From Planctomycetaceae bacterium (lineage in GTDB: Bacteria > Planctomycetota > Phycisphaerae > Phycisphaerales > SM1A02): a DNA stretch of 64,000 nucleotides. The position numbers and the translations under genes were made by a program. Each line of letters starts with the position of its first letter. Position 1 is the first letter of the stretch. The stretch is from contig CANLHK010000005.1 of assembly GCA_947490615.1 (NCBI GenBank), forward strand, positions 124,001-188,000. Reading direction: 5' to 3'. Below the pieces are notes generated by a model. It was not told the origin of the DNA, searched no databases, and saw only the letters and a program-made list of their open reading frames with translations. Positions 1-64,000 of the stretch are shown piece by piece.

Positions 1-422
1 ACAATGGTGCGGAAGACCTCGCGGTCCTCGGCGCGGTGAATGACGCGACGGTCGGCGCCGATCATCTCGACGCCGTGCTTCTGCAGAATGCCGTCGTCGA
101 AGAGTTTGCAGGCGCAATTCAGCGCGGTCTGTCCGCCGAGCGTCGGCAGAAGCGCGTCGATCGGAGTGCCGAGCGCCTTCTCCTTCTCGATGATCTTCTC
201 GACGGCTTCGGCGGTGATCGGCTCGATGTAGGTGCGGTCGCTGAACGCGGGATCGGTCATGATCGTCGCGGGATTCGAGTTCACCAGCACGACGCGGTAG
301 CCCTCTTCGCGCAGGCTCTTGCAGGCCTGGGTTCCTGAGTAGTCAAATTCGCAGCCCTGCCCAATGACGATGGGGCCAGAACCGATGATGAGGATCGTGT
401 GGATGTCGTCGCGGCGAGGCAT
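1..422 (-). CDS. carB: Carbamoyl-phosphate synthase large subunit, N-terminal part (runs off left edge)
   Basis: Large subunit of carbamoyl-phosphate synthase, which makes carbamoyl phosphate from bicarbonate, ATP and ammonia for pyrimidine and arginine synthesis in the cytoplasm. Only about the first 140 codons are present. The reverse strand from the ATG at 422 reads [17 protein letters not shown], then [18 protein letters not shown], then [11 protein letters not shown], and further on [12 protein letters not shown]. These are hallmark segments of the preATP-grasp domain of CarB. The start gives the usual short leader before the first glycine-rich strand. The small subunit carA is not next to it on this side. 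The gene diverges from the acyltransferase gene, with 218 bases between the two starts. Confidence 0.93.
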
Positions 423-640
423 GAGCGTCGTCGGCCTTTCGGACCGTTCTTCTGAGCGCAGAATGGCGGAGGGTGCTGAGTTGTCGTGCGTCCCGCGCGG
501 CGCGGGCGTGTCGCAAAATCTCTACGACTGTACACGAAGCGCGGCGTTGCAGGCGCCCTCCGTTCGAGGTCCTCAACACCTCCATCGCTGCGAGGAAGAG
601 CGCGCGCTGTTGACAGGACGCGCATGGAGAGCGACCGTGC

Positions 641-1492
641 ATGGAGATGTCACTCTCACCCCGAATCCTTCCCTCAGTGCTGGCGATTCCGCTGGCGCTC
701 GAAGCGGAGCTGGGACCACTCGGGGCCGCTGCCACGCTTCTCGGCCTCTTGATGGGCGTGCCGATCGGCTGCTGGTTTCTCGCGCGCGCGATTGGGCGGC
801 GTTCCTACGGCGGAAACGCGATTCTCGGTTGGATGCGGCTGGCCGCCATTCCCTACTTGCGCTGGTTTCAGCGCACCAGCGTCCACGGGCGAAACTTCAT
901 CCCCGTCACGCTCGGTGCGCGCGGACTCATCGTCGTAGCCAACCATGCTGCGGGACTTGATCCAGTCCTTCTTCAGTGCGCGATGCGCCATCCGATCCGC
1001 TTCATGATGAGCGCCGAGATGATGCTGCCCGCGCTTGCGTGGGCTTGGCGACTGCTGCGCGTCATTCCCGTCTGCTTTGACAACCGCGACGCCTTCGCGT
1101 TGAAGGGCGCGATCGCGCATGTCGCCGACGGCGGCACGATGGCGATCTTCCCAGAGGGCGCGATTGAGCGGCCCGCGCGGCAGTTACGCCCATTCTCAGG
1201 TGGACTGCGCCTCATCCTTGCGCGTTCGAAAGCTCCCGTCCTCGTCGCGATCATCGATCCAGGCGATGCTGCCAAGACCACATGGGGATCCCTCTTCAAG
1301 GCGACGCGCGCGTCGGTGCGGTTTGTGGCGCTCATCGAGCCAACCGCCGAAGGACATCCGCGCGAGACGGCGCAACGCATCTTTGAACTGATGCAGCAGG
1401 AGACAGGCTGGCCCACGAATGAGACACCGCCCGACGAGGTGAACCCCGAACTCGTGGCGAGAAATCTCCGCGCCTTCAATGGCGGCGGCTGA
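641..1492 (+). CDS. PlsC-like 1-acyl-glycerol-3-phosphate acyltransferase family protein
   Basis: Probable membrane-bound acyltransferase of the PlsC/LPLAT family, which moves acyl chains onto lysophospholipids or related acceptors. In the 283 residues there is a hydrophobic N-terminal segment at about 25-50. The HX4D catalytic motif follows (NHAAGLD near residue 105), and then the acceptor-binding FPEG motif near residue 172. The spacing and length fit PlsC. The substrate cannot be read from sequence, and lyso-PA, lyso-ornithine lipid and similar acceptors are all possible. Two in-frame ATGs (641 and 647) are equally good starts, with no clear Shine-Dalgarno. ruvA follows 33 bases downstream and may be co-transcribed. 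Confidence 0.85.
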   Translation: MEMSLSPRILPSVLAIPLALEAELGPLGAAATLLGLLMGVPIGCWFLARAIGRRSYGGNAILGWMRLAAIPYLRWFQRTSVHGRNFIPVTLGARGLIVVANHAAGLDPVLLQCAMRHPIRFMMSAEMMLPALAWAWRLLRVIPVCFDNRDAFALKGAIAHVADGGTMAIFPEGAIERPARQLRPFSGGLRLILARSKAPVLVAIIDPGDAAKTTWGSLFKATRASVRFVALIEPTAEGHPRETAQRIFELMQQETGWPTNETPPDEVNPELVARNLRAFNGGG

Positions 1493-1525
1493 TCGCGCTG
1501 CGCGTGCGCCGTACGATGCCGCGCG

Positions 1526-2185
1526 ATGATCTCGCGTATCGAAGGCGTTCTGAACGATCTCGTCGACGGCGTCGCGGAAGTCCGCGTGGGCGAGAGTGGC
1601 CTCGTCTACGAAGTGCTGGTTCCAGCCTGCGACACCAGCGCGCTCCAAGCTCAGCAAGGAAAGCCCGTCGCGTTTGTGACGCTCCATTACTTGGAATCAC
1701 AAGGTCAAGGATCGCACTTCGTTCCGCGCCTCATCGGATTCAGCTCGCGTGAACAGCGCACCTTTTTCGAACTGCTCACGACCGTGAAAGGCATTGGCAA
1801 CCGCAAAGCGTTGCGCGCCATGCAAGTCTCTCACGCGCGCATGGCCGAAGCGATCGCCTCGGGCGATGCCAAGTTTCTTTCGACGCTTCCTGAAATCGGC
1901 AAGCGCACCGCCGAGAGCACGATTGTGGAACTCAAGGGAAAGCTCGATCCGTTCCTCAAAGATCCTTCGGCCACGCGGCGCAGTTTGGAGCGTTCCGCGG
2001 TGGTGACACCGATGCCGTTGGTGACTGGTCCTGCCGCGGACGCCGAAGAAGTTCTGATCGCTCTTGGCGAACCCCGCGCCAATGCACGCGCCAAGATTGA
2101 GCGTGTGTTGGCGGAGAGCGGCGGCGCCGCGATCGGCGCGGATGAAATCGTGACTCGCGCGTTGCGCACGCGCGGCGTGGGCTGA
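1526..2185 (+). CDS. ruvA: Holliday junction branch-migration protein RuvA
   Basis: RuvA binds four-way junctions as a tetramer and loads the RuvB motor for branch migration. The 219-residue protein begins MISRIEGVL, typical of the N-terminal OB-fold. It then has the tandem helix-hairpin-helix region (LLTTVKGIGNRKALRAM near 90, and FLSTLPEIGKRTAESTIVEL near 125). It ends in a short domain III with the EEVLIALGEP sequence that contacts RuvB. Length and domain order are normal. ruvB and ruvC are not adjacent. manC and the ruvX-like resolvase gene follow on the same strand within about 35 bases and may form one transcript. Confidence 0.95.
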   Translation: MISRIEGVLNDLVDGVAEVRVGESGLVYEVLVPACDTSALQAQQGKPVAFVTLHYLESQGQGSHFVPRLIGFSSREQRTFFELLTTVKGIGNRKALRAMQVSHARMAEAIASGDAKFLSTLPEIGKRTAESTIVELKGKLDPFLKDPSATRRSLERSAVVTPMPLVTGPAADAEEVLIALGEPRANARAKIERVLAESGGAAIGADEIVTRALRTRGVG

Positions 2186-2218
2186 GCCCTTTGCAAGAAT
2201 GGCGCGCACGCAACACCG

Positions 2219-3316
2219 ATGACCAACGCTCTCGCCCATCGTTACGCAAGCATCATCGCCGGTGGCTCGGGCACGCGGCTCTGGCCCTTCTCGCGTCACG
2301 CGCGCCCCAAACAACTCCTGCCGCTGGCTGGCGGCGCGTCGCTTCTTGAACACGCGTGGCTGCGCGTCGATGGGCTCATCCCCACAGAACGCCGCCTCGT
2401 GTGCGCAGGCGAATCGTTTCGCAGCGAGGTTCTTCGCGCACTCCATGGTCTCACTGATGAGAACTTTCTCGGTGAGCCCGTTGGCCGCGACACGCTGAAC
2501 GCCATTGGGCTCATCGCCTTCGTGCTCGCATCACGCGATCCGCACGCAGTCTTCTGCGTGTTGACGGCCGATCACCTCATCGAACCCGCCGAGGCGTTTC
2601 GTCAGCGCTTGGCGGAAGCGTTTCGTCTGGTCGAAGCGGATCCATCGCGTCTTGTCACCTTCGGCATCAAGCCGACGCACGCAGCGACGGGCTACGGCTA
2701 CCTCGAGCGCGGCGCGCCCATCGCTGGGTTTGACGGCGCGTTCTTGGCGGAGCGCTTTGTCGAGAAGCCCGACGCCGCCACGGCAGCGCGCTACCTCGAG
2801 GCGGGGACTTTCGCGTGGAACTCGGGAATGTTTGTGCTTTCCGCGGCCACGCTCTGTGCCGTGATTCGTCGGGTTCAACCAGCGGCCGCCGCGGGTCTCG
2901 CAGAAATCGCCGCGGCCTACGACACGCCCGCGCGCGACGCCACCATGGCGCGCGTCTACCCAACGCTCCCCAAGACCAGCATCGACTACGGAGTGCTTGA
3001 ACCAGCGGGGCGCGATGCCTCGTTGACACTCTGCACGCTGCCGCTCGAACTCTCGTGGCTCGATGTCGGCAATTGGACGAGCTACGGCGAGACGCTGGCC
3101 AGCGACGATGCCGACAACAAGAGCAACGCCCACTGGGTCGATGTGGGGTCGCGCGGCATGCTTGTGGTGTCGGATGATCCCTCACACATCATCGCCACGA
3201 CAGGTTGCGAGGAACTCATCATCGTGCACACCAAAGACGCGACCTTGGTTTGCCCGCGCGCAGCCGTTGAACAGGTCAAAGCTGTCGCCGATCGATTGCC
3301 GGAGGCGTGGCGGTAG
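2219..3316 (+). CDS. manC: Mannose-1-phosphate guanylyltransferase
   Basis: Makes GDP-mannose from mannose-1-phosphate and GTP, a precursor for surface polysaccharide and glycoprotein. The N-terminal signature is IIAGGSGTRLWPFSRHARPK (about residues 13-32), with the Arg and Lys that bind the nucleotide and pyrophosphate. VLTADH lies near 115, FVEKPD near 180 and FAWNSGMF near 199. At 365 residues it is the short form, ending in the left-handed beta-helix part and lacking the C-terminal cupin isomerase domain of bifunctional ManC/AlgA. ruvX starts 9 bases downstream. Confidence 0.92.
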   Translation: MTNALAHRYASIIAGGSGTRLWPFSRHARPKQLLPLAGGASLLEHAWLRVDGLIPTERRLVCAGESFRSEVLRALHGLTDENFLGEPVGRDTLNAIGLIAFVLASRDPHAVFCVLTADHLIEPAEAFRQRLAEAFRLVEADPSRLVTFGIKPTHAATGYGYLERGAPIAGFDGAFLAERFVEKPDAATAARYLEAGTFAWNSGMFVLSAATLCAVIRRVQPAAAAGLAEIAAAYDTPARDATMARVYPTLPKTSIDYGVLEPAGRDASLTLCTLPLELSWLDVGNWTSYGETLASDDADNKSNAHWVDVGSRGMLVVSDDPSHIIATTGCEELIIVHTKDATLVCPRAAVEQVKAVADRLPEAWR

Positions 3317-3325
3317 TCCGCGATC

Positions 3326-3772
3326 ATGCGCTACCTCGCCATTGATCTCGGTGACAAACGCACTGGCTTCGCGGCGGGTGATGATGTGGTTGGCCTCGTG
3401 CAACCGATCTCGGTCGTCGAAGCGCCAACGCGCGCGCTCCAACTCAAGGCGTCACTCAAGACCATTGAGGAGTATGGACCCAACAGCGTCGTGATCGGTC
3501 TGCCCTTCAACATGGATGGCACCGAAGGACCGCGCGCGAAGTTGGTTCGCGCGTTTGCGGCGGAGCTCGAGGCGATGCTTCCAAAGTTCCCCCGCGTCAC
3601 GCTTGAGTTTCACGATGAGCGCCTGTCGAGCTTCGCTGCCGAAGAGAAGCTCAACCGCACGGGTCGCACCCATGGCGAGAAGAAGGCGCTGCGTGACGCG
3701 CTGGCGGCGTGCGCGATTCTCGAGGATTTCCTGCGCGTCAAGCGCGGTGCCGACGATCCAACGGACGCGTAA
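3326..3772 (+). CDS. ruvX: YqgF/RuvX family putative Holliday junction resolvase (pre-16S rRNA nuclease)
   Basis: RNase H-like nuclease family protein, implicated in 16S rRNA 5' maturation and formerly called a Holliday junction resolvase. The 148 residues open with the first catalytic strand (LAIDLGDKRTGFA, Asp8). VVIGLPFNMDGTEG lies near 57, the catalytic Glu strand LEFHDERLSSF near 92, and the final Asp in ALRDALAACAILEDF near 127. Length is normal for the family. It follows manC by 9 bases and converges on pgl, with only 12 bases between the two stop codons. Confidence 0.92.
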   Translation: MRYLAIDLGDKRTGFAAGDDVVGLVQPISVVEAPTRALQLKASLKTIEEYGPNSVVIGLPFNMDGTEGPRAKLVRAFAAELEAMLPKFPRVTLEFHDERLSSFAAEEKLNRTGRTHGEKKALRDALAACAILEDFLRVKRGADDPTDA

Positions 3773-3784
3773 CGCCAGCCGCGC

Positions 3785-4576
3785 TCACACCGGCCAGCGC
3801 GCAGCGTCGGCGTCGAGATACCAACGAAACTCACCGCCGACGGGCGCAATGCCCTTGATGGGAATCTCCACGGCGCTCTCGGTGCCGTTGATGATGCGAT
3901 GCAGCATCGGAGCCTTCTTCTTGCCCACCACGAGCGCGCCGACGAAGCGCGCGCCGTTGATGAGGTTGTACGTCATGGTCACGCGATCAGGAGGCGTGAC
4001 CGTGGAACCTCGATTGAAGCACGCAAGGCGATCCATGACATGGAGCGCGGGCGAGTGCGGAAAGAGGCTCGCGGTGTGGCCGTCGTCACCCATCCCAAGG
4101 AGCACGAAGTCGAGGCGATCGTGCCCCTTTTCGCGCCAGGCGAGGACTTCGCGCAGCTCCGCCTCATAGAGCGCATCGGCGTCATGTTCGTCGGCGCGGA
4201 TCGGATGGAGTTGCGATGGCGGAATGTCCGCGTGATCGCCAAGCATCTCGCGGATCTGGCCGAAGTTGGACTTCTCGTGATCAAAGGGAACGCAGCGCTC
4301 ATCGACGATCCACAGATGGGTGCGGCGCCACGGCATCTCGCGGTACGCGGGGTCGATCATCATGCGCTCATAGAGCGGCATCGGTGTCGAACCACCTGAG
4401 AGTGCGAGATGGAAATCACCAAAGGCGCGCACGCAGGCCTTGGCGTGGTGCACGATGTCCATGCCGATGGCGTCAAGCGCGCGATCGGCATCCTCGCTCA
4501 GGACGACATGGCCAGGAAGGCGCGGAACCTCCGGCAGGTCGTCGATGATTTCGTAGGGGTCACGGTCGGACACCAA
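3785..4576 (-). CDS. pgl: 6-phosphogluconolactonase
   Basis: Hydrolyses 6-phosphogluconolactone, the second step of the oxidative pentose phosphate pathway. The 263-residue protein has the NagB-fold motifs of the DevB/Pgl type. These are LALSGGSTPMPLYERM near 58, WIVDERCVPFDHEKSNFG near 88 and FVLLGMGDDGHTASLFP near 151. It lies 57 bases downstream of zwf on the same strand, so the two enzymes that act one after the other are probably co-expressed. The start at 4576 gives a leader of about 30 residues before the first conserved strand, slightly long but acceptable. Confidence 0.93.
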   Translation of the reverse strand: MVSDRDPYEIIDDLPEVPRLPGHVVLSEDADRALDAIGMDIVHHAKACVRAFGDFHLALSGGSTPMPLYERMMIDPAYREMPWRRTHLWIVDERCVPFDHEKSNFGQIREMLGDHADIPPSQLHPIRADEHDADALYEAELREVLAWREKGHDRLDFVLLGMGDDGHTASLFPHSPALHVMDRLACFNRGSTVTPPDRVTMTYNLINGARFVGALVVGKKKAPMLHRIINGTESAVEIPIKGIAPVGGEFRWYLDADAARWPV

Positions 4577-4633
4577 CGCAGCGTAGCGGAGGCATCAAAA
4601 TCCGGAGAGGCCTTTTGCCGTTGGCGCGCTGCT

Positions 4634-6145
4634 CTAGCGCTCGTTGCGCCACGCGCGACCACCAGAGCCGAGCAGCGTGTCCGCCGACTTTGGTCCCCAG
4701 GAGCCGCAGGCGTAATTGCCGTGAATTCCTGCACGCGCACGCGATGATCGCTCATCGAGGAACGGCATGACGGCGTTCCACGCACCCTCGACTTCGATGC
4801 GGTGCTTGAAGAGCGTCTGGTCACCGCGCATCGCATCGACGATGAGTGGACCGTACGCCTCGACGGGCTCGGCCTTGAACTCGTCGGCGTAGTCAAGCTC
4901 CATGTCCACATTGGCGCCGCGCAAACCGAAGCCTGGAACCTTGACCTCGAAGCGCAAGTTGAACCGCTCCTTTGGTGCGATCTCGATGACGAGTCGGTTG
5001 GGCACTTCGCTGCCGAAGCCTGGAACTTTGCGGAAGAGATTCGCAGCAGGTGGCTTGAACTGCACGACGATCTCGGTGCGCTTGGCCGCAAGCTTCTTGC
5101 CTGAGCGAATGTAGAACGGCGTGCCCGCCCAACGCCAATTGTCGAAGTGGAACTTGAGCGCCGCGTAGGTCTCCGTCGTGGAGTTGGGCGCGACACCGTC
5201 GAGTTCGTGGTAGGCGCGCTCCGAAGCGTCCGCGGCAAATTGCCCAAGCGCGCAGTAGTCGGCAACCTCGTCGGCGGTCGGGATCGTGATCGAGTCGATG
5301 ATCTTGATCTTCTCGGCGCGCACATTTTCCGGGGTGTAGGAACTCGGCGGCTCCATCGCGACAAACGCCATCACCTGGAAGAGGTGCGACTGGATCATGT
5401 CGCGAATCGCGCCAGTTTGGTCGTAAAACGCCGTGCGCTGCCCGACCGACACCGTCTCGGCGGCGGTGATCTGCACATGATCGATGTACTGCCAGTTCCA
5501 GACGGGCTCAAAGATCGAGTTGGCAAAGCGCAGGACCAGGAGCGATTGCACCAGCTCCTTGCCGAGGTAGTGATCGATGCGATAGATCGACTCTTCCTCG
5601 AAGGCGCGACCGAGGGTTCGATTGAGACTCGCGGCGCTGACCGCGTCGTGACCAAACGGCTTCTCGACAATGATCCGTTGCCAACTCTTGGCGTTGGGAT
5701 CGATGGAGCACCACCGCTTTCCCTCGACCACGAAGCCCGCCGCATCAATCTGCTCGACGATCGGCTCGTAAAGACTCTCGGCCACCGACATGAAGAAGAG
5801 GAGGTTGCCGCGTGTCCCCTTCTGCGTGGCGAGTTCGGCCAGTCGCGTTTCCAGTGGTCCGTAGCACTCAGGCTTGACTGCATCACCCGAGAAGTAATGC
5901 AGACGCGCGGCAAACTCAGCCCAGCGCGCTTGGTCAAAGCCCTTGGCCTGCCGCTTCACCCACGGGAGCAACTCGTCGCGCCAGCCGTCATCCAGTTTCT
6001 GCGTGCGCGAGACACCGAGAATCACCGTCGAAGGATGCAGTTGCCCAAGCACATGCATCTCGTACATCGCGGGGATCAGCTTGCGCGAGCAGAGATCGCC
6101 CGAGGCACCAAAGATGACGAGGATGCACGGATCATTCTGCGGCAT
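4634..6145 (-). CDS. zwf: Glucose-6-phosphate 1-dehydrogenase
   Basis: Oxidises glucose-6-phosphate to 6-phosphogluconolactone with NADP (or NAD) and supplies the entry step of the oxidative pentose phosphate pathway. The dinucleotide motif GASGDLCSRKLIPAMYEM is at about residues 13-30. The active-site signature RIDHYLGKE, with its catalytic His and Lys, lies near 194, preceded by VEKPFGHD near 162. The 503 residues match the usual length. The start ATG at 6145 gives only 12 residues before the nucleotide motif, as expected. pgl follows. The gene starts 36 bases downstream of the Xer recombinase stop. Confidence 0.95.
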   Translation of the reverse strand: MPQNDPCILVIFGASGDLCSRKLIPAMYEMHVLGQLHPSTVILGVSRTQKLDDGWRDELLPWVKRQAKGFDQARWAEFAARLHYFSGDAVKPECYGPLETRLAELATQKGTRGNLLFFMSVAESLYEPIVEQIDAAGFVVEGKRWCSIDPNAKSWQRIIVEKPFGHDAVSAASLNRTLGRAFEEESIYRIDHYLGKELVQSLLVLRFANSIFEPVWNWQYIDHVQITAAETVSVGQRTAFYDQTGAIRDMIQSHLFQVMAFVAMEPPSSYTPENVRAEKIKIIDSITIPTADEVADYCALGQFAADASERAYHELDGVAPNSTTETYAALKFHFDNWRWAGTPFYIRSGKKLAAKRTEIVVQFKPPAANLFRKVPGFGSEVPNRLVIEIAPKERFNLRFEVKVPGFGLRGANVDMELDYADEFKAEPVEAYGPLIVDAMRGDQTLFKHRIEVEGAWNAVMPFLDERSSRARAGIHGNYACGSWGPKSADTLLGSGGRAWRNER

Positions 6146-6181
6146 GAGGAAAGCGTACCTTTGGGAGTGCGAGCGGCAGGC

Positions 6182-7183
6182 TCATCGGTCAAACCGCGGG
6201 TGGAACTTGCTGACGACTTCGCGCAGTCGCGACTTGTCGACATGCGTGTAGATCTGCGTGGTCACCACACTCGCGTGGCCGAGGAACTCCTGCACGGTGC
6301 GCAAGTCGCAGCCGCCACGCAGGAGATCCGTCGCAAAGCTGTGGCGCAGGACATGCGGATGCACATTGTGCAGGCCCGCGATGGTGGCGTACTTCTTGAC
6401 CAGCCCCCACACTGCGACGCGCTCGAGCGGCTTGCCGCGGTTGGAGACAAACAGGCGGTGATCTGCCTGCACTTCGTTGCCTTGCACGATGCCCGGCCGT
6501 TGGGATCCGAGCCAGCGCGCGAGCGCTTGAGACGCAGGAAGACCTACGGGAACGATGCGCTGCTTGTTGCCCTTGCCGATGACTGAGAGCGACGCGATCG
6601 TGGGAAACCACTGGTTGACTCGCACCGAACCGACCTCACTCGCGCGCAAGCCTGCGGCGTACATGAGCTCCAGAATCGCGCGGTCGCGCAGCCAAAGGTC
6701 GCCGTGGTCGGGATGCGGCGCCTCGACAAGCTTGCGCATCTGCGCGGGCGAGATGACATCGGGGATCCGCCGCCACTTGGTCGGTCGCTCGAGGAGCCGT
6801 GCTGGGTTTTCCGCGATCTCCCGATTCGCGTGGAGGAAGCGAAAGAACACGCGAACGGTGGAGACATGACGCACGGTCGTGGCGGGATCAAGGCTTCGTT
6901 CCCGCGCGAGAAAGCGCACATGCTCGACAAGATGCTCGGGGCGCACGGCGCGCGCGTCAGAAACGCCGCGGGCGAGTAGATCACCGACGAGGTCATCGAG
7001 GTCGCGTCCGTAGGTGGCGATCGTCGCGGGAGCGAGTCCGCACTCGACGCGGATGTAGGCCATGAAGGCGCGCAACGGCGCCGCAAAACCAGGAGCCGCT
7101 GCCGCGGTGCCTTGCGGCGCCATGGGCGTTGCGTCGGGCTTCGCAGGCGCGACGGCGGTGGACTGTTTCGCGAGTGACTTCAT
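6182..7183 (-). CDS. Tyrosine recombinase, XerC/XerD family
   Basis: Site-specific recombinase of the Xer type, probably resolving chromosome dimers at dif. From the ATG at 7183 it is 333 residues. It has an N-terminal SAM-like core-binding domain (about 45-130) followed by the catalytic domain. Catalytic residues are visible as Arg in AAGLRASEVGSV, Lys in VIGKGNKQRIVPV, the HVLRHSFATDLL box, LGHASVVTTQIY with the nucleophile Tyr, then THVDKSRL. The frame stays open upstream to 7432. That extension would run through the sigma-54 promoter and a tandem repeat, so the internal ATG is preferred. An Ala/Pro-rich tail of about 40 residues precedes the domain. XerC and XerD cannot be told apart here, and no mobile-element context is visible. 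Confidence 0.88.
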   Translation of the reverse strand: MKSLAKQSTAVAPAKPDATPMAPQGTAAAAPGFAAPLRAFMAYIRVECGLAPATIATYGRDLDDLVGDLLARGVSDARAVRPEHLVEHVRFLARERSLDPATTVRHVSTVRVFFRFLHANREIAENPARLLERPTKWRRIPDVISPAQMRKLVEAPHPDHGDLWLRDRAILELMYAAGLRASEVGSVRVNQWFPTIASLSVIGKGNKQRIVPVGLPASQALARWLGSQRPGIVQGNEVQADHRLFVSNRGKPLERVAVWGLVKKYATIAGLHNVHPHVLRHSFATDLLRGGCDLRTVQEFLGHASVVTTQIYTHVDKSRLREVVSKFHPRFDR

Positions 7184-7277
7184 CGTGGACCCGCGCACAG
7201 GCGGAAACGAGGATCGGCATTCCTGCGCCCCAAGGAAGAGAAGTCCACAGGACCTGCCGTCCTCGCCGCGCCCCGTT

Positions 7278-7307
7278 GGTCCAAACCGCTGGGGTCCAAA
7301 CCGCTGG
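7278..7307. repeat. Perfect 15-bp tandem duplication abutting the sigma-54 promoter
   Basis: GGTCCAAACCGCTGG occurs twice head to tail (7278-7292 and 7293-7307). The last four bases of the second copy form the start of the -24 element of the promoter at 7304. It may be a regulator site or simple slippage. Confidence 0.85.
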
Positions 7308-7320
7308 CATGGCGGTTGCT
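7304..7320 (+). promoter_or_regulatory. Sigma-54 (RpoN) promoter for the flagellar operon
   Basis: The sequence CTGGCATGGCGGTTGCT matches the -24/-12 consensus (YTGGCACGrNNNTTGCW) with one mismatch. It keeps the invariant GG and GC exactly 10 bases apart (7306-7307 and 7318-7319). Transcription would start near 7331 and run into the small gene at 7382 and flgF-flgG-flgA-flgH. RpoN control of hook and rod genes is known in many flagellated bacteria. The regulator is not in the window. Confidence 0.75.
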
Positions 7321-7381
7321 TTCCCTCGATGCGCCGCCCGGCAGGACGCCAGGCGCGGAACCTTTCGGCAAGGAGTGCCGC

Positions 7382-7726
7382 ATGCAGAACCCGCTCGAAA
7401 CCCCAAGAAATCCAGCACTTCGTGTCCATCACGGAGGCATGGCGCCATTCTCACGCGCCGCGCAAGACCTGCCGAGTCTCGCGTTGGTCCGCGCAGTCCT
7501 TGCGCGACCGCGTGCCGTCCACCCAAGGTCGACACCAACGCGTGCCGAGCGGGGTTCGCGCCCCGCTCCCGCCTCCTTCGAGGCGATCTTCAACGAGCTG
7601 AACCACGGAGAAGGCCGTTTGGTCCCCACCCACGCGCGACCAATGGGAGTGCTTTGGCGTCTCCACGCCGACCCCACCCTCGCTGGCGCACGCCTTGCTT
7701 GTGAAGCCGACGGAGCGCACCCTTGA
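7382..7726 (+). CDS. Unknown 114-residue protein, first gene of the flagellar operon
   Basis: I do not recognise this protein. It is supported by context. The sigma-54 promoter lies about 50 bases upstream. A strong Shine-Dalgarno AAGGAG (7370-7375) sits six bases before the ATG. The stop TGA overlaps the TTG start of flgF (TTGA at 7723-7726), a translational-coupling arrangement. The N-terminal half is rich in Pro, Arg and Ala and looks disordered. The C-terminal half (from SFEAIFNELNHGEGRLVPTH) could fold into a small alpha/beta unit. No signal peptide or membrane segment is visible. It could be a flagellar regulator or chaperone, or a leader peptide that mainly couples translation. Both ideas are inference. 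Confidence 0.5.
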   Translation: MQNPLETPRNPALRVHHGGMAPFSRAAQDLPSLALVRAVLARPRAVHPRSTPTRAERGSRPAPASFEAIFNELNHGEGRLVPTHARPMGVLWRLHADPTLAGARLACEADGAHP

Positions 7727-8508
7727 ACTACGGCTTTCACCTTTCAACCGCGGGAACGATCACGGGCATGCGTCGCCTCGACACCGTCGCGAACAACCTC
7801 GCGAACTCGACGACCGTTGGTTTCAAGGCGGACATCCTCTCCATGCAGGCGCGGTTGCCAGAGAACCTCGAGAACGGCGGGCTCTACGCCGACACCAACG
7901 CGGCGCTCGACGCGCTGGGCGGCGGCACGCTCTTCAACCCCTCGCAGATCGATCTCTCACAGGGCGCGTTGCGACAGACCGGCAACGCACTCGATGTGGC
8001 CATCGAAGGTGACGGCTTCTTCGTGCTCGAGAACCCCAAGACTGCAGGCGCTGGTTCGCAAGACGCGCTGCTCACCCGAGCTGGTGCCTTCACGCGCGAC
8101 ACCAAGGGACGACTCGTACTGGCCAACAGCGGAGTGCCCGTGATGGGCACCGATGGCAAGCCAATTGTGCTTCCTTCCGACACCGCCAAGATTCGCATCG
8201 ATGCACGCGGCACGATCTTTACTGGTGATGACTCGATCGGTCAGCTGGCCGTCGTCATGCCGCTCGATGTGACCAACCTTCGCAAGGAAGGACGCGATGC
8301 CATGCGTCTCCTTGGCGGCAACACCAAGAACGCGCCCGACGAAACTCTGGTGCGCCATGGACATGTTGAAGAGAGCACGGTCGACTCAGTCGCTGCGCTG
8401 GCCGAGCTTGTGAAAGTCTCGCGCGGCATCGAGTTCTCCACGCGGTTGATGCAGACACAAGACCAGATGACAGGCCGCTTGATCGACACCTTCGGACGCT
8501 TCAGCTGA
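7723..8508 (+). CDS. flgF: Flagellar basal-body rod protein FlgF
   Basis: Proximal rod component of the flagellar basal body, exported by the flagellar type III apparatus. The 261 residues begin MNYGFHLSTAGTITGMRRLD and continue into VANNLANSTTVGFKAD, the N-terminal rod-protein signature. NALDVAIEGDGFFVLENP lies near 87 and the C-terminal helical region ends in LMQTQDQMTGRLIDTFGR. The family consensus supports the TTG start, because the next ATG would remove half the rod signature. FlgF is preferred over FlgG because the true FlgG follows directly. The start overlaps the stop of the small upstream gene. Confidence 0.9.
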   Translation: MNYGFHLSTAGTITGMRRLDTVANNLANSTTVGFKADILSMQARLPENLENGGLYADTNAALDALGGGTLFNPSQIDLSQGALRQTGNALDVAIEGDGFFVLENPKTAGAGSQDALLTRAGAFTRDTKGRLVLANSGVPVMGTDGKPIVLPSDTAKIRIDARGTIFTGDDSIGQLAVVMPLDVTNLRKEGRDAMRLLGGNTKNAPDETLVRHGHVEESTVDSVAALAELVKVSRGIEFSTRLMQTQDQMTGRLIDTFGRFS

Positions 8509-8525
8509 TCGAGGAGTGACACACC

Positions 8526-9335
8526 ATGAGCTACATCGCACTCAACACCGCCGCCACAGGACTCTCTGCGCTCTCGACGAGCCTCGATGTCACGGCGAAC
8601 AATCTCGCCAACGCCAACACCACGGGGTTCAAGACCTCGCGGGTGAACTTCGAAGATCTCTTCTATCAGGAGTTCGCGCAGCCTGGCATTCCCAGCGGCA
8701 CGGGCGTGCAGCGACCGACGGGGCTCTATGTCGGTCTCGGCACCAACGCCGCAGGCACGCAGCTGAACTTCACACAAGGCGGCACACAGATCACCGACCT
8801 CGCCTACGACCTGATGATCGAGGGTGATGGCTTCTTCGAGGTCGAGCTCCCTGACGACATCGCCGAAGGCCAAGGCTTCACACGCGCTGGAAACTTCTCG
8901 CTGAACGCCGACGGTGAGATCGTGATGGCGAACTCGCCTGGATTTCGGCTGCGCGCCGATGTGAACATTCCTCCTGATGCGACGGGAGTCACGGTCTCGC
9001 TTGATGGAGTGGTGTCAGGCGTCGTCGCGGGCGGCACGGCGCCCACGGAGTTCGGCCAGATCATGCTCACGCGGTTCATCAATCCATCAGGGCTGCAGAC
9101 GCGCGGCAACAACATCTACACCAAGACCGAAGCCAGCGGAGAGCCGCTCACTTCGGAGCCTGGTCAAGAGGGCACGGGATTCATCCGCCAAGGCGCCTTG
9201 GAAGCGTCGAATGTGGACCCCGTCACCGAACTCGTCACGCTCATCAAGACGCAGCGCGTCTTTGAGATGAACAGCCAAGTCATCCAGGCCGCCAACGAGA
9301 CGCTCAAGAACATCTCGAACATCCGCGCCTTCTAA
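8526..9335 (+). CDS. flgG: Flagellar distal rod protein FlgG
   Basis: Distal rod protein joining the basal body to the hook. The 269-residue protein starts MSYIALNTAATGLSAL and continues TANNLANANTTGFKTSRVNF. It has the FlgG-specific stretch GLYVGLGTNAAGTQLNFTQG near 62-81 and MIEGDGFFEVELPD near 97. The C-terminal motif EASNVDPVTELVTLIKTQR is followed by the classic ending NETLKNISNIRAF. GAGGAG at 8511-8516 lies nine bases before the ATG. flgF ends 17 bases upstream and flgA begins about 40 bases downstream. Confidence 0.96.
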   Translation: MSYIALNTAATGLSALSTSLDVTANNLANANTTGFKTSRVNFEDLFYQEFAQPGIPSGTGVQRPTGLYVGLGTNAAGTQLNFTQGGTQITDLAYDLMIEGDGFFEVELPDDIAEGQGFTRAGNFSLNADGEIVMANSPGFRLRADVNIPPDATGVTVSLDGVVSGVVAGGTAPTEFGQIMLTRFINPSGLQTRGNNIYTKTEASGEPLTSEPGQEGTGFIRQGALEASNVDPVTELVTLIKTQRVFEMNSQVIQAANETLKNISNIRAF

Positions 9336-9374
9336 GTCATCCGTCGCCTCGCGCACCGCTTGAAAGTGCTCGCC

Positions 9375-10442
9375 ATGAACGCCCTCCCCACCGCTCGTTC
9401 CTTCGTCCTCGCTGCAGGAATCTTTGCAGCTTCCGCCTGCTACGCCGACACCGTGCGCCTCATCGCGTCGGTGCGCATCGCACCAGGCGCAGCGATCACG
9501 CTGGCGGATGTCGCAGACCTCGACGGCGAGGAAGCGGAGTCGCTGGCCAAGATCGTCGTCGGTCGTGGCGAAGAAGGCGCGTTTGAACTCGGTGTGGAGC
9601 GGCTGCGCCAACAGCTTGTCGTCGCAGGCGCCAACATGCGCAAACTGGAACTGGTCGGCGAGAAGTCGGTCGTGCGTCCGTTGCGCGAAGCAGCGGCGAG
9701 CGGCGCGCCCGCAGCGAACACCCACCTGAGTGCGGGACCTCTCGCTGGTTCACAGCCTGGCTCGCAGCCGGGCATGCGCGTCATCGACCCGAGTGCCCAC
9801 GCGGGATCGACCACGCCGCTTGGTCTCGTCTGCGAAATCGTCCGCAACGCGTTTGGTCCTGAGGCGTGTGATCTTCGACTGGAACTCAGCAGTGAACACC
9901 TCGATCGGCTCACTCCGATCGCAGGCGTGCGCTACGAGATCGTGAAGAAGTCCGCGTTGCGCGCGGCGCGGGTTGAGTTTGAAATCGTGGCCCGCCCAAC
10001 ACAGGGAACCGAGACTCGCTCTCGCGTTCGCGTGTTGCCGCGCTTTGAGCGCAGCGCGCTGGTGACGCATCAAGAGGTGCGCCGCGGCACGGCTGTCAGC
10101 GGCGATTCCACCTCCGTTGAAACGCGCCTGCTCAGTATGAACGAAGCCACGGACGCCGTCGACCCTGCCGCCGTTGGCACTTCGACTTTCCTCCACGCGC
10201 TCCCCGCGAACTCGATCGTGACGCGCTCCGATCTCTCTCGCGCCCAAGAGGTCCGTCGCCGCGACACCGTCACCGTCCGACGCGAAGTTGGCATGGTCGC
10301 CATTGAGTTTGAAGCCGTTGCGCTCGAAGACGGAGCCATCGGTGACATCATCGCGCTGCAGAAAGCAGGCACGCGCCGTTCGCGCGATGCCCGCGCCATC
10401 AGCGCAGAGATCGTCGCTCCAGGCCGCGCTGTCATCCGCTGA
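9375..10442 (+). CDS. flgA: Flagellar basal-body P-ring formation chaperone FlgA
   Basis: Periplasmic chaperone that assists FlgI assembly into the P-ring. From the ATG at 9375 the 355-residue protein starts with a signal peptide (MNALPTARSFVLAAGIFAAS, cleavage after ACYA). The C-terminal third carries the SAF-like ChapFlgA domain: ANSIVTRSDLSRAQEVRRRD near 275, then VGMVAIEFEAVALEDGAIGD and a final APGRAVIR. An in-frame TTG at 9360 is a weaker start. It is longer than the E. coli protein because of an N-terminal region resembling a second SAF or N-terminal FlgA module. flgI, its client, is not in the window. Confidence 0.85.
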   Translation: MNALPTARSFVLAAGIFAASACYADTVRLIASVRIAPGAAITLADVADLDGEEAESLAKIVVGRGEEGAFELGVERLRQQLVVAGANMRKLELVGEKSVVRPLREAAASGAPAANTHLSAGPLAGSQPGSQPGMRVIDPSAHAGSTTPLGLVCEIVRNAFGPEACDLRLELSSEHLDRLTPIAGVRYEIVKKSALRAARVEFEIVARPTQGTETRSRVRVLPRFERSALVTHQEVRRGTAVSGDSTSVETRLLSMNEATDAVDPAAVGTSTFLHALPANSIVTRSDLSRAQEVRRRDTVTVRREVGMVAIEFEAVALEDGAIGDIIALQKAGTRRSRDARAISAEIVAPGRAVIR

Positions 10443-10463
10443 ACACGCCACGAAAGCACTTCT

Positions 10464-11219
10464 ATGTCCACCGCGATTCTTCTTCTCCTCTGCCTTGCCG
10501 CCGATGCGCCCGTCTCGACGCCGCTTCCCATCACACTGCCCGCTGCGGGCCGCGTGCTGCGCGAGGATGAACGCGACACGGTCGTTCGATCCAGTCGATC
10601 AGGAACTGCCGCGGCCATCGCGTCGCAAGTCGCCGCCGCGCGCGCCACGAGCGTGACCCATCCCTCGACAGGCTGCCTCTTTGATGTTCCCGATCCAACG
10701 CCGCGGTTCTTTGCGATCCACGATCTCGTGGCCATCCTCGTGAGTGAGAGCAGCAAGTCCAAGAGCTCCGCTGATTCGAAGGCCGACAAGGATTACAACA
10801 TGGAGGCCGAAGTCGGCGCCTTCATGACCATGGATCTCCTCAACCTCGACGGCGAGGATGTGAACCTGCCTGACACCAGCCTTCCTGCCTTCGATGTTTC
10901 GGCAGGCAAGGGCTTCAAGGGCAAGGCCTCCGCGAATCGCACCGACGACTTCACCGCGCGCGTGACCGCTGAGATCGTCGACATCCGACCCAACGGTCTT
11001 CTCGTGCTTGAGGCGCGTCGCGAGATCGTGAACGACGGCGAGACGCAGGTCATCATGCTCTCGGGTGTCTGCCGTCCTGAAGATGTCTCCGCGGGGAACA
11101 CCGTGCTTTCCCAGTCGATTGCCGACGCCGTGATCAAGAAGGTCACGACGGGCCAACTGCGCGATACCAGTGAGAAGGGCATTCTTGCCAAGCTCCTCGA
11201 CGCGGTCTTCGCGTTCTGA
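10464..11219 (+). CDS. flgH: Flagellar L-ring protein FlgH
   Basis: Outer-membrane L-ring subunit that lets the flagellar rod cross the outer membrane, so the cell has an outer membrane. The 251 residues contain DLVAILVSESSKSKSSAD near 88. The family core FKGKASANRTDDFTARVTAE lies near 151, IRPNGLLVLEARREIVNDGE near 175, and RPEDVSAGNTVLSQSIADA near 205. The leader is hydrophobic with a Cys at residue 10, but the preceding residues (LLL) are a poor lipobox, so lipidation is uncertain. It is the last gene of the flagellar run and ends 18 bases before the convergent trpC. Confidence 0.93.
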   Translation: MSTAILLLLCLAADAPVSTPLPITLPAAGRVLREDERDTVVRSSRSGTAAAIASQVAAARATSVTHPSTGCLFDVPDPTPRFFAIHDLVAILVSESSKSKSSADSKADKDYNMEAEVGAFMTMDLLNLDGEDVNLPDTSLPAFDVSAGKGFKGKASANRTDDFTARVTAEIVDIRPNGLLVLEARREIVNDGETQVIMLSGVCRPEDVSAGNTVLSQSIADAVIKKVTTGQLRDTSEKGILAKLLDAVFAF

Positions 11220-11237
11220 GCGAGTGCCTCGGCGCGA

Positions 11238-12050
11238 TTAGGCTGACGCGAGCAAGTGCTTGAGCGCCTCGCCTGGATCAGGCTGGCGCATGAGATGCTC
11301 GCCCACCAACGCGATGTGGATGCCATGATCGCGCAGCCGTCGAAGATCCTCGGGCGTGCGAATGCCGCTTTCGGCGACGATCACACTGGTGTCTTCAAGC
11401 AACTCAGCGAGTCGCATCGAGTGCTCAATGGAAGTCTTCATCGTCCGCAGGTTGCGGTTGTTGATGCCGAGCAACGAGTAACTCGGATGCGGAAAGCCCA
11501 CGATGTTCACAGCCTGCAGGAGATGCTCGACATCGTGCACTTCAAGAAGCGTGGTCATGCCGAGCTCGGTCGCGAGGATCTGGAAGTCGATGATGTCGCG
11601 CTCAGGAATCGCTTCAGCGATCAGGAGAATGGCATCCGCTCCCGCCGCGCGCGATTCCCACACTTGATAGAGATCGACGATGAAGTCCTTGCGCAGCACG
11701 GGCAACTTCACCGCGTCGCGAATCATGTGGATGTATTCGAGCTTGCCGCCGAAGTCGGCTTCGTCGGTGAGGCAGGAGATGGCGCGCGCACCATTGGTGG
11801 CGTAGGCGCGAGCGATGGCGACGGGGTCGAAGTCCTCGCGAATCACTCCCGCCGATGGACTCTTGCGCTTGACCTCGGCAATGACATGGGTGAGATCAGG
11901 ATGCCTGCGATCCACAAGCGCGTTGAAGAAGTTGCGCGGGCGGCCGAGCTCGGAGATGCGCTCTTTGAGCAACTCGATCGGCACTGCTTCGCGCGCGGAC
12001 GCAACCTCACGGTGCTTGCGAGCGACGATGTTCTTCAGGATCGAGTGCAT
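11238..12050 (-). CDS. trpC: Indole-3-glycerol phosphate synthase
   Basis: Converts CdRP to indole-3-glycerol phosphate in tryptophan synthesis. The 270-residue TIM barrel shows VIAEVKRKSPSAGVIREDF near 58 with the catalytic Lys. LPVLRKDFIVDLYQVWESRA lies near 117, LLGINNRNLRTMKTSIEHS near 193 and VIVAESGIRTPEDL near 218. The start agrees with the family (MHSILKNIVARKHREV). No other trp synthesis gene is adjacent. trpS lies about 1 kb away on the other strand. No trp leader peptide or attenuator hairpin is seen in the 44-base divergent gap. Confidence 0.96.
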   Translation of the reverse strand: MHSILKNIVARKHREVASAREAVPIELLKERISELGRPRNFFNALVDRRHPDLTHVIAEVKRKSPSAGVIREDFDPVAIARAYATNGARAISCLTDEADFGGKLEYIHMIRDAVKLPVLRKDFIVDLYQVWESRAAGADAILLIAEAIPERDIIDFQILATELGMTTLLEVHDVEHLLQAVNIVGFPHPSYSLLGINNRNLRTMKTSIEHSMRLAELLEDTSVIVAESGIRTPEDLRRLRDHGIHIALVGEHLMRQPDPGEALKHLLASA

Positions 12051-12094
12051 GCCAGCGTCCGGGCGGTTACGGTGCGGTCCATCCCGACGGACCC

Positions 12095-13003
12095 ATGCGA
12101 TTTCCAGCCGCCTTCATCGACACTCCCGCCACACTTCTTCAGTCGATTGACGAGGCAGGGTCGGACGCGGGGATCTCGCTCCTGACCGCCTTGGTGCCGG
12201 CGTTGGCGATCGGCGCGATCGTGGTCCTCGTCCGCAAGAGGCTCTGGAAATGCCCAGGGAAGCCGATGGGTCGATTGCCCGTGCTGGCCGGGGCAGGCGC
12301 GATGACCATGGTCTTGGCGCTGCTGATCGGAACAGGCGCGGCAGGGATGGCGATGTCCCTCGGCTTAGAAGACGCGGACTACGCGCGCCTGACGGCGGGC
12401 GTGGCCAGCAACGCGGTGCAAGCGGCGCTCGTGTTGTTCTTCATCCACTCGTCACTGTGCTTGGAGAGTTCGACTCCCGCGGTTCGACCGACGCGCGCGA
12501 TCGCGGCGGGCATTGCAGGATTCCTCCTGGCTGCGCCGATCGTCGCGGCCGTAGGCATGGGGATCGGCGCCGCGCAGGAAGCCCTCGGCGCACCACGGCC
12601 GCCATCGAATTCGCATGAGACGCTCCGCATCCTGATCGAGCGCCGCGAAACACTTTTCACCCTGCTCACTCTCACGCATGTCGCGGTGCTGGTTCCGCTT
12701 GCCGAAGAGTCGCTGTGGCGCGGCTTGCTCCAACCATCGCTGCGCCGCGCAGGAATGGGTGGACTCTCTTCCGTCGTGGTCACCGCGCTGCTCTTCACGG
12801 GCATCCACTGGTCGATGATTCCCGCCGACGGTCGGTTCGCCGCGCTCGCCATGCTTGGCACGCTCGCGCTTGTTCTAGGAATCTTGCGCGAGCGAACTGG
12901 CGGAACGCTGGCGCCCATTGTGCTGCACGGACTCTTCAACGCCGCGAATGTCGCCATCGCCGTCGCCTCGGCTGCAGAGGTTCCCGTATCTTCCCCGCCA
13001 TGA
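12095..13003 (+). CDS. CPBP-family intramembrane glutamic endopeptidase
   Basis: Multi-pass membrane protein of the CPBP (CAAX protease and bacteriocin-processing, Abi) family. In 302 residues it has about seven hydrophobic segments. The active-site motifs are EESLWRGLL near 207 (EExxxR), the membrane His in LFTGIHWSMI near 233, and the final HGLFNAAN near 280. The substrate is unknown. Relatives range from prenyl-protein proteases to bacteriocin self-immunity factors. It diverges from trpC, and trpS starts 34 bases downstream on the same strand. Confidence 0.85.
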   Translation: MRFPAAFIDTPATLLQSIDEAGSDAGISLLTALVPALAIGAIVVLVRKRLWKCPGKPMGRLPVLAGAGAMTMVLALLIGTGAAGMAMSLGLEDADYARLTAGVASNAVQAALVLFFIHSSLCLESSTPAVRPTRAIAAGIAGFLLAAPIVAAVGMGIGAAQEALGAPRPPSNSHETLRILIERRETLFTLLTLTHVAVLVPLAEESLWRGLLQPSLRRAGMGGLSSVVVTALLFTGIHWSMIPADGRFAALAMLGTLALVLGILRERTGGTLAPIVLHGLFNAANVAIAVASAAEVPVSSPP

Positions 13004-13037
13004 TGTTGGCGATGGACGTCGGATATGGACTTCAGAC

Positions 13038-14096
13038 ATGAGTGACAAGCCGCGCATTCTCACAGGCGACACGCCCACGGGCTCACTCCATCTTGGCCAT
13101 TGGGTTGGAAGCGTCAAACGGCGCGTGGAGTTGCAGCGCTCGCACGATTGCTACTTCATCATCGCCAACATGCACGCGTACACCACGCGGCTGGCCAAGA
13201 GTGCAGAGATCAAGCGCGACTCCATCGGCATCGTGCGGGACTACCTCGCCATGGGCATCGACCCCGAGCACGCGACGATCTTCCTGCAAAGCGAGATCCC
13301 CGCGATTGCCGAGCTCACCTTTCTCTTTGCGATGTTGCTGCCGTTCAATCGCGTGATGCGCAACCCCACGCTCAAGACCGAGATCGAAGTGAAAGGCCTC
13401 GGCGAGACCTACTCCTTCGGCTTCCCGCTCTACGCCGTTGGTCAGACCGCCGACATCCTTGCGTTCCGTCCTGTCGGCGTGCCCGTCGGCGAGGATCAGG
13501 TCCCTCACCTTGAACTCACCCGCGAAGTCGCGCGCCGCTTCAACCAGATCTTCTGCGGAGTCGATGAGCACGCCGAAGACGAGGATCATGTGAAGCTCGG
13601 TGGCGCCTTTCCGATTCCGCGCGCCGATGTGGGTGCGGTGGGAAGACTCGCAGGCATCGACGGTGTGAACAAGATGTCGAAGTCGCTCAACAACGCGATC
13701 TTCATCAGCGACCCCGCGAAAGAAGTCGAGAAGAAGGTCAAGAAGATCTTCACGGGTCGGCAGAGTGCGACCGAGCCTGGCGACATCCACAATGTGCTCT
13801 TCCAATATGTGCGCACCTTCATCAAGGATCCTGCGCGCGTCGCGGAGCTTGAAGAGCGCTACTCCAAGGGCGCGGATCTCGGCGATGGCCATGTGAAACT
13901 CGAAGTCGCCGCGGCGATCAACGAGTTGCTTGAGCCGATGCGCGAGCGACGCGCCAAGTACGAGGGCCGCGACGATCTGGTGTTGGAGATCCTGCGTGCC
14001 GGATGCGCGCGCGCCAACGCGCTCGCTGAGACGACCCTTGCGCGCGTCAAAGAACGCGCGAACCTCGTGTCGTGGCCGCGAACGCTCTCGTATTGA
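13038..14096 (+). CDS. trpS: Tryptophan--tRNA ligase
   Basis: Charges tRNA-Trp. From the ATG at 13038 the protein is 352 residues and begins MSDKPRILTGDTPTGSLHLG. The class I HIGH box is HLGH (about residues 18-21), in GSLHLGHWVGSV. The KMSKS loop is NKMSKSLNN near 213. The frame is open further upstream, but the ATG at 13038 gives the standard TrpS N-terminus. PVGEDQVPHLELTREVARRF near 150 is a family hallmark. It converges on apaG, 14 bases between stops. Confidence 0.95.
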   Translation: MSDKPRILTGDTPTGSLHLGHWVGSVKRRVELQRSHDCYFIIANMHAYTTRLAKSAEIKRDSIGIVRDYLAMGIDPEHATIFLQSEIPAIAELTFLFAMLLPFNRVMRNPTLKTEIEVKGLGETYSFGFPLYAVGQTADILAFRPVGVPVGEDQVPHLELTREVARRFNQIFCGVDEHAEDEDHVKLGGAFPIPRADVGAVGRLAGIDGVNKMSKSLNNAIFISDPAKEVEKKVKKIFTGRQSATEPGDIHNVLFQYVRTFIKDPARVAELEERYSKGADLGDGHVKLEVAAAINELLEPMRERRAKYEGRDDLVLEILRAGCARANALAETTLARVKERANLVSWPRTLSY

Positions 14097-14110
14097 GAGG
14101 CGCTTCTGCG

Positions 14111-14515
14111 CTACGCGTCGGACACGAGATAGAAGCGTTCGATCTTGGCGTCGAAGCGTGCACCGTTGCGCTCGAAGGTGTAGTGCCCTTCCATGGTTCC
14201 CCACGGCGTGAGCAGCGGGCAGAAGCTCGAATATTCAAAGCTCTCGCCAGGACCAAGCTCGGGATGCTGGCCGACGACACCAGGACCTTCAATGAGCCGC
14301 ACGTCACCGTCGGCATCGACGATGCGCCAGTGACGCGTCGCGAGACGAATGTGCGCGGTCCCTTCGTTTCGAATCGTCACGCTGTACGAGAAGAGGAAGC
14401 GCTTGTCCTTACTCGAGGACTGCAGCGCCATGAACATCGGAATGACAACGATCCGCACGCCCTCGGTGACTGCTTCGGACTCGTGTCTTGAGGTGGGACC
14501 AGTGACGGACGACAT
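14111..14515 (-). CDS. apaG: ApaG-domain protein
   Basis: Small fibronectin-III-like protein of the ApaG family. The family is linked with cation efflux and stress phenotypes in enterobacteria, and its biochemical role is unsettled. The 134 residues from the ATG at 14515 include SYSVTIRNEGTAHIRLATRH near 43, WRIVDADGDVRLIEGPGVVG near 63, LGPGESFEYSSFCPLLTPWG near 87 and GHYTF near 110. These are the standard ApaG strands. An ATG four codons upstream (14527) is possible. The frame stays open far upstream inside asd, which is not meaningful. It is divergent from asd with 36 bases between starts. Confidence 0.92.
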   Translation of the reverse strand: MSSVTGPTSRHESEAVTEGVRIVVIPMFMALQSSSKDKRFLFSYSVTIRNEGTAHIRLATRHWRIVDADGDVRLIEGPGVVGQHPELGPGESFEYSSFCPLLTPWGTMEGHYTFERNGARFDAKIERFYLVSDA

Positions 14516-14551
14516 GCGCGACAGCATAGGCGCAACCGTCTTGACTTCGGA

Positions 14552-15661
14552 ATGGGTAGGATGAGCCGAATGCTGCAACTGCCTCGAAATCCAGTCGTCG
14601 CGATCATCGGTGCCACGGGCGCGGTGGGTCGCGAGATGATCACGCTCCTCGAGGAACGGAAGTTTCCGCTCGGCACGCTGCGGCTCTTCGCGTCGCCTCG
14701 CTCGGCTGGCATGCGCATTCCCTTTCGTCCGCGCGGTGAGGCTTCGAGAGAGGTCGTCGTCGAGGCGCTGGCCAACGGCGCGGTGCCCGAGGGGATCGAC
14801 CTTGCGCTGTTCTCGGCGGGCAAGGGAATCTCCGTGGAGTGGGGACCGAAGTTCAGGGACGCGGGGGCGCTCGTGGTCGACAACTCCAGCGCGTTTCGCG
14901 CGGATCCCGCCTGCCCGCTCGTCGTGCCTGAAGTGAACCCGCACGCGCTCGAATCGCTCCACGGGCCCGCGATCATCGCGAATCCCAACTGTTCCACGAT
15001 CATCGCGTTGGTCGCTGCGACCCCGCTGCATCGAGCGATCGGCGTTGAGCGCATGGTGGTCGCCACCTACCAAGCCGCCTCGGGCGCTGGCGCTGCGGCG
15101 ATGGCGGAACTCGAAGAGCAAGCGCGGGCATTCACGGCGGGAAGTCCGATGGACACCACGATCTTCGGGCGGCAGTACCTCTTCAATGTCTTCAGTCACA
15201 ACTCCGCCGTCGGCGCCGATGGGTACAACGAAGAGGAGCGCAAGCTCGTCTCGGAAACCCGCCGCATGTGGGAGAACAACACGGTGCGCATCAGCGCGAC
15301 CTGCGTGCGCGTTCCCACACTGCGCGCGCACGCTGAGGCAATCCATCTTGAGTTCGCGCGCCCGACGAGTGAGCGCGAGGTCCGCGACCTGCTGGCCGCC
15401 GCACCTGGCGTCTCCATCGTCGATGACCGCGCTGCGAATCGATTTCCCGAACCGCTCGCTGCAGCGGGTGGCGACGATGTGCTCGTCGGCCGTATCCGCA
15501 TGGACCCGAGCGTTCCAGACAACCGCGGCGTCGCGCTCTTCGTCTGCGGCGATCAGATCCGCAAGGGTGCGGCGCTGAACGCCATCCAGATTGCCGAACG
15601 ATTTCTGCCATGCTCTTCACGGCGCGAGACCAACGCAACTCTTGGCTCGCAGTGCGCTTGA
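14552..15661 (+). CDS. asd: Aspartate-semialdehyde dehydrogenase
   Basis: Reduces aspartyl phosphate to aspartate semialdehyde, the branch point to lysine, diaminopimelate, threonine and methionine. The 369-residue protein has the NADP-binding start VAIIGATGAVGREMITLLEE near 17. DLALFSAGKGISVEWGP lies near 87, the catalytic Cys in IIANPNCSTIIAL near 145, and VATYQAASGAGAAAMAELEE near 170 with the substrate-binding region. ISATCVRVPTLRAHAEAIHL near 248 is also a family signature. Starts at 14552, 14561 and 14570 are all possible. A C-terminal extension of about 20 residues after the family end is not conserved in appearance. Confidence 0.93.
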   Translation: MGRMSRMLQLPRNPVVAIIGATGAVGREMITLLEERKFPLGTLRLFASPRSAGMRIPFRPRGEASREVVVEALANGAVPEGIDLALFSAGKGISVEWGPKFRDAGALVVDNSSAFRADPACPLVVPEVNPHALESLHGPAIIANPNCSTIIALVAATPLHRAIGVERMVVATYQAASGAGAAAMAELEEQARAFTAGSPMDTTIFGRQYLFNVFSHNSAVGADGYNEEERKLVSETRRMWENNTVRISATCVRVPTLRAHAEAIHLEFARPTSEREVRDLLAAAPGVSIVDDRAANRFPEPLAAAGGDDVLVGRIRMDPSVPDNRGVALFVCGDQIRKGAALNAIQIAERFLPCSSRRETNATLGSQCA

Positions 15662-15805
15662 GGCCGAGAGTCGACTGACGGCCTTCGCACAACGGCTCGC
15701 TGAACCTCGCGAGGCCACCGCTTCACACGCAGAAACGGACGCGCTGCGTCTATTCCTCCTCGAGGGTGGGCTGAGGGCGGTGTCGCTATCCCAAGCGCGC
15801 TGAGC

Positions 15806-16564
15806 ATGCTCACCGTTGTTGTTTCTCTTTCGATGTCCATACCAGAGGGCGTTTTCGTGACCACCGCTCTCGCGTCGCGTGCCATGCATTGGCGCGCTGC
15901 TCCTTCTGCGGCCACATTCCTTGCTCTCTCTGTCGTCCTCGCACCCACACTTGCGTCGGACGCCAGCGCCGCGGTCGTGTTTGACAACATCACCAGCGCC
16001 ACCTTCTCGACAACTTCCTTCTTCCGCGTCGGCGAGTACGACGCGTTTCCAGGCGATCCGCTGCCGCACAGTTACACGGTGTCAACGCGCATCACTCTTG
16101 CAGGCGATGGCATGTGGAGACTCACCGCGCTCGGCGCGCGCATGTCGCGCGACGCGGATTTTCTCGGTGCTGGAAGAGCGCGCGCGTGGATTTCCGAAGC
16201 CGTCGAAGGTGCAGGTCCTTCGCAGACCTACGAGGTCGGAACACTGAGTACGACCGCCACCGTGCCCACGAATGTCGCGATCGATGGACTCGCCTCGCAA
16301 GGCATCACGCTCCTCGGCGGGCACTCCTATTGGGTGACACTCGGCGCGGTCCCTGGCGACCTCGATGCCACGCGCGTGCGCTGGTATCGCAGTAGCATCG
16401 GAACCGCGGGCTCGACCTTGATCGACGACCTTCTTGACAACAGCTCGTGGATGACGGGCGACGGCTTGACCCCCGGCATCAAGCTGACGGGTGAAGTGAT
16501 CCCTGCACCATCGGTCGTCGCGCTGCTGGCGATCGCGGGGCTTGCGCGACGACGGACTCGTTGA
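15806..16564 (+). CDS. Secreted protein with C-terminal PEP-CTERM-like sorting tail
   Basis: Exported protein of unknown function. It has 252 residues, with a hydrophobic signal region at about 30-55 (ending around SDASA) and a beta-rich body predicted from alternating hydrophobic and Thr/Ser residues. The C-terminal tail VIPAPSVVALLAIAGLARRR has a Pro motif, a transmembrane stretch and an Arg cluster. This is the tripartite sorting signal common in Phycisphaerae exoproteins. The true start may be the ATG at 15836 or 15884. Such tails are normally cut and sorted after export. No exosortase is in the window. A second protein with the same tail is at 40288-41061. Confidence 0.75.
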   Translation: MLTVVVSLSMSIPEGVFVTTALASRAMHWRAAPSAATFLALSVVLAPTLASDASAAVVFDNITSATFSTTSFFRVGEYDAFPGDPLPHSYTVSTRITLAGDGMWRLTALGARMSRDADFLGAGRARAWISEAVEGAGPSQTYEVGTLSTTATVPTNVAIDGLASQGITLLGGHSYWVTLGAVPGDLDATRVRWYRSSIGTAGSTLIDDLLDNSSWMTGDGLTPGIKLTGEVIPAPSVVALLAIAGLARRRTR

Positions 16565-16683
16565 CGCGACGACACGCGGGCCGCTCGCAGAGTCGATAAT
16601 GCGAACGCCGCACTGCGCCCGCGCGACGGAGTCTCGCCTGTTCCCCCTGTGAAACTGCATGATTTCCGCCATGGCTCGATCGC

Positions 16684-16711
16684 TTGCGATGTCGAGCAGT
16701 GCGGCTACTAT
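16684..16711 (+). promoter_or_regulatory. Sigma-70-type promoter for tRNA-Gln
   Basis: TTGCGA (16684-16689), a 16-base spacer and TACTAT (16706-16711) lie 13 bases before the mature tRNA 5' end, a typical layout for a single tRNA transcription unit. Confidence 0.5.
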
Positions 16712-16724
16712 GTCGCCGCACCTT

Positions 16725-16795
16725 TGGGGATTGGTGTAACGGTAGCACAAGTGATTCTGGTTCACTTTGTCCTAGTTCGAATCTAGGATCCCCAG
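16725..16795 (+). tRNA. tRNA-Gln (anticodon CUG)
   Basis: The sequence folds as a cloverleaf. The acceptor TGGGGAT pairs with ATCCCCA. The anticodon stem AGTGA/TCACT encloses the loop TTCTGGT, giving anticodon CTG. The T arm is CCTAG-TTCGAAT-CTAGG. The discriminator base is G and CCA is not encoded. It reads CAG codons, which are frequent in this G+C-rich genome. A promoter-like element lies just before it and a strong terminator just after. Confidence 0.95.
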
Positions 16796-16817
16796 TTCAA
16801 GCAGCCATGCTGCAGTC

Positions 16818-16857
16818 ACGCGAACGGCCCGTCGATCGACGGGCCGTTCGCGTTTTT
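16818..16857 (+). terminator. Rho-independent terminator after tRNA-Gln
   Basis: A 36-base perfect palindrome (16818-16853) with core GGCCCGTCGATCGACGGGCC forms a stem of up to 16 bp and is followed directly by TTTTT. The T tract is only on the plus strand, so it terminates the tRNA transcript. The same stem lies at the 3' end of the minus-strand T2SS operon and may also stabilise that mRNA. Confidence 0.9.
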
Positions 16858-16882
16858 CTACTGCGTCAAAGGCATGCGCCTC

Positions 16883-17443
16883 TCAGCGCAGCGGGCCTTG
16901 GAACTGCACACTTCGAATGCCGCGCAACCACACGGGGCCGCTGCCGTCCGAAGGTTCGAACCACGCCACGAGATCAACCGACTCGACAGGAAGCGTGTCA
17001 CTGCCGCCCGCCTCAAGCAGCGACAGCACGAGTTCATGACACGGTCCTGCAAGAGAATTCGAACGCGCTCCCTGCACGAAGGCCGCATCGAACGACCACT
17101 CACGCAAGGGATCGGGCCCACGCTTGTCGGGCATGCCCGACTCGCCGAGTCGATAGATCGCGAAGTGAAACGCGCCTTCGGCAAAGAGTGGCGAAGGATG
17201 GGGACGCGAGAAGAGATACGCCGTCACCTGCAACGAGTCAGGTCGTTGGTTGCCGTTGGTGTCCGAAGGCTTGGGTGCAAAAGTGATCGCCAGCGCGTTG
17301 GGCTTGGCGGAACTCGGTGGTGCCACAGGATTCGTCGGACGCGGCACAGGTGCCGAGCCATCGGCTGTCGTGATCGTGGTCTGGCACGCAGACAAACTCA
17401 TGCAAAGCACGATCCCGCCGAGCGTCGCAACCGCAGCATTCAC
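16883..17443 (-). CDS. Small lipoprotein translationally coupled to gspD; candidate pilotin
   Basis: A 186-residue predicted lipoprotein of no family I recognise. The leader ends in the lipobox LSAC (Cys20 of MNAAVATLGGIVLCMSLSAC), followed by a Thr/Pro-rich linker to about residue 48. A compact domain follows with TAYLFSRPHPSPLFAEGAFH near 78 and LVAWFEPSDGSGPVWLRGIR near 158. The start is GTG at 17443, overlapping the gspD stop (GTGA, 17440-17443), so the two are probably translated in a fixed ratio. Secretins often need a small outer-membrane lipoprotein (a GspS or PilW-like pilotin) for targeting. Position, size and lipidation fit that role, but the fold is not recognisably that of known pilotins, so the role is inference. 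It is the last gene of the T2SS operon. Confidence 0.7.
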   Translation of the reverse strand: MNAAVATLGGIVLCMSLSACQTTITTADGSAPVPRPTNPVAPPSSAKPNALAITFAPKPSDTNGNQRPDSLQVTAYLFSRPHPSPLFAEGAFHFAIYRLGESGMPDKRGPDPLREWSFDAAFVQGARSNSLAGPCHELVLSLLEAGGSDTLPVESVDLVAWFEPSDGSGPVWLRGIRSVQFQGPLR

Positions 17444-20400
17444 GGCGCCTTCTCCGCGGCTGGATCCTTCTCCGCATCAGGCTGCGTGTCTGAAGCGGGG
17501 TCCTTCTGGTTCACTGGCATCTCAGCCTCGCGCGCGCCATCACCCAGTTGCCCCTTGCCTTCGAGCTGTCCCTTGCGAACTTGCTCAAGCAACGCTGGAG
17601 GTAGCGAGAGTCGCTCAATCCCTTCGCGCGTCAAGTCCAGCGCCTTCGAAGATCCACCAGCGGTCGGCGAGCGCACGACATGCGGCGTGAGCACGATGAG
17701 CAGCTCCGTCTTGGACGAGCTCTCCTTGTACTGTCGGAACAGCGCGCCCAAGAAGGGGATGTCGCCGAGCAAGGGGATCTTCTTGTCGATGCGCTCAAAG
17801 CGATCGCTGATGAGCCCGCCGATCACGACCGTCTGGCCATCCTTCACGGTCACGGTCGTTGTGGCGCGGCGGCGGGTCACGACGGGCGAGCTGAAAAACT
17901 CGGAGATCTGCGTCGTTTGCAGCGAGAGCCTCGAGATCTCAGGTTCGATCTCCATGCGCACGAAACCCTCAGGATTGATCGATGGCGTGACCGTGAGAAT
18001 GATGCCGATTTCCTCCGGCGTCACGCTCGATTGCGCCACATTGCCATTCGACAAGCCTACTGCAGACGGCAGGCGCACCGTCTCGCCGACCTGGATGAAG
18101 CCCTTCGAGTTGTTCTCCACCATGACCGAAGGATTCGAGAGCACCTGCACGCGACTCTGCGAAGCGAGCGCGTTGATGAGCAACTCGAAGTCCTCTGCAC
18201 CGATGGCCACATTGGGCGTGCCCGAGTTGGTGAAGAGCGAGCCAAGCAATTGGTTTCCAGTTCGACCGCCCACGCCAGGAAGGTTGCCCATCCCAGCTGC
18301 AACGCCAAACTCGCCAATCTTGGCGCGGCCGATCTCCATCCCGAGCGAGTCGGTGGTGTCGAGCGAGACCTCGGCGAGCAGCACTTGAATCAAGACCTGC
18401 GGCGGATCAACATCGAGCTCCTGGATGATCTCCTGCACCTTCTCCATGTAGCGCGGACTCGCGTTCACGAGCACGGTGTTGGATTTCTTGTCGCCCACCA
18501 CGGTGACTTCACGCTCAAGCAACTTCGAGGCACTCGGCAATTCATCAGCCGAAAGAGTCTCAAGGATCTTCTTCTGATCTTCGCTCACGAACTCGTTCAC
18601 CACGCGCGCGACCTCGGTCGCGGTTGCGTTCTTGAGCTTGTAGGCAAAGGTGTCGCGCTCGTTGGCCTTCTGCTGATCCAACTCCAACACGACCTTCTCG
18701 ACAAGCTCGAGGTAGTTCGGAGTACCCGACACCAAGAGCGAGTTCGTGCGGTCATCGACGGTGATCGACAACTGCTGGCGACTGTCGGGGACCAGTGTGA
18801 GGTCGGCACCGAGCGTGCCAACTTGCTGCATCGCGGCTGCTGTGGCGTCCGTCGACGCGCCGGTGTCCGCCGCTGGCGCGTCGGTGGTCTCGCGCGGCTT
18901 CAACACATAGAGGCTGCCCTGCTGGCGAAGGTTGAAGAGCTCCTTCAGGAGCCGCGCCATCTGGCTCGCATCGGCGTTGACCATCTTGAAGATGCGGATG
19001 TTCTGGCTTCCACTGGTCGAGCCGTCGAGGTCGTTGACCATCTGTTCGATCAAGGACATGCTGTCGCGCGGCGCGCGCACAATGATGGTGTTGGTGCGCA
19101 CATCAGGCGTGAGCGAGATCGACTGTCGCGTCGCAGCCGAAATCTCCATCTCGGCACCCTGGCTTGGCGCGCCGTCGATTTCACGGAGGTACTTGAGAAT
19201 CGTGGCTTGCTGCCCAGTGCGACCCGCGAGGGAGTTCCCCGAAAGCACCGACTGAATCAGACCGACGGTCTCCTGCACATTCGCGCCCTTGAGCGTGATG
19301 TACTTGATCTCCACCACCGTTTGCGGCTTGGCCTCATCAAGCTGGGCCACGAGCCGACGAATCGCAGCGATGTCCGCTTCGGGTCCGCTGGCCACGATCG
19401 CGTTGAGTCGCACATCGGGCTTCACTTGCACAATCTGTGCGCCGCGACGGCGATTCTCTTCGGTGACATACATCTCTTCGAGCATGCGCGCCATGTCGGG
19501 CGCCGCATTGTTCGCGAGCATGATGACTTCAAACGGCTTGTCGGCAAGCTGGTCCTTCGCCGCCTGCGCGAGCAGATCGACGAGACCCTTGACGACTTCG
19601 TAGTTCTCTTCACTCGAGGCGACGATGAGCGAGTTCGATGCGACATCAGGAACCACCGACACAGCGTCCGATGGAGTTTCCGAAGTTCCCAATGAGGTCG
19701 CGCGCTCCCGCATGAGTTGCTGGATGCGCGGCGCGATGGTTTCAGCACGCGCCGCAGCAAGAGCGAGCACTCGCACGCCGATGGCGGAGTTCGAGGGGAT
19801 CTCGTCGAGCTTGGCGACGATCTGCCGCACCAACGCGCCATCCTCAGGTCCACCCGCGACGAGCAGACTCGAGGTGCGAGGATCGGCGATGACCAAGGGC
19901 TTCACGCGCTTGGCGACTTCAGGTGAGAGCTCGGCATAGCGACGATTGAGAATCTGCGTGATCGCCGTGGTGAGCCGATCAAGGTTGGCCTTCTTGACGG
20001 GCACCACTTCCACCGACGACTCTTCGAGCAACCGCTCGGTGTCGAGGTCCACGAGGAGCGACTTGATGACATCAAACGAATCTGCGCCCGCCGCAATGAG
20101 CAGCTGGTTGGTGCGATCGTCGGCGGTCACGATCACCCGCTCGAGATCCGCCGTTTGCGGCTGGGTCTTCTGCAGGCGATCGACGCGCGCGTCCATGAGG
20201 CGCTGGATGATCGCGGCCAAGCGCGGCGCGCTGGCATTCTTGAGATCCATCACGCGAATCTCGCGGTACTCAGGCGCTACCTTGCGGTCGAGGTTCTTGA
20301 GGATCTCTTCCACGATGGTGAACGACCGCGCGCTGGTCGAGACGACGAGCGAGTTCAGCCGATCATCGGGCACGACGCGCACGCGATCTTCCGAGCGGAT

Positions 20401-23400
20401 CGCCTTGGCCGCAACCTGCTGATCAAAGAGCTGCACCAGCATCGGTCCGATGCGGGACGCGCTGGCGTTCTCGAGCGGATAGATGCGCACGATCGAGCCA
20501 GGCGCTGCCGCCTCGGTGTCGAGTTGGCGAATGAGCTCCTGCATGATCTCGAGGTTTTGCGTGCTGCCTACGAGCACGAGCGAGTTCGTCGCGAGGTCAG
20601 GACGAATCACCAGCTGGCTGAACGGCACGAAGACATCGCTCTCAATCGCCGCCGCAGGTTGATCGGGACGGGCCGCGCGCGCCATGCGAATGCGGGCGAT
20701 CTGCTTCTGCAACGGGCCGCTCTCGGGGAGCTTGGTCGATCCTTCGACGAGTACGGCAAGCAGCGTCTCGGCGAGATCGCGCGCGTCGGCGTACTGCAGC
20801 TTGACGATGCGTGGCTCGATCCAGCCCATCGTCACCGCGGAGTCGAGTCGCTCGCGCAGCACTTCGACGAAGGCCACGGCCTCTTCCTTGCCCGCCACGA
20901 CCACGGTGTTGGTGCGATCATCCACCGAGAGCGCGATGTTCTGTGTCAACGCCTCACCCGTCGCGCCGCTGGCCTGCGCACGCACCTGCGTTCCTGTCAG
21001 GCCGCCGATTTGCTTCCCTTGCACGAAAAGTTCGCGCACGATGCGAGCAAACTGCTGCGCCTGAATGTTGACCAGCGGATAGATGCGAACCACCGCCGCA
21101 TCAGTCACAGGAAGACGATCGAACAGTTGCGCCGCTTCTTCAAGCGCGCGCACATTGTCGGCAGTCGACGCGAGGATGAGGGTGTTGCTCTGCGCATCCG
21201 AGAGGATCTTCACCGGCTTCTGCAGATCAAGCGCGATCGGTGCCGACGCGCCTTCAGGCGTGATGCGCAGTCGCCGCACTTGCTCTTGCAACGCACGCGC
21301 GAGCTCAGCGGGCCGATTGCCCGCACCACCAGCTGCGGGAGTCGCGCCTGCGCCACTGCCCTGCGCCACCATGGCGCGCAGCGTTTCGGCGATGCTCGCA
21401 GCCGCCGCGTTCTTCATGCGGACAATGCGAACCTCCGAGTCCGCCATCGGCGGATCGGCATCGATCGACTTGAGCAGCGAGAGAATCGTGTCACGGTCGG
21501 CGGGGTTCGCCACGATCACCAACGCGCTGCGATTGGCAGCGACCGAAACCTTGAGCGGCTCCGAGATCACCTTGGCCACGCTGTCGACGGGCTGCGCGCG
21601 ATCGAGCCCGATCTCCTCGATGATCTTCTTCGCCGACTCGGGTGGAGTGTTCACGAGATCGATGATGAAGATGCCCTTGGTCGAGTCGGGCGCGAGTGCG
21701 TCCATCTGCTCGACGAGCTCCTTGATCTCCTGGAAGATCGGACCCGTGGAAGCGATGACGAGACTGTTGGCCACCGTGTCGATCTGGATCGACAGCGTGA
21801 GACCTGCCTGACGCGCACGCTGCAGGAACGCCTCACGAATCGCAGCCGCGACGCGCGGTGCAGGCGCCTGCTTGAGTTGGAGCAACTGCACTTGCAGCCC
21901 CTGCTCCGTGGCCTGCTGTTGCAAGGCCTCGGCGATGGCGGCAATCCGCGCGTAGTCCTCTTCCGAGGCGCGCACGATGAGCGCATTACTCGTGGTGTCG
22001 CCGACGATGCGCAGTCCGTTGTCCCGACCCGCTGGGCGACCGTTGCCAAACACGCGCTCGATCGAACGCGCCAGTTGCTCGGGGTTTCCCGAGCGCACAG
22101 GAATGAGTCGCGGCGCAGGAAGCTGCGTGAAGTCGGGCAAATCGAGCTGCGCGATGATCGCATCGATCTTGCGCATGTTCGACGGACTTGCGGCGATGAC
22201 GAGGTTGTTGGAGAACTCGTCGGCGCTCGCGGTCACGAACTCTTCAGGCTTGACCTGCGGCACGATCGGCTGAGGCAGCTGTTGCCCCTGCTGGTTCTGC
22301 TGGATGGGCTGCGGCTTGGGACGAAGATCGTCGAACGCTTCGTTGATCGCGCGCGCAACGCTCTTGGCGTCGGCGTGCTTGAGCGCCACGACGCGCAGTT
22401 GCCGCGAGCCGTCGTACTGCTCGGTGTCGAGCTCTTCGAGCAACTTGCGAATGCCTGGCCACTCGGTCTGCTCGGCTGAGATGACCAGAGAGTTGGTCGC
22501 CTCATCACCGATGATGCGCACGCCCTGCTTGGCGGGCGTGTCCGCGTCGAGTGCGCCCGCACCGTAGAAGTAACTCAGCGCTTCCTGAATACCGCGCGCC
22601 TTACCTTGCTTGAGCGGCACAAACTCGGTGACGCGGCGCTTCACGCTGCGCACATCAATCGCCTTCACCACATCTTCAATGGTGCGGAACTGCTCGGGCG
22701 TCGCCGCCACGATGAGGCGATTCTCCGTCGGATCCGCTTCGATGCGCGGCGCGTCGGCCTTGGCCGTGGTGCCGCCCGAGGAAACAAGACTGCCAAGCGT
22801 GCGCGAAACTTCATCGGCCGCTGCGAACTGCAACGGGATGATGCGGAACTCAATCGCGGCCTTCGCGGGCGATTCTTCGAGTTGCGAAAGCAGCTTCTCG
22901 ATGACGGGATAGCTCTCGGGTGTCGCGGTCACGATGAGCGAGTTGGATCGCGTGTCCGCAAGAATTCGCGCGCTGACTTGCACCGCAGGACGACCTGGCT
23001 CGGTGCGAACCGCGAGACCCTGCGTGCGACCTTTGGCATCGAGTTGCAACGAGCCCGTGAGAATCCGCACAGCCTCGTCCGCCTTGGCGTTCTTCAGGAC
23101 GAAGGTGCGAATGACCGTCTCTTCCGCACTCGCTGGCGCATCGAGGCGCTCGATGAGCGACTTGATCTGACCCAGCTGCAGCGGCGGCGCGGAGGCGATG
23201 ATGCTGTTGGTGCGCACATCAGGCGTGATGCTCACGCCCTGCACAGCACCCGAACCCGAGCGACCACGGAACTGCTCACCGACGATCTTGGCGATGTCGA
23301 CGGCCTGACCTTTGCGCAGCACGATGATTTCGCTCTGGCGCTCACCACCTGTGGCGGGTTGGTCGAGGCGCGTCACGAGATCGCGAATCGTTGAGATCTC

Positions 23401-26400
23401 ATCCGCAGTGCCTGCGACAAGCAGCGCACCGCCCGATGCCGAAGGAACGATCGTCGAGACACTCGCGCCGCCCGATGCCGCAGCACTGCGGTCATCAAGG
23501 AATTGCTTCAAGGTCGACGCGAGCTCGGCAGGAGTCGCGAACTCCACAGGAATCACCGCGCTCTGACGACCATCCTGCACCAGTGTGGTCGTGAGCGAAT
23601 CCAAGAGCGCTTTGATCTCGTTGTGCTGACTGTCGGTGGCACGCACCACCAACTTGCGGCTTCGCACTACGGGAATCACGCGCGATCCACTGCTCGTCTG
23701 CGCCGACTCCCACGGTCGCAGCGAACGCTCGCCGATGGCGTCGCGCACCAGTCCCGCGATCTGTTCGATGTCGCCATGCTTGACCTCATAGATCCGCACG
23801 ACGCGTACATCGCCCTCAGCGGGAACGACATCAATCGCCGTGATGAACTCCGAAGCAAACGCGAAGCGATCGCCACGACCCGCGACCACGATGGAGTTGC
23901 GGCGCTCATCCGCGCGCACACTCACCATGTCGTCCGCACCGCCGCCGCCCATCGAAGCCAGCAGCTGCTCGAGCGAGCTGGTGATCTCCGTCGCTCGCGC
24001 GTGCTGCAGCGCGAACACTTTGAAGTCGAGTGACTTCGCGGTTTCGGGCGCGTCGAAACCCTTGACGAGTTCGCTGATCTCCGCGAAGTCCGCCTCATTG
24101 GCGGTCACAAAGAGCGATGCGCTGCGCCCATCGGCCACGATCGACACTGCGCGCTGCTGACCGCGACCGCGTCCACCGTTGGCAATCTGCAGGCGGTCAT
24201 CAAAGAGTTTCTGCAACGCCGTGGCGACACGCTGCGCGTCGGCGCGTTCGAGTTTGATCTGCTTGATGGCAAACTGCTTGGTGGCGCTGCGATCGATCTC
24301 GGCAATGACCCGACCGATCTCTTCGCGCGCCGACGCATCGGCGCGCACAAGCAGCATGCCCGACGCATCGTCTGCGACAATCTGCGCGCGCTCGCGCATC
24401 GACGGGTTCGCAGCGAACACCACCTTCTCGATGGTGAGCAGAACCTCACTGGGCTTGCCGTTGTTGACCACGATGGTTTCCAACGCAGCGTCGGCGATCG
24501 GACTTGGTGCATCAAGCACGGTGAGCAGGCGCTCAATCTCGGCGCCCGCCTCGGCACCGCCCGCGATGACGATCATGTTGGTTCGATCATCGGCGGCAAA
24601 CTCAGGCACGCTGGTCACGATTCCCTGCGCGCCGAGTGATCGACCTCGCGCAATGAACGCGGTCTGCAAACTGCGCACAACTTCCGCGGCCTTGGCGTGC
24701 TTCAGGGGCACAAGACGAAGCTCTGGAACGGGTGAGCGATCGCTGCGGTCGGCAAACGCCACGAATCGATCGGCAAATGCGACGGCGTCGGGAGCGCCGA
24801 CGACCGTGACCGCGTTGGCGCCACGCTCCGCAAAGACGCGCACGCTGCTTGGATCAAACGCCGCCGACTCGGTCCCGCCGCCATCCTCCGCGAGCGTGAC
24901 GGCCAGCGACTTCATGTGCGCGCCACCACCTTGGGTGAGGATCGAACGCAGCGCCTCGGCGACGCGCTCGGCACCCGTGTTGCGCAGCACGAAACTCTTC
25001 ACCATCACCTGCTGCGGTTGCTGACCACGCGACAACGCCGCGACCAATTGTCCGACCGCTTCGAAGTCGCGATCGTTCGCGACCACAATGAGCGAACGCG
25101 TCTCTTCGTCGGCCACGATGGCGACGCGCTTGGCGAGATCGCCAGGCTGTCCACCCGCGGGCGTGATGCGAGCGACCGCGCCAGTCACGATGGAAGAGAT
25201 CTTGGTGGGATCGGCAGAGGCGGGAAGACGAATGGAACGGATGCGCGAGCCTTCGCCTGGCAGCGACTTTGAGGCCTGCTCGATGAGTTGCATCGCGCGC
25301 TCGATCTCGCGTTGCGAGCCGAGCAAGAGGAGCGAGTTCGATTCCTTATCGACGGCGACGGTCACGCCGCCGCGTTCCGAAGTCGCTTCAGGTTTCGTGG
25401 CGCCCGCCGCTTGCGACTGTGGCGCTCCGGCCGATGCCGCGAGAGGAACTTGCGCAAACACCTGGGTGAGGAACGCAAAACGAGCGGGCAGTGACGGCGG
25501 CCAGCCGAGGTGGTGCTCGGGAGTCCATGTCTGCGTCGCCGTGCTCTTGACTTCGAGATCGTCGGCGGTGAAGTGACGGCTCTGCGCACCACTGGCTGGT
25601 GGCTTGGGCGCGTCGTAGCGCTTGAGCAACTCTTCGACGGTGATGACTTCGATGTCCGCCTCGCCGCCTTGCATCATGCGCCGCAGCAGTCGTGCGATTT
25701 CTTCCGCGTCGCCCTTCGATGGATCAAGCGGAACGCTCTTCAAGCTTCGCGAACTGGCGATCGCAGCGGAATCGAGCCGCGTGACGATGCTCTCGACCAT
25801 GGTGTACTGCTTCTCGGTGGCGCGCACGAGCAGGCTGTTGCTCGCGACATTCACGCGAATCACCGGCGGAGCTTCGGTGCCATCATCGGTCTCGAAGATG
25901 TCCGCGAGACTCTTGGCGACCTCGGCCGCGTCACCGTTCTTCATGGTGATCACGCGCACCGTGCGGTCGTTGCCTTCGTTCTGTCCGACATCGAGTTGAC
26001 GGAGCATCTCTTCGGCAGCATCGAGTGCGGTGGGCGTCGCAGAAATCACCACGGCGTTCAGCCGCTCGTCGGCGATGACGCGCAGCCCGGGCTCAGTGGG
26101 ACTCGGCACGCCGCCGCGGCCACGCGTGGGTTGAGCCATTTCACTGGCGAGCAATTGCTCGACGAGCGGCGCCATCTGCACAGCGCGCGCGCTCTTGAGG
26201 AACACGGTGCGCACCCGCGCCGCGTCGCGAGGTCCACGCATGTCCATGTCGCGAACCGTCTTCTCGATCTCGTCGAGTTGGCTCGGTTCCGCAGCCACGA
26301 TGATGGTGTTGCTCGTGGGCTCAGCGGTGATGGTTGGTTTCGCGCGACCCGGCCGCGACGCCGCGCGCGCAGCGATCGCCTGCTCGATGGCCTTGGCCAC

Positions 26401-29400
26401 CGTCTCGGCGGTTGCTTCGTTCAGTGGATAGACGCGGATCTCCATCGGCGCATCGCCCTCGCGCGCCTTGTCGAGTTGCTCGACCACTTGCGTCGCGATC
26501 GCCATGAGCTCAGCGGGCGCTGTCACGATGACACGCGCGTTGAGCGGATCGGCGACGATCCTCGGCTCCATCACCGCAGCGCCCGCCTTCGCAGCGGACA
26601 CGAGTGCAGCGGGCCATCGCGAACGATCCGATAGGACAGCGGTCAGCGCGCCGACCACGACCTCAGGCGAAACATGCTTGAGTTGAATGACGCGGAAGTC
26701 TGCTTGCGGTGACGCGAACGCCTTGCCATCGAGCTCGCTGAGCAACTCCTTGGCGCGCGCCGTGCCTTCGGCGCTTCCAACCACCACGATCGTGCCCGAC
26801 TGCGGCAGCGCCGAGAGTTCGATCCGCGACACTCCCGCAGAACCGGCGCTCTCAAGAATCCGTCGCGCTTCCTCGACGAGTGCGGCCACGGGCGCCTTGC
26901 TCGGCGTGAACACCAACCATGTGCGTGACGCTGCATCGCCGTCGCGGTCGAGTTCCTTGATGAGTCCCTCGGCGATACTCATGATGCGCGCGGCACCTGA
27001 GACGATGAGCGAGTTGGTGCGCGCGTCGGCCTCGACACGCACCGGCGGGACTTCGACGAGTTGGCCGCGCGTGCGGCGCATGCGCTCAAGCGCCACGCGT
27101 GGATCGGTGTCCTGCTGATCCGCAAGCAAGCGTTGCACCAGTGGTGCGATGCGCGCGCTGTCGGTGTTCTTGAGTGGGAAAGTCTTGGCGTCCACTGAGT
27201 CGAGCGCGGGGCGCTCGTCGAGAGATGCGATGAGTTTGTCGGCCTCGTCGAGGTCGGTCGCTGGACCAACCATGAGAAGCGCGTTCGAACCCGTCGCAGC
27301 GATGACCTTCACCGCGAGCGCTTCGTGCGTCAGCGGATTGGTGCCTGCTGCCAGCGCAGGCGTGAGGCTGGCCGCGACCTCGGTCGCATCGGCGTAGAGC
27401 AACGGACGCACACGCACGATGGGATCGCCCGTCGAGACGCTGCCGTCATCGAGTTGACGAACCAATTCATCGACGACAGGCATGAGCACATCGGGCGCCG
27501 ACACGATGAGGGCGTTGGAGCGGCGATCGGCAGCGATGTCGAGCACGCGCGTCGCGCGACTCGCCAAAGTGGGCTCGATTTCAGCCAAGCGTCCTTCGAG
27601 CGCGCTGCGCACCAATGGTGCGAGCAGCTCGGACTTCGCGCTCTTGAGTTTGAACACGCGCAGAGTCGTCGCAGGCTGTGCCGCGCCCTCGACGCCACGC
27701 ACGACTTGTTCAATGCGTGGGAACACACTCGTCGGCGCGCTCACCACGAGCGTCTTGGACACGGGCTCCACCGTGACGACCGCATTGGTGCCCTCAGGCC
27801 CAAGCTTGCCTGCAGTCGCGAGCTCGCGAATCGTCTTGGCGATGCTTTCGAGATTGCCGTCAGCCAAGCGCCAAGTACGGATCTCTGCCTCAGGCATGGC
27901 CTGGGTGCGATCGAGTTGCTCGACGAGTTTCTCGAAACCCGCCATGCGCGACAACGGCGCGTCGACAATCAGTGAGTTGGTTTGCACATCGGCGCGCACC
28001 ACGACTTCACGCGGCGGCTGCAACTCGGGGCGCGCACGACCACGCGGATCGACGGGGACCGGCGGCGCGGGATACATCTCGTCAATGGTCTTGGCGAGCT
28101 CTGCGGCGCGCGCGACTTTGAGCGAGAAGATGCGGATCTCACGGTCCGATGCCGATTGTCGCGTGGCGCCGTTGAGGTCTTCAACGATCGCCTGAATCTC
28201 AGGCAAGAGGTCAGGATGTGCCGCCACGATGAGCGCGTTGGTCTGCGCTTCCGCGGTGATCTGCACCGGCTTCGCGCCCTTCTCTTCGGGCGTGCGCTGC
28301 GCGTAGGTCTGCATGAGCGCCGTGGCAAGCACCCCCGCGTCGGCGCTGCGCAACTGGAGGATGCGCAACGGCGGCGTCGCTCCCGATGGCACATCGAGGT
28401 TCTTCAACAGCATCGTGAGCAACTCATGCTGCCGCGAATCCGCCGCGACGAGCAAGGAGTTGGTGCGCTCGAGCACTTCGATCACGGGCTCACGCGCGAA
28501 ACCTGAACTCTGTCCGAGGCGACTCGCTGCGAGTCCATCGAGATACACCTTCGCATCAACGGCCTTGGCGAAACCCATGGGGATCACGCGGACATCCGCA
28601 CTCGGACTCGTGGCCACGACAAGTTGTCGGAACGCATCGGAAAAACGCGCGAGCAGTTCATCCTCGCCACTGGCGACGATGGTGCCGTTGGCGACATCGA
28701 TCTCGGTCTCGATCGCAGGTGGTTGTCCTTCGATCGGCTCAAGCGACGCAAGTTTGAGCGCCTTGCCGAGCAGCGTCACCGCATCACCAGCGCCCACATC
28801 GATCACGCGCACGCCGCGCTTGGTGGGAACTGCCTGCAGCTGCTTGAGCAGTTGCTCGGTCTTCTCGAAGGTCATCGAATCGCCTGCCACAATGAGCGTG
28901 CGACTCGTGGGCTCGGTCTGAATCACCACTTCGACGGGCTTCGCGCCATCAAGACCAGGTTTCGCGAGCATGCCGCGCGCGCTGAGATCGCGCAGCGTCT
29001 GCCCGATCCGCTCCATGTCGCCCTTCTCCACGCGATAGGTGCGCAGTTCTGCCTGCGGCGGAAGCGGCGTGCGATCAAGCGTGAGGACCAACTGTTCGAA
29101 GCTCGCGCGTCGTTCCGACGGTGCTTCGACGATGAGTGAGTTCGTCGTGACATCCGCGGTCACGAAGACATCCTTGGGCTTCTGCAGATGTGGCAACGGG
29201 CGACCACGCGCATCGAGTGGCACTGGTGGTGGTGGATAGAGCTTGTCGAGCGCGATGGCGAGGTCGGCCGCCTTGGCAGCCTTGAGCGCCATGACAAAGG
29301 TCTCGCGGGTAGGACCCGATCCGGTGTCACCCGAGCGATTGAGTTCGGCGATGAAGCCCTTGATCTCATCAAACACCGACGCGTGCGCGGTGACAATGAG

Positions 29401-31854
29401 GGTGTTGGTTGTCGCGTCACTCTCGATGCGAACGGGCTTGGAGCGACGCTCTTCAGGCGCGCGCTCGTCGTAGCGCTTGGACAACATCGCCGCGACTTGC
29501 ATCGCATCGCCACCGCGCAATTGCAACAGGCGCAGTGGTGGAAGCTCTTCGGGCGACGCGATGTCGAGGTCGCGCACAAAACTTTCGATGAGCGTGAGCT
29601 GCGGCGCCTCGCCGACGATGTAGAGCGCGTTTGTCGGCTCGATGACGGTGATCTCTGCGGCAGGAACGCTGCGCGAAGGATCGACGGGGGTCGCCGACGC
29701 CAACAACGGTTGCAACTTCGCAGCAAGCTCGGACGCTTTCGCTGCACGCATCGGAATGATCTTGGCCACGCGTGGCGGCGGCAACAGCAATCGCGCTTGG
29801 GACAGCGCCTGCTCAAACATCGCCACGGATGCGCTGCGACCACTCACGAGTAACGCGCCGCTTGACGAGTCGATCTCGACAGTTGGTACAGGAAGTTCCT
29901 CTTCCGAACCCTTGGCAAGTTGCGCGAACACCATGGTGGCGCGCGCGACGAGCTTGGTTGCGTCGGCTCCTGGTGCGGGAATCGCGCGGAACGCGAAGGC
30001 ATCGCGGCCCGTGCGATCCAATCCCGCCACCAACGACTGCACTTGCGCGACTTGCTCGGGAGTGCCCGATACCAACAGCGCCTTCATGCTGTCGATCGCT
30101 TCGACGCTTGGTGGCGTGAAGGGCTGACCATCATGCGGATCAAGTACCTGTCGCGCGAGGTCGCGCACTTGCGCCACGATGACCGACGGCGTGGCGTTGG
30201 CCACGGCGATCTGCCGCGTCTCGCGCTCGACGACGCGCGTGGAATCAATCTGGTTGAGCAACTCGGTAAAGCGCGAGATCGATTGCGCGCTGCCGATGAG
30301 GACAAGCTCGCGACTCTTCGCGTCAAACTCGATGCGCAGGCTGCGCGTGGGATCGCCCGACTGCGTCTGCTGCTCGTAGAGTTGCCGCGCGCGCTCGACG
30401 CTGGCTTCGCCGTCTTTGCTCGCCACGCGGACCAGTCGAACTTGTCGATCGACATTCGCGGGACGATCGAGCGTCTCCACGATGGCGCGCAGCCCCGCGA
30501 TGTCGGAAGAATCTCCGCCGACCAAAATGGTGCGTCCATCAGGACCCGCCACGAGCGTGACTTCATCCTGCTGGCGCTTGGAGAGCAGCGAGCGTGCCGC
30601 CGTGAGAATCGCTTCGGGAGAAGCGCTCTGCAGTTCGATCGCCGCAATGGCGCGATCACCGCGCAGACGATCGCGCACGGTCGCTGGCTTGTTGCGAGCG
30701 ATCTTCGCGGGATCGAAGCCTTCCATCTCAAGGATGAAGCGCTCGGCGTCATCGATGGCGCCGAGGTCACCCACGATGGTCACGCGATCCGCTTCAGGCA
30801 ACGCGACGATCGTCGGCTTCTTGTCGGCGGGATAGCCGACAAAGAGTTGCTCAAGGCGTTCCTTCGCTGCCGCTGCCTTGACCTTCTCGACTGGGAAGGT
30901 CTTCATGCCGCGCCCGCCCGAGGCCGTCGGTGCCGCCGAATCGGCGATCGGAACATCGAGCAGTTCAATGGTCTGTCGCACCGAGTCGATCTTGGAGCGC
31001 GGGCCGCGCGCAATGATCGCGTTGGTGCGATCGTCGGCAGCGAGCATCAGCCCCGCGACGCGGTTTTCCTCGATCTTCTGCCGCTTTCCATCGGCGATCA
31101 CGTACTCGATCACGCGCTCACCCATGAGCGCCTGCAGGCTGAGAATGAGCACGCTCGCCTTGGTGAAGCGCACGGGCAGCAGCTCGATCACATTCTCGAC
31201 ATCTTCTCGATCGAGCTCATCGATGATGCGCTGCAGACGACGAATCTGCGCGGCCGTCTCGACGAGGAGCACCGCGTTCTGTTGCTCGAGCGCGGTGACC
31301 GAGCCGTAGCTCGCCACGAGCAGCTTGAGTTGTTCCGCGACAGGCTTCGCCTGCGCGTTGAGCAGCGGCAGCACGACGGTGACGATCTCTTCATCGCCAA
31401 TCGAAGCGGGAACGGTGCCGATGAAGGTCGGCACATTCTCGCGCTTCATGTCGTCGAGCTTCTGCAGGAAGAGCCGCGTGCCTTCGTCGCGCAGCATGCA
31501 GTTCTGCGTTTGCAACAGGACATTGAGCGTGCGCAACGCCTCGTCGAGCGAGTAATCCTTGGGATAGATGTAGTCGACGGTGCCCTTGGGAACTTCGGTC
31601 TCACGCACAATGGGAAGGCCAGTCACTCGACTGAAGAAGTCGAGGATCTGGTCGTAGGTTTGGCCCTTGAAACTGAAGCGGATGCGCACCGACTCGCGCG
31701 AGGGCGGCGTGACTTGAGCGGCGTTGGCCGCTGGGACCGCACCTTCGGGTGGCGTCGGCGATTGCGCGAGGGATGGCTGCACCACCATGGCGGCAGCGAT
31801 GAGGGGGGCGACTCCGTTGCCCAAGGGCATCGAACGCTTCGTGCGCTTCTTCAT
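17440..31854 (-). CDS. gspD: Giant type II secretion system secretin GspD with about 52 tandem N-domains
   Basis: Outer-membrane secretin of the T2SS, about 4,804 residues against roughly 600-750 for ordinary GspD. Order of parts: signal peptide ending near SLAQ (about 31); an N0/STN-like domain (about 56-135); then about 52 consecutive N1-like secretin_N units (about 136-4,480, mean near 83 residues). Each unit has a basic-hydrophobic first strand, a helix, an Asp-x-x-(T/S)-N-(S/A)-L-(I/V)-V strand and a final helix ending near LD. The channel domain begins near 4,483 (QVLIQVLLAEVSLD) and holds the secretin signature IPLLGDIPFLGALFR near 4,690. An acidic, Pro/Ala-rich tail follows. The ATG at 31854 has GGAG just upstream and begins a good signal peptide, although the frame is open to 32124. 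No stop or frameshift interrupts 14.4 kb. It follows gspM/C and overlaps the lipoprotein gene. Confidence 0.9.
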   Translation of the reverse strand: MKKRTKRSMPLGNGVAPLIAAAMVVQPSLAQSPTPPEGAVPAANAAQVTPPSRESVRIRFSFKGQTYDQILDFFSRVTGLPIVRETEVPKGTVDYIYPKDYSLDEALRTLNVLLQTQNCMLRDEGTRLFLQKLDDMKRENVPTFIGTVPASIGDEEIVTVVLPLLNAQAKPVAEQLKLLVASYGSVTALEQQNAVLLVETAAQIRRLQRIIDELDREDVENVIELLPVRFTKASVLILSLQALMGERVIEYVIADGKRQKIEENRVAGLMLAADDRTNAIIARGPRSKIDSVRQTIELLDVPIADSAAPTASGGRGMKTFPVEKVKAAAAKERLEQLFVGYPADKKPTIVALPEADRVTIVGDLGAIDDAERFILEMEGFDPAKIARNKPATVRDRLRGDRAIAAIELQSASPEAILTAARSLLSKRQQDEVTLVAGPDGRTILVGGDSSDIAGLRAIVETLDRPANVDRQVRLVRVASKDGEASVERARQLYEQQTQSGDPTRSLRIEFDAKSRELVLIGSAQSISRFTELLNQIDSTRVVERETRQIAVANATPSVIVAQVRDLARQVLDPHDGQPFTPPSVEAIDSMKALLVSGTPEQVAQVQSLVAGLDRTGRDAFAFRAIPAPGADATKLVARATMVFAQLAKGSEEELPVPTVEIDSSSGALLVSGRSASVAMFEQALSQARLLLPPPRVAKIIPMRAAKASELAAKLQPLLASATPVDPSRSVPAAEITVIEPTNALYIVGEAPQLTLIESFVRDLDIASPEELPPLRLLQLRGGDAMQVAAMLSKRYDERAPEERRSKPVRIESDATTNTLIVTAHASVFDEIKGFIAELNRSGDTGSGPTRETFVMALKAAKAADLAIALDKLYPPPPVPLDARGRPLPHLQKPKDVFVTADVTTNSLIVEAPSERRASFEQLVLTLDRTPLPPQAELRTYRVEKGDMERIGQTLRDLSARGMLAKPGLDGAKPVEVVIQTEPTSRTLIVAGDSMTFEKTEQLLKQLQAVPTKRGVRVIDVGAGDAVTLLGKALKLASLEPIEGQPPAIETEIDVANGTIVASGEDELLARFSDAFRQLVVATSPSADVRVIPMGFAKAVDAKVYLDGLAASRLGQSSGFAREPVIEVLERTNSLLVAADSRQHELLTMLLKNLDVPSGATPPLRILQLRSADAGVLATALMQTYAQRTPEEKGAKPVQITAEAQTNALIVAAHPDLLPEIQAIVEDLNGATRQSASDREIRIFSLKVARAAELAKTIDEMYPAPPVPVDPRGRARPELQPPREVVVRADVQTNSLIVDAPLSRMAGFEKLVEQLDRTQAMPEAEIRTWRLADGNLESIAKTIRELATAGKLGPEGTNAVVTVEPVSKTLVVSAPTSVFPRIEQVVRGVEGAAQPATTLRVFKLKSAKSELLAPLVRSALEGRLAEIEPTLASRATRVLDIAADRRSNALIVSAPDVLMPVVDELVRQLDDGSVSTGDPIVRVRPLLYADATEVAASLTPALAAGTNPLTHEALAVKVIAATGSNALLMVGPATDLDEADKLIASLDERPALDSVDAKTFPLKNTDSARIAPLVQRLLADQQDTDPRVALERMRRTRGQLVEVPPVRVEADARTNSLIVSGAARIMSIAEGLIKELDRDGDAASRTWLVFTPSKAPVAALVEEARRILESAGSAGVSRIELSALPQSGTIVVVGSAEGTARAKELLSELDGKAFASPQADFRVIQLKHVSPEVVVGALTAVLSDRSRWPAALVSAAKAGAAVMEPRIVADPLNARVIVTAPAELMAIATQVVEQLDKAREGDAPMEIRVYPLNEATAETVAKAIEQAIAARAASRPGRAKPTITAEPTSNTIIVAAEPSQLDEIEKTVRDMDMRGPRDAARVRTVFLKSARAVQMAPLVEQLLASEMAQPTRGRGGVPSPTEPGLRVIADERLNAVVISATPTALDAAEEMLRQLDVGQNEGNDRTVRVITMKNGDAAEVAKSLADIFETDDGTEAPPVIRVNVASNSLLVRATEKQYTMVESIVTRLDSAAIASSRSLKSVPLDPSKGDAEEIARLLRRMMQGGEADIEVITVEELLKRYDAPKPPASGAQSRHFTADDLEVKSTATQTWTPEHHLGWPPSLPARFAFLTQVFAQVPLAASAGAPQSQAAGATKPEATSERGGVTVAVDKESNSLLLLGSQREIERAMQLIEQASKSLPGEGSRIRSIRLPASADPTKISSIVTGAVARITPAGGQPGDLAKRVAIVADEETRSLIVVANDRDFEAVGQLVAALSRGQQPQQVMVKSFVLRNTGAERVAEALRSILTQGGGAHMKSLAVTLAEDGGGTESAAFDPSSVRVFAERGANAVTVVGAPDAVAFADRFVAFADRSDRSPVPELRLVPLKHAKAAEVVRSLQTAFIARGRSLGAQGIVTSVPEFAADDRTNMIVIAGGAEAGAEIERLLTVLDAPSPIADAALETIVVNNGKPSEVLLTIEKVVFAANPSMRERAQIVADDASGMLLVRADASAREEIGRVIAEIDRSATKQFAIKQIKLERADAQRVATALQKLFDDRLQIANGGRGRGQQRAVSIVADGRSASLFVTANEADFAEISELVKGFDAPETAKSLDFKVFALQHARATEITSSLEQLLASMGGGGADDMVSVRADERRNSIVVAGRGDRFAFASEFITAIDVVPAEGDVRVVRIYEVKHGDIEQIAGLVRDAIGERSLRPWESAQTSSGSRVIPVVRSRKLVVRATDSQHNEIKALLDSLTTTLVQDGRQSAVIPVEFATPAELASTLKQFLDDRSAAASGGASVSTIVPSASGGALLVAGTADEISTIRDLVTRLDQPATGGERQSEIIVLRKGQAVDIAKIVGEQFRGRSGSGAVQGVSITPDVRTNSIIASAPPLQLGQIKSLIERLDAPASAEETVIRTFVLKNAKADEAVRILTGSLQLDAKGRTQGLAVRTEPGRPAVQVSARILADTRSNSLIVTATPESYPVIEKLLSQLEESPAKAAIEFRIIPLQFAAADEVSRTLGSLVSSGGTTAKADAPRIEADPTENRLIVAATPEQFRTIEDVVKAIDVRSVKRRVTEFVPLKQGKARGIQEALSYFYGAGALDADTPAKQGVRIIGDEATNSLVISAEQTEWPGIRKLLEELDTEQYDGSRQLRVVALKHADAKSVARAINEAFDDLRPKPQPIQQNQQGQQLPQPIVPQVKPEEFVTASADEFSNNLVIAASPSNMRKIDAIIAQLDLPDFTQLPAPRLIPVRSGNPEQLARSIERVFGNGRPAGRDNGLRIVGDTTSNALIVRASEEDYARIAAIAEALQQQATEQGLQVQLLQLKQAPAPRVAAAIREAFLQRARQAGLTLSIQIDTVANSLVIASTGPIFQEIKELVEQMDALAPDSTKGIFIIDLVNTPPESAKKIIEEIGLDRAQPVDSVAKVISEPLKVSVAANRSALVIVANPADRDTILSLLKSIDADPPMADSEVRIVRMKNAAAASIAETLRAMVAQGSGAGATPAAGGAGNRPAELARALQEQVRRLRITPEGASAPIALDLQKPVKILSDAQSNTLILASTADNVRALEEAAQLFDRLPVTDAAVVRIYPLVNIQAQQFARIVRELFVQGKQIGGLTGTQVRAQASGATGEALTQNIALSVDDRTNTVVVAGKEEAVAFVEVLRERLDSAVTMGWIEPRIVKLQYADARDLAETLLAVLVEGSTKLPESGPLQKQIARIRMARAARPDQPAAAIESDVFVPFSQLVIRPDLATNSLVLVGSTQNLEIMQELIRQLDTEAAAPGSIVRIYPLENASASRIGPMLVQLFDQQVAAKAIRSEDRVRVVPDDRLNSLVVSTSARSFTIVEEILKNLDRKVAPEYREIRVMDLKNASAPRLAAIIQRLMDARVDRLQKTQPQTADLERVIVTADDRTNQLLIAAGADSFDVIKSLLVDLDTERLLEESSVEVVPVKKANLDRLTTAITQILNRRYAELSPEVAKRVKPLVIADPRTSSLLVAGGPEDGALVRQIVAKLDEIPSNSAIGVRVLALAAARAETIAPRIQQLMRERATSLGTSETPSDAVSVVPDVASNSLIVASSEENYEVVKGLVDLLAQAAKDQLADKPFEVIMLANNAAPDMARMLEEMYVTEENRRRGAQIVQVKPDVRLNAIVASGPEADIAAIRRLVAQLDEAKPQTVVEIKYITLKGANVQETVGLIQSVLSGNSLAGRTGQQATILKYLREIDGAPSQGAEMEISAATRQSISLTPDVRTNTIIVRAPRDSMSLIEQMVNDLDGSTSGSQNIRIFKMVNADASQMARLLKELFNLRQQGSLYVLKPRETTDAPAADTGASTDATAAAMQQVGTLGADLTLVPDSRQQLSITVDDRTNSLLVSGTPNYLELVEKVVLELDQQKANERDTFAYKLKNATATEVARVVNEFVSEDQKKILETLSADELPSASKLLEREVTVVGDKKSNTVLVNASPRYMEKVQEIIQELDVDPPQVLIQVLLAEVSLDTTDSLGMEIGRAKIGEFGVAAGMGNLPGVGGRTGNQLLGSLFTNSGTPNVAIGAEDFELLINALASQSRVQVLSNPSVMVENNSKGFIQVGETVRLPSAVGLSNGNVAQSSVTPEEIGIILTVTPSINPEGFVRMEIEPEISRLSLQTTQISEFFSSPVVTRRRATTTVTVKDGQTVVIGGLISDRFERIDKKIPLLGDIPFLGALFRQYKESSSKTELLIVLTPHVVRSPTAGGSSKALDLTREGIERLSLPPALLEQVRKGQLEGKGQLGDGAREAEMPVNQKDPASDTQPDAEKDPAAEKAP
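27428..29785 (-). repeat. Tandem duplication of a five-N-domain block inside gspD
   Basis: Two adjacent blocks of about 392-393 residues (28607-29785 and 27428-28606) contain five N-domains each in the same order. Matching landmarks are PPLRLLQLR versus PPLRILQLR, YPPPPVPLDARGRP versus YPAPPVPVDPRGRA, and AELRTYRVEKGDME versus AEIRTWRLADGNLE. The equal lengths and preserved linkers show a segmental duplication that has since diverged. Confidence 0.8.
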
Positions 31855-32020
31855 CGAGACTCCGTTCACGGGCGCAATGCCCGACTGTGACCATCCGCCT
31901 GCAGAAGCGCGGCGCCAACCAACACGCAGTCCATGCGCAACAGGTACGCACCAACCACGGCGGCCGCCGAGCCGCTGCATCCCCGCCAAGACGCGGGCCA
32001 TCGCACACCTTAGTTTTAGT

Positions 32021-33169
32021 TCACCCGTTGCTCGGCGCCGCAAGCACCGCCGCGCGCTGGGTGAGGTTGGTTCCAACCTGAATTCGACACGCGCCAATGG
32101 GCGTGTCGAACACGGCGAAATCATACTCGACCGCGCGGAAGACGAGCTCGCCGACGGGCATGCCCGGGCTCAGCGCAACGCTCGCTCCGCTCGGAAGATG
32201 TCGCACCCAAGCTTCTGCGCCACTTGGGCCAATCACCACGCCGGTGATCTGCCATTCGCCGTACGGAAAACCACCTGGTGGAACCGGCACCGGCGGCACG
32301 ACTCCGGTTGGGTTCGCGGCGGGATTGGTCGGTGGGGTCGCGCCTGTGTCGCCGGCGTTTGGATTTGCAACCAACGCAGCGGGTGGAATCGCTGGTGGAG
32401 GCGGAACGCGGAACGGGTTCGAAGCAAAGAGCGCTGCGTATCGATCCGCCAGTTGGAGTTTCGCCGGGTCGAGGAGCGGCGGAGACTTCGCTGCGAGCCC
32501 GGGCATGAACGGTGTCGTGAGCTTGAGCGTGATGCCGAGCTGCTGGCCATCGGCGTTAGGGTTGAGCCTGATCGACTCGATCCGCTTGATCCACGGCTCC
32601 GCGTCGACGCGGAAGATCAAGCGGTAAATCCTGTCCACCGTTCCCGTTGCGATGATTGTCCCCTGAACCTCTACGAAGTCGATCTCGTCGCGAAGCTTGC
32701 GCGCGTCGGGTGACTTGAACTCTTTCTTAGCCGGAGTCGGCCGTCCAACTGAGGTTCCCGTCGTCACAGAAAAGTCGTTGAAGCCAAGCTCTTCACACGC
32801 GCGGTTGAGCCGTCGTCGAACCTCGCTGTCGACCGTTTCGAGACTGGCGCCGAGCATCTGGTTGGCCAGCGACTGCATCTTGCCATCGAGTTCGGGTCGC
32901 GCCTTCGACTTTGCAGACGCGTCGGTGAGCACCTGGATGTAGGTCTCGATTTCGGTGAGCGTCTTGGCGCGCTCGTCAGTCATGCGGCGCTCGCCGACGA
33001 TGTATCCAAAGCCGATGGCTGCGAGCACGCTGCCTGAGACAGCGAGCGCGAACCAATGTCGGCGCAAGCGTCGCATCATCTCGGGGAACGAACCGCGACG
33101 CTGCCCGATGCCGCGCGGGGAGTGTGCGGAGGCGGTCGACTTCGCGGGCGAACCGTTGGCGGTGGTCAT
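32021..33169 (-). CDS. GspM/PilO-like inner-membrane protein fused to a GspC/PilP-like HR domain
   Basis: T2SS inner-membrane platform component. The 382-residue protein has a cytoplasmic N-terminus and one membrane span (WFALAVSGSVLAAIGFGYIV, about 39-58). A periplasmic coiled-coil and ferredoxin-like region of the GspM/PilO kind covers about 60-210, and a long Pro-rich linker (PPPPAIPPAALVANPN...PVPVPPGG) about 245-300. A C-terminal beta domain of about 75 residues follows (WQITGVVIGPSGAEAWVRHL, ending near DTPIGACRIQVG). It resembles the GspC homology region or PilP, the part that docks on the secretin N0 domain. It overlaps gspL by ATGA and precedes gspD by 166 bases. The gspM part is supported by position, and the gspC part by pattern only. 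Confidence 0.7.
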   Translation of the reverse strand: MTTANGSPAKSTASAHSPRGIGQRRGSFPEMMRRLRRHWFALAVSGSVLAAIGFGYIVGERRMTDERAKTLTEIETYIQVLTDASAKSKARPELDGKMQSLANQMLGASLETVDSEVRRRLNRACEELGFNDFSVTTGTSVGRPTPAKKEFKSPDARKLRDEIDFVEVQGTIIATGTVDRIYRLIFRVDAEPWIKRIESIRLNPNADGQQLGITLKLTTPFMPGLAAKSPPLLDPAKLQLADRYAALFASNPFRVPPPPAIPPAALVANPNAGDTGATPPTNPAANPTGVVPPVPVPPGGFPYGEWQITGVVIGPSGAEAWVRHLPSGASVALSPGMPVGELVFRAVEYDFAVFDTPIGACRIQVGTNLTQRAAVLAAPSNG

Positions 33170-34755
33170 GAGCCGCCTCCTGGCTTCTCATCGCGCGGAG
33201 TTGCGCCTGGTTGTCGAGGTTCAAGTTCGACGGTGCGCAGCGTGTACGCGAACGGATACGGCAACCGTCGTCCGCCGCGTGCATCAGCACCCGTCGAGGC
33301 AACGGTGTAGCCCTTCTCCTTCACCAACGCATCGCGCAGCGAATCCGCCACCGTGCGATCCTTCGCTTCGCCATCAAGGACGAAGCGAAGCTCTGGCTTC
33401 GAGGTCATCTTGCCGAGATCGCTGTAGTCGATCTCGGTGCCGTCGAGCGAGGCGTTCAGTCCATCAAGGACGACACTTGTCGGATCAGGCGCAAATCGCC
33501 GCAGCCCGTCGAAGTGCGCAAGCCAGTTCGGTGCGAGGTCGCGGTACGCCTCGACATGCTTGACCTTGAGTTCATCGCGCTTGTAACGAAGTCGCATCGG
33601 TGAGGCAGTTCGGGCCTTTGAGAGCAGATCGTCGTGACGCGTTTCCACCGCGACCCACGCACGCGTGCCGAAAGTCCAACCCGCAAGCCCCGCGATCAGC
33701 ATGACGCCCGCGACAAGAATCACGCGCTGGCGCATCCGCGCCGCGAGATCGATCAGCGGCGTTGGATGCAAGAGATCAATCGCGTCACCGCTCGGCAATA
33801 CCGCCGCATCGTCCTCGAGCAACAGTCCCGCCAATGGAAGACAACTCGCGCAGACCTGCTCGCGCACATCGGGTGAGGAGAATCCCACGCGTGGATGCGC
33901 GTCGAGACGAACCACCGAGCAACCAGCGATCGCCGAGAGTTGCGGCGCAAGGACTGCGCCGACGGTCTGACTCATCGTGAGCACGATTCGATCGAGTGTG
34001 AGGCCGTCGGTGGCCGATCGCAGCGAGGTCAGCAGACGCCGAACTTCGACGAGAATGGCAGCCGCTTGCGCTTCCGGTGTTGCGCCAGACAACGCCGTGC
34101 CGCGGGAATGCAGCAACTCTCCATCGCGCACCACCGTGCACTCGAGCATCTGCCGCGTTGCATCAACCGCGAGTGTGACGCCCTGTTGAAGCGAGTCGCT
34201 CGCCCGAAGAAGTGCCAGCATGCCCAGCGCACGCAGCGAAACCCGCGCCACGGGAGATCCCGCGCGGGCTGCGGCCTCGTCGACACGCGCGCGCGTCGCC
34301 GCTGCAACCACCACGCTGACCGCGCCGCTCGACGCCGACGAACGCTGAAAATCGGAAAGCGTCTCAGTGCCTTCGACGCTGTAGTCGCGCACCAGCGCCA
34401 TGCGCGCCATGCTGCGCAACTCGGCTTCATCATCCGATGGAAGCTCCACGCGACCGATGAGTGACTCTTCGCGCGCGAGCGCCACGATGGAGGGAACTCC
34501 TGCGACGCCAAGGATGTCACGGGCCTTCGCGAGTTCGCCGTCGGTCGGTGTCGTCTCGTCACACACACGCACGATGGTGATACGTCCGCCCGAGCGCTCG
34601 CAGAGAATGGCGCGCGACCAAGTCGCACCGCCGTCGATGACCAAACGACGCGCGTCGACTTTGGCGCGACGCGAAGAGTGTGGAATCAAGCGAGTCCACT
34701 GCACCGCGAGTGCTTCGACCTGTCGCGGAATGGATGAGCTGCCTTGGTCTGCCAT
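33166..34755 (-). CDS. gspL: GspL-like (PilM-PilN type) inner-membrane assembly protein
   Basis: T2SS platform protein that links the cytoplasmic ATPase to the inner-membrane complex. The 529 residues start with an actin-like cytoplasmic domain: RRLVIDGGATWSRAILCERS near 42, VTLAVDATRQMLECTVVRD near 193, LDRIVLTMSQTVGAVLAPQL near 255. One membrane span (VILVAGVMLIAGLAGW, about 340-358) leads to a periplasmic coiled coil and ferredoxin-like domain (SVVLDGLNASLDGTEIDYSD, about 430). This is the PilM plus PilN layout in one chain, as in GspL. It is larger than typical GspL (about 400). It lies 20 bases after gspK and overlaps the next gene by 4 bases. Confidence 0.75.
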   Translation of the reverse strand: MADQGSSSIPRQVEALAVQWTRLIPHSSRRAKVDARRLVIDGGATWSRAILCERSGGRITIVRVCDETTPTDGELAKARDILGVAGVPSIVALAREESLIGRVELPSDDEAELRSMARMALVRDYSVEGTETLSDFQRSSASSGAVSVVVAAATRARVDEAAARAGSPVARVSLRALGMLALLRASDSLQQGVTLAVDATRQMLECTVVRDGELLHSRGTALSGATPEAQAAAILVEVRRLLTSLRSATDGLTLDRIVLTMSQTVGAVLAPQLSAIAGCSVVRLDAHPRVGFSSPDVREQVCASCLPLAGLLLEDDAAVLPSGDAIDLLHPTPLIDLAARMRQRVILVAGVMLIAGLAGWTFGTRAWVAVETRHDDLLSKARTASPMRLRYKRDELKVKHVEAYRDLAPNWLAHFDGLRRFAPDPTSVVLDGLNASLDGTEIDYSDLGKMTSKPELRFVLDGEAKDRTVADSLRDALVKEKGYTVASTGADARGGRRLPYPFAYTLRTVELEPRQPGATPRDEKPGGGS

Positions 34756-34775
34756 AGCGTCCCTTGCATGCTGCG

Positions 34776-36335
34776 CTACCGTCCGCCTCCCACATCGCGT
34801 CCCGTTGGGGAGAGGCGCCCACGCGCCGCGCGCGGTTCGATGGGAGGTGCGATTGTCGGTTCTCGCGCTGACAAGTCAACGCGCGGAGTGGTCGGCGGCG
34901 AGAAAGTCGGAGAGCGCTGCGAAACTGTGGGAGTTGCAGGCGACGAGGACTCGGAAGTCAGGTCGTCCGACGGAGGACTGTCGAGTTCCTCCGTGGGAGC
35001 TGCGTCCGCAGCACGCGCGTCACGCTCGGCTGCGAGAAGCGCCGCAGTCTTCGCCAGCGCTCGAGCAGTCGGAAGCATCGAGACATCGCGCAGCATGGCA
35101 AGGCGCGGCGGCTCCGTCGAGAGGTCGACGACACAATCAAAGGCGTAGGTCGCGCGCGACTCGGAGTCCTCGGCCGCCGCGGGTGCGCTCGCTGGATCGG
35201 GCGCGTTCTCGCCACCAGCAAGGATGCGGGCTTCGACTCGGAAGCGCCAGAGCGCGGAGCGGTTGGTGATGCGGCCCGCGATGGCGCCGAACTGTTCGAG
35301 GCTCAGCACGCGACGCGACACGAGCCAAGTCGTGCCCTTGCGTTCGGTGTCATCGAGCGAGTCGCGGAGATCGACGATGCGCGCCGCGGCGTCAGCGCCA
35401 ATCCCATCGAGTGCAGCCAGCACGCGCACATCGGCGCGCACGATGTCGAGTCGCGCCACGCCGTGCGTTCCCGCCTGGATCGTGCACGACGCCAGCAGAT
35501 CATCGATGCGCGGTGATTCGATGCCTGCGGCAAAGAGCGCGCGAGCAATCGCGCCGTCATCGGCTCCGTCCTTCGCCTTCTTCGCAACGGACTCCAACGC
35601 CACCCGCTCGGCGTCCTCGAATTGATCCAATGATGCCGTCGCGAGGCTGCCGTCGCCGTCGCCTCCAAACGCCGCCACGAGATCGAGTCGCGGTGCGCCG
35701 TCGAGATCGACGAGCGGCTCGGCGCCATGCGCGGTGAAGAGTTCGACCAGCGGTGGCACCGACGACTTGCTCGAACCGCTTCGCGTCCCACCCTCGTCGA
35801 GCTCCTCGCGTTCGGCGCCGATGGCGCGAAGTGGACCGAGGACTTCCCTCAACGCATCACCCGAGTCCGCAGCATCCGCAAACGCTGCCGCGGCATCGAT
35901 GGAGGCGATGGGTTTACGACTCGCGCAGTTCGCCAGGAGCGTGCGCGCCAATTCGGAGACATCCTCGGTCGCGCGCGTGAGCGTGGCGGCATCCGACTCA
36001 TTCACATCGAGCTTGGCGGCCTCGCTGGCAAACGACTCGCCGTTGTATTGCATGGCGAGACGCACTTCAATCCGCCGATCTCCATCGGGAATCTCAAGAA
36101 GCAGCGACTCTGTCGCAGGACTCGCGCCCGCGAGAATGCGCGCGCGATCGTTGGAGAGCATGGCGCCCGCGATCGACACGCCGTCGAGGGCGGCATCGCG
36201 GAGTCGGTGCTCAAAGTTCGCAGCACGCGAGCCGACGGAAATGGCGCGCGCCGCGAAGATCGCGCCCGTCGCGACCAGGATGGCGGCGCCGACGATGACA
36301 AGCACAGCGATCATGACGAAGCCACGGCGCGTCAC
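34776..36335 (-). CDS. gspK: Type II secretion minor pseudopilin GspK
   Basis: Tip subunit of the T2SS pseudopilus. The 519-residue protein begins MTRRGFVMIAVLVIVGAAIL. The basic leader, Gly before Phe and hydrophobic helix form a class III prepilin signal. It lacks Glu at +5, as is characteristic of GspK. A saposin-like/helix-hairpin-helix region follows, with LDVNESDAATLTRATEDVSE near 108 and VLAALDGIGADAAARIVDLR near 308 (a second HhH-like unit). The C-terminal 100 residues are Ser/Pro/Ala-rich and look disordered, which is not typical. The protein is longer than E. coli GspK (about 320). Its start overlaps the gspJ stop (ATGA). Confidence 0.8.
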   Translation of the reverse strand: MTRRGFVMIAVLVIVGAAILVATGAIFAARAISVGSRAANFEHRLRDAALDGVSIAGAMLSNDRARILAGASPATESLLLEIPDGDRRIEVRLAMQYNGESFASEAAKLDVNESDAATLTRATEDVSELARTLLANCASRKPIASIDAAAAFADAADSGDALREVLGPLRAIGAEREELDEGGTRSGSSKSSVPPLVELFTAHGAEPLVDLDGAPRLDLVAAFGGDGDGSLATASLDQFEDAERVALESVAKKAKDGADDGAIARALFAAGIESPRIDDLLASCTIQAGTHGVARLDIVRADVRVLAALDGIGADAAARIVDLRDSLDDTERKGTTWLVSRRVLSLEQFGAIAGRITNRSALWRFRVEARILAGGENAPDPASAPAAAEDSESRATYAFDCVVDLSTEPPRLAMLRDVSMLPTARALAKTAALLAAERDARAADAAPTEELDSPPSDDLTSESSSPATPTVSQRSPTFSPPTTPRVDLSAREPTIAPPIEPRAARGRLSPTGRDVGGGR

Positions 36336-37030
36336 GGTCGACTCCCTCGCGGCGTTGTTGGCGGCGGACTCTTCGCGTCGTCTTCGAGCTTGCGGATCGC
36401 CAGCGGATCGACCTGGGGCGCGCCAGCGACGCGAAAGAACCGCGTGCGATCAGGTGGCGCTTCGATGGTGTTCGTCACGCTCTCTGGATCGCGCGCCTCG
36501 GCATCCGTCGTCGCGTCACCTTGTCGCGCAAACCAGATCGAGAGTTCGATTCCCACTGGAAACGATGCAGCGTCGGCGCTGTCAAACGCGTCCTGCCATC
36601 CGTCTTCAGCGAGATAGCGCAGACGCATCGTCCGCACGGGCGCGGCCAACGCGCCGCCAGGCTCTCCACGCGACACGGTGACACGCTGCGCCCCTGAGGA
36701 GAACTCGACCGTCGTCGCCGAGAGGCCGCTGAACGGTGGCTGGCCATCGTTGCCCAGCCCCACCGCAGCGCGCACGATGCGCACTGATGATTCGTTGCCG
36801 TCGATTCCAGAACCGAGCGCGCCGCCGTCCACCACCGCCGACGCGCAGGCGCGTTCAAGTGCGGTGAAGATCTCGTCGGCACATTCGATTTCACGCGAAG
36901 CACGCGCCAAGCGCGCGCGCGCGTCGCCGAGATTGGCGGTGAACATGGCAATGGCGCCGAGAAATGCCGTCGCAATCGCCACGCCGACGATCACTTCGAG
37001 CAGCGAGAAACCAAGGCGACGCATCCTCAT
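36332..37030 (-). CDS. gspJ: Type II secretion minor pseudopilin GspJ
   Basis: Minor pseudopilin forming the I-J-K-H tip complex. The 232 residues begin MRMRRLGFSLLEVIVGVAIA, with a prepilin peptidase site G|FSLLE and Glu at +5. The globular part contains RMRYL-type sequence (RTMRLRYLAEDGWQDAF near 143) and VGIELSIWFARQGDA near 165, as expected for GspJ. The C-terminus is extended and Pro-rich. It overlaps both neighbours by four bases (ATGA with gspI upstream and gspK downstream), indicating tight translational coupling through this part of the operon. Confidence 0.8.
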   Translation of the reverse strand: MRMRRLGFSLLEVIVGVAIATAFLGAIAMFTANLGDARARLARASREIECADEIFTALERACASAVVDGGALGSGIDGNESSVRIVRAAVGLGNDGQPPFSGLSATTVEFSSGAQRVTVSRGEPGGALAAPVRTMRLRYLAEDGWQDAFDSADAASFPVGIELSIWFARQGDATTDAEARDPESVTNTIEAPPDRTRFFRVAGAPQVDPLAIRKLEDDAKSPPPTTPRGSRP

Positions 37031-37464
37031 CGCGTCCTCCTCTCGCTGCGCTCGCGAAGATCGATGGTGCGCTCATGCACTGCCACGATGACGGGCTCTG
37101 CGCCCGTGGGATCGCTCTCGTCACGCACCGTGGCGCGAGCGCGTGCGAGCGAGGTCTGCACTCCAGTGCCTGCTGCGGCGATGATCTCGACGGTGACCGA
37201 GAGGCCATCTTCTCGTGGACGAGCTTCGCCAAGATCGCCGATGGCGACCATGCCCGCGTCGAGTTCGGCCAGTCGCGTCGAGGCCAGATCAAACGCGCGC
37301 GCGCGGAGTTCCGCGCGTCGAATCGCATCGACGGCGCCTCGCATCGCCGACAAGGTGAACGAGGCCGCCGTGGCAAAGAGCGCGATCGCCAGCAGCAACT
37401 CCAGCAGGATTCCTCCCCCGCGGCGAGTGCGCGCGGGAGTGAAGCCATGGGGTCGAGCAGTCAT
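37027..37464 (-). CDS. gspI: Type II secretion minor pseudopilin GspI
   Basis: Minor pseudopilin. From the ATG at 37464 it is 145 residues. The leader MTARPHGFTPARTRRG is followed by G|GILLELLLAIALFATAAS. Cleavage after Gly would give mature +1 Gly instead of the usual Phe/Met, with Glu at +5 retained. A TTG at 37482 overlapping the gspH stop (TTGA) is an alternative start adding six residues. flgF in this window also starts with an overlapping TTG. The C-terminal beta part (VTVEIIAAAGTGVQTSLARA near 95) fits the GspI size class. Its function follows from position between gspH and gspJ. Confidence 0.75.
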   Translation of the reverse strand: MTARPHGFTPARTRRGGGILLELLLAIALFATAASFTLSAMRGAVDAIRRAELRARAFDLASTRLAELDAGMVAIGDLGEARPREDGLSVTVEIIAAAGTGVQTSLARARATVRDESDPTGAEPVIVAVHERTIDLRERSERRTR

Positions 37465-37478
37465 GAGAGCCGTGAAGG

Positions 37479-38279
37479 TCAAGGACGCGCACGGGGCGCC
37501 GACTCGTGCTCACGCGTGCGATCGAGTTCGCGATCGTCATCACGATTCGTCGCGTCATCGAAATCAACGCCATCGAACTCGGGGCGATCCGCGTCGTCCG
37601 AAAGATCCTCGTTTGCAGCGCGCGGCTTCGCGTCAACCTGCTGAGGAACACCCGTGGTTCGATCGACCTGCATCGCGCGAAGCGAGCCAGCATCCGTCCA
37701 CAACATGAAGGTTGGTGCGAAGAACACCGTGCCATCAGGAAGGAAGATCGCCAGCGTCTGACCGCGTGTGGTTGGAGTTTCTGCCTTGGAGCCTGTGTCG
37801 AACTCGGGTTCGTCCAAGGATGGCTCGTCCGTCGCACTCGATCCCGCCGCATCAGGATGCGTGAGCCCAAGCGCGATGCGCACGCCAAGCGGCAAGGCCA
37901 TGCTGGCCCACGGCGCATTGATCGGAGCGGCCGCGTCGGACTCGAAACCGCCATCGTCCGTGGAGGAACCGCGGCGCGCGCGACCCACACCACTCTCCTC
38001 CGCACCCGAAAGGAACCGCGCATTGATGCGGCTCTGGCTGCCGTTGGATTGTGCGATGACCTCGACGGGACGACCTTCTTCGCGCGCGGCGGCGCGGGCC
38101 ATCATCAATTGCATCGTGATGCCGTCTTCAGCGTTGTCGAGTTCGCGCTTGCCCAGCCAACCCGTCGTCCATGGAATCACCACCGCACCGATCGCGACGA
38201 CAATCGCGATCCCGACGAGCAACTCGAGGAGTGAGACGCCGCGGCGCAGGCGAGTGGAGATGAGACGAACGAGGTGCAT
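37479..38279 (-). CDS. gspH: Type II secretion minor pseudopilin GspH
   Basis: Minor pseudopilin. From the ATG at 38279 it has 266 residues. The leader MHLVRLISTRLRRG is followed by G|VSLLELLVGIAIVVAIGAVV, with Glu at +5. DNAEDGITMQLMMARAAARE near 47 resembles the GspH/FimT helix. The body is larger than usual (about 170 in enterobacteria) because of Asp/Ser-rich loops and an acidic, Arg/Asp-rich C-terminal tail (DDADRPEFDGVDFDDATNRD near 235). A GTG three codons upstream (38288) is also possible. It is separated from gspG by about 90 bases with no terminator seen. Confidence 0.78.
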   Translation of the reverse strand: MHLVRLISTRLRRGVSLLELLVGIAIVVAIGAVVIPWTTGWLGKRELDNAEDGITMQLMMARAAAREEGRPVEVIAQSNGSQSRINARFLSGAEESGVGRARRGSSTDDGGFESDAAAPINAPWASMALPLGVRIALGLTHPDAAGSSATDEPSLDEPEFDTGSKAETPTTRGQTLAIFLPDGTVFFAPTFMLWTDAGSLRAMQVDRTTGVPQQVDAKPRAANEDLSDDADRPEFDGVDFDDATNRDDDRELDRTREHESAPRARP

Positions 38280-38370
38280 GGAAGACACGCGTGACCAGGG
38301 TTGGCAATCTGAGGAGGGACGGGATCGTCCACCACTATCGGCTGATTCGCATCAGGGCAATTGCCTCAAA

Positions 38371-38898
38371 TCAGCCGCCGCTCGTGCCCGTGCTCGAGCC
38401 GCTGCCGGATCCAGAGAACTCACCGAACTCGTCTCCAGCGGCTTCTTTGCGAAGATCTTGGTTGGAGATGTCGTCCTCGGTTCCTTCTTGACTGTCGGGT
38501 CCGAACGACACGATGTCGAAGTTGGCGCCCTCGAGAATCGTGCTCGGAACGCGGAATACCCAGACGTTTCCCCACGCGTCCTTCGGCTTGGCTTCCTTGA
38601 GATAAGGGCCGCCCCAACGAGTCTGGTCTTCTTCGTTGGCGAGCGCGTCCTTGGACCAAAGCACGGCGAGGCCTTCTTCTTCACTCGGCCAGCGCTTCAT
38701 CTCGACGCGGAACTGCTCAAGGGCACCTTCAAACGCCTGCAGCTGTGCGCGCGCAAGTTTGAGGTCTGCCTTCTCACTGGCTCCGAGAACATTGACGGCG
38801 ACGAGACTGCCGATGGCGAGCAAGATCCCGATGACGATGAGGAGTTCGAGAATGGTGAAGCCGCGACGGCGGGTGTGAGTGCGGGGTGCGCTGCGCAT
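38371..38898 (-). CDS. gspG: Type II secretion major pseudopilin GspG
   Basis: Major subunit of the pseudopilus piston. From the ATG at 38898 it has 175 residues and a strong Shine-Dalgarno (AGGAGG) five bases upstream. The prepilin signal is RRRG|FTILELLIVIGILLAIGS, with Glu at +5. WPSEEEGLAVLW lies near 70, WGGPYLKEAKPKDAWGNVW near 92 and the calcium-loop signature FGPDSQEGTEDDISNQD near 130. These are typical GspG features. A Gly/Ser-rich C-terminal extension (GSGSGSSTGTSGG) follows the calcium loop and is unusual. Confidence 0.93.
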   Translation of the reverse strand: MRSAPRTHTRRRGFTILELLIVIGILLAIGSLVAVNVLGASEKADLKLARAQLQAFEGALEQFRVEMKRWPSEEEGLAVLWSKDALANEEDQTRWGGPYLKEAKPKDAWGNVWVFRVPSTILEGANFDIVSFGPDSQEGTEDDISNQDLRKEAAGDEFGEFSGSGSGSSTGTSGG

Positions 38899-39032
38899 GG
38901 ATGCCTCCTGAATTGGCGGAACGGAGTCTACCGCCAAGGCTTTCATCGCAATCGGCGCATTCGCTCACTGCGCGAGAATTGAGTCGCTGGAGATTTCCCC
39001 TTATCGGGCATCAACTTGGGTTCCGACGCGCC

Positions 39033-40217
39033 TCAGAGCTGCGACGAGAGCTGCATCATCGGCACCACGAGGGCGAGGAAGATGAACATGACAACGCAGG
39101 CAATCACCAGGAGCATCGCGGGTTCCATCATGCGCAAGAGCAGGGAAAGCGCGCGGTCGATGCGCGACTCCAGGGTGTCGGCGAGCCGCACCAGCACCGA
39201 TGGCAAGGTGTTCGCGCTCTCTCCGACGGCGATGATTTCAATCACATCTTCAGGAAACAGTCCGCTCGCGGCCAACGGAAGACTGAGCTGCTCCCCTTGC
39301 CGCACTGCTTCACTTGCCTGCTCGAGTGCACGCGACAAGACAGGATTTCCCGCCGAGTCGCGGGCGATCTCAATGGCCTGCAGCATGGGGATTCCGTTTT
39401 CAAGGAGAGTCCCGAGCATGCGAGCAAACCGCGCGACGGCAATCGAAGAGAGCAGCGGACCGAGCATGGGGACGCGCAGAAAGTTCTCCGCGATCCAGTA
39501 GCGCGCCGCAGGTTTTCGCAGGGTCACCACACTCGCTGTCGTGATCACCGCCGTGGCGACTCCGATCAGAATCGTGTGACCCGTGAGGAGCTCACTCGCG
39601 CCGAGCAAGATGCGTGTGGCCAACGGCAGGCTCGGCATCTTGTCGAAGAAGTCCTGGAATTTCGGCACGAAGAACACCAGTGAAGCTACGACGACGGCAG
39701 CGCCGACAAGCAGCAGCACCAACGGATACATGAGGTTTCCGATGACGCGGCCGCGCAAATCGGCCTGCTGCTCGAGCAGGGTTGCAAGGCGCGCCAGCAC
39801 GGGTTCGAGAAACGCACCTCGCTCACCTGCGCGCACCATGGCGACATGCACGGGCGCGAAGATTCGTTCATGACGCGCCATCGCATCGGCGAGACGATCA
39901 CCTGAGGCGATGCCGTCGGCGACCTCGCTCCATGCTTTCGCGAGCGTCGGGTTCGCCTTTCCGCGGCCAAGAAGGCGAAGCGCGCGCAGCAAGGGCACAC
40001 CCGAACGCAGCAACTCTGAAAGCTGGCGATAGCTGCCCGAAAGCGCGCGCACTCCGACGCGACCGCCACTGCGCGGCGCACCCGCGACCGCCACGCGAAT
40101 CGGCACGAGACCCTTGGCTGAAAGGTCGGCCAACAGAACCGACTCTGTCGCTGCATCGGCGCGTCCTTTGACGCGGCGACTCGTGGTGTCTCGTGCGATG
40201 TAGTCGAAGGTCGGCAC
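39033..40217 (-). CDS. gspF: Type II secretion inner-membrane protein GspF
   Basis: Polytopic core of the T2SS platform, which drives pseudopilus assembly with the ATPase. From the GTG at 40217 it has 394 residues (family about 400), beginning VPTFDYIARDTTSRRVKGR as GspF proteins do. Two T2SSF repeats are present: YRQLSELLRSGVPLLRALRL near 78 and ARFARMLGTLLENGIPMLQA near 272. Three membrane spans include VLLLVGAAVVVASLVFFVP near 180 and LLVIACVVMFIFLALVVP near 372. The frame is open upstream to 40409, but that stretch covers a terminator hairpin and has no homology. It is the first gene of the cluster. gspE, usually upstream, is absent. Confidence 0.92.
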   Translation of the reverse strand: MPTFDYIARDTTSRRVKGRADAATESVLLADLSAKGLVPIRVAVAGAPRSGGRVGVRALSGSYRQLSELLRSGVPLLRALRLLGRGKANPTLAKAWSEVADGIASGDRLADAMARHERIFAPVHVAMVRAGERGAFLEPVLARLATLLEQQADLRGRVIGNLMYPLVLLLVGAAVVVASLVFFVPKFQDFFDKMPSLPLATRILLGASELLTGHTILIGVATAVITTASVVTLRKPAARYWIAENFLRVPMLGPLLSSIAVARFARMLGTLLENGIPMLQAIEIARDSAGNPVLSRALEQASEAVRQGEQLSLPLAASGLFPEDVIEIIAVGESANTLPSVLVRLADTLESRIDRALSLLLRMMEPAMLLVIACVVMFIFLALVVPMMQLSSQL

Positions 40218-40231
40218 CCACCAATAGTAAA

Positions 40232-40259
40232 GCCGCGCGCACCAAACGGTGCGCGCGGC
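40232..40259 (-). terminator. Strong hairpin between the sorting-tail gene and gspF
   Basis: A perfect 12-bp stem with a four-base loop (minus strand GCCGCGCGCACC, loop GTTT, GGTGCGCGCGGC) is followed on the minus strand by TTTACTATT, a weak U tract. It lies 28 bases after the stop of the sorting-tail gene and 14 bases before the gspF GTG. It probably terminates or attenuates transcription entering the T2SS operon. Confidence 0.65.
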
Positions 40260-40287
40260 GTTGCGTTCAACAAAGAGTTCCGCGACT

Positions 40288-41061
40288 TCAGCGACGACGA
40301 CGACCAAAGAGGCCGACCGCAGCGAGCAAGGAAATCGCGCCAGGAGCAGGCACGCCCGCAGGAGCAAAGACCAGTTCGACTCCGTAGCTCTCGCCGAGCC
40401 CAGCCTCACTGATCTCTAACTTCATGCCCGCCGTCAGGAGCAAACCGCCATAGATCGGCTCGCTTGAGCCCGATCCATCCCAACCGCCCGCGCCCGACTG
40501 TCCGCCCGAACCATCACCGCCGCTGCCGCCCGCGCCATGCACGAAGCCCGCGAAATGCGTCCACGAAATGCCGTTCTGCCCGAGCGAGATGAAGTGCTGC
40601 GAATTGAAGTGCTGGTCACCGCTGATGGCGTCGCAAGTCGAAACGCGGCTCTGCAGAATTGTCTGCGACTCACCCATGTGTTGCGTCACAGCACCCGTGT
40701 AGCCCGAGGTCACACTGCCCGCAAGAAGGTCCGCGCCAACGATGCGCATGAGGTCGATGTCAGCACCAGGACTCCAGGTTCCATAGGTGTTCGTGCCCGT
40801 ATCGCGCACACGGACTTCGACGAGTGCGAGTCCGCCGCCTAGTTGATTGGCGATGCCATTCAGGTCGAACATCGTGATGGTGCGCGGTCCCAAAGCGTCG
40901 GTGCGCGTCGTGACATGCGCTCCGAAGGCTCCCGTGTAGACGATCGCCGGTCGCGGCGAGGTCTGCATGACAGTGCCCAGATTCACGACGAGGTCTGCCG
41001 AGGCAACGCCGGTGAAGGCGAGCGTGGCTGCGATTCCCATGACGGTGGTGGCGTGGTTCAT
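40288..41061 (-). CDS. Secreted protein with C-terminal PEP-CTERM-like sorting tail, upstream of gspF
   Basis: Exported protein of unknown function, 257 residues from the ATG at 41061. The signal peptide is MNHATTVMGIAATLAFTGVA with cleavage near ASA. The body is beta-rich, with a Gly/Ser-rich loop near 185-205 (GAGGSGGDGSGGQSGAGG). The tail VPAPGAISLLAAVGLFGRRR is the Pro motif, hydrophobic span and Arg cluster of a sorting signal. It ends about 70 bases upstream of gspF on the same strand, separated by a terminator-like hairpin. It could be a T2SS substrate or an unrelated neighbour. It diverges from the BtuF-like gene with 221 bases between starts. Confidence 0.75.
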   Translation of the reverse strand: MNHATTVMGIAATLAFTGVASADLVVNLGTVMQTSPRPAIVYTGAFGAHVTTRTDALGPRTITMFDLNGIANQLGGGLALVEVRVRDTGTNTYGTWSPGADIDLMRIVGADLLAGSVTSGYTGAVTQHMGESQTILQSRVSTCDAISGDQHFNSQHFISLGQNGISWTHFAGFVHGAGGSGGDGSGGQSGAGGWDGSGSSEPIYGGLLLTAGMKLEISEAGLGESYGVELVFAPAGVPAPGAISLLAAVGLFGRRRR

Positions 41062-41282
41062 GTTTTTGGTTGTCCTGTTCCCCGTGGCGCGCCTCGGCTC
41101 CCCTGCGGCCGTGGCCTCGCGCAACACAACAAGAGTGCCGCGAAACCAAGCGTTTCCAATCGCTGACGACGATTCCTTCGCGTCGGAAATGCAAGGAAAC
41201 ACGCGTGTGCAGGTTGCATCGAGCGCGCAGGGTCGGTCTGGGCGATCTGCGCAGCCTGCGCCTTGTTCGGTACGCTGACTCG

Positions 41283-42110
41283 ATGCGCGTCGTGAGTTTG
41301 GATCCCTGTGCAACCGAGCTGGTCATCGCTGTTGGTGGCGCCTCGTTGCTCGTTGGAAAGAGCAGCCAGTGCGCAGAAGGCGCTGGAATTCCCGTTGTTT
41401 CCGCCGACTGCCTCGATGAACCGCTCCTGGTTTCGCTCGAGCCCGATGTGATCGTGACCACGCGCGCCTCGGACGCGCATGCGCTGGCGCGTGTGGTCAC
41501 GCGCCTCCCGCGCACCACGACCGTGCTGCAGCTCGCGCCCGCGACGATCCTTGATCTGTTGGACGATCTCCTGCGCGTTGGTGAGACGATTGGCCGCGCC
41601 GCCGAGGCGCAACACGCGATGGTCGATCTGCGGGCGCGCTACTGGAGCGCCATCGACTTCGTGAGCCCGTTCGTGCACGCTCCTGAAGTCCTCTTCCTGA
41701 CTTCGATCGATCCACTCGTCGTCGGCGGCCTGTGGACGCCTGCGCTGATCGAAGCCGCGGGCGCACGACACTCGCTCAATCCAGCAGGCGCACCCGCGCG
41801 GCGCGTGACGCCCGAAGAGGTCATCGAATGCGCGCCGGAGCGCATCGTGCTCTGTCTGAGCTCCCCGACCTCTTCGCCGCTGCGCGCGCTTGAGACGCTT
41901 CAACAGACCAGATGGTGGGGACTCCTGCCAGCGGTTCTCGATGGCAAACCTGGATCGATTGCGCTCGTCGATGGAAGCCAGATGTTCACCGAACCGAGCC
42001 CGCGGCTGGTCGACGCGTTTGAATGGCTGGTCGGCTGGATCAATGGACGCGAGGAAGTTGTCCCGTCGCAGTTTCCGGTCGTCTACCCCGATCGCCTCTC
42101 CACCCACTGA
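41283..42110 (+). CDS. Cobalamin-binding (BtuF/periplasmic-binding-fold) protein without signal peptide
   Basis: Helical-backbone-type (class III) metal-chelate binding protein related to BtuF and FecB. From the ATG at 41283 it has 275 residues, beginning MRVVSLDPCATELVIAVGG (the family's SL.P..TE start). LLVSLEPDVIVTTR lies near 45, PEVLFLTSIDPLVVGG near 131, then AGARHSLNPAGAPARRVTPE, and IALVDGSQMFTEPSPRLVDA near 234. No signal peptide or lipobox is present, so it should be cytoplasmic, unlike true BtuF. No btuCD-type transporter lies nearby. The ligand is unknown. Confidence 0.75.
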   Translation: MRVVSLDPCATELVIAVGGASLLVGKSSQCAEGAGIPVVSADCLDEPLLVSLEPDVIVTTRASDAHALARVVTRLPRTTTVLQLAPATILDLLDDLLRVGETIGRAAEAQHAMVDLRARYWSAIDFVSPFVHAPEVLFLTSIDPLVVGGLWTPALIEAAGARHSLNPAGAPARRVTPEEVIECAPERIVLCLSSPTSSPLRALETLQQTRWWGLLPAVLDGKPGSIALVDGSQMFTEPSPRLVDAFEWLVGWINGREEVVPSQFPVVYPDRLSTH

Positions 42111-42280
42111 CGACTGCCCAATCGGCAGGATCGCGAACTCTTTCCCCACCGAACGGCGCTCGCCACGCGACACTGGCCATCGCGCGTCGCGCTCACATGC
42201 CTTGACCGCACTCTGGCGCGGCCTTTGCTTGACGCGGCGACCTCGCTCGCGCTCGGAGCAAGGACTTTGAAAGGACTCTC

Positions 42281-44905
42281 ATGCGATTCGATAAGTTCAC
42301 CACCCTCGCGCAAGAAGCTCTCTCGGCGGCCCAACAGTCGGCGATCGGTTCGGGGCACTCTGAGCTCACGCCGTTGCACTTGCTTGCTGCCTTGCTCGCT
42401 GAGAAGGGTTCGTCGACGGCGACCCTGCTGCAGAAGGCAGGCTTTGATCCAGCCCGCACACTCGAGGTCACCTCGATCGAGCTGCGTCGATTGCCCAAGG
42501 TGCAGGGCGGAACCAACGGCAACGCTTCCCGCGAGTTCATCGAGTTGATCGCCACCGCCGAGCGCGAGGCGCAGCGCATGAAGGACGCCTATGTCTCGAC
42601 CGAGCATCTCTTGCTCGGACTGGCCGAGGTCAAGAGCGGCGCGAAAGAAGTGCTCTCGACACTTGGAGTGAGTCGCGCCCGCGTGCAGTCGGCCATCGAG
42701 GCGATTCGAAAGTCTTCGGGTGTGACCAATGTCGCCGACCAGAACGCAGAATCCAATTACGAAGCGCTCAAGAAGTACGGCATTGATCTCGTCGAGAAGG
42801 CGCAGCAAGGGAAGATCGATCCCGTCATCGGACGCGATGAAGAGATCCGTCGCTGCATGCAGGTCCTCTCGCGTCGCACCAAGAACAATCCTGTCCTCAT
42901 CGGTGAACCTGGCGTCGGCAAGACCGCCATTGCTGAAGGACTCGCACTTCGCATCGTCAATGGCGATTGCCCTGAGTCGATGCGCGATGCGCGCATCGTG
43001 GCGTTGGATGTCGGACAACTCCTCGCAGGCGCGAAGTACCGCGGTGAGTTCGAAGAGCGACTCAAGGCCGTGCTGCGCGAAGTCGCGTCGAGTGAGGGCC
43101 GCATCATCGTCTTCATCGATGAGCTCCACACCATCGTGAGCGCTGGTCAGAGTGAAGGCGCGGTTGGTGCGGGACAGTTGCTCAAGCCCGCGTTGGCGCG
43201 AGGCGAAATGCGCTGCATCGGTGCCACCACGCTCGATGAGTACCGCAAGCATGTCGAGAAGGACCCCGCCTTCGAGCGCCGTTTCCAGCCGGTCTTTGTG
43301 GGCGAGCCGAGTGTCGAGGACACCATTGCGATTCTGCGCGGACTGAAGTCGCGCTACGAAACCCACCACGGTGTGCGCATCCAAGATGGCGCCATCGTGT
43401 CGGCCGCGACGCTCTCGCGGCGCTACATCGCCGACCGCTTTCTTCCCGACAAGGCGATCGATCTGCTCGATGAGGCAGCCTCACGCCTGCGCATCGAGAA
43501 CGACTCGATCCCCGCTGAACTTGACGAAGTGCGGCGCAAGATCATGCAACTCGAGATCGAACGCGAAGCGCTCAAGCTCGAGAAGGACGCCGAGAGTAAG
43601 AAGCGGCTCGGCGCCATCGAAGCCGAACTCGCGGAGCACAACGAAACCAATCGCGGCATGTCAGCGCGCTGGGAACTGGAAAAGAAGGAGCTCGACGCGG
43701 TCAAGGAACTCAAGAGCGCCATGGAGCGCAAGCACACCGAGCTCGACCAGGCCAAGCGCCGCGGTGATTTCGAAGGAGCTTCGCGCATTCAGTACGGCGA
43801 TTTGCGCGATCTCGAGAAGCGACTCGTCAAAGCCGAGGAGTCGTTCCGTACGCGCCAGGCCGACGGCACCGCGATGGTGAAGGAAGAAGTCGACAGCGAG
43901 CAGATCGCCGAAGTCATCGCCAAGTGGACGGGCATTCCGCTGGCCAAACTCATCGAGAGTGAGCGCGAGAAGCTCTTGCACATGGAGCAGGACCTCGCGC
44001 AGCGCGTCATCGGTCAACGCGAAGCCGTCACCGCCGTCAGCGAAGCGGTTCGCCGCAGCCGCGCCGGACTTGGTGAGGCCAATCGCCCGATCGGATCGTT
44101 CCTCTTCCTCGGTCCAACGGGCGTCGGAAAGACCGAGCTCTGCAAGGCGCTCGCGATGTACCTCTTTGATACTGAAGAGGCGATCGTGCGCATCGACATG
44201 AGCGAGTACATGGAGCAGCACGCCGTCTCGCGGCTCATCGGCTCACCTCCTGGTTATGTCGGACACGATGAGGGCGGCCAACTCACTGAGCGAGTTCGCC
44301 GTCGACCCTACAGCGTCGTGTTGTTTGACGAGATGGAGAAGGCGCATCCCGATGTGTCGAACATCCTGCTGCAGGTGCTCGACGATGGCCGACTGACCGA
44401 CGGACAGGGACGCACCGTCGACTTCTCGAACACCATCATCGTCATGACTTCGAACCTTGGGTCGCACGCGATCTTGGAGATGACTGAGCGACATGAAGAC
44501 GAGGCGGTCATCGAGGCGCATGTGCGCGGCATCCTCAAGAAGCACCTGCGGCCCGAGCTTCTCAACCGCATCGATGAGACGGTGATCTTCCACGCACTTG
44601 GTCGTGAGCAACTCAGCGGCATCGTGGAGATTCAACTGGGGAATCTTCGTAAGCGCCTCGCCGCGCGCGGCATCACGCTCGGCGTGAGCGCTGCGGCAAC
44701 CCAAGCGCTTGCCTCCGAGGGCTACGACCCGCAGTTCGGCGCGCGACCGCTCAAGCGCGTCATCCAACAACGCATCGAGAACGCCCTCGCGGGCAAGATC
44801 CTCGCGGGTGAAATCGGCGACGGAGACACGGTCAAGGTCGAGTACCAGGGCAAGAGCTTTACCTTTACGAAGGTCGCTTCACCCTCGACACAGACGGCCA
44901 GATAA
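42281..44905 (+). CDS. clpB: ATP-dependent disaggregase ClpB
   Basis: Hexameric AAA+ chaperone that pulls proteins out of aggregates with DnaK. The 874 residues contain an N-terminal Clp repeat domain (about 1-145). The first AAA module has Walker [16 protein letters not shown] near 208 and [15 protein letters not shown] near 272. The middle coiled-coil domain spans about 410-525. The second AAA module has Walker [16 protein letters not shown] near 611 and [16 protein letters not shown] near 679. The C-terminal substrate domain follows. AAAGG precedes the ATG (gaaaggactctc). The 170-base upstream region shows no CIRCE element or convincing heat-shock promoter. Confidence 0.96.
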
Positions 44906-44965
44906 ACCGCAAGGGTTCGGCGTGAACCGACTTGACGAATCCGCCGAGATTGCGACGCTGTTGGG

Positions 44966-46060
44966 ATGATCTCACTCTTCGCCTGCGCGATCCTCGCCTG
45001 CGCGGTTCCACCTCTTCCCGCGCCCAAGCCCTCGGCCGAGCGTGCGCTCTTTCCCATCGACCCAGTGATCTTGCTTGGCTCGGGTGAGAAGATGGAAGGC
45101 GTTGCCACCCGCGAGGCGAACTACGGCGGCTTTCGTTATCGATTCGCCACCGAAGCCTCGCAGCGCGCCTTTGCGGCGACGCCCACACGCTTTGCCATCG
45201 GCATGGGTGGAGGCTGCGCCCGCATGGGTCCACTGAGTGGTCGTGGCGATGTCGCGCGCTACGAAGTGGTGAACGATCGACTCTACATCTTTGCCAGTGA
45301 CGCGTGCCGCGCCAGCTTCCTCAAGGATCCCAGCGCGTTTCTCGAAGTTGCCGACGCGCCGTTTCCAACCGACGCGCGTGGACTCGAACTTGCCGCCGTC
45401 GCGCGACGCTGGCTGCGCGCTGATGCTGCGTGCCCGAGCGAGATCGTCGTCACTGATCACCAAGAAGTGAAGTCGGGCGAGGAGATGCACAAGACGCGCG
45501 ATGAGGTTCGGCTCTCACCGAATCTCCTGTTCACCACGCTCAACGCGTGGGACGAGAGCGTCTGGTGGACGACCGCGTCGCTCGTTGAGAGCGCCGTCAC
45601 GGACACGCCGACGCACTTCATGCGTTCGACCGTGCAGGGCGAACAACTGCTCGACGACTCACAGCTCGCTGCGTTTCGTCGCGTGGCGATGGTGGAGCCG
45701 TTGTTCCTCTCGCGCCTCCTGCTGCAATCCGATGTGAAACTCGCCGGCGGCGGCGCTGCTGAGTGGAAGGTCGGCGATCGCACGCTGACAGGAGAGATCC
45801 TCAAGATCCACTGGAAAGAGGTCACCGTCGAATGGCTCATCAAGGCCGCGACAGGGCAGCCGATGGCGCAGCGCGCGATGAAGCGCTCACGCGACGCGCG
45901 CTTTGCGCAGGTCACCGAAGCGTTCTCCGATTGGAACGACAAGGCAGGCGTGCGCATTCCTATGACGCGCAGTGATGGCGTGGTGACCCGTCGATTCGAC
46001 AGCGTCGAGAGCGACTGCGACCCGAAGGTCCCTGAGGCACCAGCGACTCCCGCCGAGTAG
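44966..46060 (+). CDS. Exported protein with two YHS-like modules (hypothetical)
   Basis: A 364-residue protein I can only partly describe. The N-terminus MISLFACAILACAVPPLP is a signal peptide with a possible lipobox (ILAC). Two similar short modules follow, FRYRFATEASQRAFAATPTR near 53 and LYIFASDACRASFLKDPSAF near 100. Both have the Y-x-F-A-S/T-x-A-x-x-x-F-x-x-x-P pattern of YHS/TRASH metal-binding units, and a C-x-R-M-G sequence lies between them. The C-terminal part (about 150-350) resembles an outer-membrane lipoprotein-sorting-like beta fold (DRTLTGEILKIHWKEVTVEW). A role in handling metal or redox cofactors in the periplasm is possible but unproven. It follows clpB by 60 bases. Confidence 0.65.
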   Translation: MISLFACAILACAVPPLPAPKPSAERALFPIDPVILLGSGEKMEGVATREANYGGFRYRFATEASQRAFAATPTRFAIGMGGGCARMGPLSGRGDVARYEVVNDRLYIFASDACRASFLKDPSAFLEVADAPFPTDARGLELAAVARRWLRADAACPSEIVVTDHQEVKSGEEMHKTRDEVRLSPNLLFTTLNAWDESVWWTTASLVESAVTDTPTHFMRSTVQGEQLLDDSQLAAFRRVAMVEPLFLSRLLLQSDVKLAGGGAAEWKVGDRTLTGEILKIHWKEVTVEWLIKAATGQPMAQRAMKRSRDARFAQVTEAFSDWNDKAGVRIPMTRSDGVVTRRFDSVESDCDPKVPEAPATPAE

Positions 46061-46072
46061 CGCGCGCAGCGT

Positions 46073-46855
46073 CTACCGTCGCGCCGCGCGCTCGGACTCG
46101 ATGCGCTCGACGACGCGTTCCAATTCAGTGGGCTTGATGGCGAAGCTGCCGACGAACGGCCGGCCATGCGCTACGAGTACGAGAAAGCAAGTGGCGATCG
46201 CCACCGACACCAAACTCAGAGCGAGAATTCGACCGCGGGGCGCTTCACCATGGAGCGCGCCGATGGACAGCAGCAACAACACGCCGAGCATCACCACGAC
46301 AATCCAGCGAAGCGGTGACATGTAGACGAGACCTTCGCGAAGCCGAAGGTCTCGCGCATCGCCCGCGCGATCAACGGCCGCCAACAACTCAGCGTCAGGC
46401 CACTGAGCCACTTCGCGCCGCAGCGCAGTGAACTCCGTTGGCCGTGTCCGCGATGCCTTGGCGTCACTGAGCGTTGGCCACTCCACATCGATGAGGTGGC
46501 GCGCGTACTTTTGCACTCGGTCGGGGATGGCTGCGACATCCACAAGAACCTCGGACGCCTGCGCGACATCAAGAACCGATTGCAACGCCGACGCCTCATC
46601 AAGCACCGCACCGCGCACGCGATCGCCGCGATCCCAGATCCACACCGCATTGAACGAGATCAAGAGGCCGAAGGAGAGCGCGATCTGCGAGGTCACTTCT
46701 GCTTCGAACTTGCCGAGCCTTCGCCCGTCGGGACCACAGATCCGCGGCACCGCCACGCGATGCACCGCGTAGGCAACGCCGCCCCAAAACGCCGCGACAA
46801 TCAGCGCAAGAAATACCGTCGGAAGCGCGAGGAGCCAGTCAATGAGCGGGTACAT
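46073..46855 (-). CDS. DUF4239-type (bestrophin-like) membrane protein
   Basis: Membrane protein of 260 residues from the ATG at 46855. There are two N-terminal hydrophobic spans (LALPTVFLALIVAAFWGGVA near 10 and SQIALSFGLLISFNAVWIWD near 58). A cytoplasmic helical stretch spans about 80-175, and two C-terminal spans follow (WIVVVMLGVLLLLSIGALHG near 188 and ILALSLVSVAIATCFLVLVA near 213). It ends with a motif resembling the family's P-F-x-G (GRPFVGSFAIKPTELERVVE). This layout matches DUF4239, relatives of bestrophin-like channels with no assigned function. It diverges from the glycosyltransferase gene, and only 22 bases separate the starts. Confidence 0.7.
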   Translation of the reverse strand: MYPLIDWLLALPTVFLALIVAAFWGGVAYAVHRVAVPRICGPDGRRLGKFEAEVTSQIALSFGLLISFNAVWIWDRGDRVRGAVLDEASALQSVLDVAQASEVLVDVAAIPDRVQKYARHLIDVEWPTLSDAKASRTRPTEFTALRREVAQWPDAELLAAVDRAGDARDLRLREGLVYMSPLRWIVVVMLGVLLLLSIGALHGEAPRGRILALSLVSVAIATCFLVLVAHGRPFVGSFAIKPTELERVVERIESERAARR

Positions 46856-46877
46856 GCAGCCAAGGTACCATCGGGTG

Positions 46878-48728
46878 ATGCACGCACTGCTTGGGAGCTT
46901 CGGCACACAGCGCCCCGTTCGCAAGCAGGACTCGTGGCTCCTCAGCGCGCTCATCGTGATGCTGCTGGCCGCGTGCGTGTTTCTCGTCGGCCTCCGCGCG
47001 CTTCCCGTCACCGATCGTGATGAACCGCGTTTCGCGCAGGCTTCGCGACAGATGGCCCAGAGCAGCGCGCTGGCCGATTGGGTGATCCCGCGCGTCGGTG
47101 ATGAGATCCGTCTCAAGAAGCCGCCGCTCATCTATTGGATCCAAGCACCAACCGTCCTGTTACTCACAGGTGGCGACCCATCGCGTGACGCGATCTGGAT
47201 GTATCGACTGCCGAGTGCCCTCGCTGCGACGCTCGCGGCGCTCGCGACACTCTGGCTCGGACGCAGAATGTTCGGCGGCAACACAGGGCTTCTCGCAGCG
47301 TGCCTTCTGGTTGTCTCGCCTGTGATCGTGACCGATTGCCACATGGCGCGCGCCGATGAACTCCTCCTCGCGACGACCACACTCGCGTGTTGCGTGCTCT
47401 GGACACTCTGGCGCACGCATCGACTAGGACGACGACCCAGCATCGCGGCGGTCACGCTCTTCTGGTTCTGCGTCGGGCTCGGCGTGCTCGCCAAAGGGCC
47501 AATCACGCCGTTTGTCGTGGGAACGACCGCACTCTGCTGCGCAGCTGCACGGCGCGATTGGATCTTCTTATGGAGACTGCGCCCGATCCTCGGCGTTGCG
47601 GTGCTGGCCGCACTCGGCGCGCCGTGGTTGTATCTCGCGGTGCGCGAAGTCGGATGGGAGACGCTGCAGGCCGCGTTCAGTAAGGAAGTGCTGCAGCGTG
47701 CGCAAGAAGGCGCGGAGGGCCACGCCGCGCCGCCCGGCTACTACCTCATCACACTCATGGCCTTCTTCTTCCCGGGCGCGCTGTTGGCGGCGCTTGGATT
47801 TGAGCGCCTGCTCAAGCGCGCGTTTGCGGTGCGACACACCAAGGGCGCACGGCTCTTCGCGCGCGTGAAGACGCGGTTGAGTAGCACGCGCGGCCGCGAC
47901 GCCGAGTTGTTTCTCATCTGCTGGATCGTTCCCACTTGGATCGCCTTCGAGTTGGTGGTGACGAAGTTCCCGCACTACATCCTTCCGATCTATCCCGCGT
48001 TGGCACTCATGGTCGCGCGACTCGCACTTGGCGGACTGCGCGCGCTCCCCAAGCCGCTCAACGCGGGCGACCGATTCACCGCGAACGCGTGGTTCGTGGT
48101 TGGACTGTTGCTCTCGGGTGCAGGCGCGGGACTCTTCGCGTGGCTCGTCGCGAGTGGGCGCGCGGCCGACGCGACCAGCGCGTGGCCGACGATGGCGTCA
48201 CGCGACTTCGTGTCGATCGCGCTGGCGAGCGCGGCGACGCTTGGTGCACTCCTGCTGCTGTGGAACGCGTGGCGCTCGGTGCGCAACGGTGCACTCACGC
48301 GTGGACTCCTCATGGCGATTCCTGCGACGGTGCTCGCTGAGGTCGCCCTCTTTGGAGTCTGGCTTCCCAATGCGACCTTTGTGTGGAACACGCCGCGCAT
48401 CGTGGGACTGGTCGCCCAAGACGCAGGAATCTCGCCTGCAGACGCTGGTTTCCCACGCATCGGTGGCGTGGGCTATGTCGAAGACTCGCTGCTCTGGACG
48501 ACGCGCAATCGACTCGATCGTCTCGGCGATAGCGTGACTGAGCAGAGCCGACCGCGGATCGAAGCGTGGTGTCGCGACCATCCGACGGGCTACCTCTTGA
48601 TTCCGCGCACGGAGGTCGGAGAGTTCACACAGTTCGGTCGCGTGATCGGCGAGGTCGACGGTTTCAACTACTCCGACGGCACTCCCGTTTCTCATGCAGT
48701 CCTTCGCGTGAACCCGCGCGCGCCATGA
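46878..48728 (+). CDS. ArnT/PMT-like integral membrane glycosyltransferase
   Basis: GT-C fold transferase using a polyprenyl-phosphate sugar donor, related to ArnT and protein O-mannosyltransferases. From the ATG at 46878 it has 616 residues with about twelve membrane spans. The first outer loop carries the family's catalytic Asp/Glu region (PVTDRDEPRFAQASRQMAQS near 46) and KKPPLIYWIQAPTVLLLTGG near 81. HMARADELLLATTTL lies near 157. The C-terminal 100 residues are soluble and periplasmic. An in-frame upstream ATG at 46842 would overlap the divergent gene's start and is less likely. The acceptor (lipid A, protein or exopolysaccharide) is unknown. The zinc-ribbon gene overlaps its stop by ATGA. 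Confidence 0.82.
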   Translation: MHALLGSFGTQRPVRKQDSWLLSALIVMLLAACVFLVGLRALPVTDRDEPRFAQASRQMAQSSALADWVIPRVGDEIRLKKPPLIYWIQAPTVLLLTGGDPSRDAIWMYRLPSALAATLAALATLWLGRRMFGGNTGLLAACLLVVSPVIVTDCHMARADELLLATTTLACCVLWTLWRTHRLGRRPSIAAVTLFWFCVGLGVLAKGPITPFVVGTTALCCAAARRDWIFLWRLRPILGVAVLAALGAPWLYLAVREVGWETLQAAFSKEVLQRAQEGAEGHAAPPGYYLITLMAFFFPGALLAALGFERLLKRAFAVRHTKGARLFARVKTRLSSTRGRDAELFLICWIVPTWIAFELVVTKFPHYILPIYPALALMVARLALGGLRALPKPLNAGDRFTANAWFVVGLLLSGAGAGLFAWLVASGRAADATSAWPTMASRDFVSIALASAATLGALLLLWNAWRSVRNGALTRGLLMAIPATVLAEVALFGVWLPNATFVWNTPRIVGLVAQDAGISPADAGFPRIGGVGYVEDSLLWTTRNRLDRLGDSVTEQSRPRIEAWCRDHPTGYLLIPRTEVGEFTQFGRVIGEVDGFNYSDGTPVSHAVLRVNPRAP

Positions 48729-50938
48729 ACTACCTCCTGATTCCAGCTTGGGTGTTCAGCAACCTCATGTATGCGGGGGCGCTGTTGGCGCTCGCTGCAG
48801 GGGTTGTGCTGACGATTGGCTTGTTCACCGCGCGTCGCGGATGGGAACCGCGCTGTAGAAAGTGCGCGCACGATCTGAGGTCGATCGATCCAGCCAAGCG
48901 TGGTTGCCTCGAGTGTGGCGCGGATCTCACCAAACGCAGAGCCGTGCTGACGGGGCGACGCAGCGTGCGACCTGTAGTGACCTCAGTGGGTTGTGTGCTC
49001 CTCGCATTGGCCGCGCTCACCAGTTGGAAGCTCGACGCGCAGGGTGTGATGGCACTGCGGGTGGCGCTGGTTGGATCGATGCCGACGCAGACGCTCATCG
49101 ACATGATGTTCGAGCAGACGGACGCCACGGGCATCGTGGGCAGCGCGCTGCGCAAGCGCGTGCGCGCCACGCCCGCGCCGCGCCAGATTCCGACTGGCGC
49201 ACTACTCGCAGCGGTGCTCCACGCGGCCGATCGCTGCGAGGAAGCAGGTCGGCGACCACTCTCTGCGGTGCTGCAGTCCGAAGCGACATTCCTCGTCGAC
49301 GCTCTCGATGCGGACGAACGCAGCAGGCTCATTGACCTCGCGATCGAAGAACTCCTTCAGAGTGATGGAGAGAAGAGTTCGCGTTACCAACTCGCGGTCG
49401 CCATCGACCGGCAGCGCGAGTCGAGCGGCGCCGCGTACGCACTCCTCATCGAACGATTGAACACGACACCCGCAGGGCGCCGCGTGCTCGCGCTCAAGCC
49501 GTCCGCAGCAGGCGTGCTCTCGAGCGGAGAGGTGGAACGGATCGCGCTGTGGCGGCGACTCACACCGCCAAGCAACCGCGGCTTCAACGACTATGGCGAC
49601 CAAGCCTACGGGCTCGTGTTGGCTGAAGCCATGCTCGAAGCACTCGACGGATCGGGACAAAGGGTCATGCTCGCATCGATCCCGAGGACGCACACGGGGA
49701 TGCCGCGCGAGAACGGCGCTGGTTGCGATCTGTTGATCGACGCACCACCTGGAAAGTACCGACTGCATCTCACGGGGGCAGTCGCGGAGTCGGTGCTGCT
49801 GCCACGCGCGAAGCACTCATTCGACACCCCCGCCGTGCTCACGGTCGAAGAGGCGCTCAAGCTCGATGGAGCGGTGCCTTACGCGGAGAGCTGCGAAGTG
49901 GAGGTCGGCCCGCCTGCGATCGTCGCGCGCGTGTTCACCGATGCGCCTGAGCTCGCTGCGCGCGTTGCGCAGCTCATGGGGACCTGCCGTCTCGCGCTCG
50001 ACGACGGCGAAGTGTCCATCGTTCTTGATTCGCTGCTCTCGTCGTCCTACCAAGGTCGATCAGATGACGCCGATGGTTTCCCTTCCATGATGGCCACCGT
50101 CTCGGCTCGCCAAGGATCGCGCGCCTGGCCCGTTGGTCAGTTTTCCACGGCATCAGGCGGTTACAGCGCTGGAATGCACGCGCTTTCCTCCGAGCTGCGC
50201 ACGAACGAGCCGTTTGATCTCGTGATCGAGCCGCAGACCGCGCTGAACTGTGGGAGAGGCGGACCGCGGTGGGATCCGACGCCTCAGGGTGCGTGGGGCC
50301 GCGCGATCCCCGCGTTTGTGTGGTGCAACTTCACACTCCATTTCGAGAACGCCGTCACCTTGCCGAAGGTCGAAACGCAACGCCTGCCGCTCCTGCCTTC
50401 CGTCGGCACGGCACGCGTCGATGATGCGACGCGTCGCGTGATCGAAGGGTGGGCTGCAACGCTCGACGGCGACATTGATCGCGGCAGCCAAATGGCGCGA
50501 CGCGGCCAGCCCCCTCCGATCGCTCGATCCATTGGGCTTGCTGGCGCTGCCAAGTGGAACAACTCGCCAAACAATGCCGAGAGTTTCGAGCTCCTCTTCG
50601 ACTGGCCCAAAGACCTCTGCCTCAGCGGATGGTTCGAACTTCGCACGACTGATCGCTTGGCCGCGCCGAGTCGACCTGTGTTCGGTCCGATGGGTCACGG
50701 TGGCACGGTCACCCCGATGATGCCCGTGTTCGCGGTGTCCGATGACGACATGCTCATCGTCCGCTACACACCCGATGCGCGCGTGGGCGCTGCGGATGGA
50801 AGCGGTCCGTTTGCCTATGTCGGCGCGCCGTTTGAAGTGCGCTTCGCTTCGAAAGGTGCCAAGCCCGAACTCGTGTGGCTCGATGGCGTGTCGGTACCCG
50901 CAGCGTCAGGCGCGGTCAAAGAAGTCACGACCCCGTGA
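48725..50938 (+). CDS. Membrane-anchored zinc-ribbon protein with large extracytoplasmic domain (hypothetical)
   Basis: A 737-residue protein of no family I recognise. It starts at 48725, overlapping the glycosyltransferase stop (ATGA), so the two are coupled. Layout: membrane span about 5-33; zinc ribbon with Cys44, Cys47, Cys61 and Cys64 (CRKCAHDLRS and CLECGADL); second span about 83-100; then about 630 residues outside the membrane. These have mostly beta character from about 200 onward. The zinc ribbon after a first membrane helix is a frequent module in planctomycete proteins. Its 3' end overlaps the convergent GAF gene by 33 bases. Function is unknown, and coupling to a glycosyltransferase hints at a cell-envelope role. 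Confidence 0.7.
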   Translation: MNYLLIPAWVFSNLMYAGALLALAAGVVLTIGLFTARRGWEPRCRKCAHDLRSIDPAKRGCLECGADLTKRRAVLTGRRSVRPVVTSVGCVLLALAALTSWKLDAQGVMALRVALVGSMPTQTLIDMMFEQTDATGIVGSALRKRVRATPAPRQIPTGALLAAVLHAADRCEEAGRRPLSAVLQSEATFLVDALDADERSRLIDLAIEELLQSDGEKSSRYQLAVAIDRQRESSGAAYALLIERLNTTPAGRRVLALKPSAAGVLSSGEVERIALWRRLTPPSNRGFNDYGDQAYGLVLAEAMLEALDGSGQRVMLASIPRTHTGMPRENGAGCDLLIDAPPGKYRLHLTGAVAESVLLPRAKHSFDTPAVLTVEEALKLDGAVPYAESCEVEVGPPAIVARVFTDAPELAARVAQLMGTCRLALDDGEVSIVLDSLLSSSYQGRSDDADGFPSMMATVSARQGSRAWPVGQFSTASGGYSAGMHALSSELRTNEPFDLVIEPQTALNCGRGGPRWDPTPQGAWGRAIPAFVWCNFTLHFENAVTLPKVETQRLPLLPSVGTARVDDATRRVIEGWAATLDGDIDRGSQMARRGQPPPIARSIGLAGAAKWNNSPNNAESFELLFDWPKDLCLSGWFELRTTDRLAAPSRPVFGPMGHGGTVTPMMPVFAVSDDDMLIVRYTPDARVGAADGSGPFAYVGAPFEVRFASKGAKPELVWLDGVSVPAASGAVKEVTTP

Positions 50939-51328
50939 CGCGATGGCGCACTCATCATCGTGCGTGAAAGTGCGCTCCGCCTTCGTCGCCACGCCGAGAA
51001 CGCCAAGCACGCGACCATCCGTCGCAAGCACGGGCACCGCGACACTTCCCGCAAGTCCCGTCGCGCGTGCGCCAGGCCGCACATCGCCCGTCGCGTCCTT
51101 CTGAATGTTGCAGGAGTTCACCGCACACTTGCGCTCAGCGGCGAGCCCCGCCATGCCCTTACCGATCGGCACCGTCCGCACGATGTCGAGCACAGGTTGG
51201 GGAATGCCGATGGCGCAGCGCAAGTGCAACACGCCGTCGGCGCCGATGGCGTGAAGCGTGCCGCTGTCGGCGCGAAGATCGGCCAGGAGCGAAGTGAGCA
51301 GCGTGAGATCGGCGGCAGAAGACTGCAT
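50906..51328 (-). CDS. GAF-domain protein
   Basis: A stand-alone GAF domain of 140 residues (start at 51328, with ATGs at 51355 and 51364 as alternatives). Visible GAF features are LHLRCAIGIPQPVLDIVRT near 35, VPIGKGMAGLAAERKCAVN near 55, and VAVPVLATDGRVLGVLGVAT near 98, ending in a helix. Such proteins bind small molecules or redox cofactors, including fRMsr-type methionine sulfoxide reductases. The single Cys pair here (CAVNSCN) does not let me assign that activity. It is the last gene of a minus-strand run (nagB-like, FG-GAP, DUF4287, GAF). Confidence 0.75.
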   Translation of the reverse strand: MQSSAADLTLLTSLLADLRADSGTLHAIGADGVLHLRCAIGIPQPVLDIVRTVPIGKGMAGLAAERKCAVNSCNIQKDATGDVRPGARATGLAGSVAVPVLATDGRVLGVLGVATKAERTFTHDDECAIASRGRDFFDRA

Positions 51329-51347
51329 GGCGCGGAGCGTAACGAGC

Positions 51348-51983
51348 TCACGCATCGGCGGCATAGGCGCGCATCAACGCCTTCTTCACGGTGTCGTCGA
51401 TCTCGTCGAGCGTCGCGATGTCCACGCGATGCGTGAGTCGGTCCTTCTTGGCAGTGCCGCCGGTGTCGACGAGGCGCTTGGTGAACTTCTCCCCTTTGAG
51501 CGCGAGTGAGAAACGCACGAACTTCCGATTAGGCGCGGCCACCTGCGCGAACACATGGTTTCGATACGCGGGAATGATCGTCTCGCACGGGGAGATACCG
51601 ACATCGGCGCCGCAGGCACGGCAGAGATCAAGAAGCGCGTCACCGACAGGCCGCAGATGCGCCTTGCCACCAGCAAACTGGGTGTCGACGAGTTCGGGGC
51701 AGCGCGCGAGGTAGCCCTCTTCCGTCGAGTCCCATGGATGCAGGTCGCCAAGTGAACGATCGGCAAGCCATGACGCGGAGTTCGAGCCGATGCCATGCTC
51801 GTCCTTGAGAAACGTACTGCGCGCCGCGCGGTCGCCACCCTTGCATTGCTTCTTGAGAACGCTGCACCACTCATCAAGCGTGCGACCCGTCTTGTCTTTG
51901 AGCTCGCGCTCCCACTTGATGAGCATGTGCACGCCCGAATGCACGCGGTAGAGAGGACGCTTGGTGGATCGAGTCTTGGCCAT
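51348..51983 (-). CDS. DUF4287/DUF5655 domain protein
   Basis: A 211-residue cytoplasmic protein from the ATG at 51983. The first 70 residues (HMLIKWERELKDKTGRTLDE and WLKDEHGIGSN-like sequence) match the helical DUF4287 layout. The remainder (DALLDLCRACGADVGISPCE, then NHVFAQVAAPNRKFVRFSLA, ending VDIATLDEIDDTVKKALMRA) matches DUF5655. The pair usually occurs as a single unit whose role is uncharacterised, possibly DNA or nucleotide related. It begins about 8 bases after the FG-GAP gene stop. Confidence 0.75.
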   Translation of the reverse strand: MAKTRSTKRPLYRVHSGVHMLIKWERELKDKTGRTLDEWCSVLKKQCKGGDRAARSTFLKDEHGIGSNSASWLADRSLGDLHPWDSTEEGYLARCPELVDTQFAGGKAHLRPVGDALLDLCRACGADVGISPCETIIPAYRNHVFAQVAAPNRKFVRFSLALKGEKFTKRLVDTGGTAKKDRLTHRVDIATLDEIDDTVKKALMRAYAADA

Positions 51984-51991
51984 AGGACTCC

Positions 51992-53242
51992 TCACTGTTG
52001 GAGGAAGACGAACACGCCATGCTTGTTGGCGACGGCGATGTCGGGCTTGGAGTCTGCATTCACAGCGCCGACGAACAACTGCGTGCCGACTCCGCTGTCC
52101 GCGTCGATCTCATGCTTGATGAACCGCGCTCCGCCCGGCGCCGCAGCATCGCGCACACATTCAAACCAGCAAACGACTGGCGGCGCCATCGGCTCGTCGT
52201 CACCCATCGGTCCGTGTGCCCATCGACGCTTGCCCGTCACGATGTCGACCAGGTCGTCGCCGTTGAGATCGATGACGCGCACCGCGTGAATCTGGCTGAA
52301 ACCCGCACCGTTGGCGTTGTCGGCAGCGTGGCGACCGAGGATGACGCGCTCCGTGAAGGTGCCGTCGAGATTCTGCTCAAACCACGAGAGCCCGTAGCTG
52401 TGCGCCTTGATGCTTGTCACCACATCGGCGCGTCCGTCGCCGTTCACATCGAGCGCGTACATCTGCGCGCCGCCCTCGCCAAAGTTGGCAGCATGAAACG
52501 GCCAGAGCGCATCGGGCGCTCCCTTGTCGGGCTGCTCGTACCAACCTGTACTCGTGAGGAGATCGGAGCGTCCATCACCATTCACATCGCCTGCGCCATA
52601 GCCGTGGGTGTAGCGATGAATCGCCTTGTCACCCTCAGCCGACTTCGCTGTGATCGCGCGGTACACCGCCTTGGCAAAGGGAGCGCGCGCATTGAGCTCT
52701 GCGAAACCAAACTGTCCCTCGGTATGACAGAGGAGTTCGGGCATGAGGTCACCTGTGATGTTCACGAAGTCGGGCGACTCGCCATCGGCCGCGCCGAAGA
52801 GATCATGGCGCGTCCAGTTCATCTCGTCGGCCAGCGCGGCGTGCCCAGGATTCACGAAGAGTGACGCAGGCGTTCCAGGCAATCCATAGACGAGGATGTC
52901 GCACGCGCCGTCACCGTTGAAGTCGCGCGCGAACTGCAGGAAGTAATCGGAATATCCCGTGTCGGCGCGGTATGGCGTCTTGTTCATCCCCTCACCGTTG
53001 TTGCGCTCGGGGGTGTAACCAACGCGGCGCGCGAAGTCTGGACCAAGCCAGATGTATCGCCCTGCGCAGAGATCGCGATGACCGTCGCCATTGAAGTCAG
53101 CCACGGCGCAACCTTCAGCGACAAAGTCCTTCGAGAGGGTCTGCTTGGCAAACGCTGGAGAACTCGAATTTGGCGGAGGTGCGGAAGCGAGTTCCGCAGA
53201 TTGTTCCATCACGAGAAGAACCACGGCGAGCGCGTACAGCAT
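51992..53242 (-). CDS. Secreted FG-GAP/VCBS-repeat protein
   Basis: Exported beta-propeller-like protein of 416 residues, with a signal peptide (MLYALAVVLLVMEQSAELAS). At least six FG-GAP-type calcium loops are visible: DFNGDGHRDLCAGR, DFNGDGACDILVYG, DVNGDGRSDLLTSTG, DVNGDGRADVVTS, DLNGDDLVDIVTGKR and the degenerate AVNADSKPDIAVA. The Asp/Asn ligands are conserved in all but the last. Paralogues are numerous in planctomycetes and usually bind carbohydrate or act outside the cell. It follows the NagB-LmbE fusion by about 50 bases. Confidence 0.85.
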   Translation of the reverse strand: MLYALAVVLLVMEQSAELASAPPPNSSSPAFAKQTLSKDFVAEGCAVADFNGDGHRDLCAGRYIWLGPDFARRVGYTPERNNGEGMNKTPYRADTGYSDYFLQFARDFNGDGACDILVYGLPGTPASLFVNPGHAALADEMNWTRHDLFGAADGESPDFVNITGDLMPELLCHTEGQFGFAELNARAPFAKAVYRAITAKSAEGDKAIHRYTHGYGAGDVNGDGRSDLLTSTGWYEQPDKGAPDALWPFHAANFGEGGAQMYALDVNGDGRADVVTSIKAHSYGLSWFEQNLDGTFTERVILGRHAADNANGAGFSQIHAVRVIDLNGDDLVDIVTGKRRWAHGPMGDDEPMAPPVVCWFECVRDAAAPGGARFIKHEIDADSGVGTQLFVGAVNADSKPDIAVANKHGVFVFLQQ

Positions 53243-53293
53243 GCGCAGATCATCGTCGCGTCGCGGCGCTGCGGCAAGTCGAGGAGGCGTGAC

Positions 53294-55309
53294 TCAGTCC
53301 AGCGGACGGCCATCCCAGCGGACGAACGACTCGATCGCCTCGTATTCCGCCAGTCCAAGCGCGTCGTAGAGTTTCGCGGTCGCAGCGTTGCGCTGCTCGG
53401 CGCGCTCCCAGAACTCGCGATCGTCCGCGCCAGGAAAGAGCGCGCGATCCTTCTGCGATTGGTGCTTGAAGATCGCCGTGCGCTTGCGCGCGACCTCATC
53501 AGGCGAAAGCGGCACCGCCATTTCGGTGTGTTCGACATCCCACTCTTGCCAGGCGCCGCGATAGAGCCAAGTGGTGCTGCTCTTCATCCACTCGTCCTGC
53601 TCACACTCGGTTAACGCGCGGAAGATCGCAGCAAGGCAGACTCGGTGGGTTCCGTGCGGATCACTGAGATCCCCAGCTGCGTACACCTGATGCGGCTTCA
53701 CGCGTCGAAGAAGCGCCTTGACGATCTCGATGTCGTCGGTGCCGAGCGGCTTCTTGCGCACGCGGCCCGTCTCATAGAACGGCATGTCGAGGAAGTGCAG
53801 CCGCGACTCGGGAACGCCGCAGTAGATCCCCGCCGCGCGCGCCTCGCCGCGGCGGATGAGACCCTTGAGCCGCTGGAGTTCGGGCGGATCCACTTCACCA
53901 GGACGCTTGGACTTCAACTTGCGGGCGATGTCATGTTCGATGTGCTTGGTCTTGGCGCCCTCGAAACCAAACGCGGCGTTGAACTCGCTGGCGAAGTCGA
54001 GGAAGCGCAGCGCCTCGGCGTCGAAGACCGCGATGTTGCCTGAGGTCTGGTAGGCGACATGGACCTCATGCCCCTGATCAACGAGTCGAATGAGCGTGCC
54101 GCCCATCGAGATCACATCGTCATCGGGATGCGGCGAGAAGATCAGCACGCGCTTCGGGAAGATGTCGTCGCTCGGACGATGGATGTCGCCCGCTTGCTTG
54201 CGCTCGGCGGGCTTCCCTCCAGGCCAACCCGTGATCGACCGCTGCAAGTCACGAAACACCGAGATGTTCAGGTCATAGGCCTTACTGCGACCCGCGAGAA
54301 GATCCTGCAGGTGATGCTCGTTGTAGTCCTCGGCGGTGAGCTTGAGGATCGCCTTCTTGGTGGTGCGCGCCAGCCAGATGACGGCCTTGCGCGCGAGAGC
54401 GTCGGTCCACTCAAGGTCGTGGTTCGCGCTGGCCCACGGCGCTTTGCAGCGCTCGAGGTCGGCCGCCGCGGCGAGGTCGAGATAGACCTGCGCGTTGGCG
54501 TGCTCTTGCAAGAAGCTCGCAGCGATCGAGTTGGTGATCGCACCCTCGATGGCGCGGGCAACCACAGGAGCCTTGCCCTCACCGAAGGCGATCATCACGA
54601 TGCGCTTGGCCTCGAGAATCGTGCCGACTCCCATGGTGACAGCGCGGGTAGGGACATTCTCTTCGCCAAAGAAATCGCTCGCGGCGTCCTTGCGTGTGAC
54701 GCGATCGAGGGTGATGAGACGGGTGTGACTGGATCGGCCCGAGCCAGGCTCGTTGAAACCGATGTGTCCCGTGCGACCGATTCCCAAGAGCTGCAGATCG
54801 ATGCCGCCTGCGGCCTTGATCTCCCGTTCGTAGCGCTCACACATGGCGCGGACATCGTCTTCGCTGCAAGTGCCATCAGGAATGTGCGTGTGCCGCTGGT
54901 CGATGTCGATGCGATCAAAGAGATGCTCGCGCATGAAGCGGTGGTAGCTCTGCAACTCCTGCGGCCGCATCGGCCAGTACTCATCGAGATTGAAGGTGAT
55001 GACGTTGCCAAAGCTCAGACCCTCGTCCTTATGAAGTCGGACAAGCTCGTCGTACACGCCCGTGGGCGTGGAACCAGTCGCGAGTCCGAGGACGCACTTC
55101 TCTCCCGCTTTCGCCTTGGCGCGAATGAGATCAGCGATCTCGCGCGCGACCGTGGCACTCACATCCTTGGCACGCTCAAAGACGCGCGTACGGATGCGCT
55201 CTGCGGGGGAGGCGATGGACCAGTAGTCCGACGCGCTGGCCGCGGGGGTGTTGGCGGGTGCAGCGCTGAATGATGGAGTCGAGGAGGTCTTCGGAGCAAG
55301 CGTCGCCAT
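53294..55309 (-). CDS. nagB: Glucosamine-6-phosphate deaminase (NagB) fused to a LmbE/PIG-L deacetylase domain
   Basis: Two-domain protein of 671 residues. Residues about 35-290 are NagB: CVLGLATGSTPTGVYDELVR near 76, FNLDEYWPM near 107, QLLGIGRTGHIGFNEPGS near 156, and the lid and C-terminal helices. This enzyme turns glucosamine-6-phosphate into fructose-6-phosphate and ammonia. Residues about 390-650 are a LmbE/PIG-L-type metal hydrolase, with the zinc-binding HPDDD in ILIF-SPHPDDDVISMGG near 395 and DPHGTHRVCLAAI near 555. That family removes N-acetyl groups from GlcNAc conjugates. The fusion suggests deacetylation and deamination in one polypeptide for amino-sugar catabolism. The Ala/Ser-rich first 35 residues are non-conserved. 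Confidence 0.88.
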   Translation of the reverse strand: MATLAPKTSSTPSFSAAPANTPAASASDYWSIASPAERIRTRVFERAKDVSATVAREIADLIRAKAKAGEKCVLGLATGSTPTGVYDELVRLHKDEGLSFGNVITFNLDEYWPMRPQELQSYHRFMREHLFDRIDIDQRHTHIPDGTCSEDDVRAMCERYEREIKAAGGIDLQLLGIGRTGHIGFNEPGSGRSSHTRLITLDRVTRKDAASDFFGEENVPTRAVTMGVGTILEAKRIVMIAFGEGKAPVVARAIEGAITNSIAASFLQEHANAQVYLDLAAAADLERCKAPWASANHDLEWTDALARKAVIWLARTTKKAILKLTAEDYNEHHLQDLLAGRSKAYDLNISVFRDLQRSITGWPGGKPAERKQAGDIHRPSDDIFPKRVLIFSPHPDDDVISMGGTLIRLVDQGHEVHVAYQTSGNIAVFDAEALRFLDFASEFNAAFGFEGAKTKHIEHDIARKLKSKRPGEVDPPELQRLKGLIRRGEARAAGIYCGVPESRLHFLDMPFYETGRVRKKPLGTDDIEIVKALLRRVKPHQVYAAGDLSDPHGTHRVCLAAIFRALTECEQDEWMKSSTTWLYRGAWQEWDVEHTEMAVPLSPDEVARKRTAIFKHQSQKDRALFPGADDREFWERAEQRNAATAKLYDALGLAEYEAIESFVRWDGRPLD

Positions 55310-55460
55310 GGCGATGCGATGCTATCGCAGGACGAGCCGCAACAGCAACGGCATTCGAGCGCCGTAGTCACACTGGCGCGCCGCGCGGGACTGCTCGGAA
55401 TCAGGGCGCAAGCATGCTGCGCCTCTCACTCGGCCTCGGGGACTTCGGCAACGGAGTCGC

Positions 55461-57068
55461 TCACGGGCACCGACTTGGTCTCCAGACGATCGCTCCTGAT
55501 CCGCCACCGAGCCCAAGTCCCGTGAATCGGAACGGGCAGTTGCGGATCCCGTAGCGCCGCGGACCGCTGAGGTCGTCGATGTTGCTCGAGCCGATCCCGA
55601 AGGTCACGAGCCCAAGCATCCCCTCAAGACCGAAACCCCCAGCCTCAAGTTGCTTCACGAACATCTCTGGCTCCAGCGCCGCCAATGGCTCGGTTTCGCG
55701 CGTCCAGTCGCGCGTCCATGCTCGCCCCTCGTCGATCCCGAGCCGCTGCATCGGTTCGGAGAAAGGCAGCAGATTCCACGCAGCCCACGGCTCATTGAGT
55801 CCATCACCGACCACCTCTTCCAACCGCCGACGGACCGCTGCAACCCGAGAGTGCTGTCCCGCCGCGAGGCTCTGCCCACTCGCCTTCAGGTATGCGCTGA
55901 CCACTTCATCAACAAGCGCGCCACACGATCGCTGAAACTCCGCAACCGTCCGCGCGCGTTCCTCCCACGCCGTTGGATTCACGATCTTCGACTCGTGCAT
56001 ACATCGACCATAGATCTCCCACACCTGCGTCGCAAGTTCGCAACCTGCCATCGCCGCGGGCCGATGTGACTTCGCGCGCTCGTACCAGTCGGAAACCGCC
56101 GCGCGCACCCGCTGCCGAGCCTGAGAGATCGCTGCGGTCGCCCGAACCGTCAAGGGGATCGCTTCGTCGAGATCTTCAAGCAGCTTGTCGCGGTCCGCTC
56201 GAAGAGCCTCGCCCTCTGCAGGGGACATCCCGCACTTCACAATGGCACCCTCAAGCCCCGCGGTGATCTCTTCATGCAGCCTCTGCCGCACCATGTCGCG
56301 ATTCAACAGCGCGCGCTCACACTGTTCCACCGCCTGCCACGCGTACAAGCGATAGCACTCTGATGTCACCACTGATGGCAGTGCAACGGCCAGATCCGAA
56401 TAGACCTCTTCGGTGAGGGCTGCGAACTCGGGCGCCTCGATCGCACGAAGTGCCATGGCAATCTCGCGCTGCAAGACCAGCGCTTGCGATTTTCGGTCCA
56501 GCGCCTGTAGTGCCAACTGCTGCGCATCGAGCCGCTCAATCCACTCGAGAAGAGCTACCGCGCACGCCGAGGCATGCCACGGTTCCTGCGAGGAGATTTG
56601 AAGCACCGCGGCCTCGCAGCGGCGGCGCGCCTCGAGATCCCCCGTCGCCGCGAGTGCCGCGTCGGCGCGAACTGCTTCGCTGCGAATGAATGCACGGGTC
56701 AGTTCGCCGCAGTGGTTTGCTGCTGGACGACGCAACTTGATCCCCTCAGGGGTGAGCAGACCTTTGGCGCTGTCTCGGCTACCGCAGCGCGACGATGGCG
56801 CAAGGTCGGCGAGATCGCTTGAGGCGAGCACCCGTACAACGGGCGCTGCGGCTGTGGCCTCCACCCCTTCCTTCACGGGCTCAACGAGCGCAATGAAACC
56901 TGCCATCGGACCAGGCACGCGCGGCTGCACGACGATCCCATCACCGCGCTGTGCGGACTCGATGGCCTCTTGTCGTCCATCCGCTTCCGCCAACCCCGAT
57001 CCCGCAAAGAGGACGGCGAGTAGCGCGACACACCACGGCGTCCATCCGAGTGAAAAGTTCCGAGACAT
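55461..57068 (-). CDS. Exported helical protein of unknown function
   Basis: A 535-residue protein I do not recognise. A clear signal peptide (WCVALLAVLFAGSGLAEADG) and a Shine-Dalgarno AAGGAG eight bases before the ATG support the start. Most of the mature part (about 120-470) is predicted helical, rich in Ala, Glu, Arg and scattered Cys. It includes LQALDRKSQALVLQREIAMA near 205. The last 60 residues are Gly-rich and hydrophobic (LEAGGFGLEGMLGLVTFGIG). It forms an operon with the Cys-rich gene upstream, 9 bases apart. Confidence 0.6.
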   Translation of the reverse strand: MSRNFSLGWTPWCVALLAVLFAGSGLAEADGRQEAIESAQRGDGIVVQPRVPGPMAGFIALVEPVKEGVEATAAAPVVRVLASSDLADLAPSSRCGSRDSAKGLLTPEGIKLRRPAANHCGELTRAFIRSEAVRADAALAATGDLEARRRCEAAVLQISSQEPWHASACAVALLEWIERLDAQQLALQALDRKSQALVLQREIAMALRAIEAPEFAALTEEVYSDLAVALPSVVTSECYRLYAWQAVEQCERALLNRDMVRQRLHEEITAGLEGAIVKCGMSPAEGEALRADRDKLLEDLDEAIPLTVRATAAISQARQRVRAAVSDWYERAKSHRPAAMAGCELATQVWEIYGRCMHESKIVNPTAWEERARTVAEFQRSCGALVDEVVSAYLKASGQSLAAGQHSRVAAVRRRLEEVVGDGLNEPWAAWNLLPFSEPMQRLGIDEGRAWTRDWTRETEPLAALEPEMFVKQLEAGGFGLEGMLGLVTFGIGSSNIDDLSGPRRYGIRNCPFRFTGLGLGGGSGAIVWRPSRCP

Positions 57069-57077
57069 AGTTGCTCC

Positions 57078-57920
57078 TTAGTCAACGCTGGCTGGCGCGC
57101 CCTGAACTGGACCCGAGGGCGTCGAATGCTCTGAGGGCTCAAAAAAAGTCGCGTCGGGCAAACAGGACTGACACCACGGCTCGATTGTCCCTGAGAGCGG
57201 CGCGAAGGAAATCTCGAACCCACCACCGACTGGCGACTGCCCTGTGCAAAACCCTGCGCCGCCGCAGGCGATCGAGCGATGCCCGTTTGCCATCATTTCG
57301 CGGTCAATCTGCAGACTCGACAGACCCTGATAGAACTGCCATTCGGCCGAACCACTTCCGCCCGCGCACGAGGGGACAGCGCAACTGGCCCTGACATCGA
57401 ACTCCGACACTAAGCGCAGGTTCGAGGTCGCCTTGACCTCGAACAGTCTGCCGCTGATCCCCACATCCGTTGTGTGGATCAGGGTGGAAGTGCGCTCCCC
57501 GAGCAACGACATCACCGGCGAGTCTCCACTGCAGGAACAGGGATGCGTCATCATCTCCTGAGTGGGTTGTTGAGTCACATCGGTGTGCGCTCGCAAACTC
57601 CAAATGTCCTGCGCGACCTCCATGAGCTCGAGACTGCAGCACGCGTGGATCTTCGGCGGACTCCCCGGCTGGTTCGTACAAGAACCGTACAAGGGGACGC
57701 CTGCAGGATTTTCGCACTCGGGCGCCCCAAACGGGAATACGACGGGAAAGCGCAACACCCGCCAGTCATCGCATTGAAGCGGCGCCCCTTCTGGACTCGG
57801 ATCCACGAGTGGAATGAGGTAGACCTGCGGCGCTGCGAGAACAGGCGCGACGACGAACCGAAGAGCCACGGCGATGACCGCCAACATGAAGGCTCTCACG
57901 GCACTGGGCAATTGCGACAT
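57078..57920 (-). CDS. Exported cysteine-rich protein of unknown function
   Basis: A 280-residue protein with a signal peptide (FMLAVIAVALRFVVAPVLAA) and at least twelve Cys in the mature part. They occur in clusters such as HACCSLE, HPCSCSGDSP and EPWCQSCLPDA. This suggests a disulfide-stabilised exoprotein. The ATG at 57920 is chosen because AAGGAG lies five bases upstream. The frame remains open to 57980. No family is recognised. It is the first gene of a two-gene operon with the 535-residue exported protein. Confidence 0.6.
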   Translation of the reverse strand: MSQLPSAVRAFMLAVIAVALRFVVAPVLAAPQVYLIPLVDPSPEGAPLQCDDWRVLRFPVVFPFGAPECENPAGVPLYGSCTNQPGSPPKIHACCSLELMEVAQDIWSLRAHTDVTQQPTQEMMTHPCSCSGDSPVMSLLGERTSTLIHTTDVGISGRLFEVKATSNLRLVSEFDVRASCAVPSCAGGSGSAEWQFYQGLSSLQIDREMMANGHRSIACGGAGFCTGQSPVGGGFEISFAPLSGTIEPWCQSCLPDATFFEPSEHSTPSGPVQGAPASVD

Positions 57921-57963
57921 AGCTCTCCTTCGGTTGAGTTCGATGACCAAGCCTCGTGTCGGG

Positions 57964-57991
57964 AGACTATCGAGGGTCATTGCTGTGTCAA
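57964..57991 (-). promoter_or_regulatory. Sigma-70-type promoter for the two-gene exported operon
   Basis: On the minus strand TTGACA (57991-57986), a 16-base spacer and TAGTCT (57969-57964) precede the ATG at 57920 by about 43 bases. The -35 element is perfect and the -10 is partial. Confidence 0.5.
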
Positions 57992-58058
57992 GAGAAAATC
58001 CAATGGCGCACTGGTTGACGAGCGTTTGGCTCTCTCAAAAAGATGGCGCGAACTGGAT

Positions 58059-59225
58059 TCAAATCATCCGTGCAGCCGTGAGATACGACGCATACGACGC
58101 ACGCACCTCGTGCATCGAATCGCCGCCGAACTTGTCGAGGAACGCGTGGGCGATCTCAAATGCCACGACATTCTCCATCACGACGCTCGCAGCGGCGACG
58201 GCGCTGACATCGCTGCGCTCATAGGCACTCTGCACTGGCTCATGCGTGCCAAACTCGACACTCGGCAGTCCGCGCAGGAGTGTTGAGATCGGCTTCATCG
58301 TGCCGCGCACGACGACGGGCATGCCGTTGGTCATGCCGCCTTCGAGTCCGCCTGCGTTGTTGGTGGGGCGGGTGAAGCCGAGATTCGTCGAGTCCTTCTG
58401 CGCCGCGTCGTACACGATCGGATCATGCACAGCGCTTCCAAAGCGTGCGCCACACTCGCGACCGAGTCCGATCTCAACGGCCTTGAAGGCTTGAATGCCC
58501 ATGACGGCAAAGGCCAGTCGCGCGTCGAGTCGATCTTCCCAGTTCATGCAGGAACCAAGTCCTGGCGGACAGCCAAAGACATGGACCTCGCACCAACCGC
58601 CGACGGTGTCTTTCTCGGTCTTGGCGCGATGAATGAGGTCAACGAGCTTCGCGTCGACCGCGGGATCAGGGCAGTTGACTTCGCTCGAGTCACGCGCGGC
58701 GACGAGCGAGTCCAGCGTGTCTTCACGCACTTCGATCGTGCTGCACGCGTCACACGCTCCGCGCACGAACCCGAACACGCGAATGCCAAACGCTTCAAGG
58801 AGCGACCTCGCCACGGCTCCCGCCGCCACGCGCGCCGCCGTTTCTCGCGCGCTGGCGCGTTCGAGTGTCCCGCGGCAATCAGGCGTGAGGTACTTGAGAC
58901 TGCCCGCGAGATCCGCGTGGCCAGGACGAGGACGCGTCACCGGAGGCGTGCGCACCGCGTCATCAATACGACTGTCCTTGTTGGCGATGCGCACCGCGAT
59001 GGGCGAGCCGATGGTGCGTCCTTGACGCAGACCCGCAAGAAACTCCGCAGTGTCCGACTCGATCTTCTGCCGCGCACCACGCCCGTAGCCACCCTGTCGC
59101 CGCGCGAGCTCGCGGTTCACGCAGGCCACATCGATCAGGAGGTCCGACGGCAACCCATCGATGATCGCGACCATCGCGGGTCCATGCGATTCACCGGCGG
59201 TCTGGTAGCGAAGCGGCTTGCCCAT
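58059..59225 (-). CDS. aroC: Chorismate synthase
   Basis: Last enzyme of the shikimate pathway, using reduced FMN to make chorismate. The 388-residue protein shows GKPLRYQTAGESHGPAMVAI near 2 with the GESHG signature. RRQGGYGRGARQKIESDTAE lies near 37, and RPGHADLAGSLKYLTPDCRG near 99 marks the second conserved block. NAGGLEGGMTNGMPVVVRG near 291 and VMENVVAFEIAHAFLDKFGG near 349 mark the C-terminal part. Length is normal. It lies 37 bases after the convergent-looking but same-strand sugar dehydrogenase stop at 59262, so it could be read from that transcript. Confidence 0.96.
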   Translation of the reverse strand: MGKPLRYQTAGESHGPAMVAIIDGLPSDLLIDVACVNRELARRQGGYGRGARQKIESDTAEFLAGLRQGRTIGSPIAVRIANKDSRIDDAVRTPPVTRPRPGHADLAGSLKYLTPDCRGTLERASARETAARVAAGAVARSLLEAFGIRVFGFVRGACDACSTIEVREDTLDSLVAARDSSEVNCPDPAVDAKLVDLIHRAKTEKDTVGGWCEVHVFGCPPGLGSCMNWEDRLDARLAFAVMGIQAFKAVEIGLGRECGARFGSAVHDPIVYDAAQKDSTNLGFTRPTNNAGGLEGGMTNGMPVVVRGTMKPISTLLRGLPSVEFGTHEPVQSAYERSDVSAVAAASVVMENVVAFEIAHAFLDKFGGDSMHEVRASYASYLTAARMI

Positions 59226-59261
59226 GGTGATTCCTCGTGTCCAACACTCTCGCAGGAAGCA

Positions 59262-60497
59262 TCAGTGCGATGCGTCGACGAGCTTCCACAGCGAACCAGG
59301 ATTGCCCTTGTTCTGACCACCATCGAAAGTGCTCACGACCAGCGTGCCATCGTGCATCGCATCGATCGACGCGACAAGCGCGTTGCGCTTCACCGCGAGA
59401 ACCGCTGGCTTCGTCGCCTTGCCCTCGATCATGCGAATCCCCCACAACACCGAAGTCGTGAAGTCCGCGTAGAGGTAGACGCCCTCGAGCGCAGGAATCG
59501 CTTTGCCGCGATAGACCGTGCCACCCGTGACCGAGTTTCCTTCGCGATGGTGGTACTCGACGATGGGCTCTTCGAATGGGCCGTCGCCCTTTCCACCTTG
59601 GAAGTCGTGGAATCCCTCGCGCGCGTTCCACCCGTAATTCGCGCCCTTCTTGATGAGGTCGATCTCCTCCCACACATTCTGTCCGACATCGCCCGCCCAG
59701 AGATCGCCCGTGTTCGGATCAAACGCCATGCGCCAGATGTTGCGCGTGCCGCGCGCCCAGATCTCAGGCTTCGCGCCTTCGGTGGCGACAAACGGATTGT
59801 CGGCAGGGATCGCGTAGGGCTCGCCGCCGCTGCCCTTCTTGTTCACATCGATGCGCAGCACTTTGCCTAGAAAGGTGTCGAGACTCTGGCTGTAGTGGTG
59901 CGGATCGTTCGCTGCACCGCCGTCGCCGAGCGAGAGGTAGAGAAATCCATCAGGTCCGAACACTGCGGCGCCACCATTGTGATTTGAGTAGGGCTGCGGC
60001 TGCACAAGCAGGATCTCTTCGCTTCCCGCGTCAACCGATCGACCATCGGCCGCGACGGTGAAGCGCGAGAGGACCGATCGACGCGGCTTGTTCGCCGTGT
60101 AATAGGTGTAGAGCTCGCGCTTCTTGGGGAAGTCGGGATGAAATGCGACCGAGAGCAATCCCTCTTCGTTGCCGCCATCGTTCACGCGCTCGCGGATGTC
60201 GAGGAAGACCTCGGCCTCCTTGACATCACTGCGCGACGGATCGGCCATAAGGATGCGGCCTGGTTGCTCCACGATGTAGAGCGTGTTCGCGTCGCCTGGG
60301 CATTGCAGCGTCTGGATCGGACGCACCAACGGCAGTTCATGAAGGATGCGCTGGAACTCCAATTTCGGAATCGGTGCGCCCGTTGGCGCGGATTCCTCCG
60401 CAGGCGTCGGCTTTGAAGTCGGGGCCGCCGGCGGGACGGTCTGCATCGCAAGCGCAGTCGAGAGCAAGAGTGAAACGGCAACAGCAGCAACAGACAT
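59262..60497 (-). CDS. Exported PQQ-dependent sugar dehydrogenase (glucose/sorbosone dehydrogenase family)
   Basis: Soluble six-bladed propeller dehydrogenase of the GSDH/YliI type, acting on sugars in the periplasm with PQQ. The 411-residue protein has a signal peptide (AAVAVSLLLSTALAMQTVPP). LYIVEQPGRILMADP lies near 70, NEEGLLSVAFHPDFPKKREL near 110 and YSNHNGGAAVFGPDGFLYLS near 170. NIWRMAFDPNTGDLWAGDVGQ is near 240, followed by the calcium-site-like NYGWNAREG, and the C-terminal blade has SVTGGTVYRGKAIPALEGVY. The His/Asn ligands cannot be confirmed residue by residue. It diverges from the DUF1080 lipoprotein gene with 109 bases between starts. Confidence 0.85.
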   Translation of the reverse strand: MSVAAVAVSLLLSTALAMQTVPPAAPTSKPTPAEESAPTGAPIPKLEFQRILHELPLVRPIQTLQCPGDANTLYIVEQPGRILMADPSRSDVKEAEVFLDIRERVNDGGNEEGLLSVAFHPDFPKKRELYTYYTANKPRRSVLSRFTVAADGRSVDAGSEEILLVQPQPYSNHNGGAAVFGPDGFLYLSLGDGGAANDPHHYSQSLDTFLGKVLRIDVNKKGSGGEPYAIPADNPFVATEGAKPEIWARGTRNIWRMAFDPNTGDLWAGDVGQNVWEEIDLIKKGANYGWNAREGFHDFQGGKGDGPFEEPIVEYHHREGNSVTGGTVYRGKAIPALEGVYLYADFTTSVLWGIRMIEGKATKPAVLAVKRNALVASIDAMHDGTLVVSTFDGGQNKGNPGSLWKLVDASH

Positions 60498-60606
60498 GAC
60501 GACTCCAAAGTGATCCGGCGGAACCCCGCGCAGTAGGGCGGGTCGGGGCGCGATGGTAACGCGACGACCTCCGAGTCCTCACGCGGATTTCTCTACACTT
60601 TCCGAC

Positions 60607-61326
60607 ATGCACCTCACGCTCTCTGCGCTCGTCCTTCTTGTCGCCTGCGCTCCCGCCACGCTTCCCCCACCGACGGCCGAGCCGAAGGTCGTTGCGGTGG
60701 ACGCTGCCAAGGAGAAGGCCGATGGATTCGTGCCGCTCTTCGATGGCACGACGCTCACGGGTTGGGTGGGAGACACGAAGGGCTACAAGGTCGAGTCGCT
60801 TCCCAACGGCGGCGCGGAGAACTCGGGAGTCGCGCCCGCGATCGTCTGCCAACCTGGTGGCACCAATCTCTTGACCAAGGATGAGTACGCGGACTTTGAG
60901 TTCCGCTTTGAGTTCCTGCTCACGCCTGGCGCCAACAACGGCATCGCGCTGCGCTCACCAACCGAAGGCGACCCTGCGTATGTCGGGTTCGAGTCGCAAA
61001 TCCTCGACAACACCGCAGACCAATACAAGGGCCTCAAGATCTGGCAGTACCACGGCTCGCTCTACGGCATCGCGCCTGCGACGGCCACGGCGCTGCGCCC
61101 GGTTGGTCAGTGGAACAGTGAGACGATCACCATGCGTGGTCGCCTGGTGAAGATCGAATTGAACGGAGTCGTGATCGTCGACATCAACCTCGACACTGCG
61201 GCGCCCAACGGCAAGACCGTGAGCGATCACAAGGTTGAGGGACTCACCCGCACGCAAGGACATCTTGGCTTCTGCGGGCACGGCGATCGCGTGGCGTATC
61301 GCAATCTGCGCGTGCGCAAGCTCTGA
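60607..61326 (+). CDS. DUF1080 (3-keto-disaccharide hydrolase-like) lipoprotein
   Basis: Predicted lipoprotein of 239 residues from the ATG at 60607, with lipobox LVAC (MHLTLSALVLLVACAP). The mature part has the DUF1080 concanavalin-like fold: GFVPLFDGTTLTGWVGDTKG near 40, EYADFEFRFEFLLTPGANNG near 98, SQILDNTADQYKGLKIWQYH near 136, NSETITMRGRLVKIELNGVV near 174, and the ending GHLGFCGHGDRVAYRNLRVR. Members act on glycosides, and 3-keto-glycoside hydrolysis is proposed for the family. The divergent sugar dehydrogenase makes a role in extracytoplasmic sugar oxidation plausible. Confidence 0.88.
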   Translation: MHLTLSALVLLVACAPATLPPPTAEPKVVAVDAAKEKADGFVPLFDGTTLTGWVGDTKGYKVESLPNGGAENSGVAPAIVCQPGGTNLLTKDEYADFEFRFEFLLTPGANNGIALRSPTEGDPAYVGFESQILDNTADQYKGLKIWQYHGSLYGIAPATATALRPVGQWNSETITMRGRLVKIELNGVVIVDINLDTAAPNGKTVSDHKVEGLTRTQGHLGFCGHGDRVAYRNLRVRKL

Positions 61327-61341
61327 GGCAGCGGCGAGCGT

Positions 61342-62430
61342 TCAAACGTAATGCTTGCCGAAGCGGTTGGCAATGAAGGCGTCGTAGCCGACATCTTCCA
61401 TCTTCACGAAGCCGCTCTGCGGAACCTGCCCATCCTTGAGCATGTCGAGCACCGCGCAGACGCCCGCGGCCGTCGTGATCTGGATGCCCGTCCAATGCTT
61501 GCCGTTGATGGTCGCAGCAGGCACGCGACGCGCGTCGATCTTCTCGACGAGCTTGCCGTCTTCGATCCCGATGGCGACGCAGACGATGACGATCACATCG
61601 TCCTTGGTCTGCGGAATCGAGCGCTCGAAGATGGTGCAGAGCTCAGGACGATGATCGATGAACCCGAGGTCGTGCAAGAGGAACTTCACGAGCTTGCAGT
61701 GGCCTGGGTAGCGAATTGTCTTGTAGTTCACATTGCGCGCGCGGCCTGCGAGGGATTCGCCGAGCGAACCAAGTCCACCCGAAGTGTTGAACGCCTCGTA
61801 GTCGATGCCGCCGATGCTGAACTCTTCGAGATTCTCCAGCGGTGGCAGAAGCGTCATCTTCCCGTCGACCAGCGCCTCGCAAGGATTGCAGTACTCGTTC
61901 ACCAGTCCGTTGGTCGACCAGGTCAGGTTGTACTTGAGCTGGTTGGTCGGATGCTGCGGCAGCGCGCCCACGCGGCAGCGCAACTCGTGAATCGAACTCA
62001 TCGGCTTGGCGAGATGATTCGCGGCGATGGTGATGTAACCGGGCGCCAGTCCGCACTGCGGAATGAATGCGGTGCGCGCACCTTGCGCGAGCGCTTGCAC
62101 CTTCTTGGTCACAGCCACATCTTCGGTGAGATCGAGGTAGTGCACGCCATGCGCCTTGGCGCGATCGGCGATCAGTGGATTGCAGAAGAACGGCGCACAG
62201 GAGATGAGCCCCCACTGCGTTCCATGCGGGCCCTTCATCGCGGCGTCAAGGTCGCTCGCATTGCTGAAGTCGGCCGTGGCACCCGTCGCGTTGGGAAGAC
62301 CAGCGATCGACTCGCGCCATGAGGGCTCATGCGAGTCGATGACATGCACGCGGTACTCGTTGGTGTGCGCGAGAAAGTGAGCGGCCATGCGACCGATCTT
62401 GCCTGAACCGATGATGAGGACATTTTTCAT
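61342..62430 (-). CDS. Saccharopine dehydrogenase family protein
   Basis: NAD(P)-dependent oxidoreductase of the saccharopine dehydrogenase/LYS9 type. From the ATG at 62430 it has 362 residues, beginning MKNVLIIGSGKIGRMAAHFL with the Rossmann G-x-G-x-x-G. DFSNASDLDAAMKG lies near 58, CNPLIADRAKAHGVHYLDLT near 86 and IPQCGLAPGYITIAANHL near 124 (family PGxx motif). The C-terminal domain has TIRYPGHCKLVKFLLHDLGF near 238. Upstream in-frame codons to 62457 are less likely. It may take part in lysine catabolism, carboxyspermidine metabolism or another imine reduction. The substrate cannot be told. It converges on the DUF1080 gene, 15 bases between stops. Confidence 0.85.
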   Translation of the reverse strand: MKNVLIIGSGKIGRMAAHFLAHTNEYRVHVIDSHEPSWRESIAGLPNATGATADFSNASDLDAAMKGPHGTQWGLISCAPFFCNPLIADRAKAHGVHYLDLTEDVAVTKKVQALAQGARTAFIPQCGLAPGYITIAANHLAKPMSSIHELRCRVGALPQHPTNQLKYNLTWSTNGLVNEYCNPCEALVDGKMTLLPPLENLEEFSIGGIDYEAFNTSGGLGSLGESLAGRARNVNYKTIRYPGHCKLVKFLLHDLGFIDHRPELCTIFERSIPQTKDDVIVIVCVAIGIEDGKLVEKIDARRVPAATINGKHWTGIQITTAAGVCAVLDMLKDGQVPQSGFVKMEDVGYDAFIANRFGKHYV

Positions 62431-62511
62431 GGGCGCGTCTTTGGAGCGGTCGATCAAACCCGTCGCGAGGGGCGGCGAGGATAGATGGAGTTGTCGACCT
62501 GCGCCCGCGGG

Positions 62512-63747
62512 TCAGTTGAACCGCAATTCGATGAGCGAGAAATCGTCGTCCCAACTCGCCGTCGCCGCCGCAGCGGGGATATCGGCCACCGCAACACCGC
62601 GCCCTTCAAGCATGACCCGCGTGGTCTCACGGACCACCGCATCGAGCAGGCCTTCTGCTGGGCTTTCCTGCAGAAACGCAGCCAAACTCTCCACTCCCCA
62701 GATTCCACCACCAAGGAGGTGGAGTTCAAACACGCCGTCCGAGAAGAGGTAGAGCCGGTCCTTCGGCTCGAGGGTCATGCGCATCGTCGGCGCGTCGTAG
62801 TCGTCGGTCACGCCCACCATGTAGGTCGTCGACTCCAGTTGATGCAGCGTGTCGCCGCGCAGCAACATCGATGGAGGGTGCCCACCTCCTGCCCAGGCGA
62901 GTTCGCGCGTGCGACGGTCGTAGACGCCGTACCACACGGTGAAGTACATCCCGTCGTGTCGCGCCATCGGGAAGGCTGCGTTCAACGCGCTGAGCAGTCG
63001 AGTCGGATCGAGAAGTTGCTCGCGCTCGAGTGAGCCCGAGCGAATCAAGTTCATCGCCGACACACCCATGAGCGCAGGACCAACGCCGTGACCCGAGACA
63101 TCGAGCACATACGCCGCAAGATGATCTTCGTCGATCCAGTGATAGCCAAACACATCACCGCCGAGTGACTCGCAAGGAACAAAGCGCCAATCCGCCTGCA
63201 CGACTCCATCCATCGGCGGATCGAGCAGCGAGCGCACATAGCTCGCGGCGCGATGAATCTCCGCCTTCATGTGCGCCTCGCTGGCGCGCAGTGCTTCGTA
63301 GGCAGCGTTGCGTTCGAGCTGCATGCGAAATCCCCGCGAGTGATGGCGAATCCGCGCCACGAGTTCCACAGGATGCGGAAGCTTGACGAGGTAGTCGCTC
63401 GCGCCGCGCGCAAACGCATCGGCCTTCACCGCGGGATCTTCCTTACCCGTGAGCATGAGCACAGGAACATCGCGCAGCAGCGCGTTGGCGCGGTAGGCGG
63501 GCAGCAACTCAAGGCCGCTGAGACCTGGCATCTCAATGTCCTGCAGGATGACCGTGGGCTTGAACTCCAGCGCCGCGGCGATGGCCTGTGTCGGGTCTTG
63601 CACGCTGCGGTACTCGCAACCGCCGCCATCACCGCCACCCGCACCGTTCTGGGCAAACTGCGCTGCGATCATGCGACGCACCGCCTCGCCCACGATGGCT
63701 TGGTCGTCGATCAGAAGCACGCGGTCGGTGGTGTTCATGGACTGCAT
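62512..63747 (-). CDS. Response regulator with PP2C/SpoIIE-type serine phosphatase output domain
   Basis: A 411-residue two-domain signalling protein. A receiver domain (about 8-135) starts VLLIDDQAIVGEAVRRMIAA. It has the phosphoacceptor Asp in VILQDIEMPGLSGLELLPAY near 68 and VLMLTGKEDPAVKADAFARG near 95 with the conserved Thr and Lys region. A coiled-coil linker (about 140-180) leads to a SpoIIE/RsbU phosphatase domain (about 190-410). That domain has LGGDVFGYHWIDEDHLAAYV, VSGHGVGPALMGVSAMN and YLFSDGVFEL. It probably controls an anti-sigma-factor antagonist or similar phosphoprotein. It follows the cheB stop by 15 bases on the same strand, so the two are co-transcribed. Confidence 0.9.
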   Translation of the reverse strand: MQSMNTTDRVLLIDDQAIVGEAVRRMIAAQFAQNGAGGGDGGGCEYRSVQDPTQAIAAALEFKPTVILQDIEMPGLSGLELLPAYRANALLRDVPVLMLTGKEDPAVKADAFARGASDYLVKLPHPVELVARIRHHSRGFRMQLERNAAYEALRASEAHMKAEIHRAASYVRSLLDPPMDGVVQADWRFVPCESLGGDVFGYHWIDEDHLAAYVLDVSGHGVGPALMGVSAMNLIRSGSLEREQLLDPTRLLSALNAAFPMARHDGMYFTVWYGVYDRRTRELAWAGGGHPPSMLLRGDTLHQLESTTYMVGVTDDYDAPTMRMTLEPKDRLYLFSDGVFELHLLGGGIWGVESLAAFLQESPAEGLLDAVVRETTRVMLEGRGVAVADIPAAAATASWDDDFSLIELRFN

Positions 63748-63762
63748 AGAGATTCCTGAGTG

Positions 63763-64000
63763 TCACACGAGACGCGCCTGCGTCGCACTGGCAATGAGTG
63801 GAAGCGCGAGGGTCTCGACCGCTGCGCCAAGCGCGTGCGCGGCACCCGGCATTCCCCACACCACACTGGTCTTCTGATCTTGCGCAATGGTGTGCCATCC
63901 CGCGCGACGCAAACGCAAGAGACCTTCGGCTCCGTCACTGCCCATGCCTGTGAGCAGGACGGCGACGCCGCGCCGCGATGAAGTGGCGAGCGAGCTGAAC
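63763..64000 (-). CDS. cheB: CheB-type protein-glutamate methylesterase, C-terminal part (runs off right edge)
   Basis: The last 78 codons of a CheB methylesterase domain, which removes methyl groups from chemoreceptor glutamates during adaptation. Readable motifs are [20 protein letters not shown] (with the catalytic Asp of the GMGxDG loop), [18 protein letters not shown], and the closing ALPLIA. These match the family closely. The receiver domain and catalytic Ser/His lie beyond the edge, so a stand-alone methylesterase domain cannot be excluded. The response regulator-PP2C gene follows directly. Confidence 0.9.

Follow-up and report, generated by a model that had tools for sequence, protein, structure and literature searches.

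A single gene of this planctomycete encodes a type II secretion system (T2SS) secretin, GspD, with 52 N1-type domains, where GspD, PulD and XcpQ have three, and we consider it probable on sequence grounds that these domains stack as rings into a tunnel more than 100 nm long across the periplasm. By its domains and its gene neighbourhood the giant protein is GspD, and it is new in scale. The gene, which lies in a window of 64,000 nucleotides (the whole stretch of DNA that was analysed), is real, intact, conserved and class-wide.

The open frame (17440-32124) has its first ATG at 32124, which would give a protein of 4,894 aa. The ATG at 31854 is the better start, judged by eye from the signal-peptide-like N-terminus that it opens, and the resulting length of 4,804 aa is also that of the protein-database prediction for the gene (P0002); the computed chain mass is 511 kDa. 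The protein consists of this signal-peptide-like start, a GspD-type N0 domain, 52 contiguous N1-type units and one complete secretin channel (Table 1). The preliminary description of the window had proposed an uninterrupted frame from this start with about 52 N1-like units averaging about 83 residues, and the frame, its start and the count are all confirmed. A profile iterated from the protein's own units recognised 52 consecutive units between residues 240 and 4573 of the 4,894-aa frame, 4,334 residues in all with a mean of 83 per unit, each with an independent E-value of 3.3e-11 or lower and with at most 14 residues between neighbours. Pfam Secretin_N, for which the preliminary description anticipated at least about ten significant matches, gave 45 stretches that are each significant by themselves. 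Shuffled copies of the protein contained no unit in 18 of 20 cases and one unit in the other two, and when the profile was applied to the 175 stop-free stretches of the window, the giant gspD frame had its 52 units and three others had one each. Of the 1,326 possible pairs of units, 753 align over at least 50 residues, with a median identity of 28% and a 95th percentile of 37%, and these low values suggest that the units are old. Units 9 and 10 exceed these values in their likeness to units 14 and 15, a trace of a five-unit block duplication.

Table 1. Features of the giant gspD gene and of the surrounding type II secretion cluster (positions in the window)
Feature	Position	Strand	Basis or remark
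Lipoprotein-like gene directly downstream of gspD	16883..17443	minus	4-bp overlap with gspD
Giant gspD	17440..31854	minus	4,804 aa from ATG at 31854
Secretin channel domain with IPLLGDIPFLGALFR	17671..18171	minus	Pfam and alignment to known GspD chains
Contiguous array of N1-type units (Secretin_N), 52 in number and averaging 83 aa	18406..31407	minus	Pfam and iterated unit profile
Unit 25, whose insert after helix 1 is the longest (89 aa)	25264..25770	minus	unit profile
Units 14-16, partners of units 9-11	27682..28392	minus	unit comparison
Units 9-11, closest copies of units 14-16	28828..29559	minus	five-unit shift; 49, 57 and 36% identity
GspD-type N0 domain, approximate limits	31420..31701	minus	TIGR02517 positions 3-113 over 31336-31671
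Signal-peptide-like N-terminus (MKKRTKRS...LAQS)	31759..31854	minus	by eye
Inner-membrane protein: long helix, PilO/GspM-like part and C-terminal GspC-HR/PilP-like domain	32021..33169	minus	fold search
GspL-like	33166..34755	minus	weak PilM match; homologues adjoin giant gspD in relatives
GspK-like	34776..36335	minus	sub-threshold helix-hairpin-helix hint; position conserved
GspJ-like pseudopilin	36332..37030	minus	N_methyl slightly below cut-off
GspI-like pseudopilin candidate	37027..37482	minus	prepilin-like N-terminus by eye; tiles exactly with neighbours
GspH-like pseudopilin	37479..38288	minus	matches below cut-off
GspG major pseudopilin	38371..38946	minus	above NCBIfam cut-off
GspF	39033..40409	minus	Pfam T2SSF above cut-off; best NCBIfam model GspF, 302 of 424 bits

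The assignment to GspD draws on both ends of the protein. One Pfam Secretin domain covers residues 4652-4818 and is complete (model positions 1-169 of 169; 162.7 bits), and it carries the signature IPLLGDIPFLGALFR that had been read in the preliminary description. The N0 region matches the GspD model TIGR02517 with an E-value of 2.9e-5, and the Pfam GspD N0 model stays below its cut-off (15.8 bits, cut-off 27). Together with the Secretin_N stretches, these matches support an intact GspD. The whole protein scores 1268 bits against the NCBIfam GspD cut-off of 351, a sum to which the repeats add up; the last 459 aa alone have GspD as their best family at 270.1 bits, under that cut-off. The type IV pilus secretin PilQ was considered and rejected, with 175.6 bits for the channel part and with the GspG of the cluster over its own cut-off. 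The giant shares with GspD, PulD and XcpQ (PDB 6hcg, 5wln, 5wq7) the N0 domain, the N1-type domains and their fold, the secretin channel and a cluster with GspF and GspG. It differs from them in length, these chains having about 620-660 aa, and in its cluster, where an HR-like domain is fused to a GspM-like protein and no gspE was found among the frames tested.

That cluster comprises genes for GspF, GspG, H/I/J/K/L-like proteins, a GspM/GspC-HR-like fusion and a lipoprotein-like protein. The search for a GspE ATPase among the cluster frames was negative, and elsewhere in the host genome there are 10 T2SSE-family matches. The GspI-like candidate has no family match. The inner-membrane protein next to gspD is likely, from a fold search, a GspM-GspC fusion; its HR-like domain matches by fold only (Foldseek probability 0.99, with an E-value of 0.17 that is not significant), and a profile search of PDB sequences missed the HR match and returned nothing convincing. 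On the other side of gspD, the lipoprotein-like protein has a lipobox-like cysteine that all 12 aligned sequences share, and the gene has matches in 20 frames from the gspD loci of relatives. We regard its product as a candidate pilotin; a profile search of PDB sequences gave nothing convincing for it and Pfam gave nothing consistent on 12 members. Adjoining gspF (40288-41313, minus strand) is the gene of a secreted-looking protein with a C-terminal VPAPGAISLLAAVGLFGRRRR that is PEP-CTERM-like by eye; it has no Pfam match and is a possible cargo or sorting substrate.

Because the sources are mostly metagenome-assembled, an assembly or gene-fusion artefact might be suspected. The longest exact repeat within the gene is 24 bp, so that read collapse is of no concern, and giant genes with 36-53 units are found in seven single-contig genomes (G024, G046, G062, G092, G231, G265 and G293). 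The count is 52 for 46 of 121 proteins (among which P0001 and P0002 are the same window gene) and 53 for another 13, which apparently have one insert-bearing unit split in two. The collapsed or inflated assembly against which the preliminary description had cautioned is thus countered by the lack of a collapsible repeat and by equal unit numbers in independent assemblies; an artefact has a negligible probability here and is already refuted for the family.

Unit order is also conserved. Reciprocal best unit matches to the window protein fall at the same index for 52 of 52 units in P0003 and P0028, and for 48-50 units, at the same index throughout, in the more distant P0048, P0060 and P0121. Where the number is 47, 43, 37, 33 or 56, the proteins remain collinear with the window protein, and whole units, most of them in the range of units 4-29, account for the difference; in the most distant proteins (P0088, P0113 and P0114) 20-23 units match, ordered only near the ends. 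The order is collinear in 17 of the 20 fetched loci. Wherever a genus was sampled more than once, its unit number is constant, and elsewhere the number shifts by whole units: 52 units, with 52/52 matches, are present in the five complete genus mates (51-53 units by a broader profile; a sixth is cut at 48), four f2 genomes have 50 each, three f4 genomes have 38 each (37 by the narrower profile) and two nearly identical f8 genomes have 39 each. Slow recombination between diverged units could also keep such numbers constant, and selection is the stronger evidence of constraint. Unit-wise dN/dS (NG86) against three genus mates had medians of 0.17, 0.17 and 0.24 and maxima of 0.39, 0.52 and 0.58 over 47, 52 and 52 units measured, with dS up to 3.2, and every unit measured is under purifying selection.

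These data bear on whether the full-length protein is the working form. A cut or an internal start might yield an ordinary-sized secretin plus other pieces, and the alignment of the last two units and the channel, collinear with N2-N3-channel of XcpQ and E. coli GspD, would suit such a product. We hold this to be very improbable, since the gene is a single open frame in many genomes and its units are conserved index by index; the purifying selection across the units also speaks against the short product of the 3' end that the preliminary description had listed as a counter-indication.

The channel part was matched in 179 of 297 genomes of the class at 1e-40, ordinary-sized secretins included. 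Among the 150 class matches listed (more exist, some genomes are represented twice and some matches are shortened by contig ends), 70 frames have at least 3,000 aa, 10 have 2,000-2,999, 40 have 1,400-1,999 and 30 are shorter. The longest of them (locus L094, genome G097), with 6,169 aa and 63 recognised N units, is the largest secretin seen. A draw across the phylum gave matches in 111 of 391 genomes, and the 19 of 112 entries with at least 3,000 aa all came from the host's own class. In the protein database, 765 relatives were found at 1e-10 from 1,333 scored candidates; the named organisms among the matches listed were planctomycetes, the others being labelled only 'bacterium' or metagenome, and the 12 nearest titled loci are all from metagenome-assembled genomes. 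Within the genus, 14 of 16 genomes have the orthologue (E <= 1e-130), and in the rest of the family 12 of 21 have it. In this last group, the nine genomes without it measure 2.0-3.3 Mb and the 12 with it 2.5-5.2 Mb, uncorrected for completeness, and apparently the system is lost when genomes shrink.

With a broad profile applied to 43 loci, of which one gave no count, ordinary-sized secretins had 1-5 units (the 1 being the PilQ-like L003), families f88 and f81 had 9, the Gemmata type 13, f17, f19 and f21 15, f15 32, f22 36, f4 38, f8 39-41, f6 44, f5 46 (4 in the other f5 genome), f2 39-51, the host family f1 47-56 (48 in one contig-cut locus) and f16 63. For f8, f22 and Gemmata the counts are lower bounds, since the profile left 70-358 aa stretches unrecognised. 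Some members of the class have secretins of the giant's family with 3-5 units, a point against the long-tube reading. A channel-domain tree of 38 sequences, rooted at its midpoint and with good support for 21 of 35 inner branches, nests four such secretins among giants with a support of 95/94, a pattern that could reflect loss, separate growth or exchange. The best matches to the C-terminal part of the giant in G005, G008, G018 and G021 have one in-frame TGA each, which could stem from a C-terminus that ends earlier, from a sequencing error or from a broken gene.

How the units are joined was compared with ordinary secretins. The 5,589 junctions between units (120 proteins, 5,709 units) have a median of -2 residues, 98.6% of them within 5, and in five ordinary secretins 11 of 14 junctions are at -3 residues. 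What this says is that neighbouring units are joined as in ordinary GspD; rings as such are not visible in the sequence. Inserts of at least 6 aa lie at one position, just after helix 1, in 2,173 of 2,175 cases; insert positions depend on the profile alignment, and a profile made from 26 short units placed 1,400 of 1,502 inserts after helix 1 and 76 at its end. All 12 long inserts of the ordinary secretins occupy the same position, at which canonical N3 has a Gly-rich loop in the alignment. Loop 288-303 is not resolved in the PulD paper, which names constriction sites in N3, and we infer that the insert loops after helix 1 line the lumen. Linker-free junctions and inserts confined to one loop favour a stacked-ring tube.

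The array might instead form rings only at the N0 end and in the channel-proximal units, the middle being a beaded, looping tether in an ordinary periplasm. Such a flexible or folded-back string would fit the unit number, which varies most in the first half and middle, and the ordinary secretins in the same genome (918, 653 and 1,044 aa, the second PilQ-like). It would also fit the AlphaFold2 monomer of units 31-40, in which well-formed beta-alpha-beta-beta-alpha units, most like secretin N domains, are uncertain in their mutual orientation: global confidence was low (pLDDT 75, pTM 0.37), no mutual arrangement was reliable and the best multi-domain match was loose (XcpQ N0-N2, 171 residues at 5.8 A). 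Of the prediction of 5-10-unit windows that the preliminary description had recommended, the unit folds are good and the geometry between units is unreliable. A monomer prediction is little guide to stacking, also because, according to the PulD authors, N0 is placed differently with respect to N1 in crystal forms than in the ring. Units joined without linkers, inserts in a single place, constant unit numbers in the sampled genera and selection on each measured unit all argue against a string, and we judge it unlikely. Alternatively, rings or arcs could serve to carry many binding sites for cargo or cell wall in their loops, with no distance to be bridged. Each unit is distinct from the others and conserved at its own position, 21 of the 52 have inserts of 4-89 aa after helix 1, and the genomes of the family with the giant gene tend to be larger, all of which would agree with such a comb; no binding function was found, and the inner-membrane partner would still demand an N0 near the inner membrane, which leaves this a decidedly slim chance.

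We therefore return to the stacked-ring tube, which with the ruler described below is our leading reading of the sequence. With 15-fold rings, as in known GspD, and about 2.5-3 nm per ring (our own estimate), 52 rings would form a tube of 130-150 nm, and a 15-mer of the chain would have a mass of about 7.7 MDa. The GspM/GspC-type fusion would dock N0 on the inner-membrane platform through its HR-like domain; if this domain holds N0, then N0 would sit close to the inner membrane and the gap would have to be bridged by the secretin. A long pseudopilus would push folded exoenzymes along the tube to the outer-membrane gate, and the number of units would set the bridged distance, with the periplasm widened locally. 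More tentatively, at somewhat under an even chance, we propose that Phycisphaerae and their kin possess the longest known secretion tunnel, of that length and mass, with about 53 rings encoded by one gene, and that the unit number, fixed within a genus (38, 50, 52) and anywhere between 3 and 63 in the phylum as a whole, is a genetic ruler matching the distance between the membranes. The preliminary description had suggested a long vestibule bridging the periplasm; the junctions, the single insert loop and the HR-like neighbour favour it, and its rings and length we infer.

A greatly enlarged periplasm is possible in planctomycetes, according to the portion of PMC5394234 available, which deals with Planctomycetia. 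In the host, a membrane gap of more than 100 nm throughout the cell is unlikely, given the ordinary secretins and the flagellar L-ring gene of its genome, and our preference is for a gap of fixed width in one local zone or for a spacing set by the tube itself. The flagellar genes of the window (7723-11219, plus strand) encode two FlgF/G-like rod proteins, a FlgA-type chaperone and an FlgH L-ring protein, so a flagellum is expected as a second envelope-spanning machine in host cells, with a length that can be compared with the giant secretin. The 918-aa secretin (L113:9798-12551; G000 C3, the host genome) is GspD-like and has 4 N units. Crateriform structures were rejected as the visible counterpart of the tube, being absent from described Phycisphaeraceae in the accessible text of PMC8882080.

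PulD, which has N0-N3, reaches a length of 20 nm with a base 15 nm across, and Thermus thermophilus PilQ with N0-N5 measures about 35 nm in the part of PMC4463427 at hand; these are the lengths of ring-stacked secretins described in the sources. Extra N domains, several rings and a long vestibule are features that the giant, known here from sequence, would share with the Thermus protein, whereas that one has six N domains and belongs to a type IV pilus and the giant has 53 and belongs to a T2SS. By title and abstract, among the matches listed in the open-licence literature, we found no description of secretins with many N domains; the string 'giant secretin' occurs once, in PMC6155069. Planctomycetota are named as rich in huge proteins in PMC11573180, where the word secretin is absent from the text available, and excerpts of two other papers contain secretin annotations for Kuenenia (PMC3422733) and mention type II secretion genes of Planctopirus (PMC10632474).

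Enlarged N-domain arrays also occur in cultured members of the phylum. Gemmata obscuriglobus, Urbifossiella limnaea, Fimbriiglobus ruber and Tuwongella immobilis have secretins of 2,118-2,251 aa with 10-14 recognised units. In contrast to the giant, the GspD of G. obscuriglobus (P0122, 2,175 aa) and other Gemmataceae has 10-13 units recognised, long Gly-rich inserts and unrecognised stretches. With these cultured intermediates, the ladder of 3-63 N units in one phylum makes it testable whether a secretion machine has lengthened to fit the unusually wide planctomycete periplasm, how a piston could act across a distance above 100 nm and whether the number of domains serves as a molecular ruler. 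The inserts inside the array of P0122 are very long and rich in Gly and FG, and if they line the lumen they could work as a sieve.
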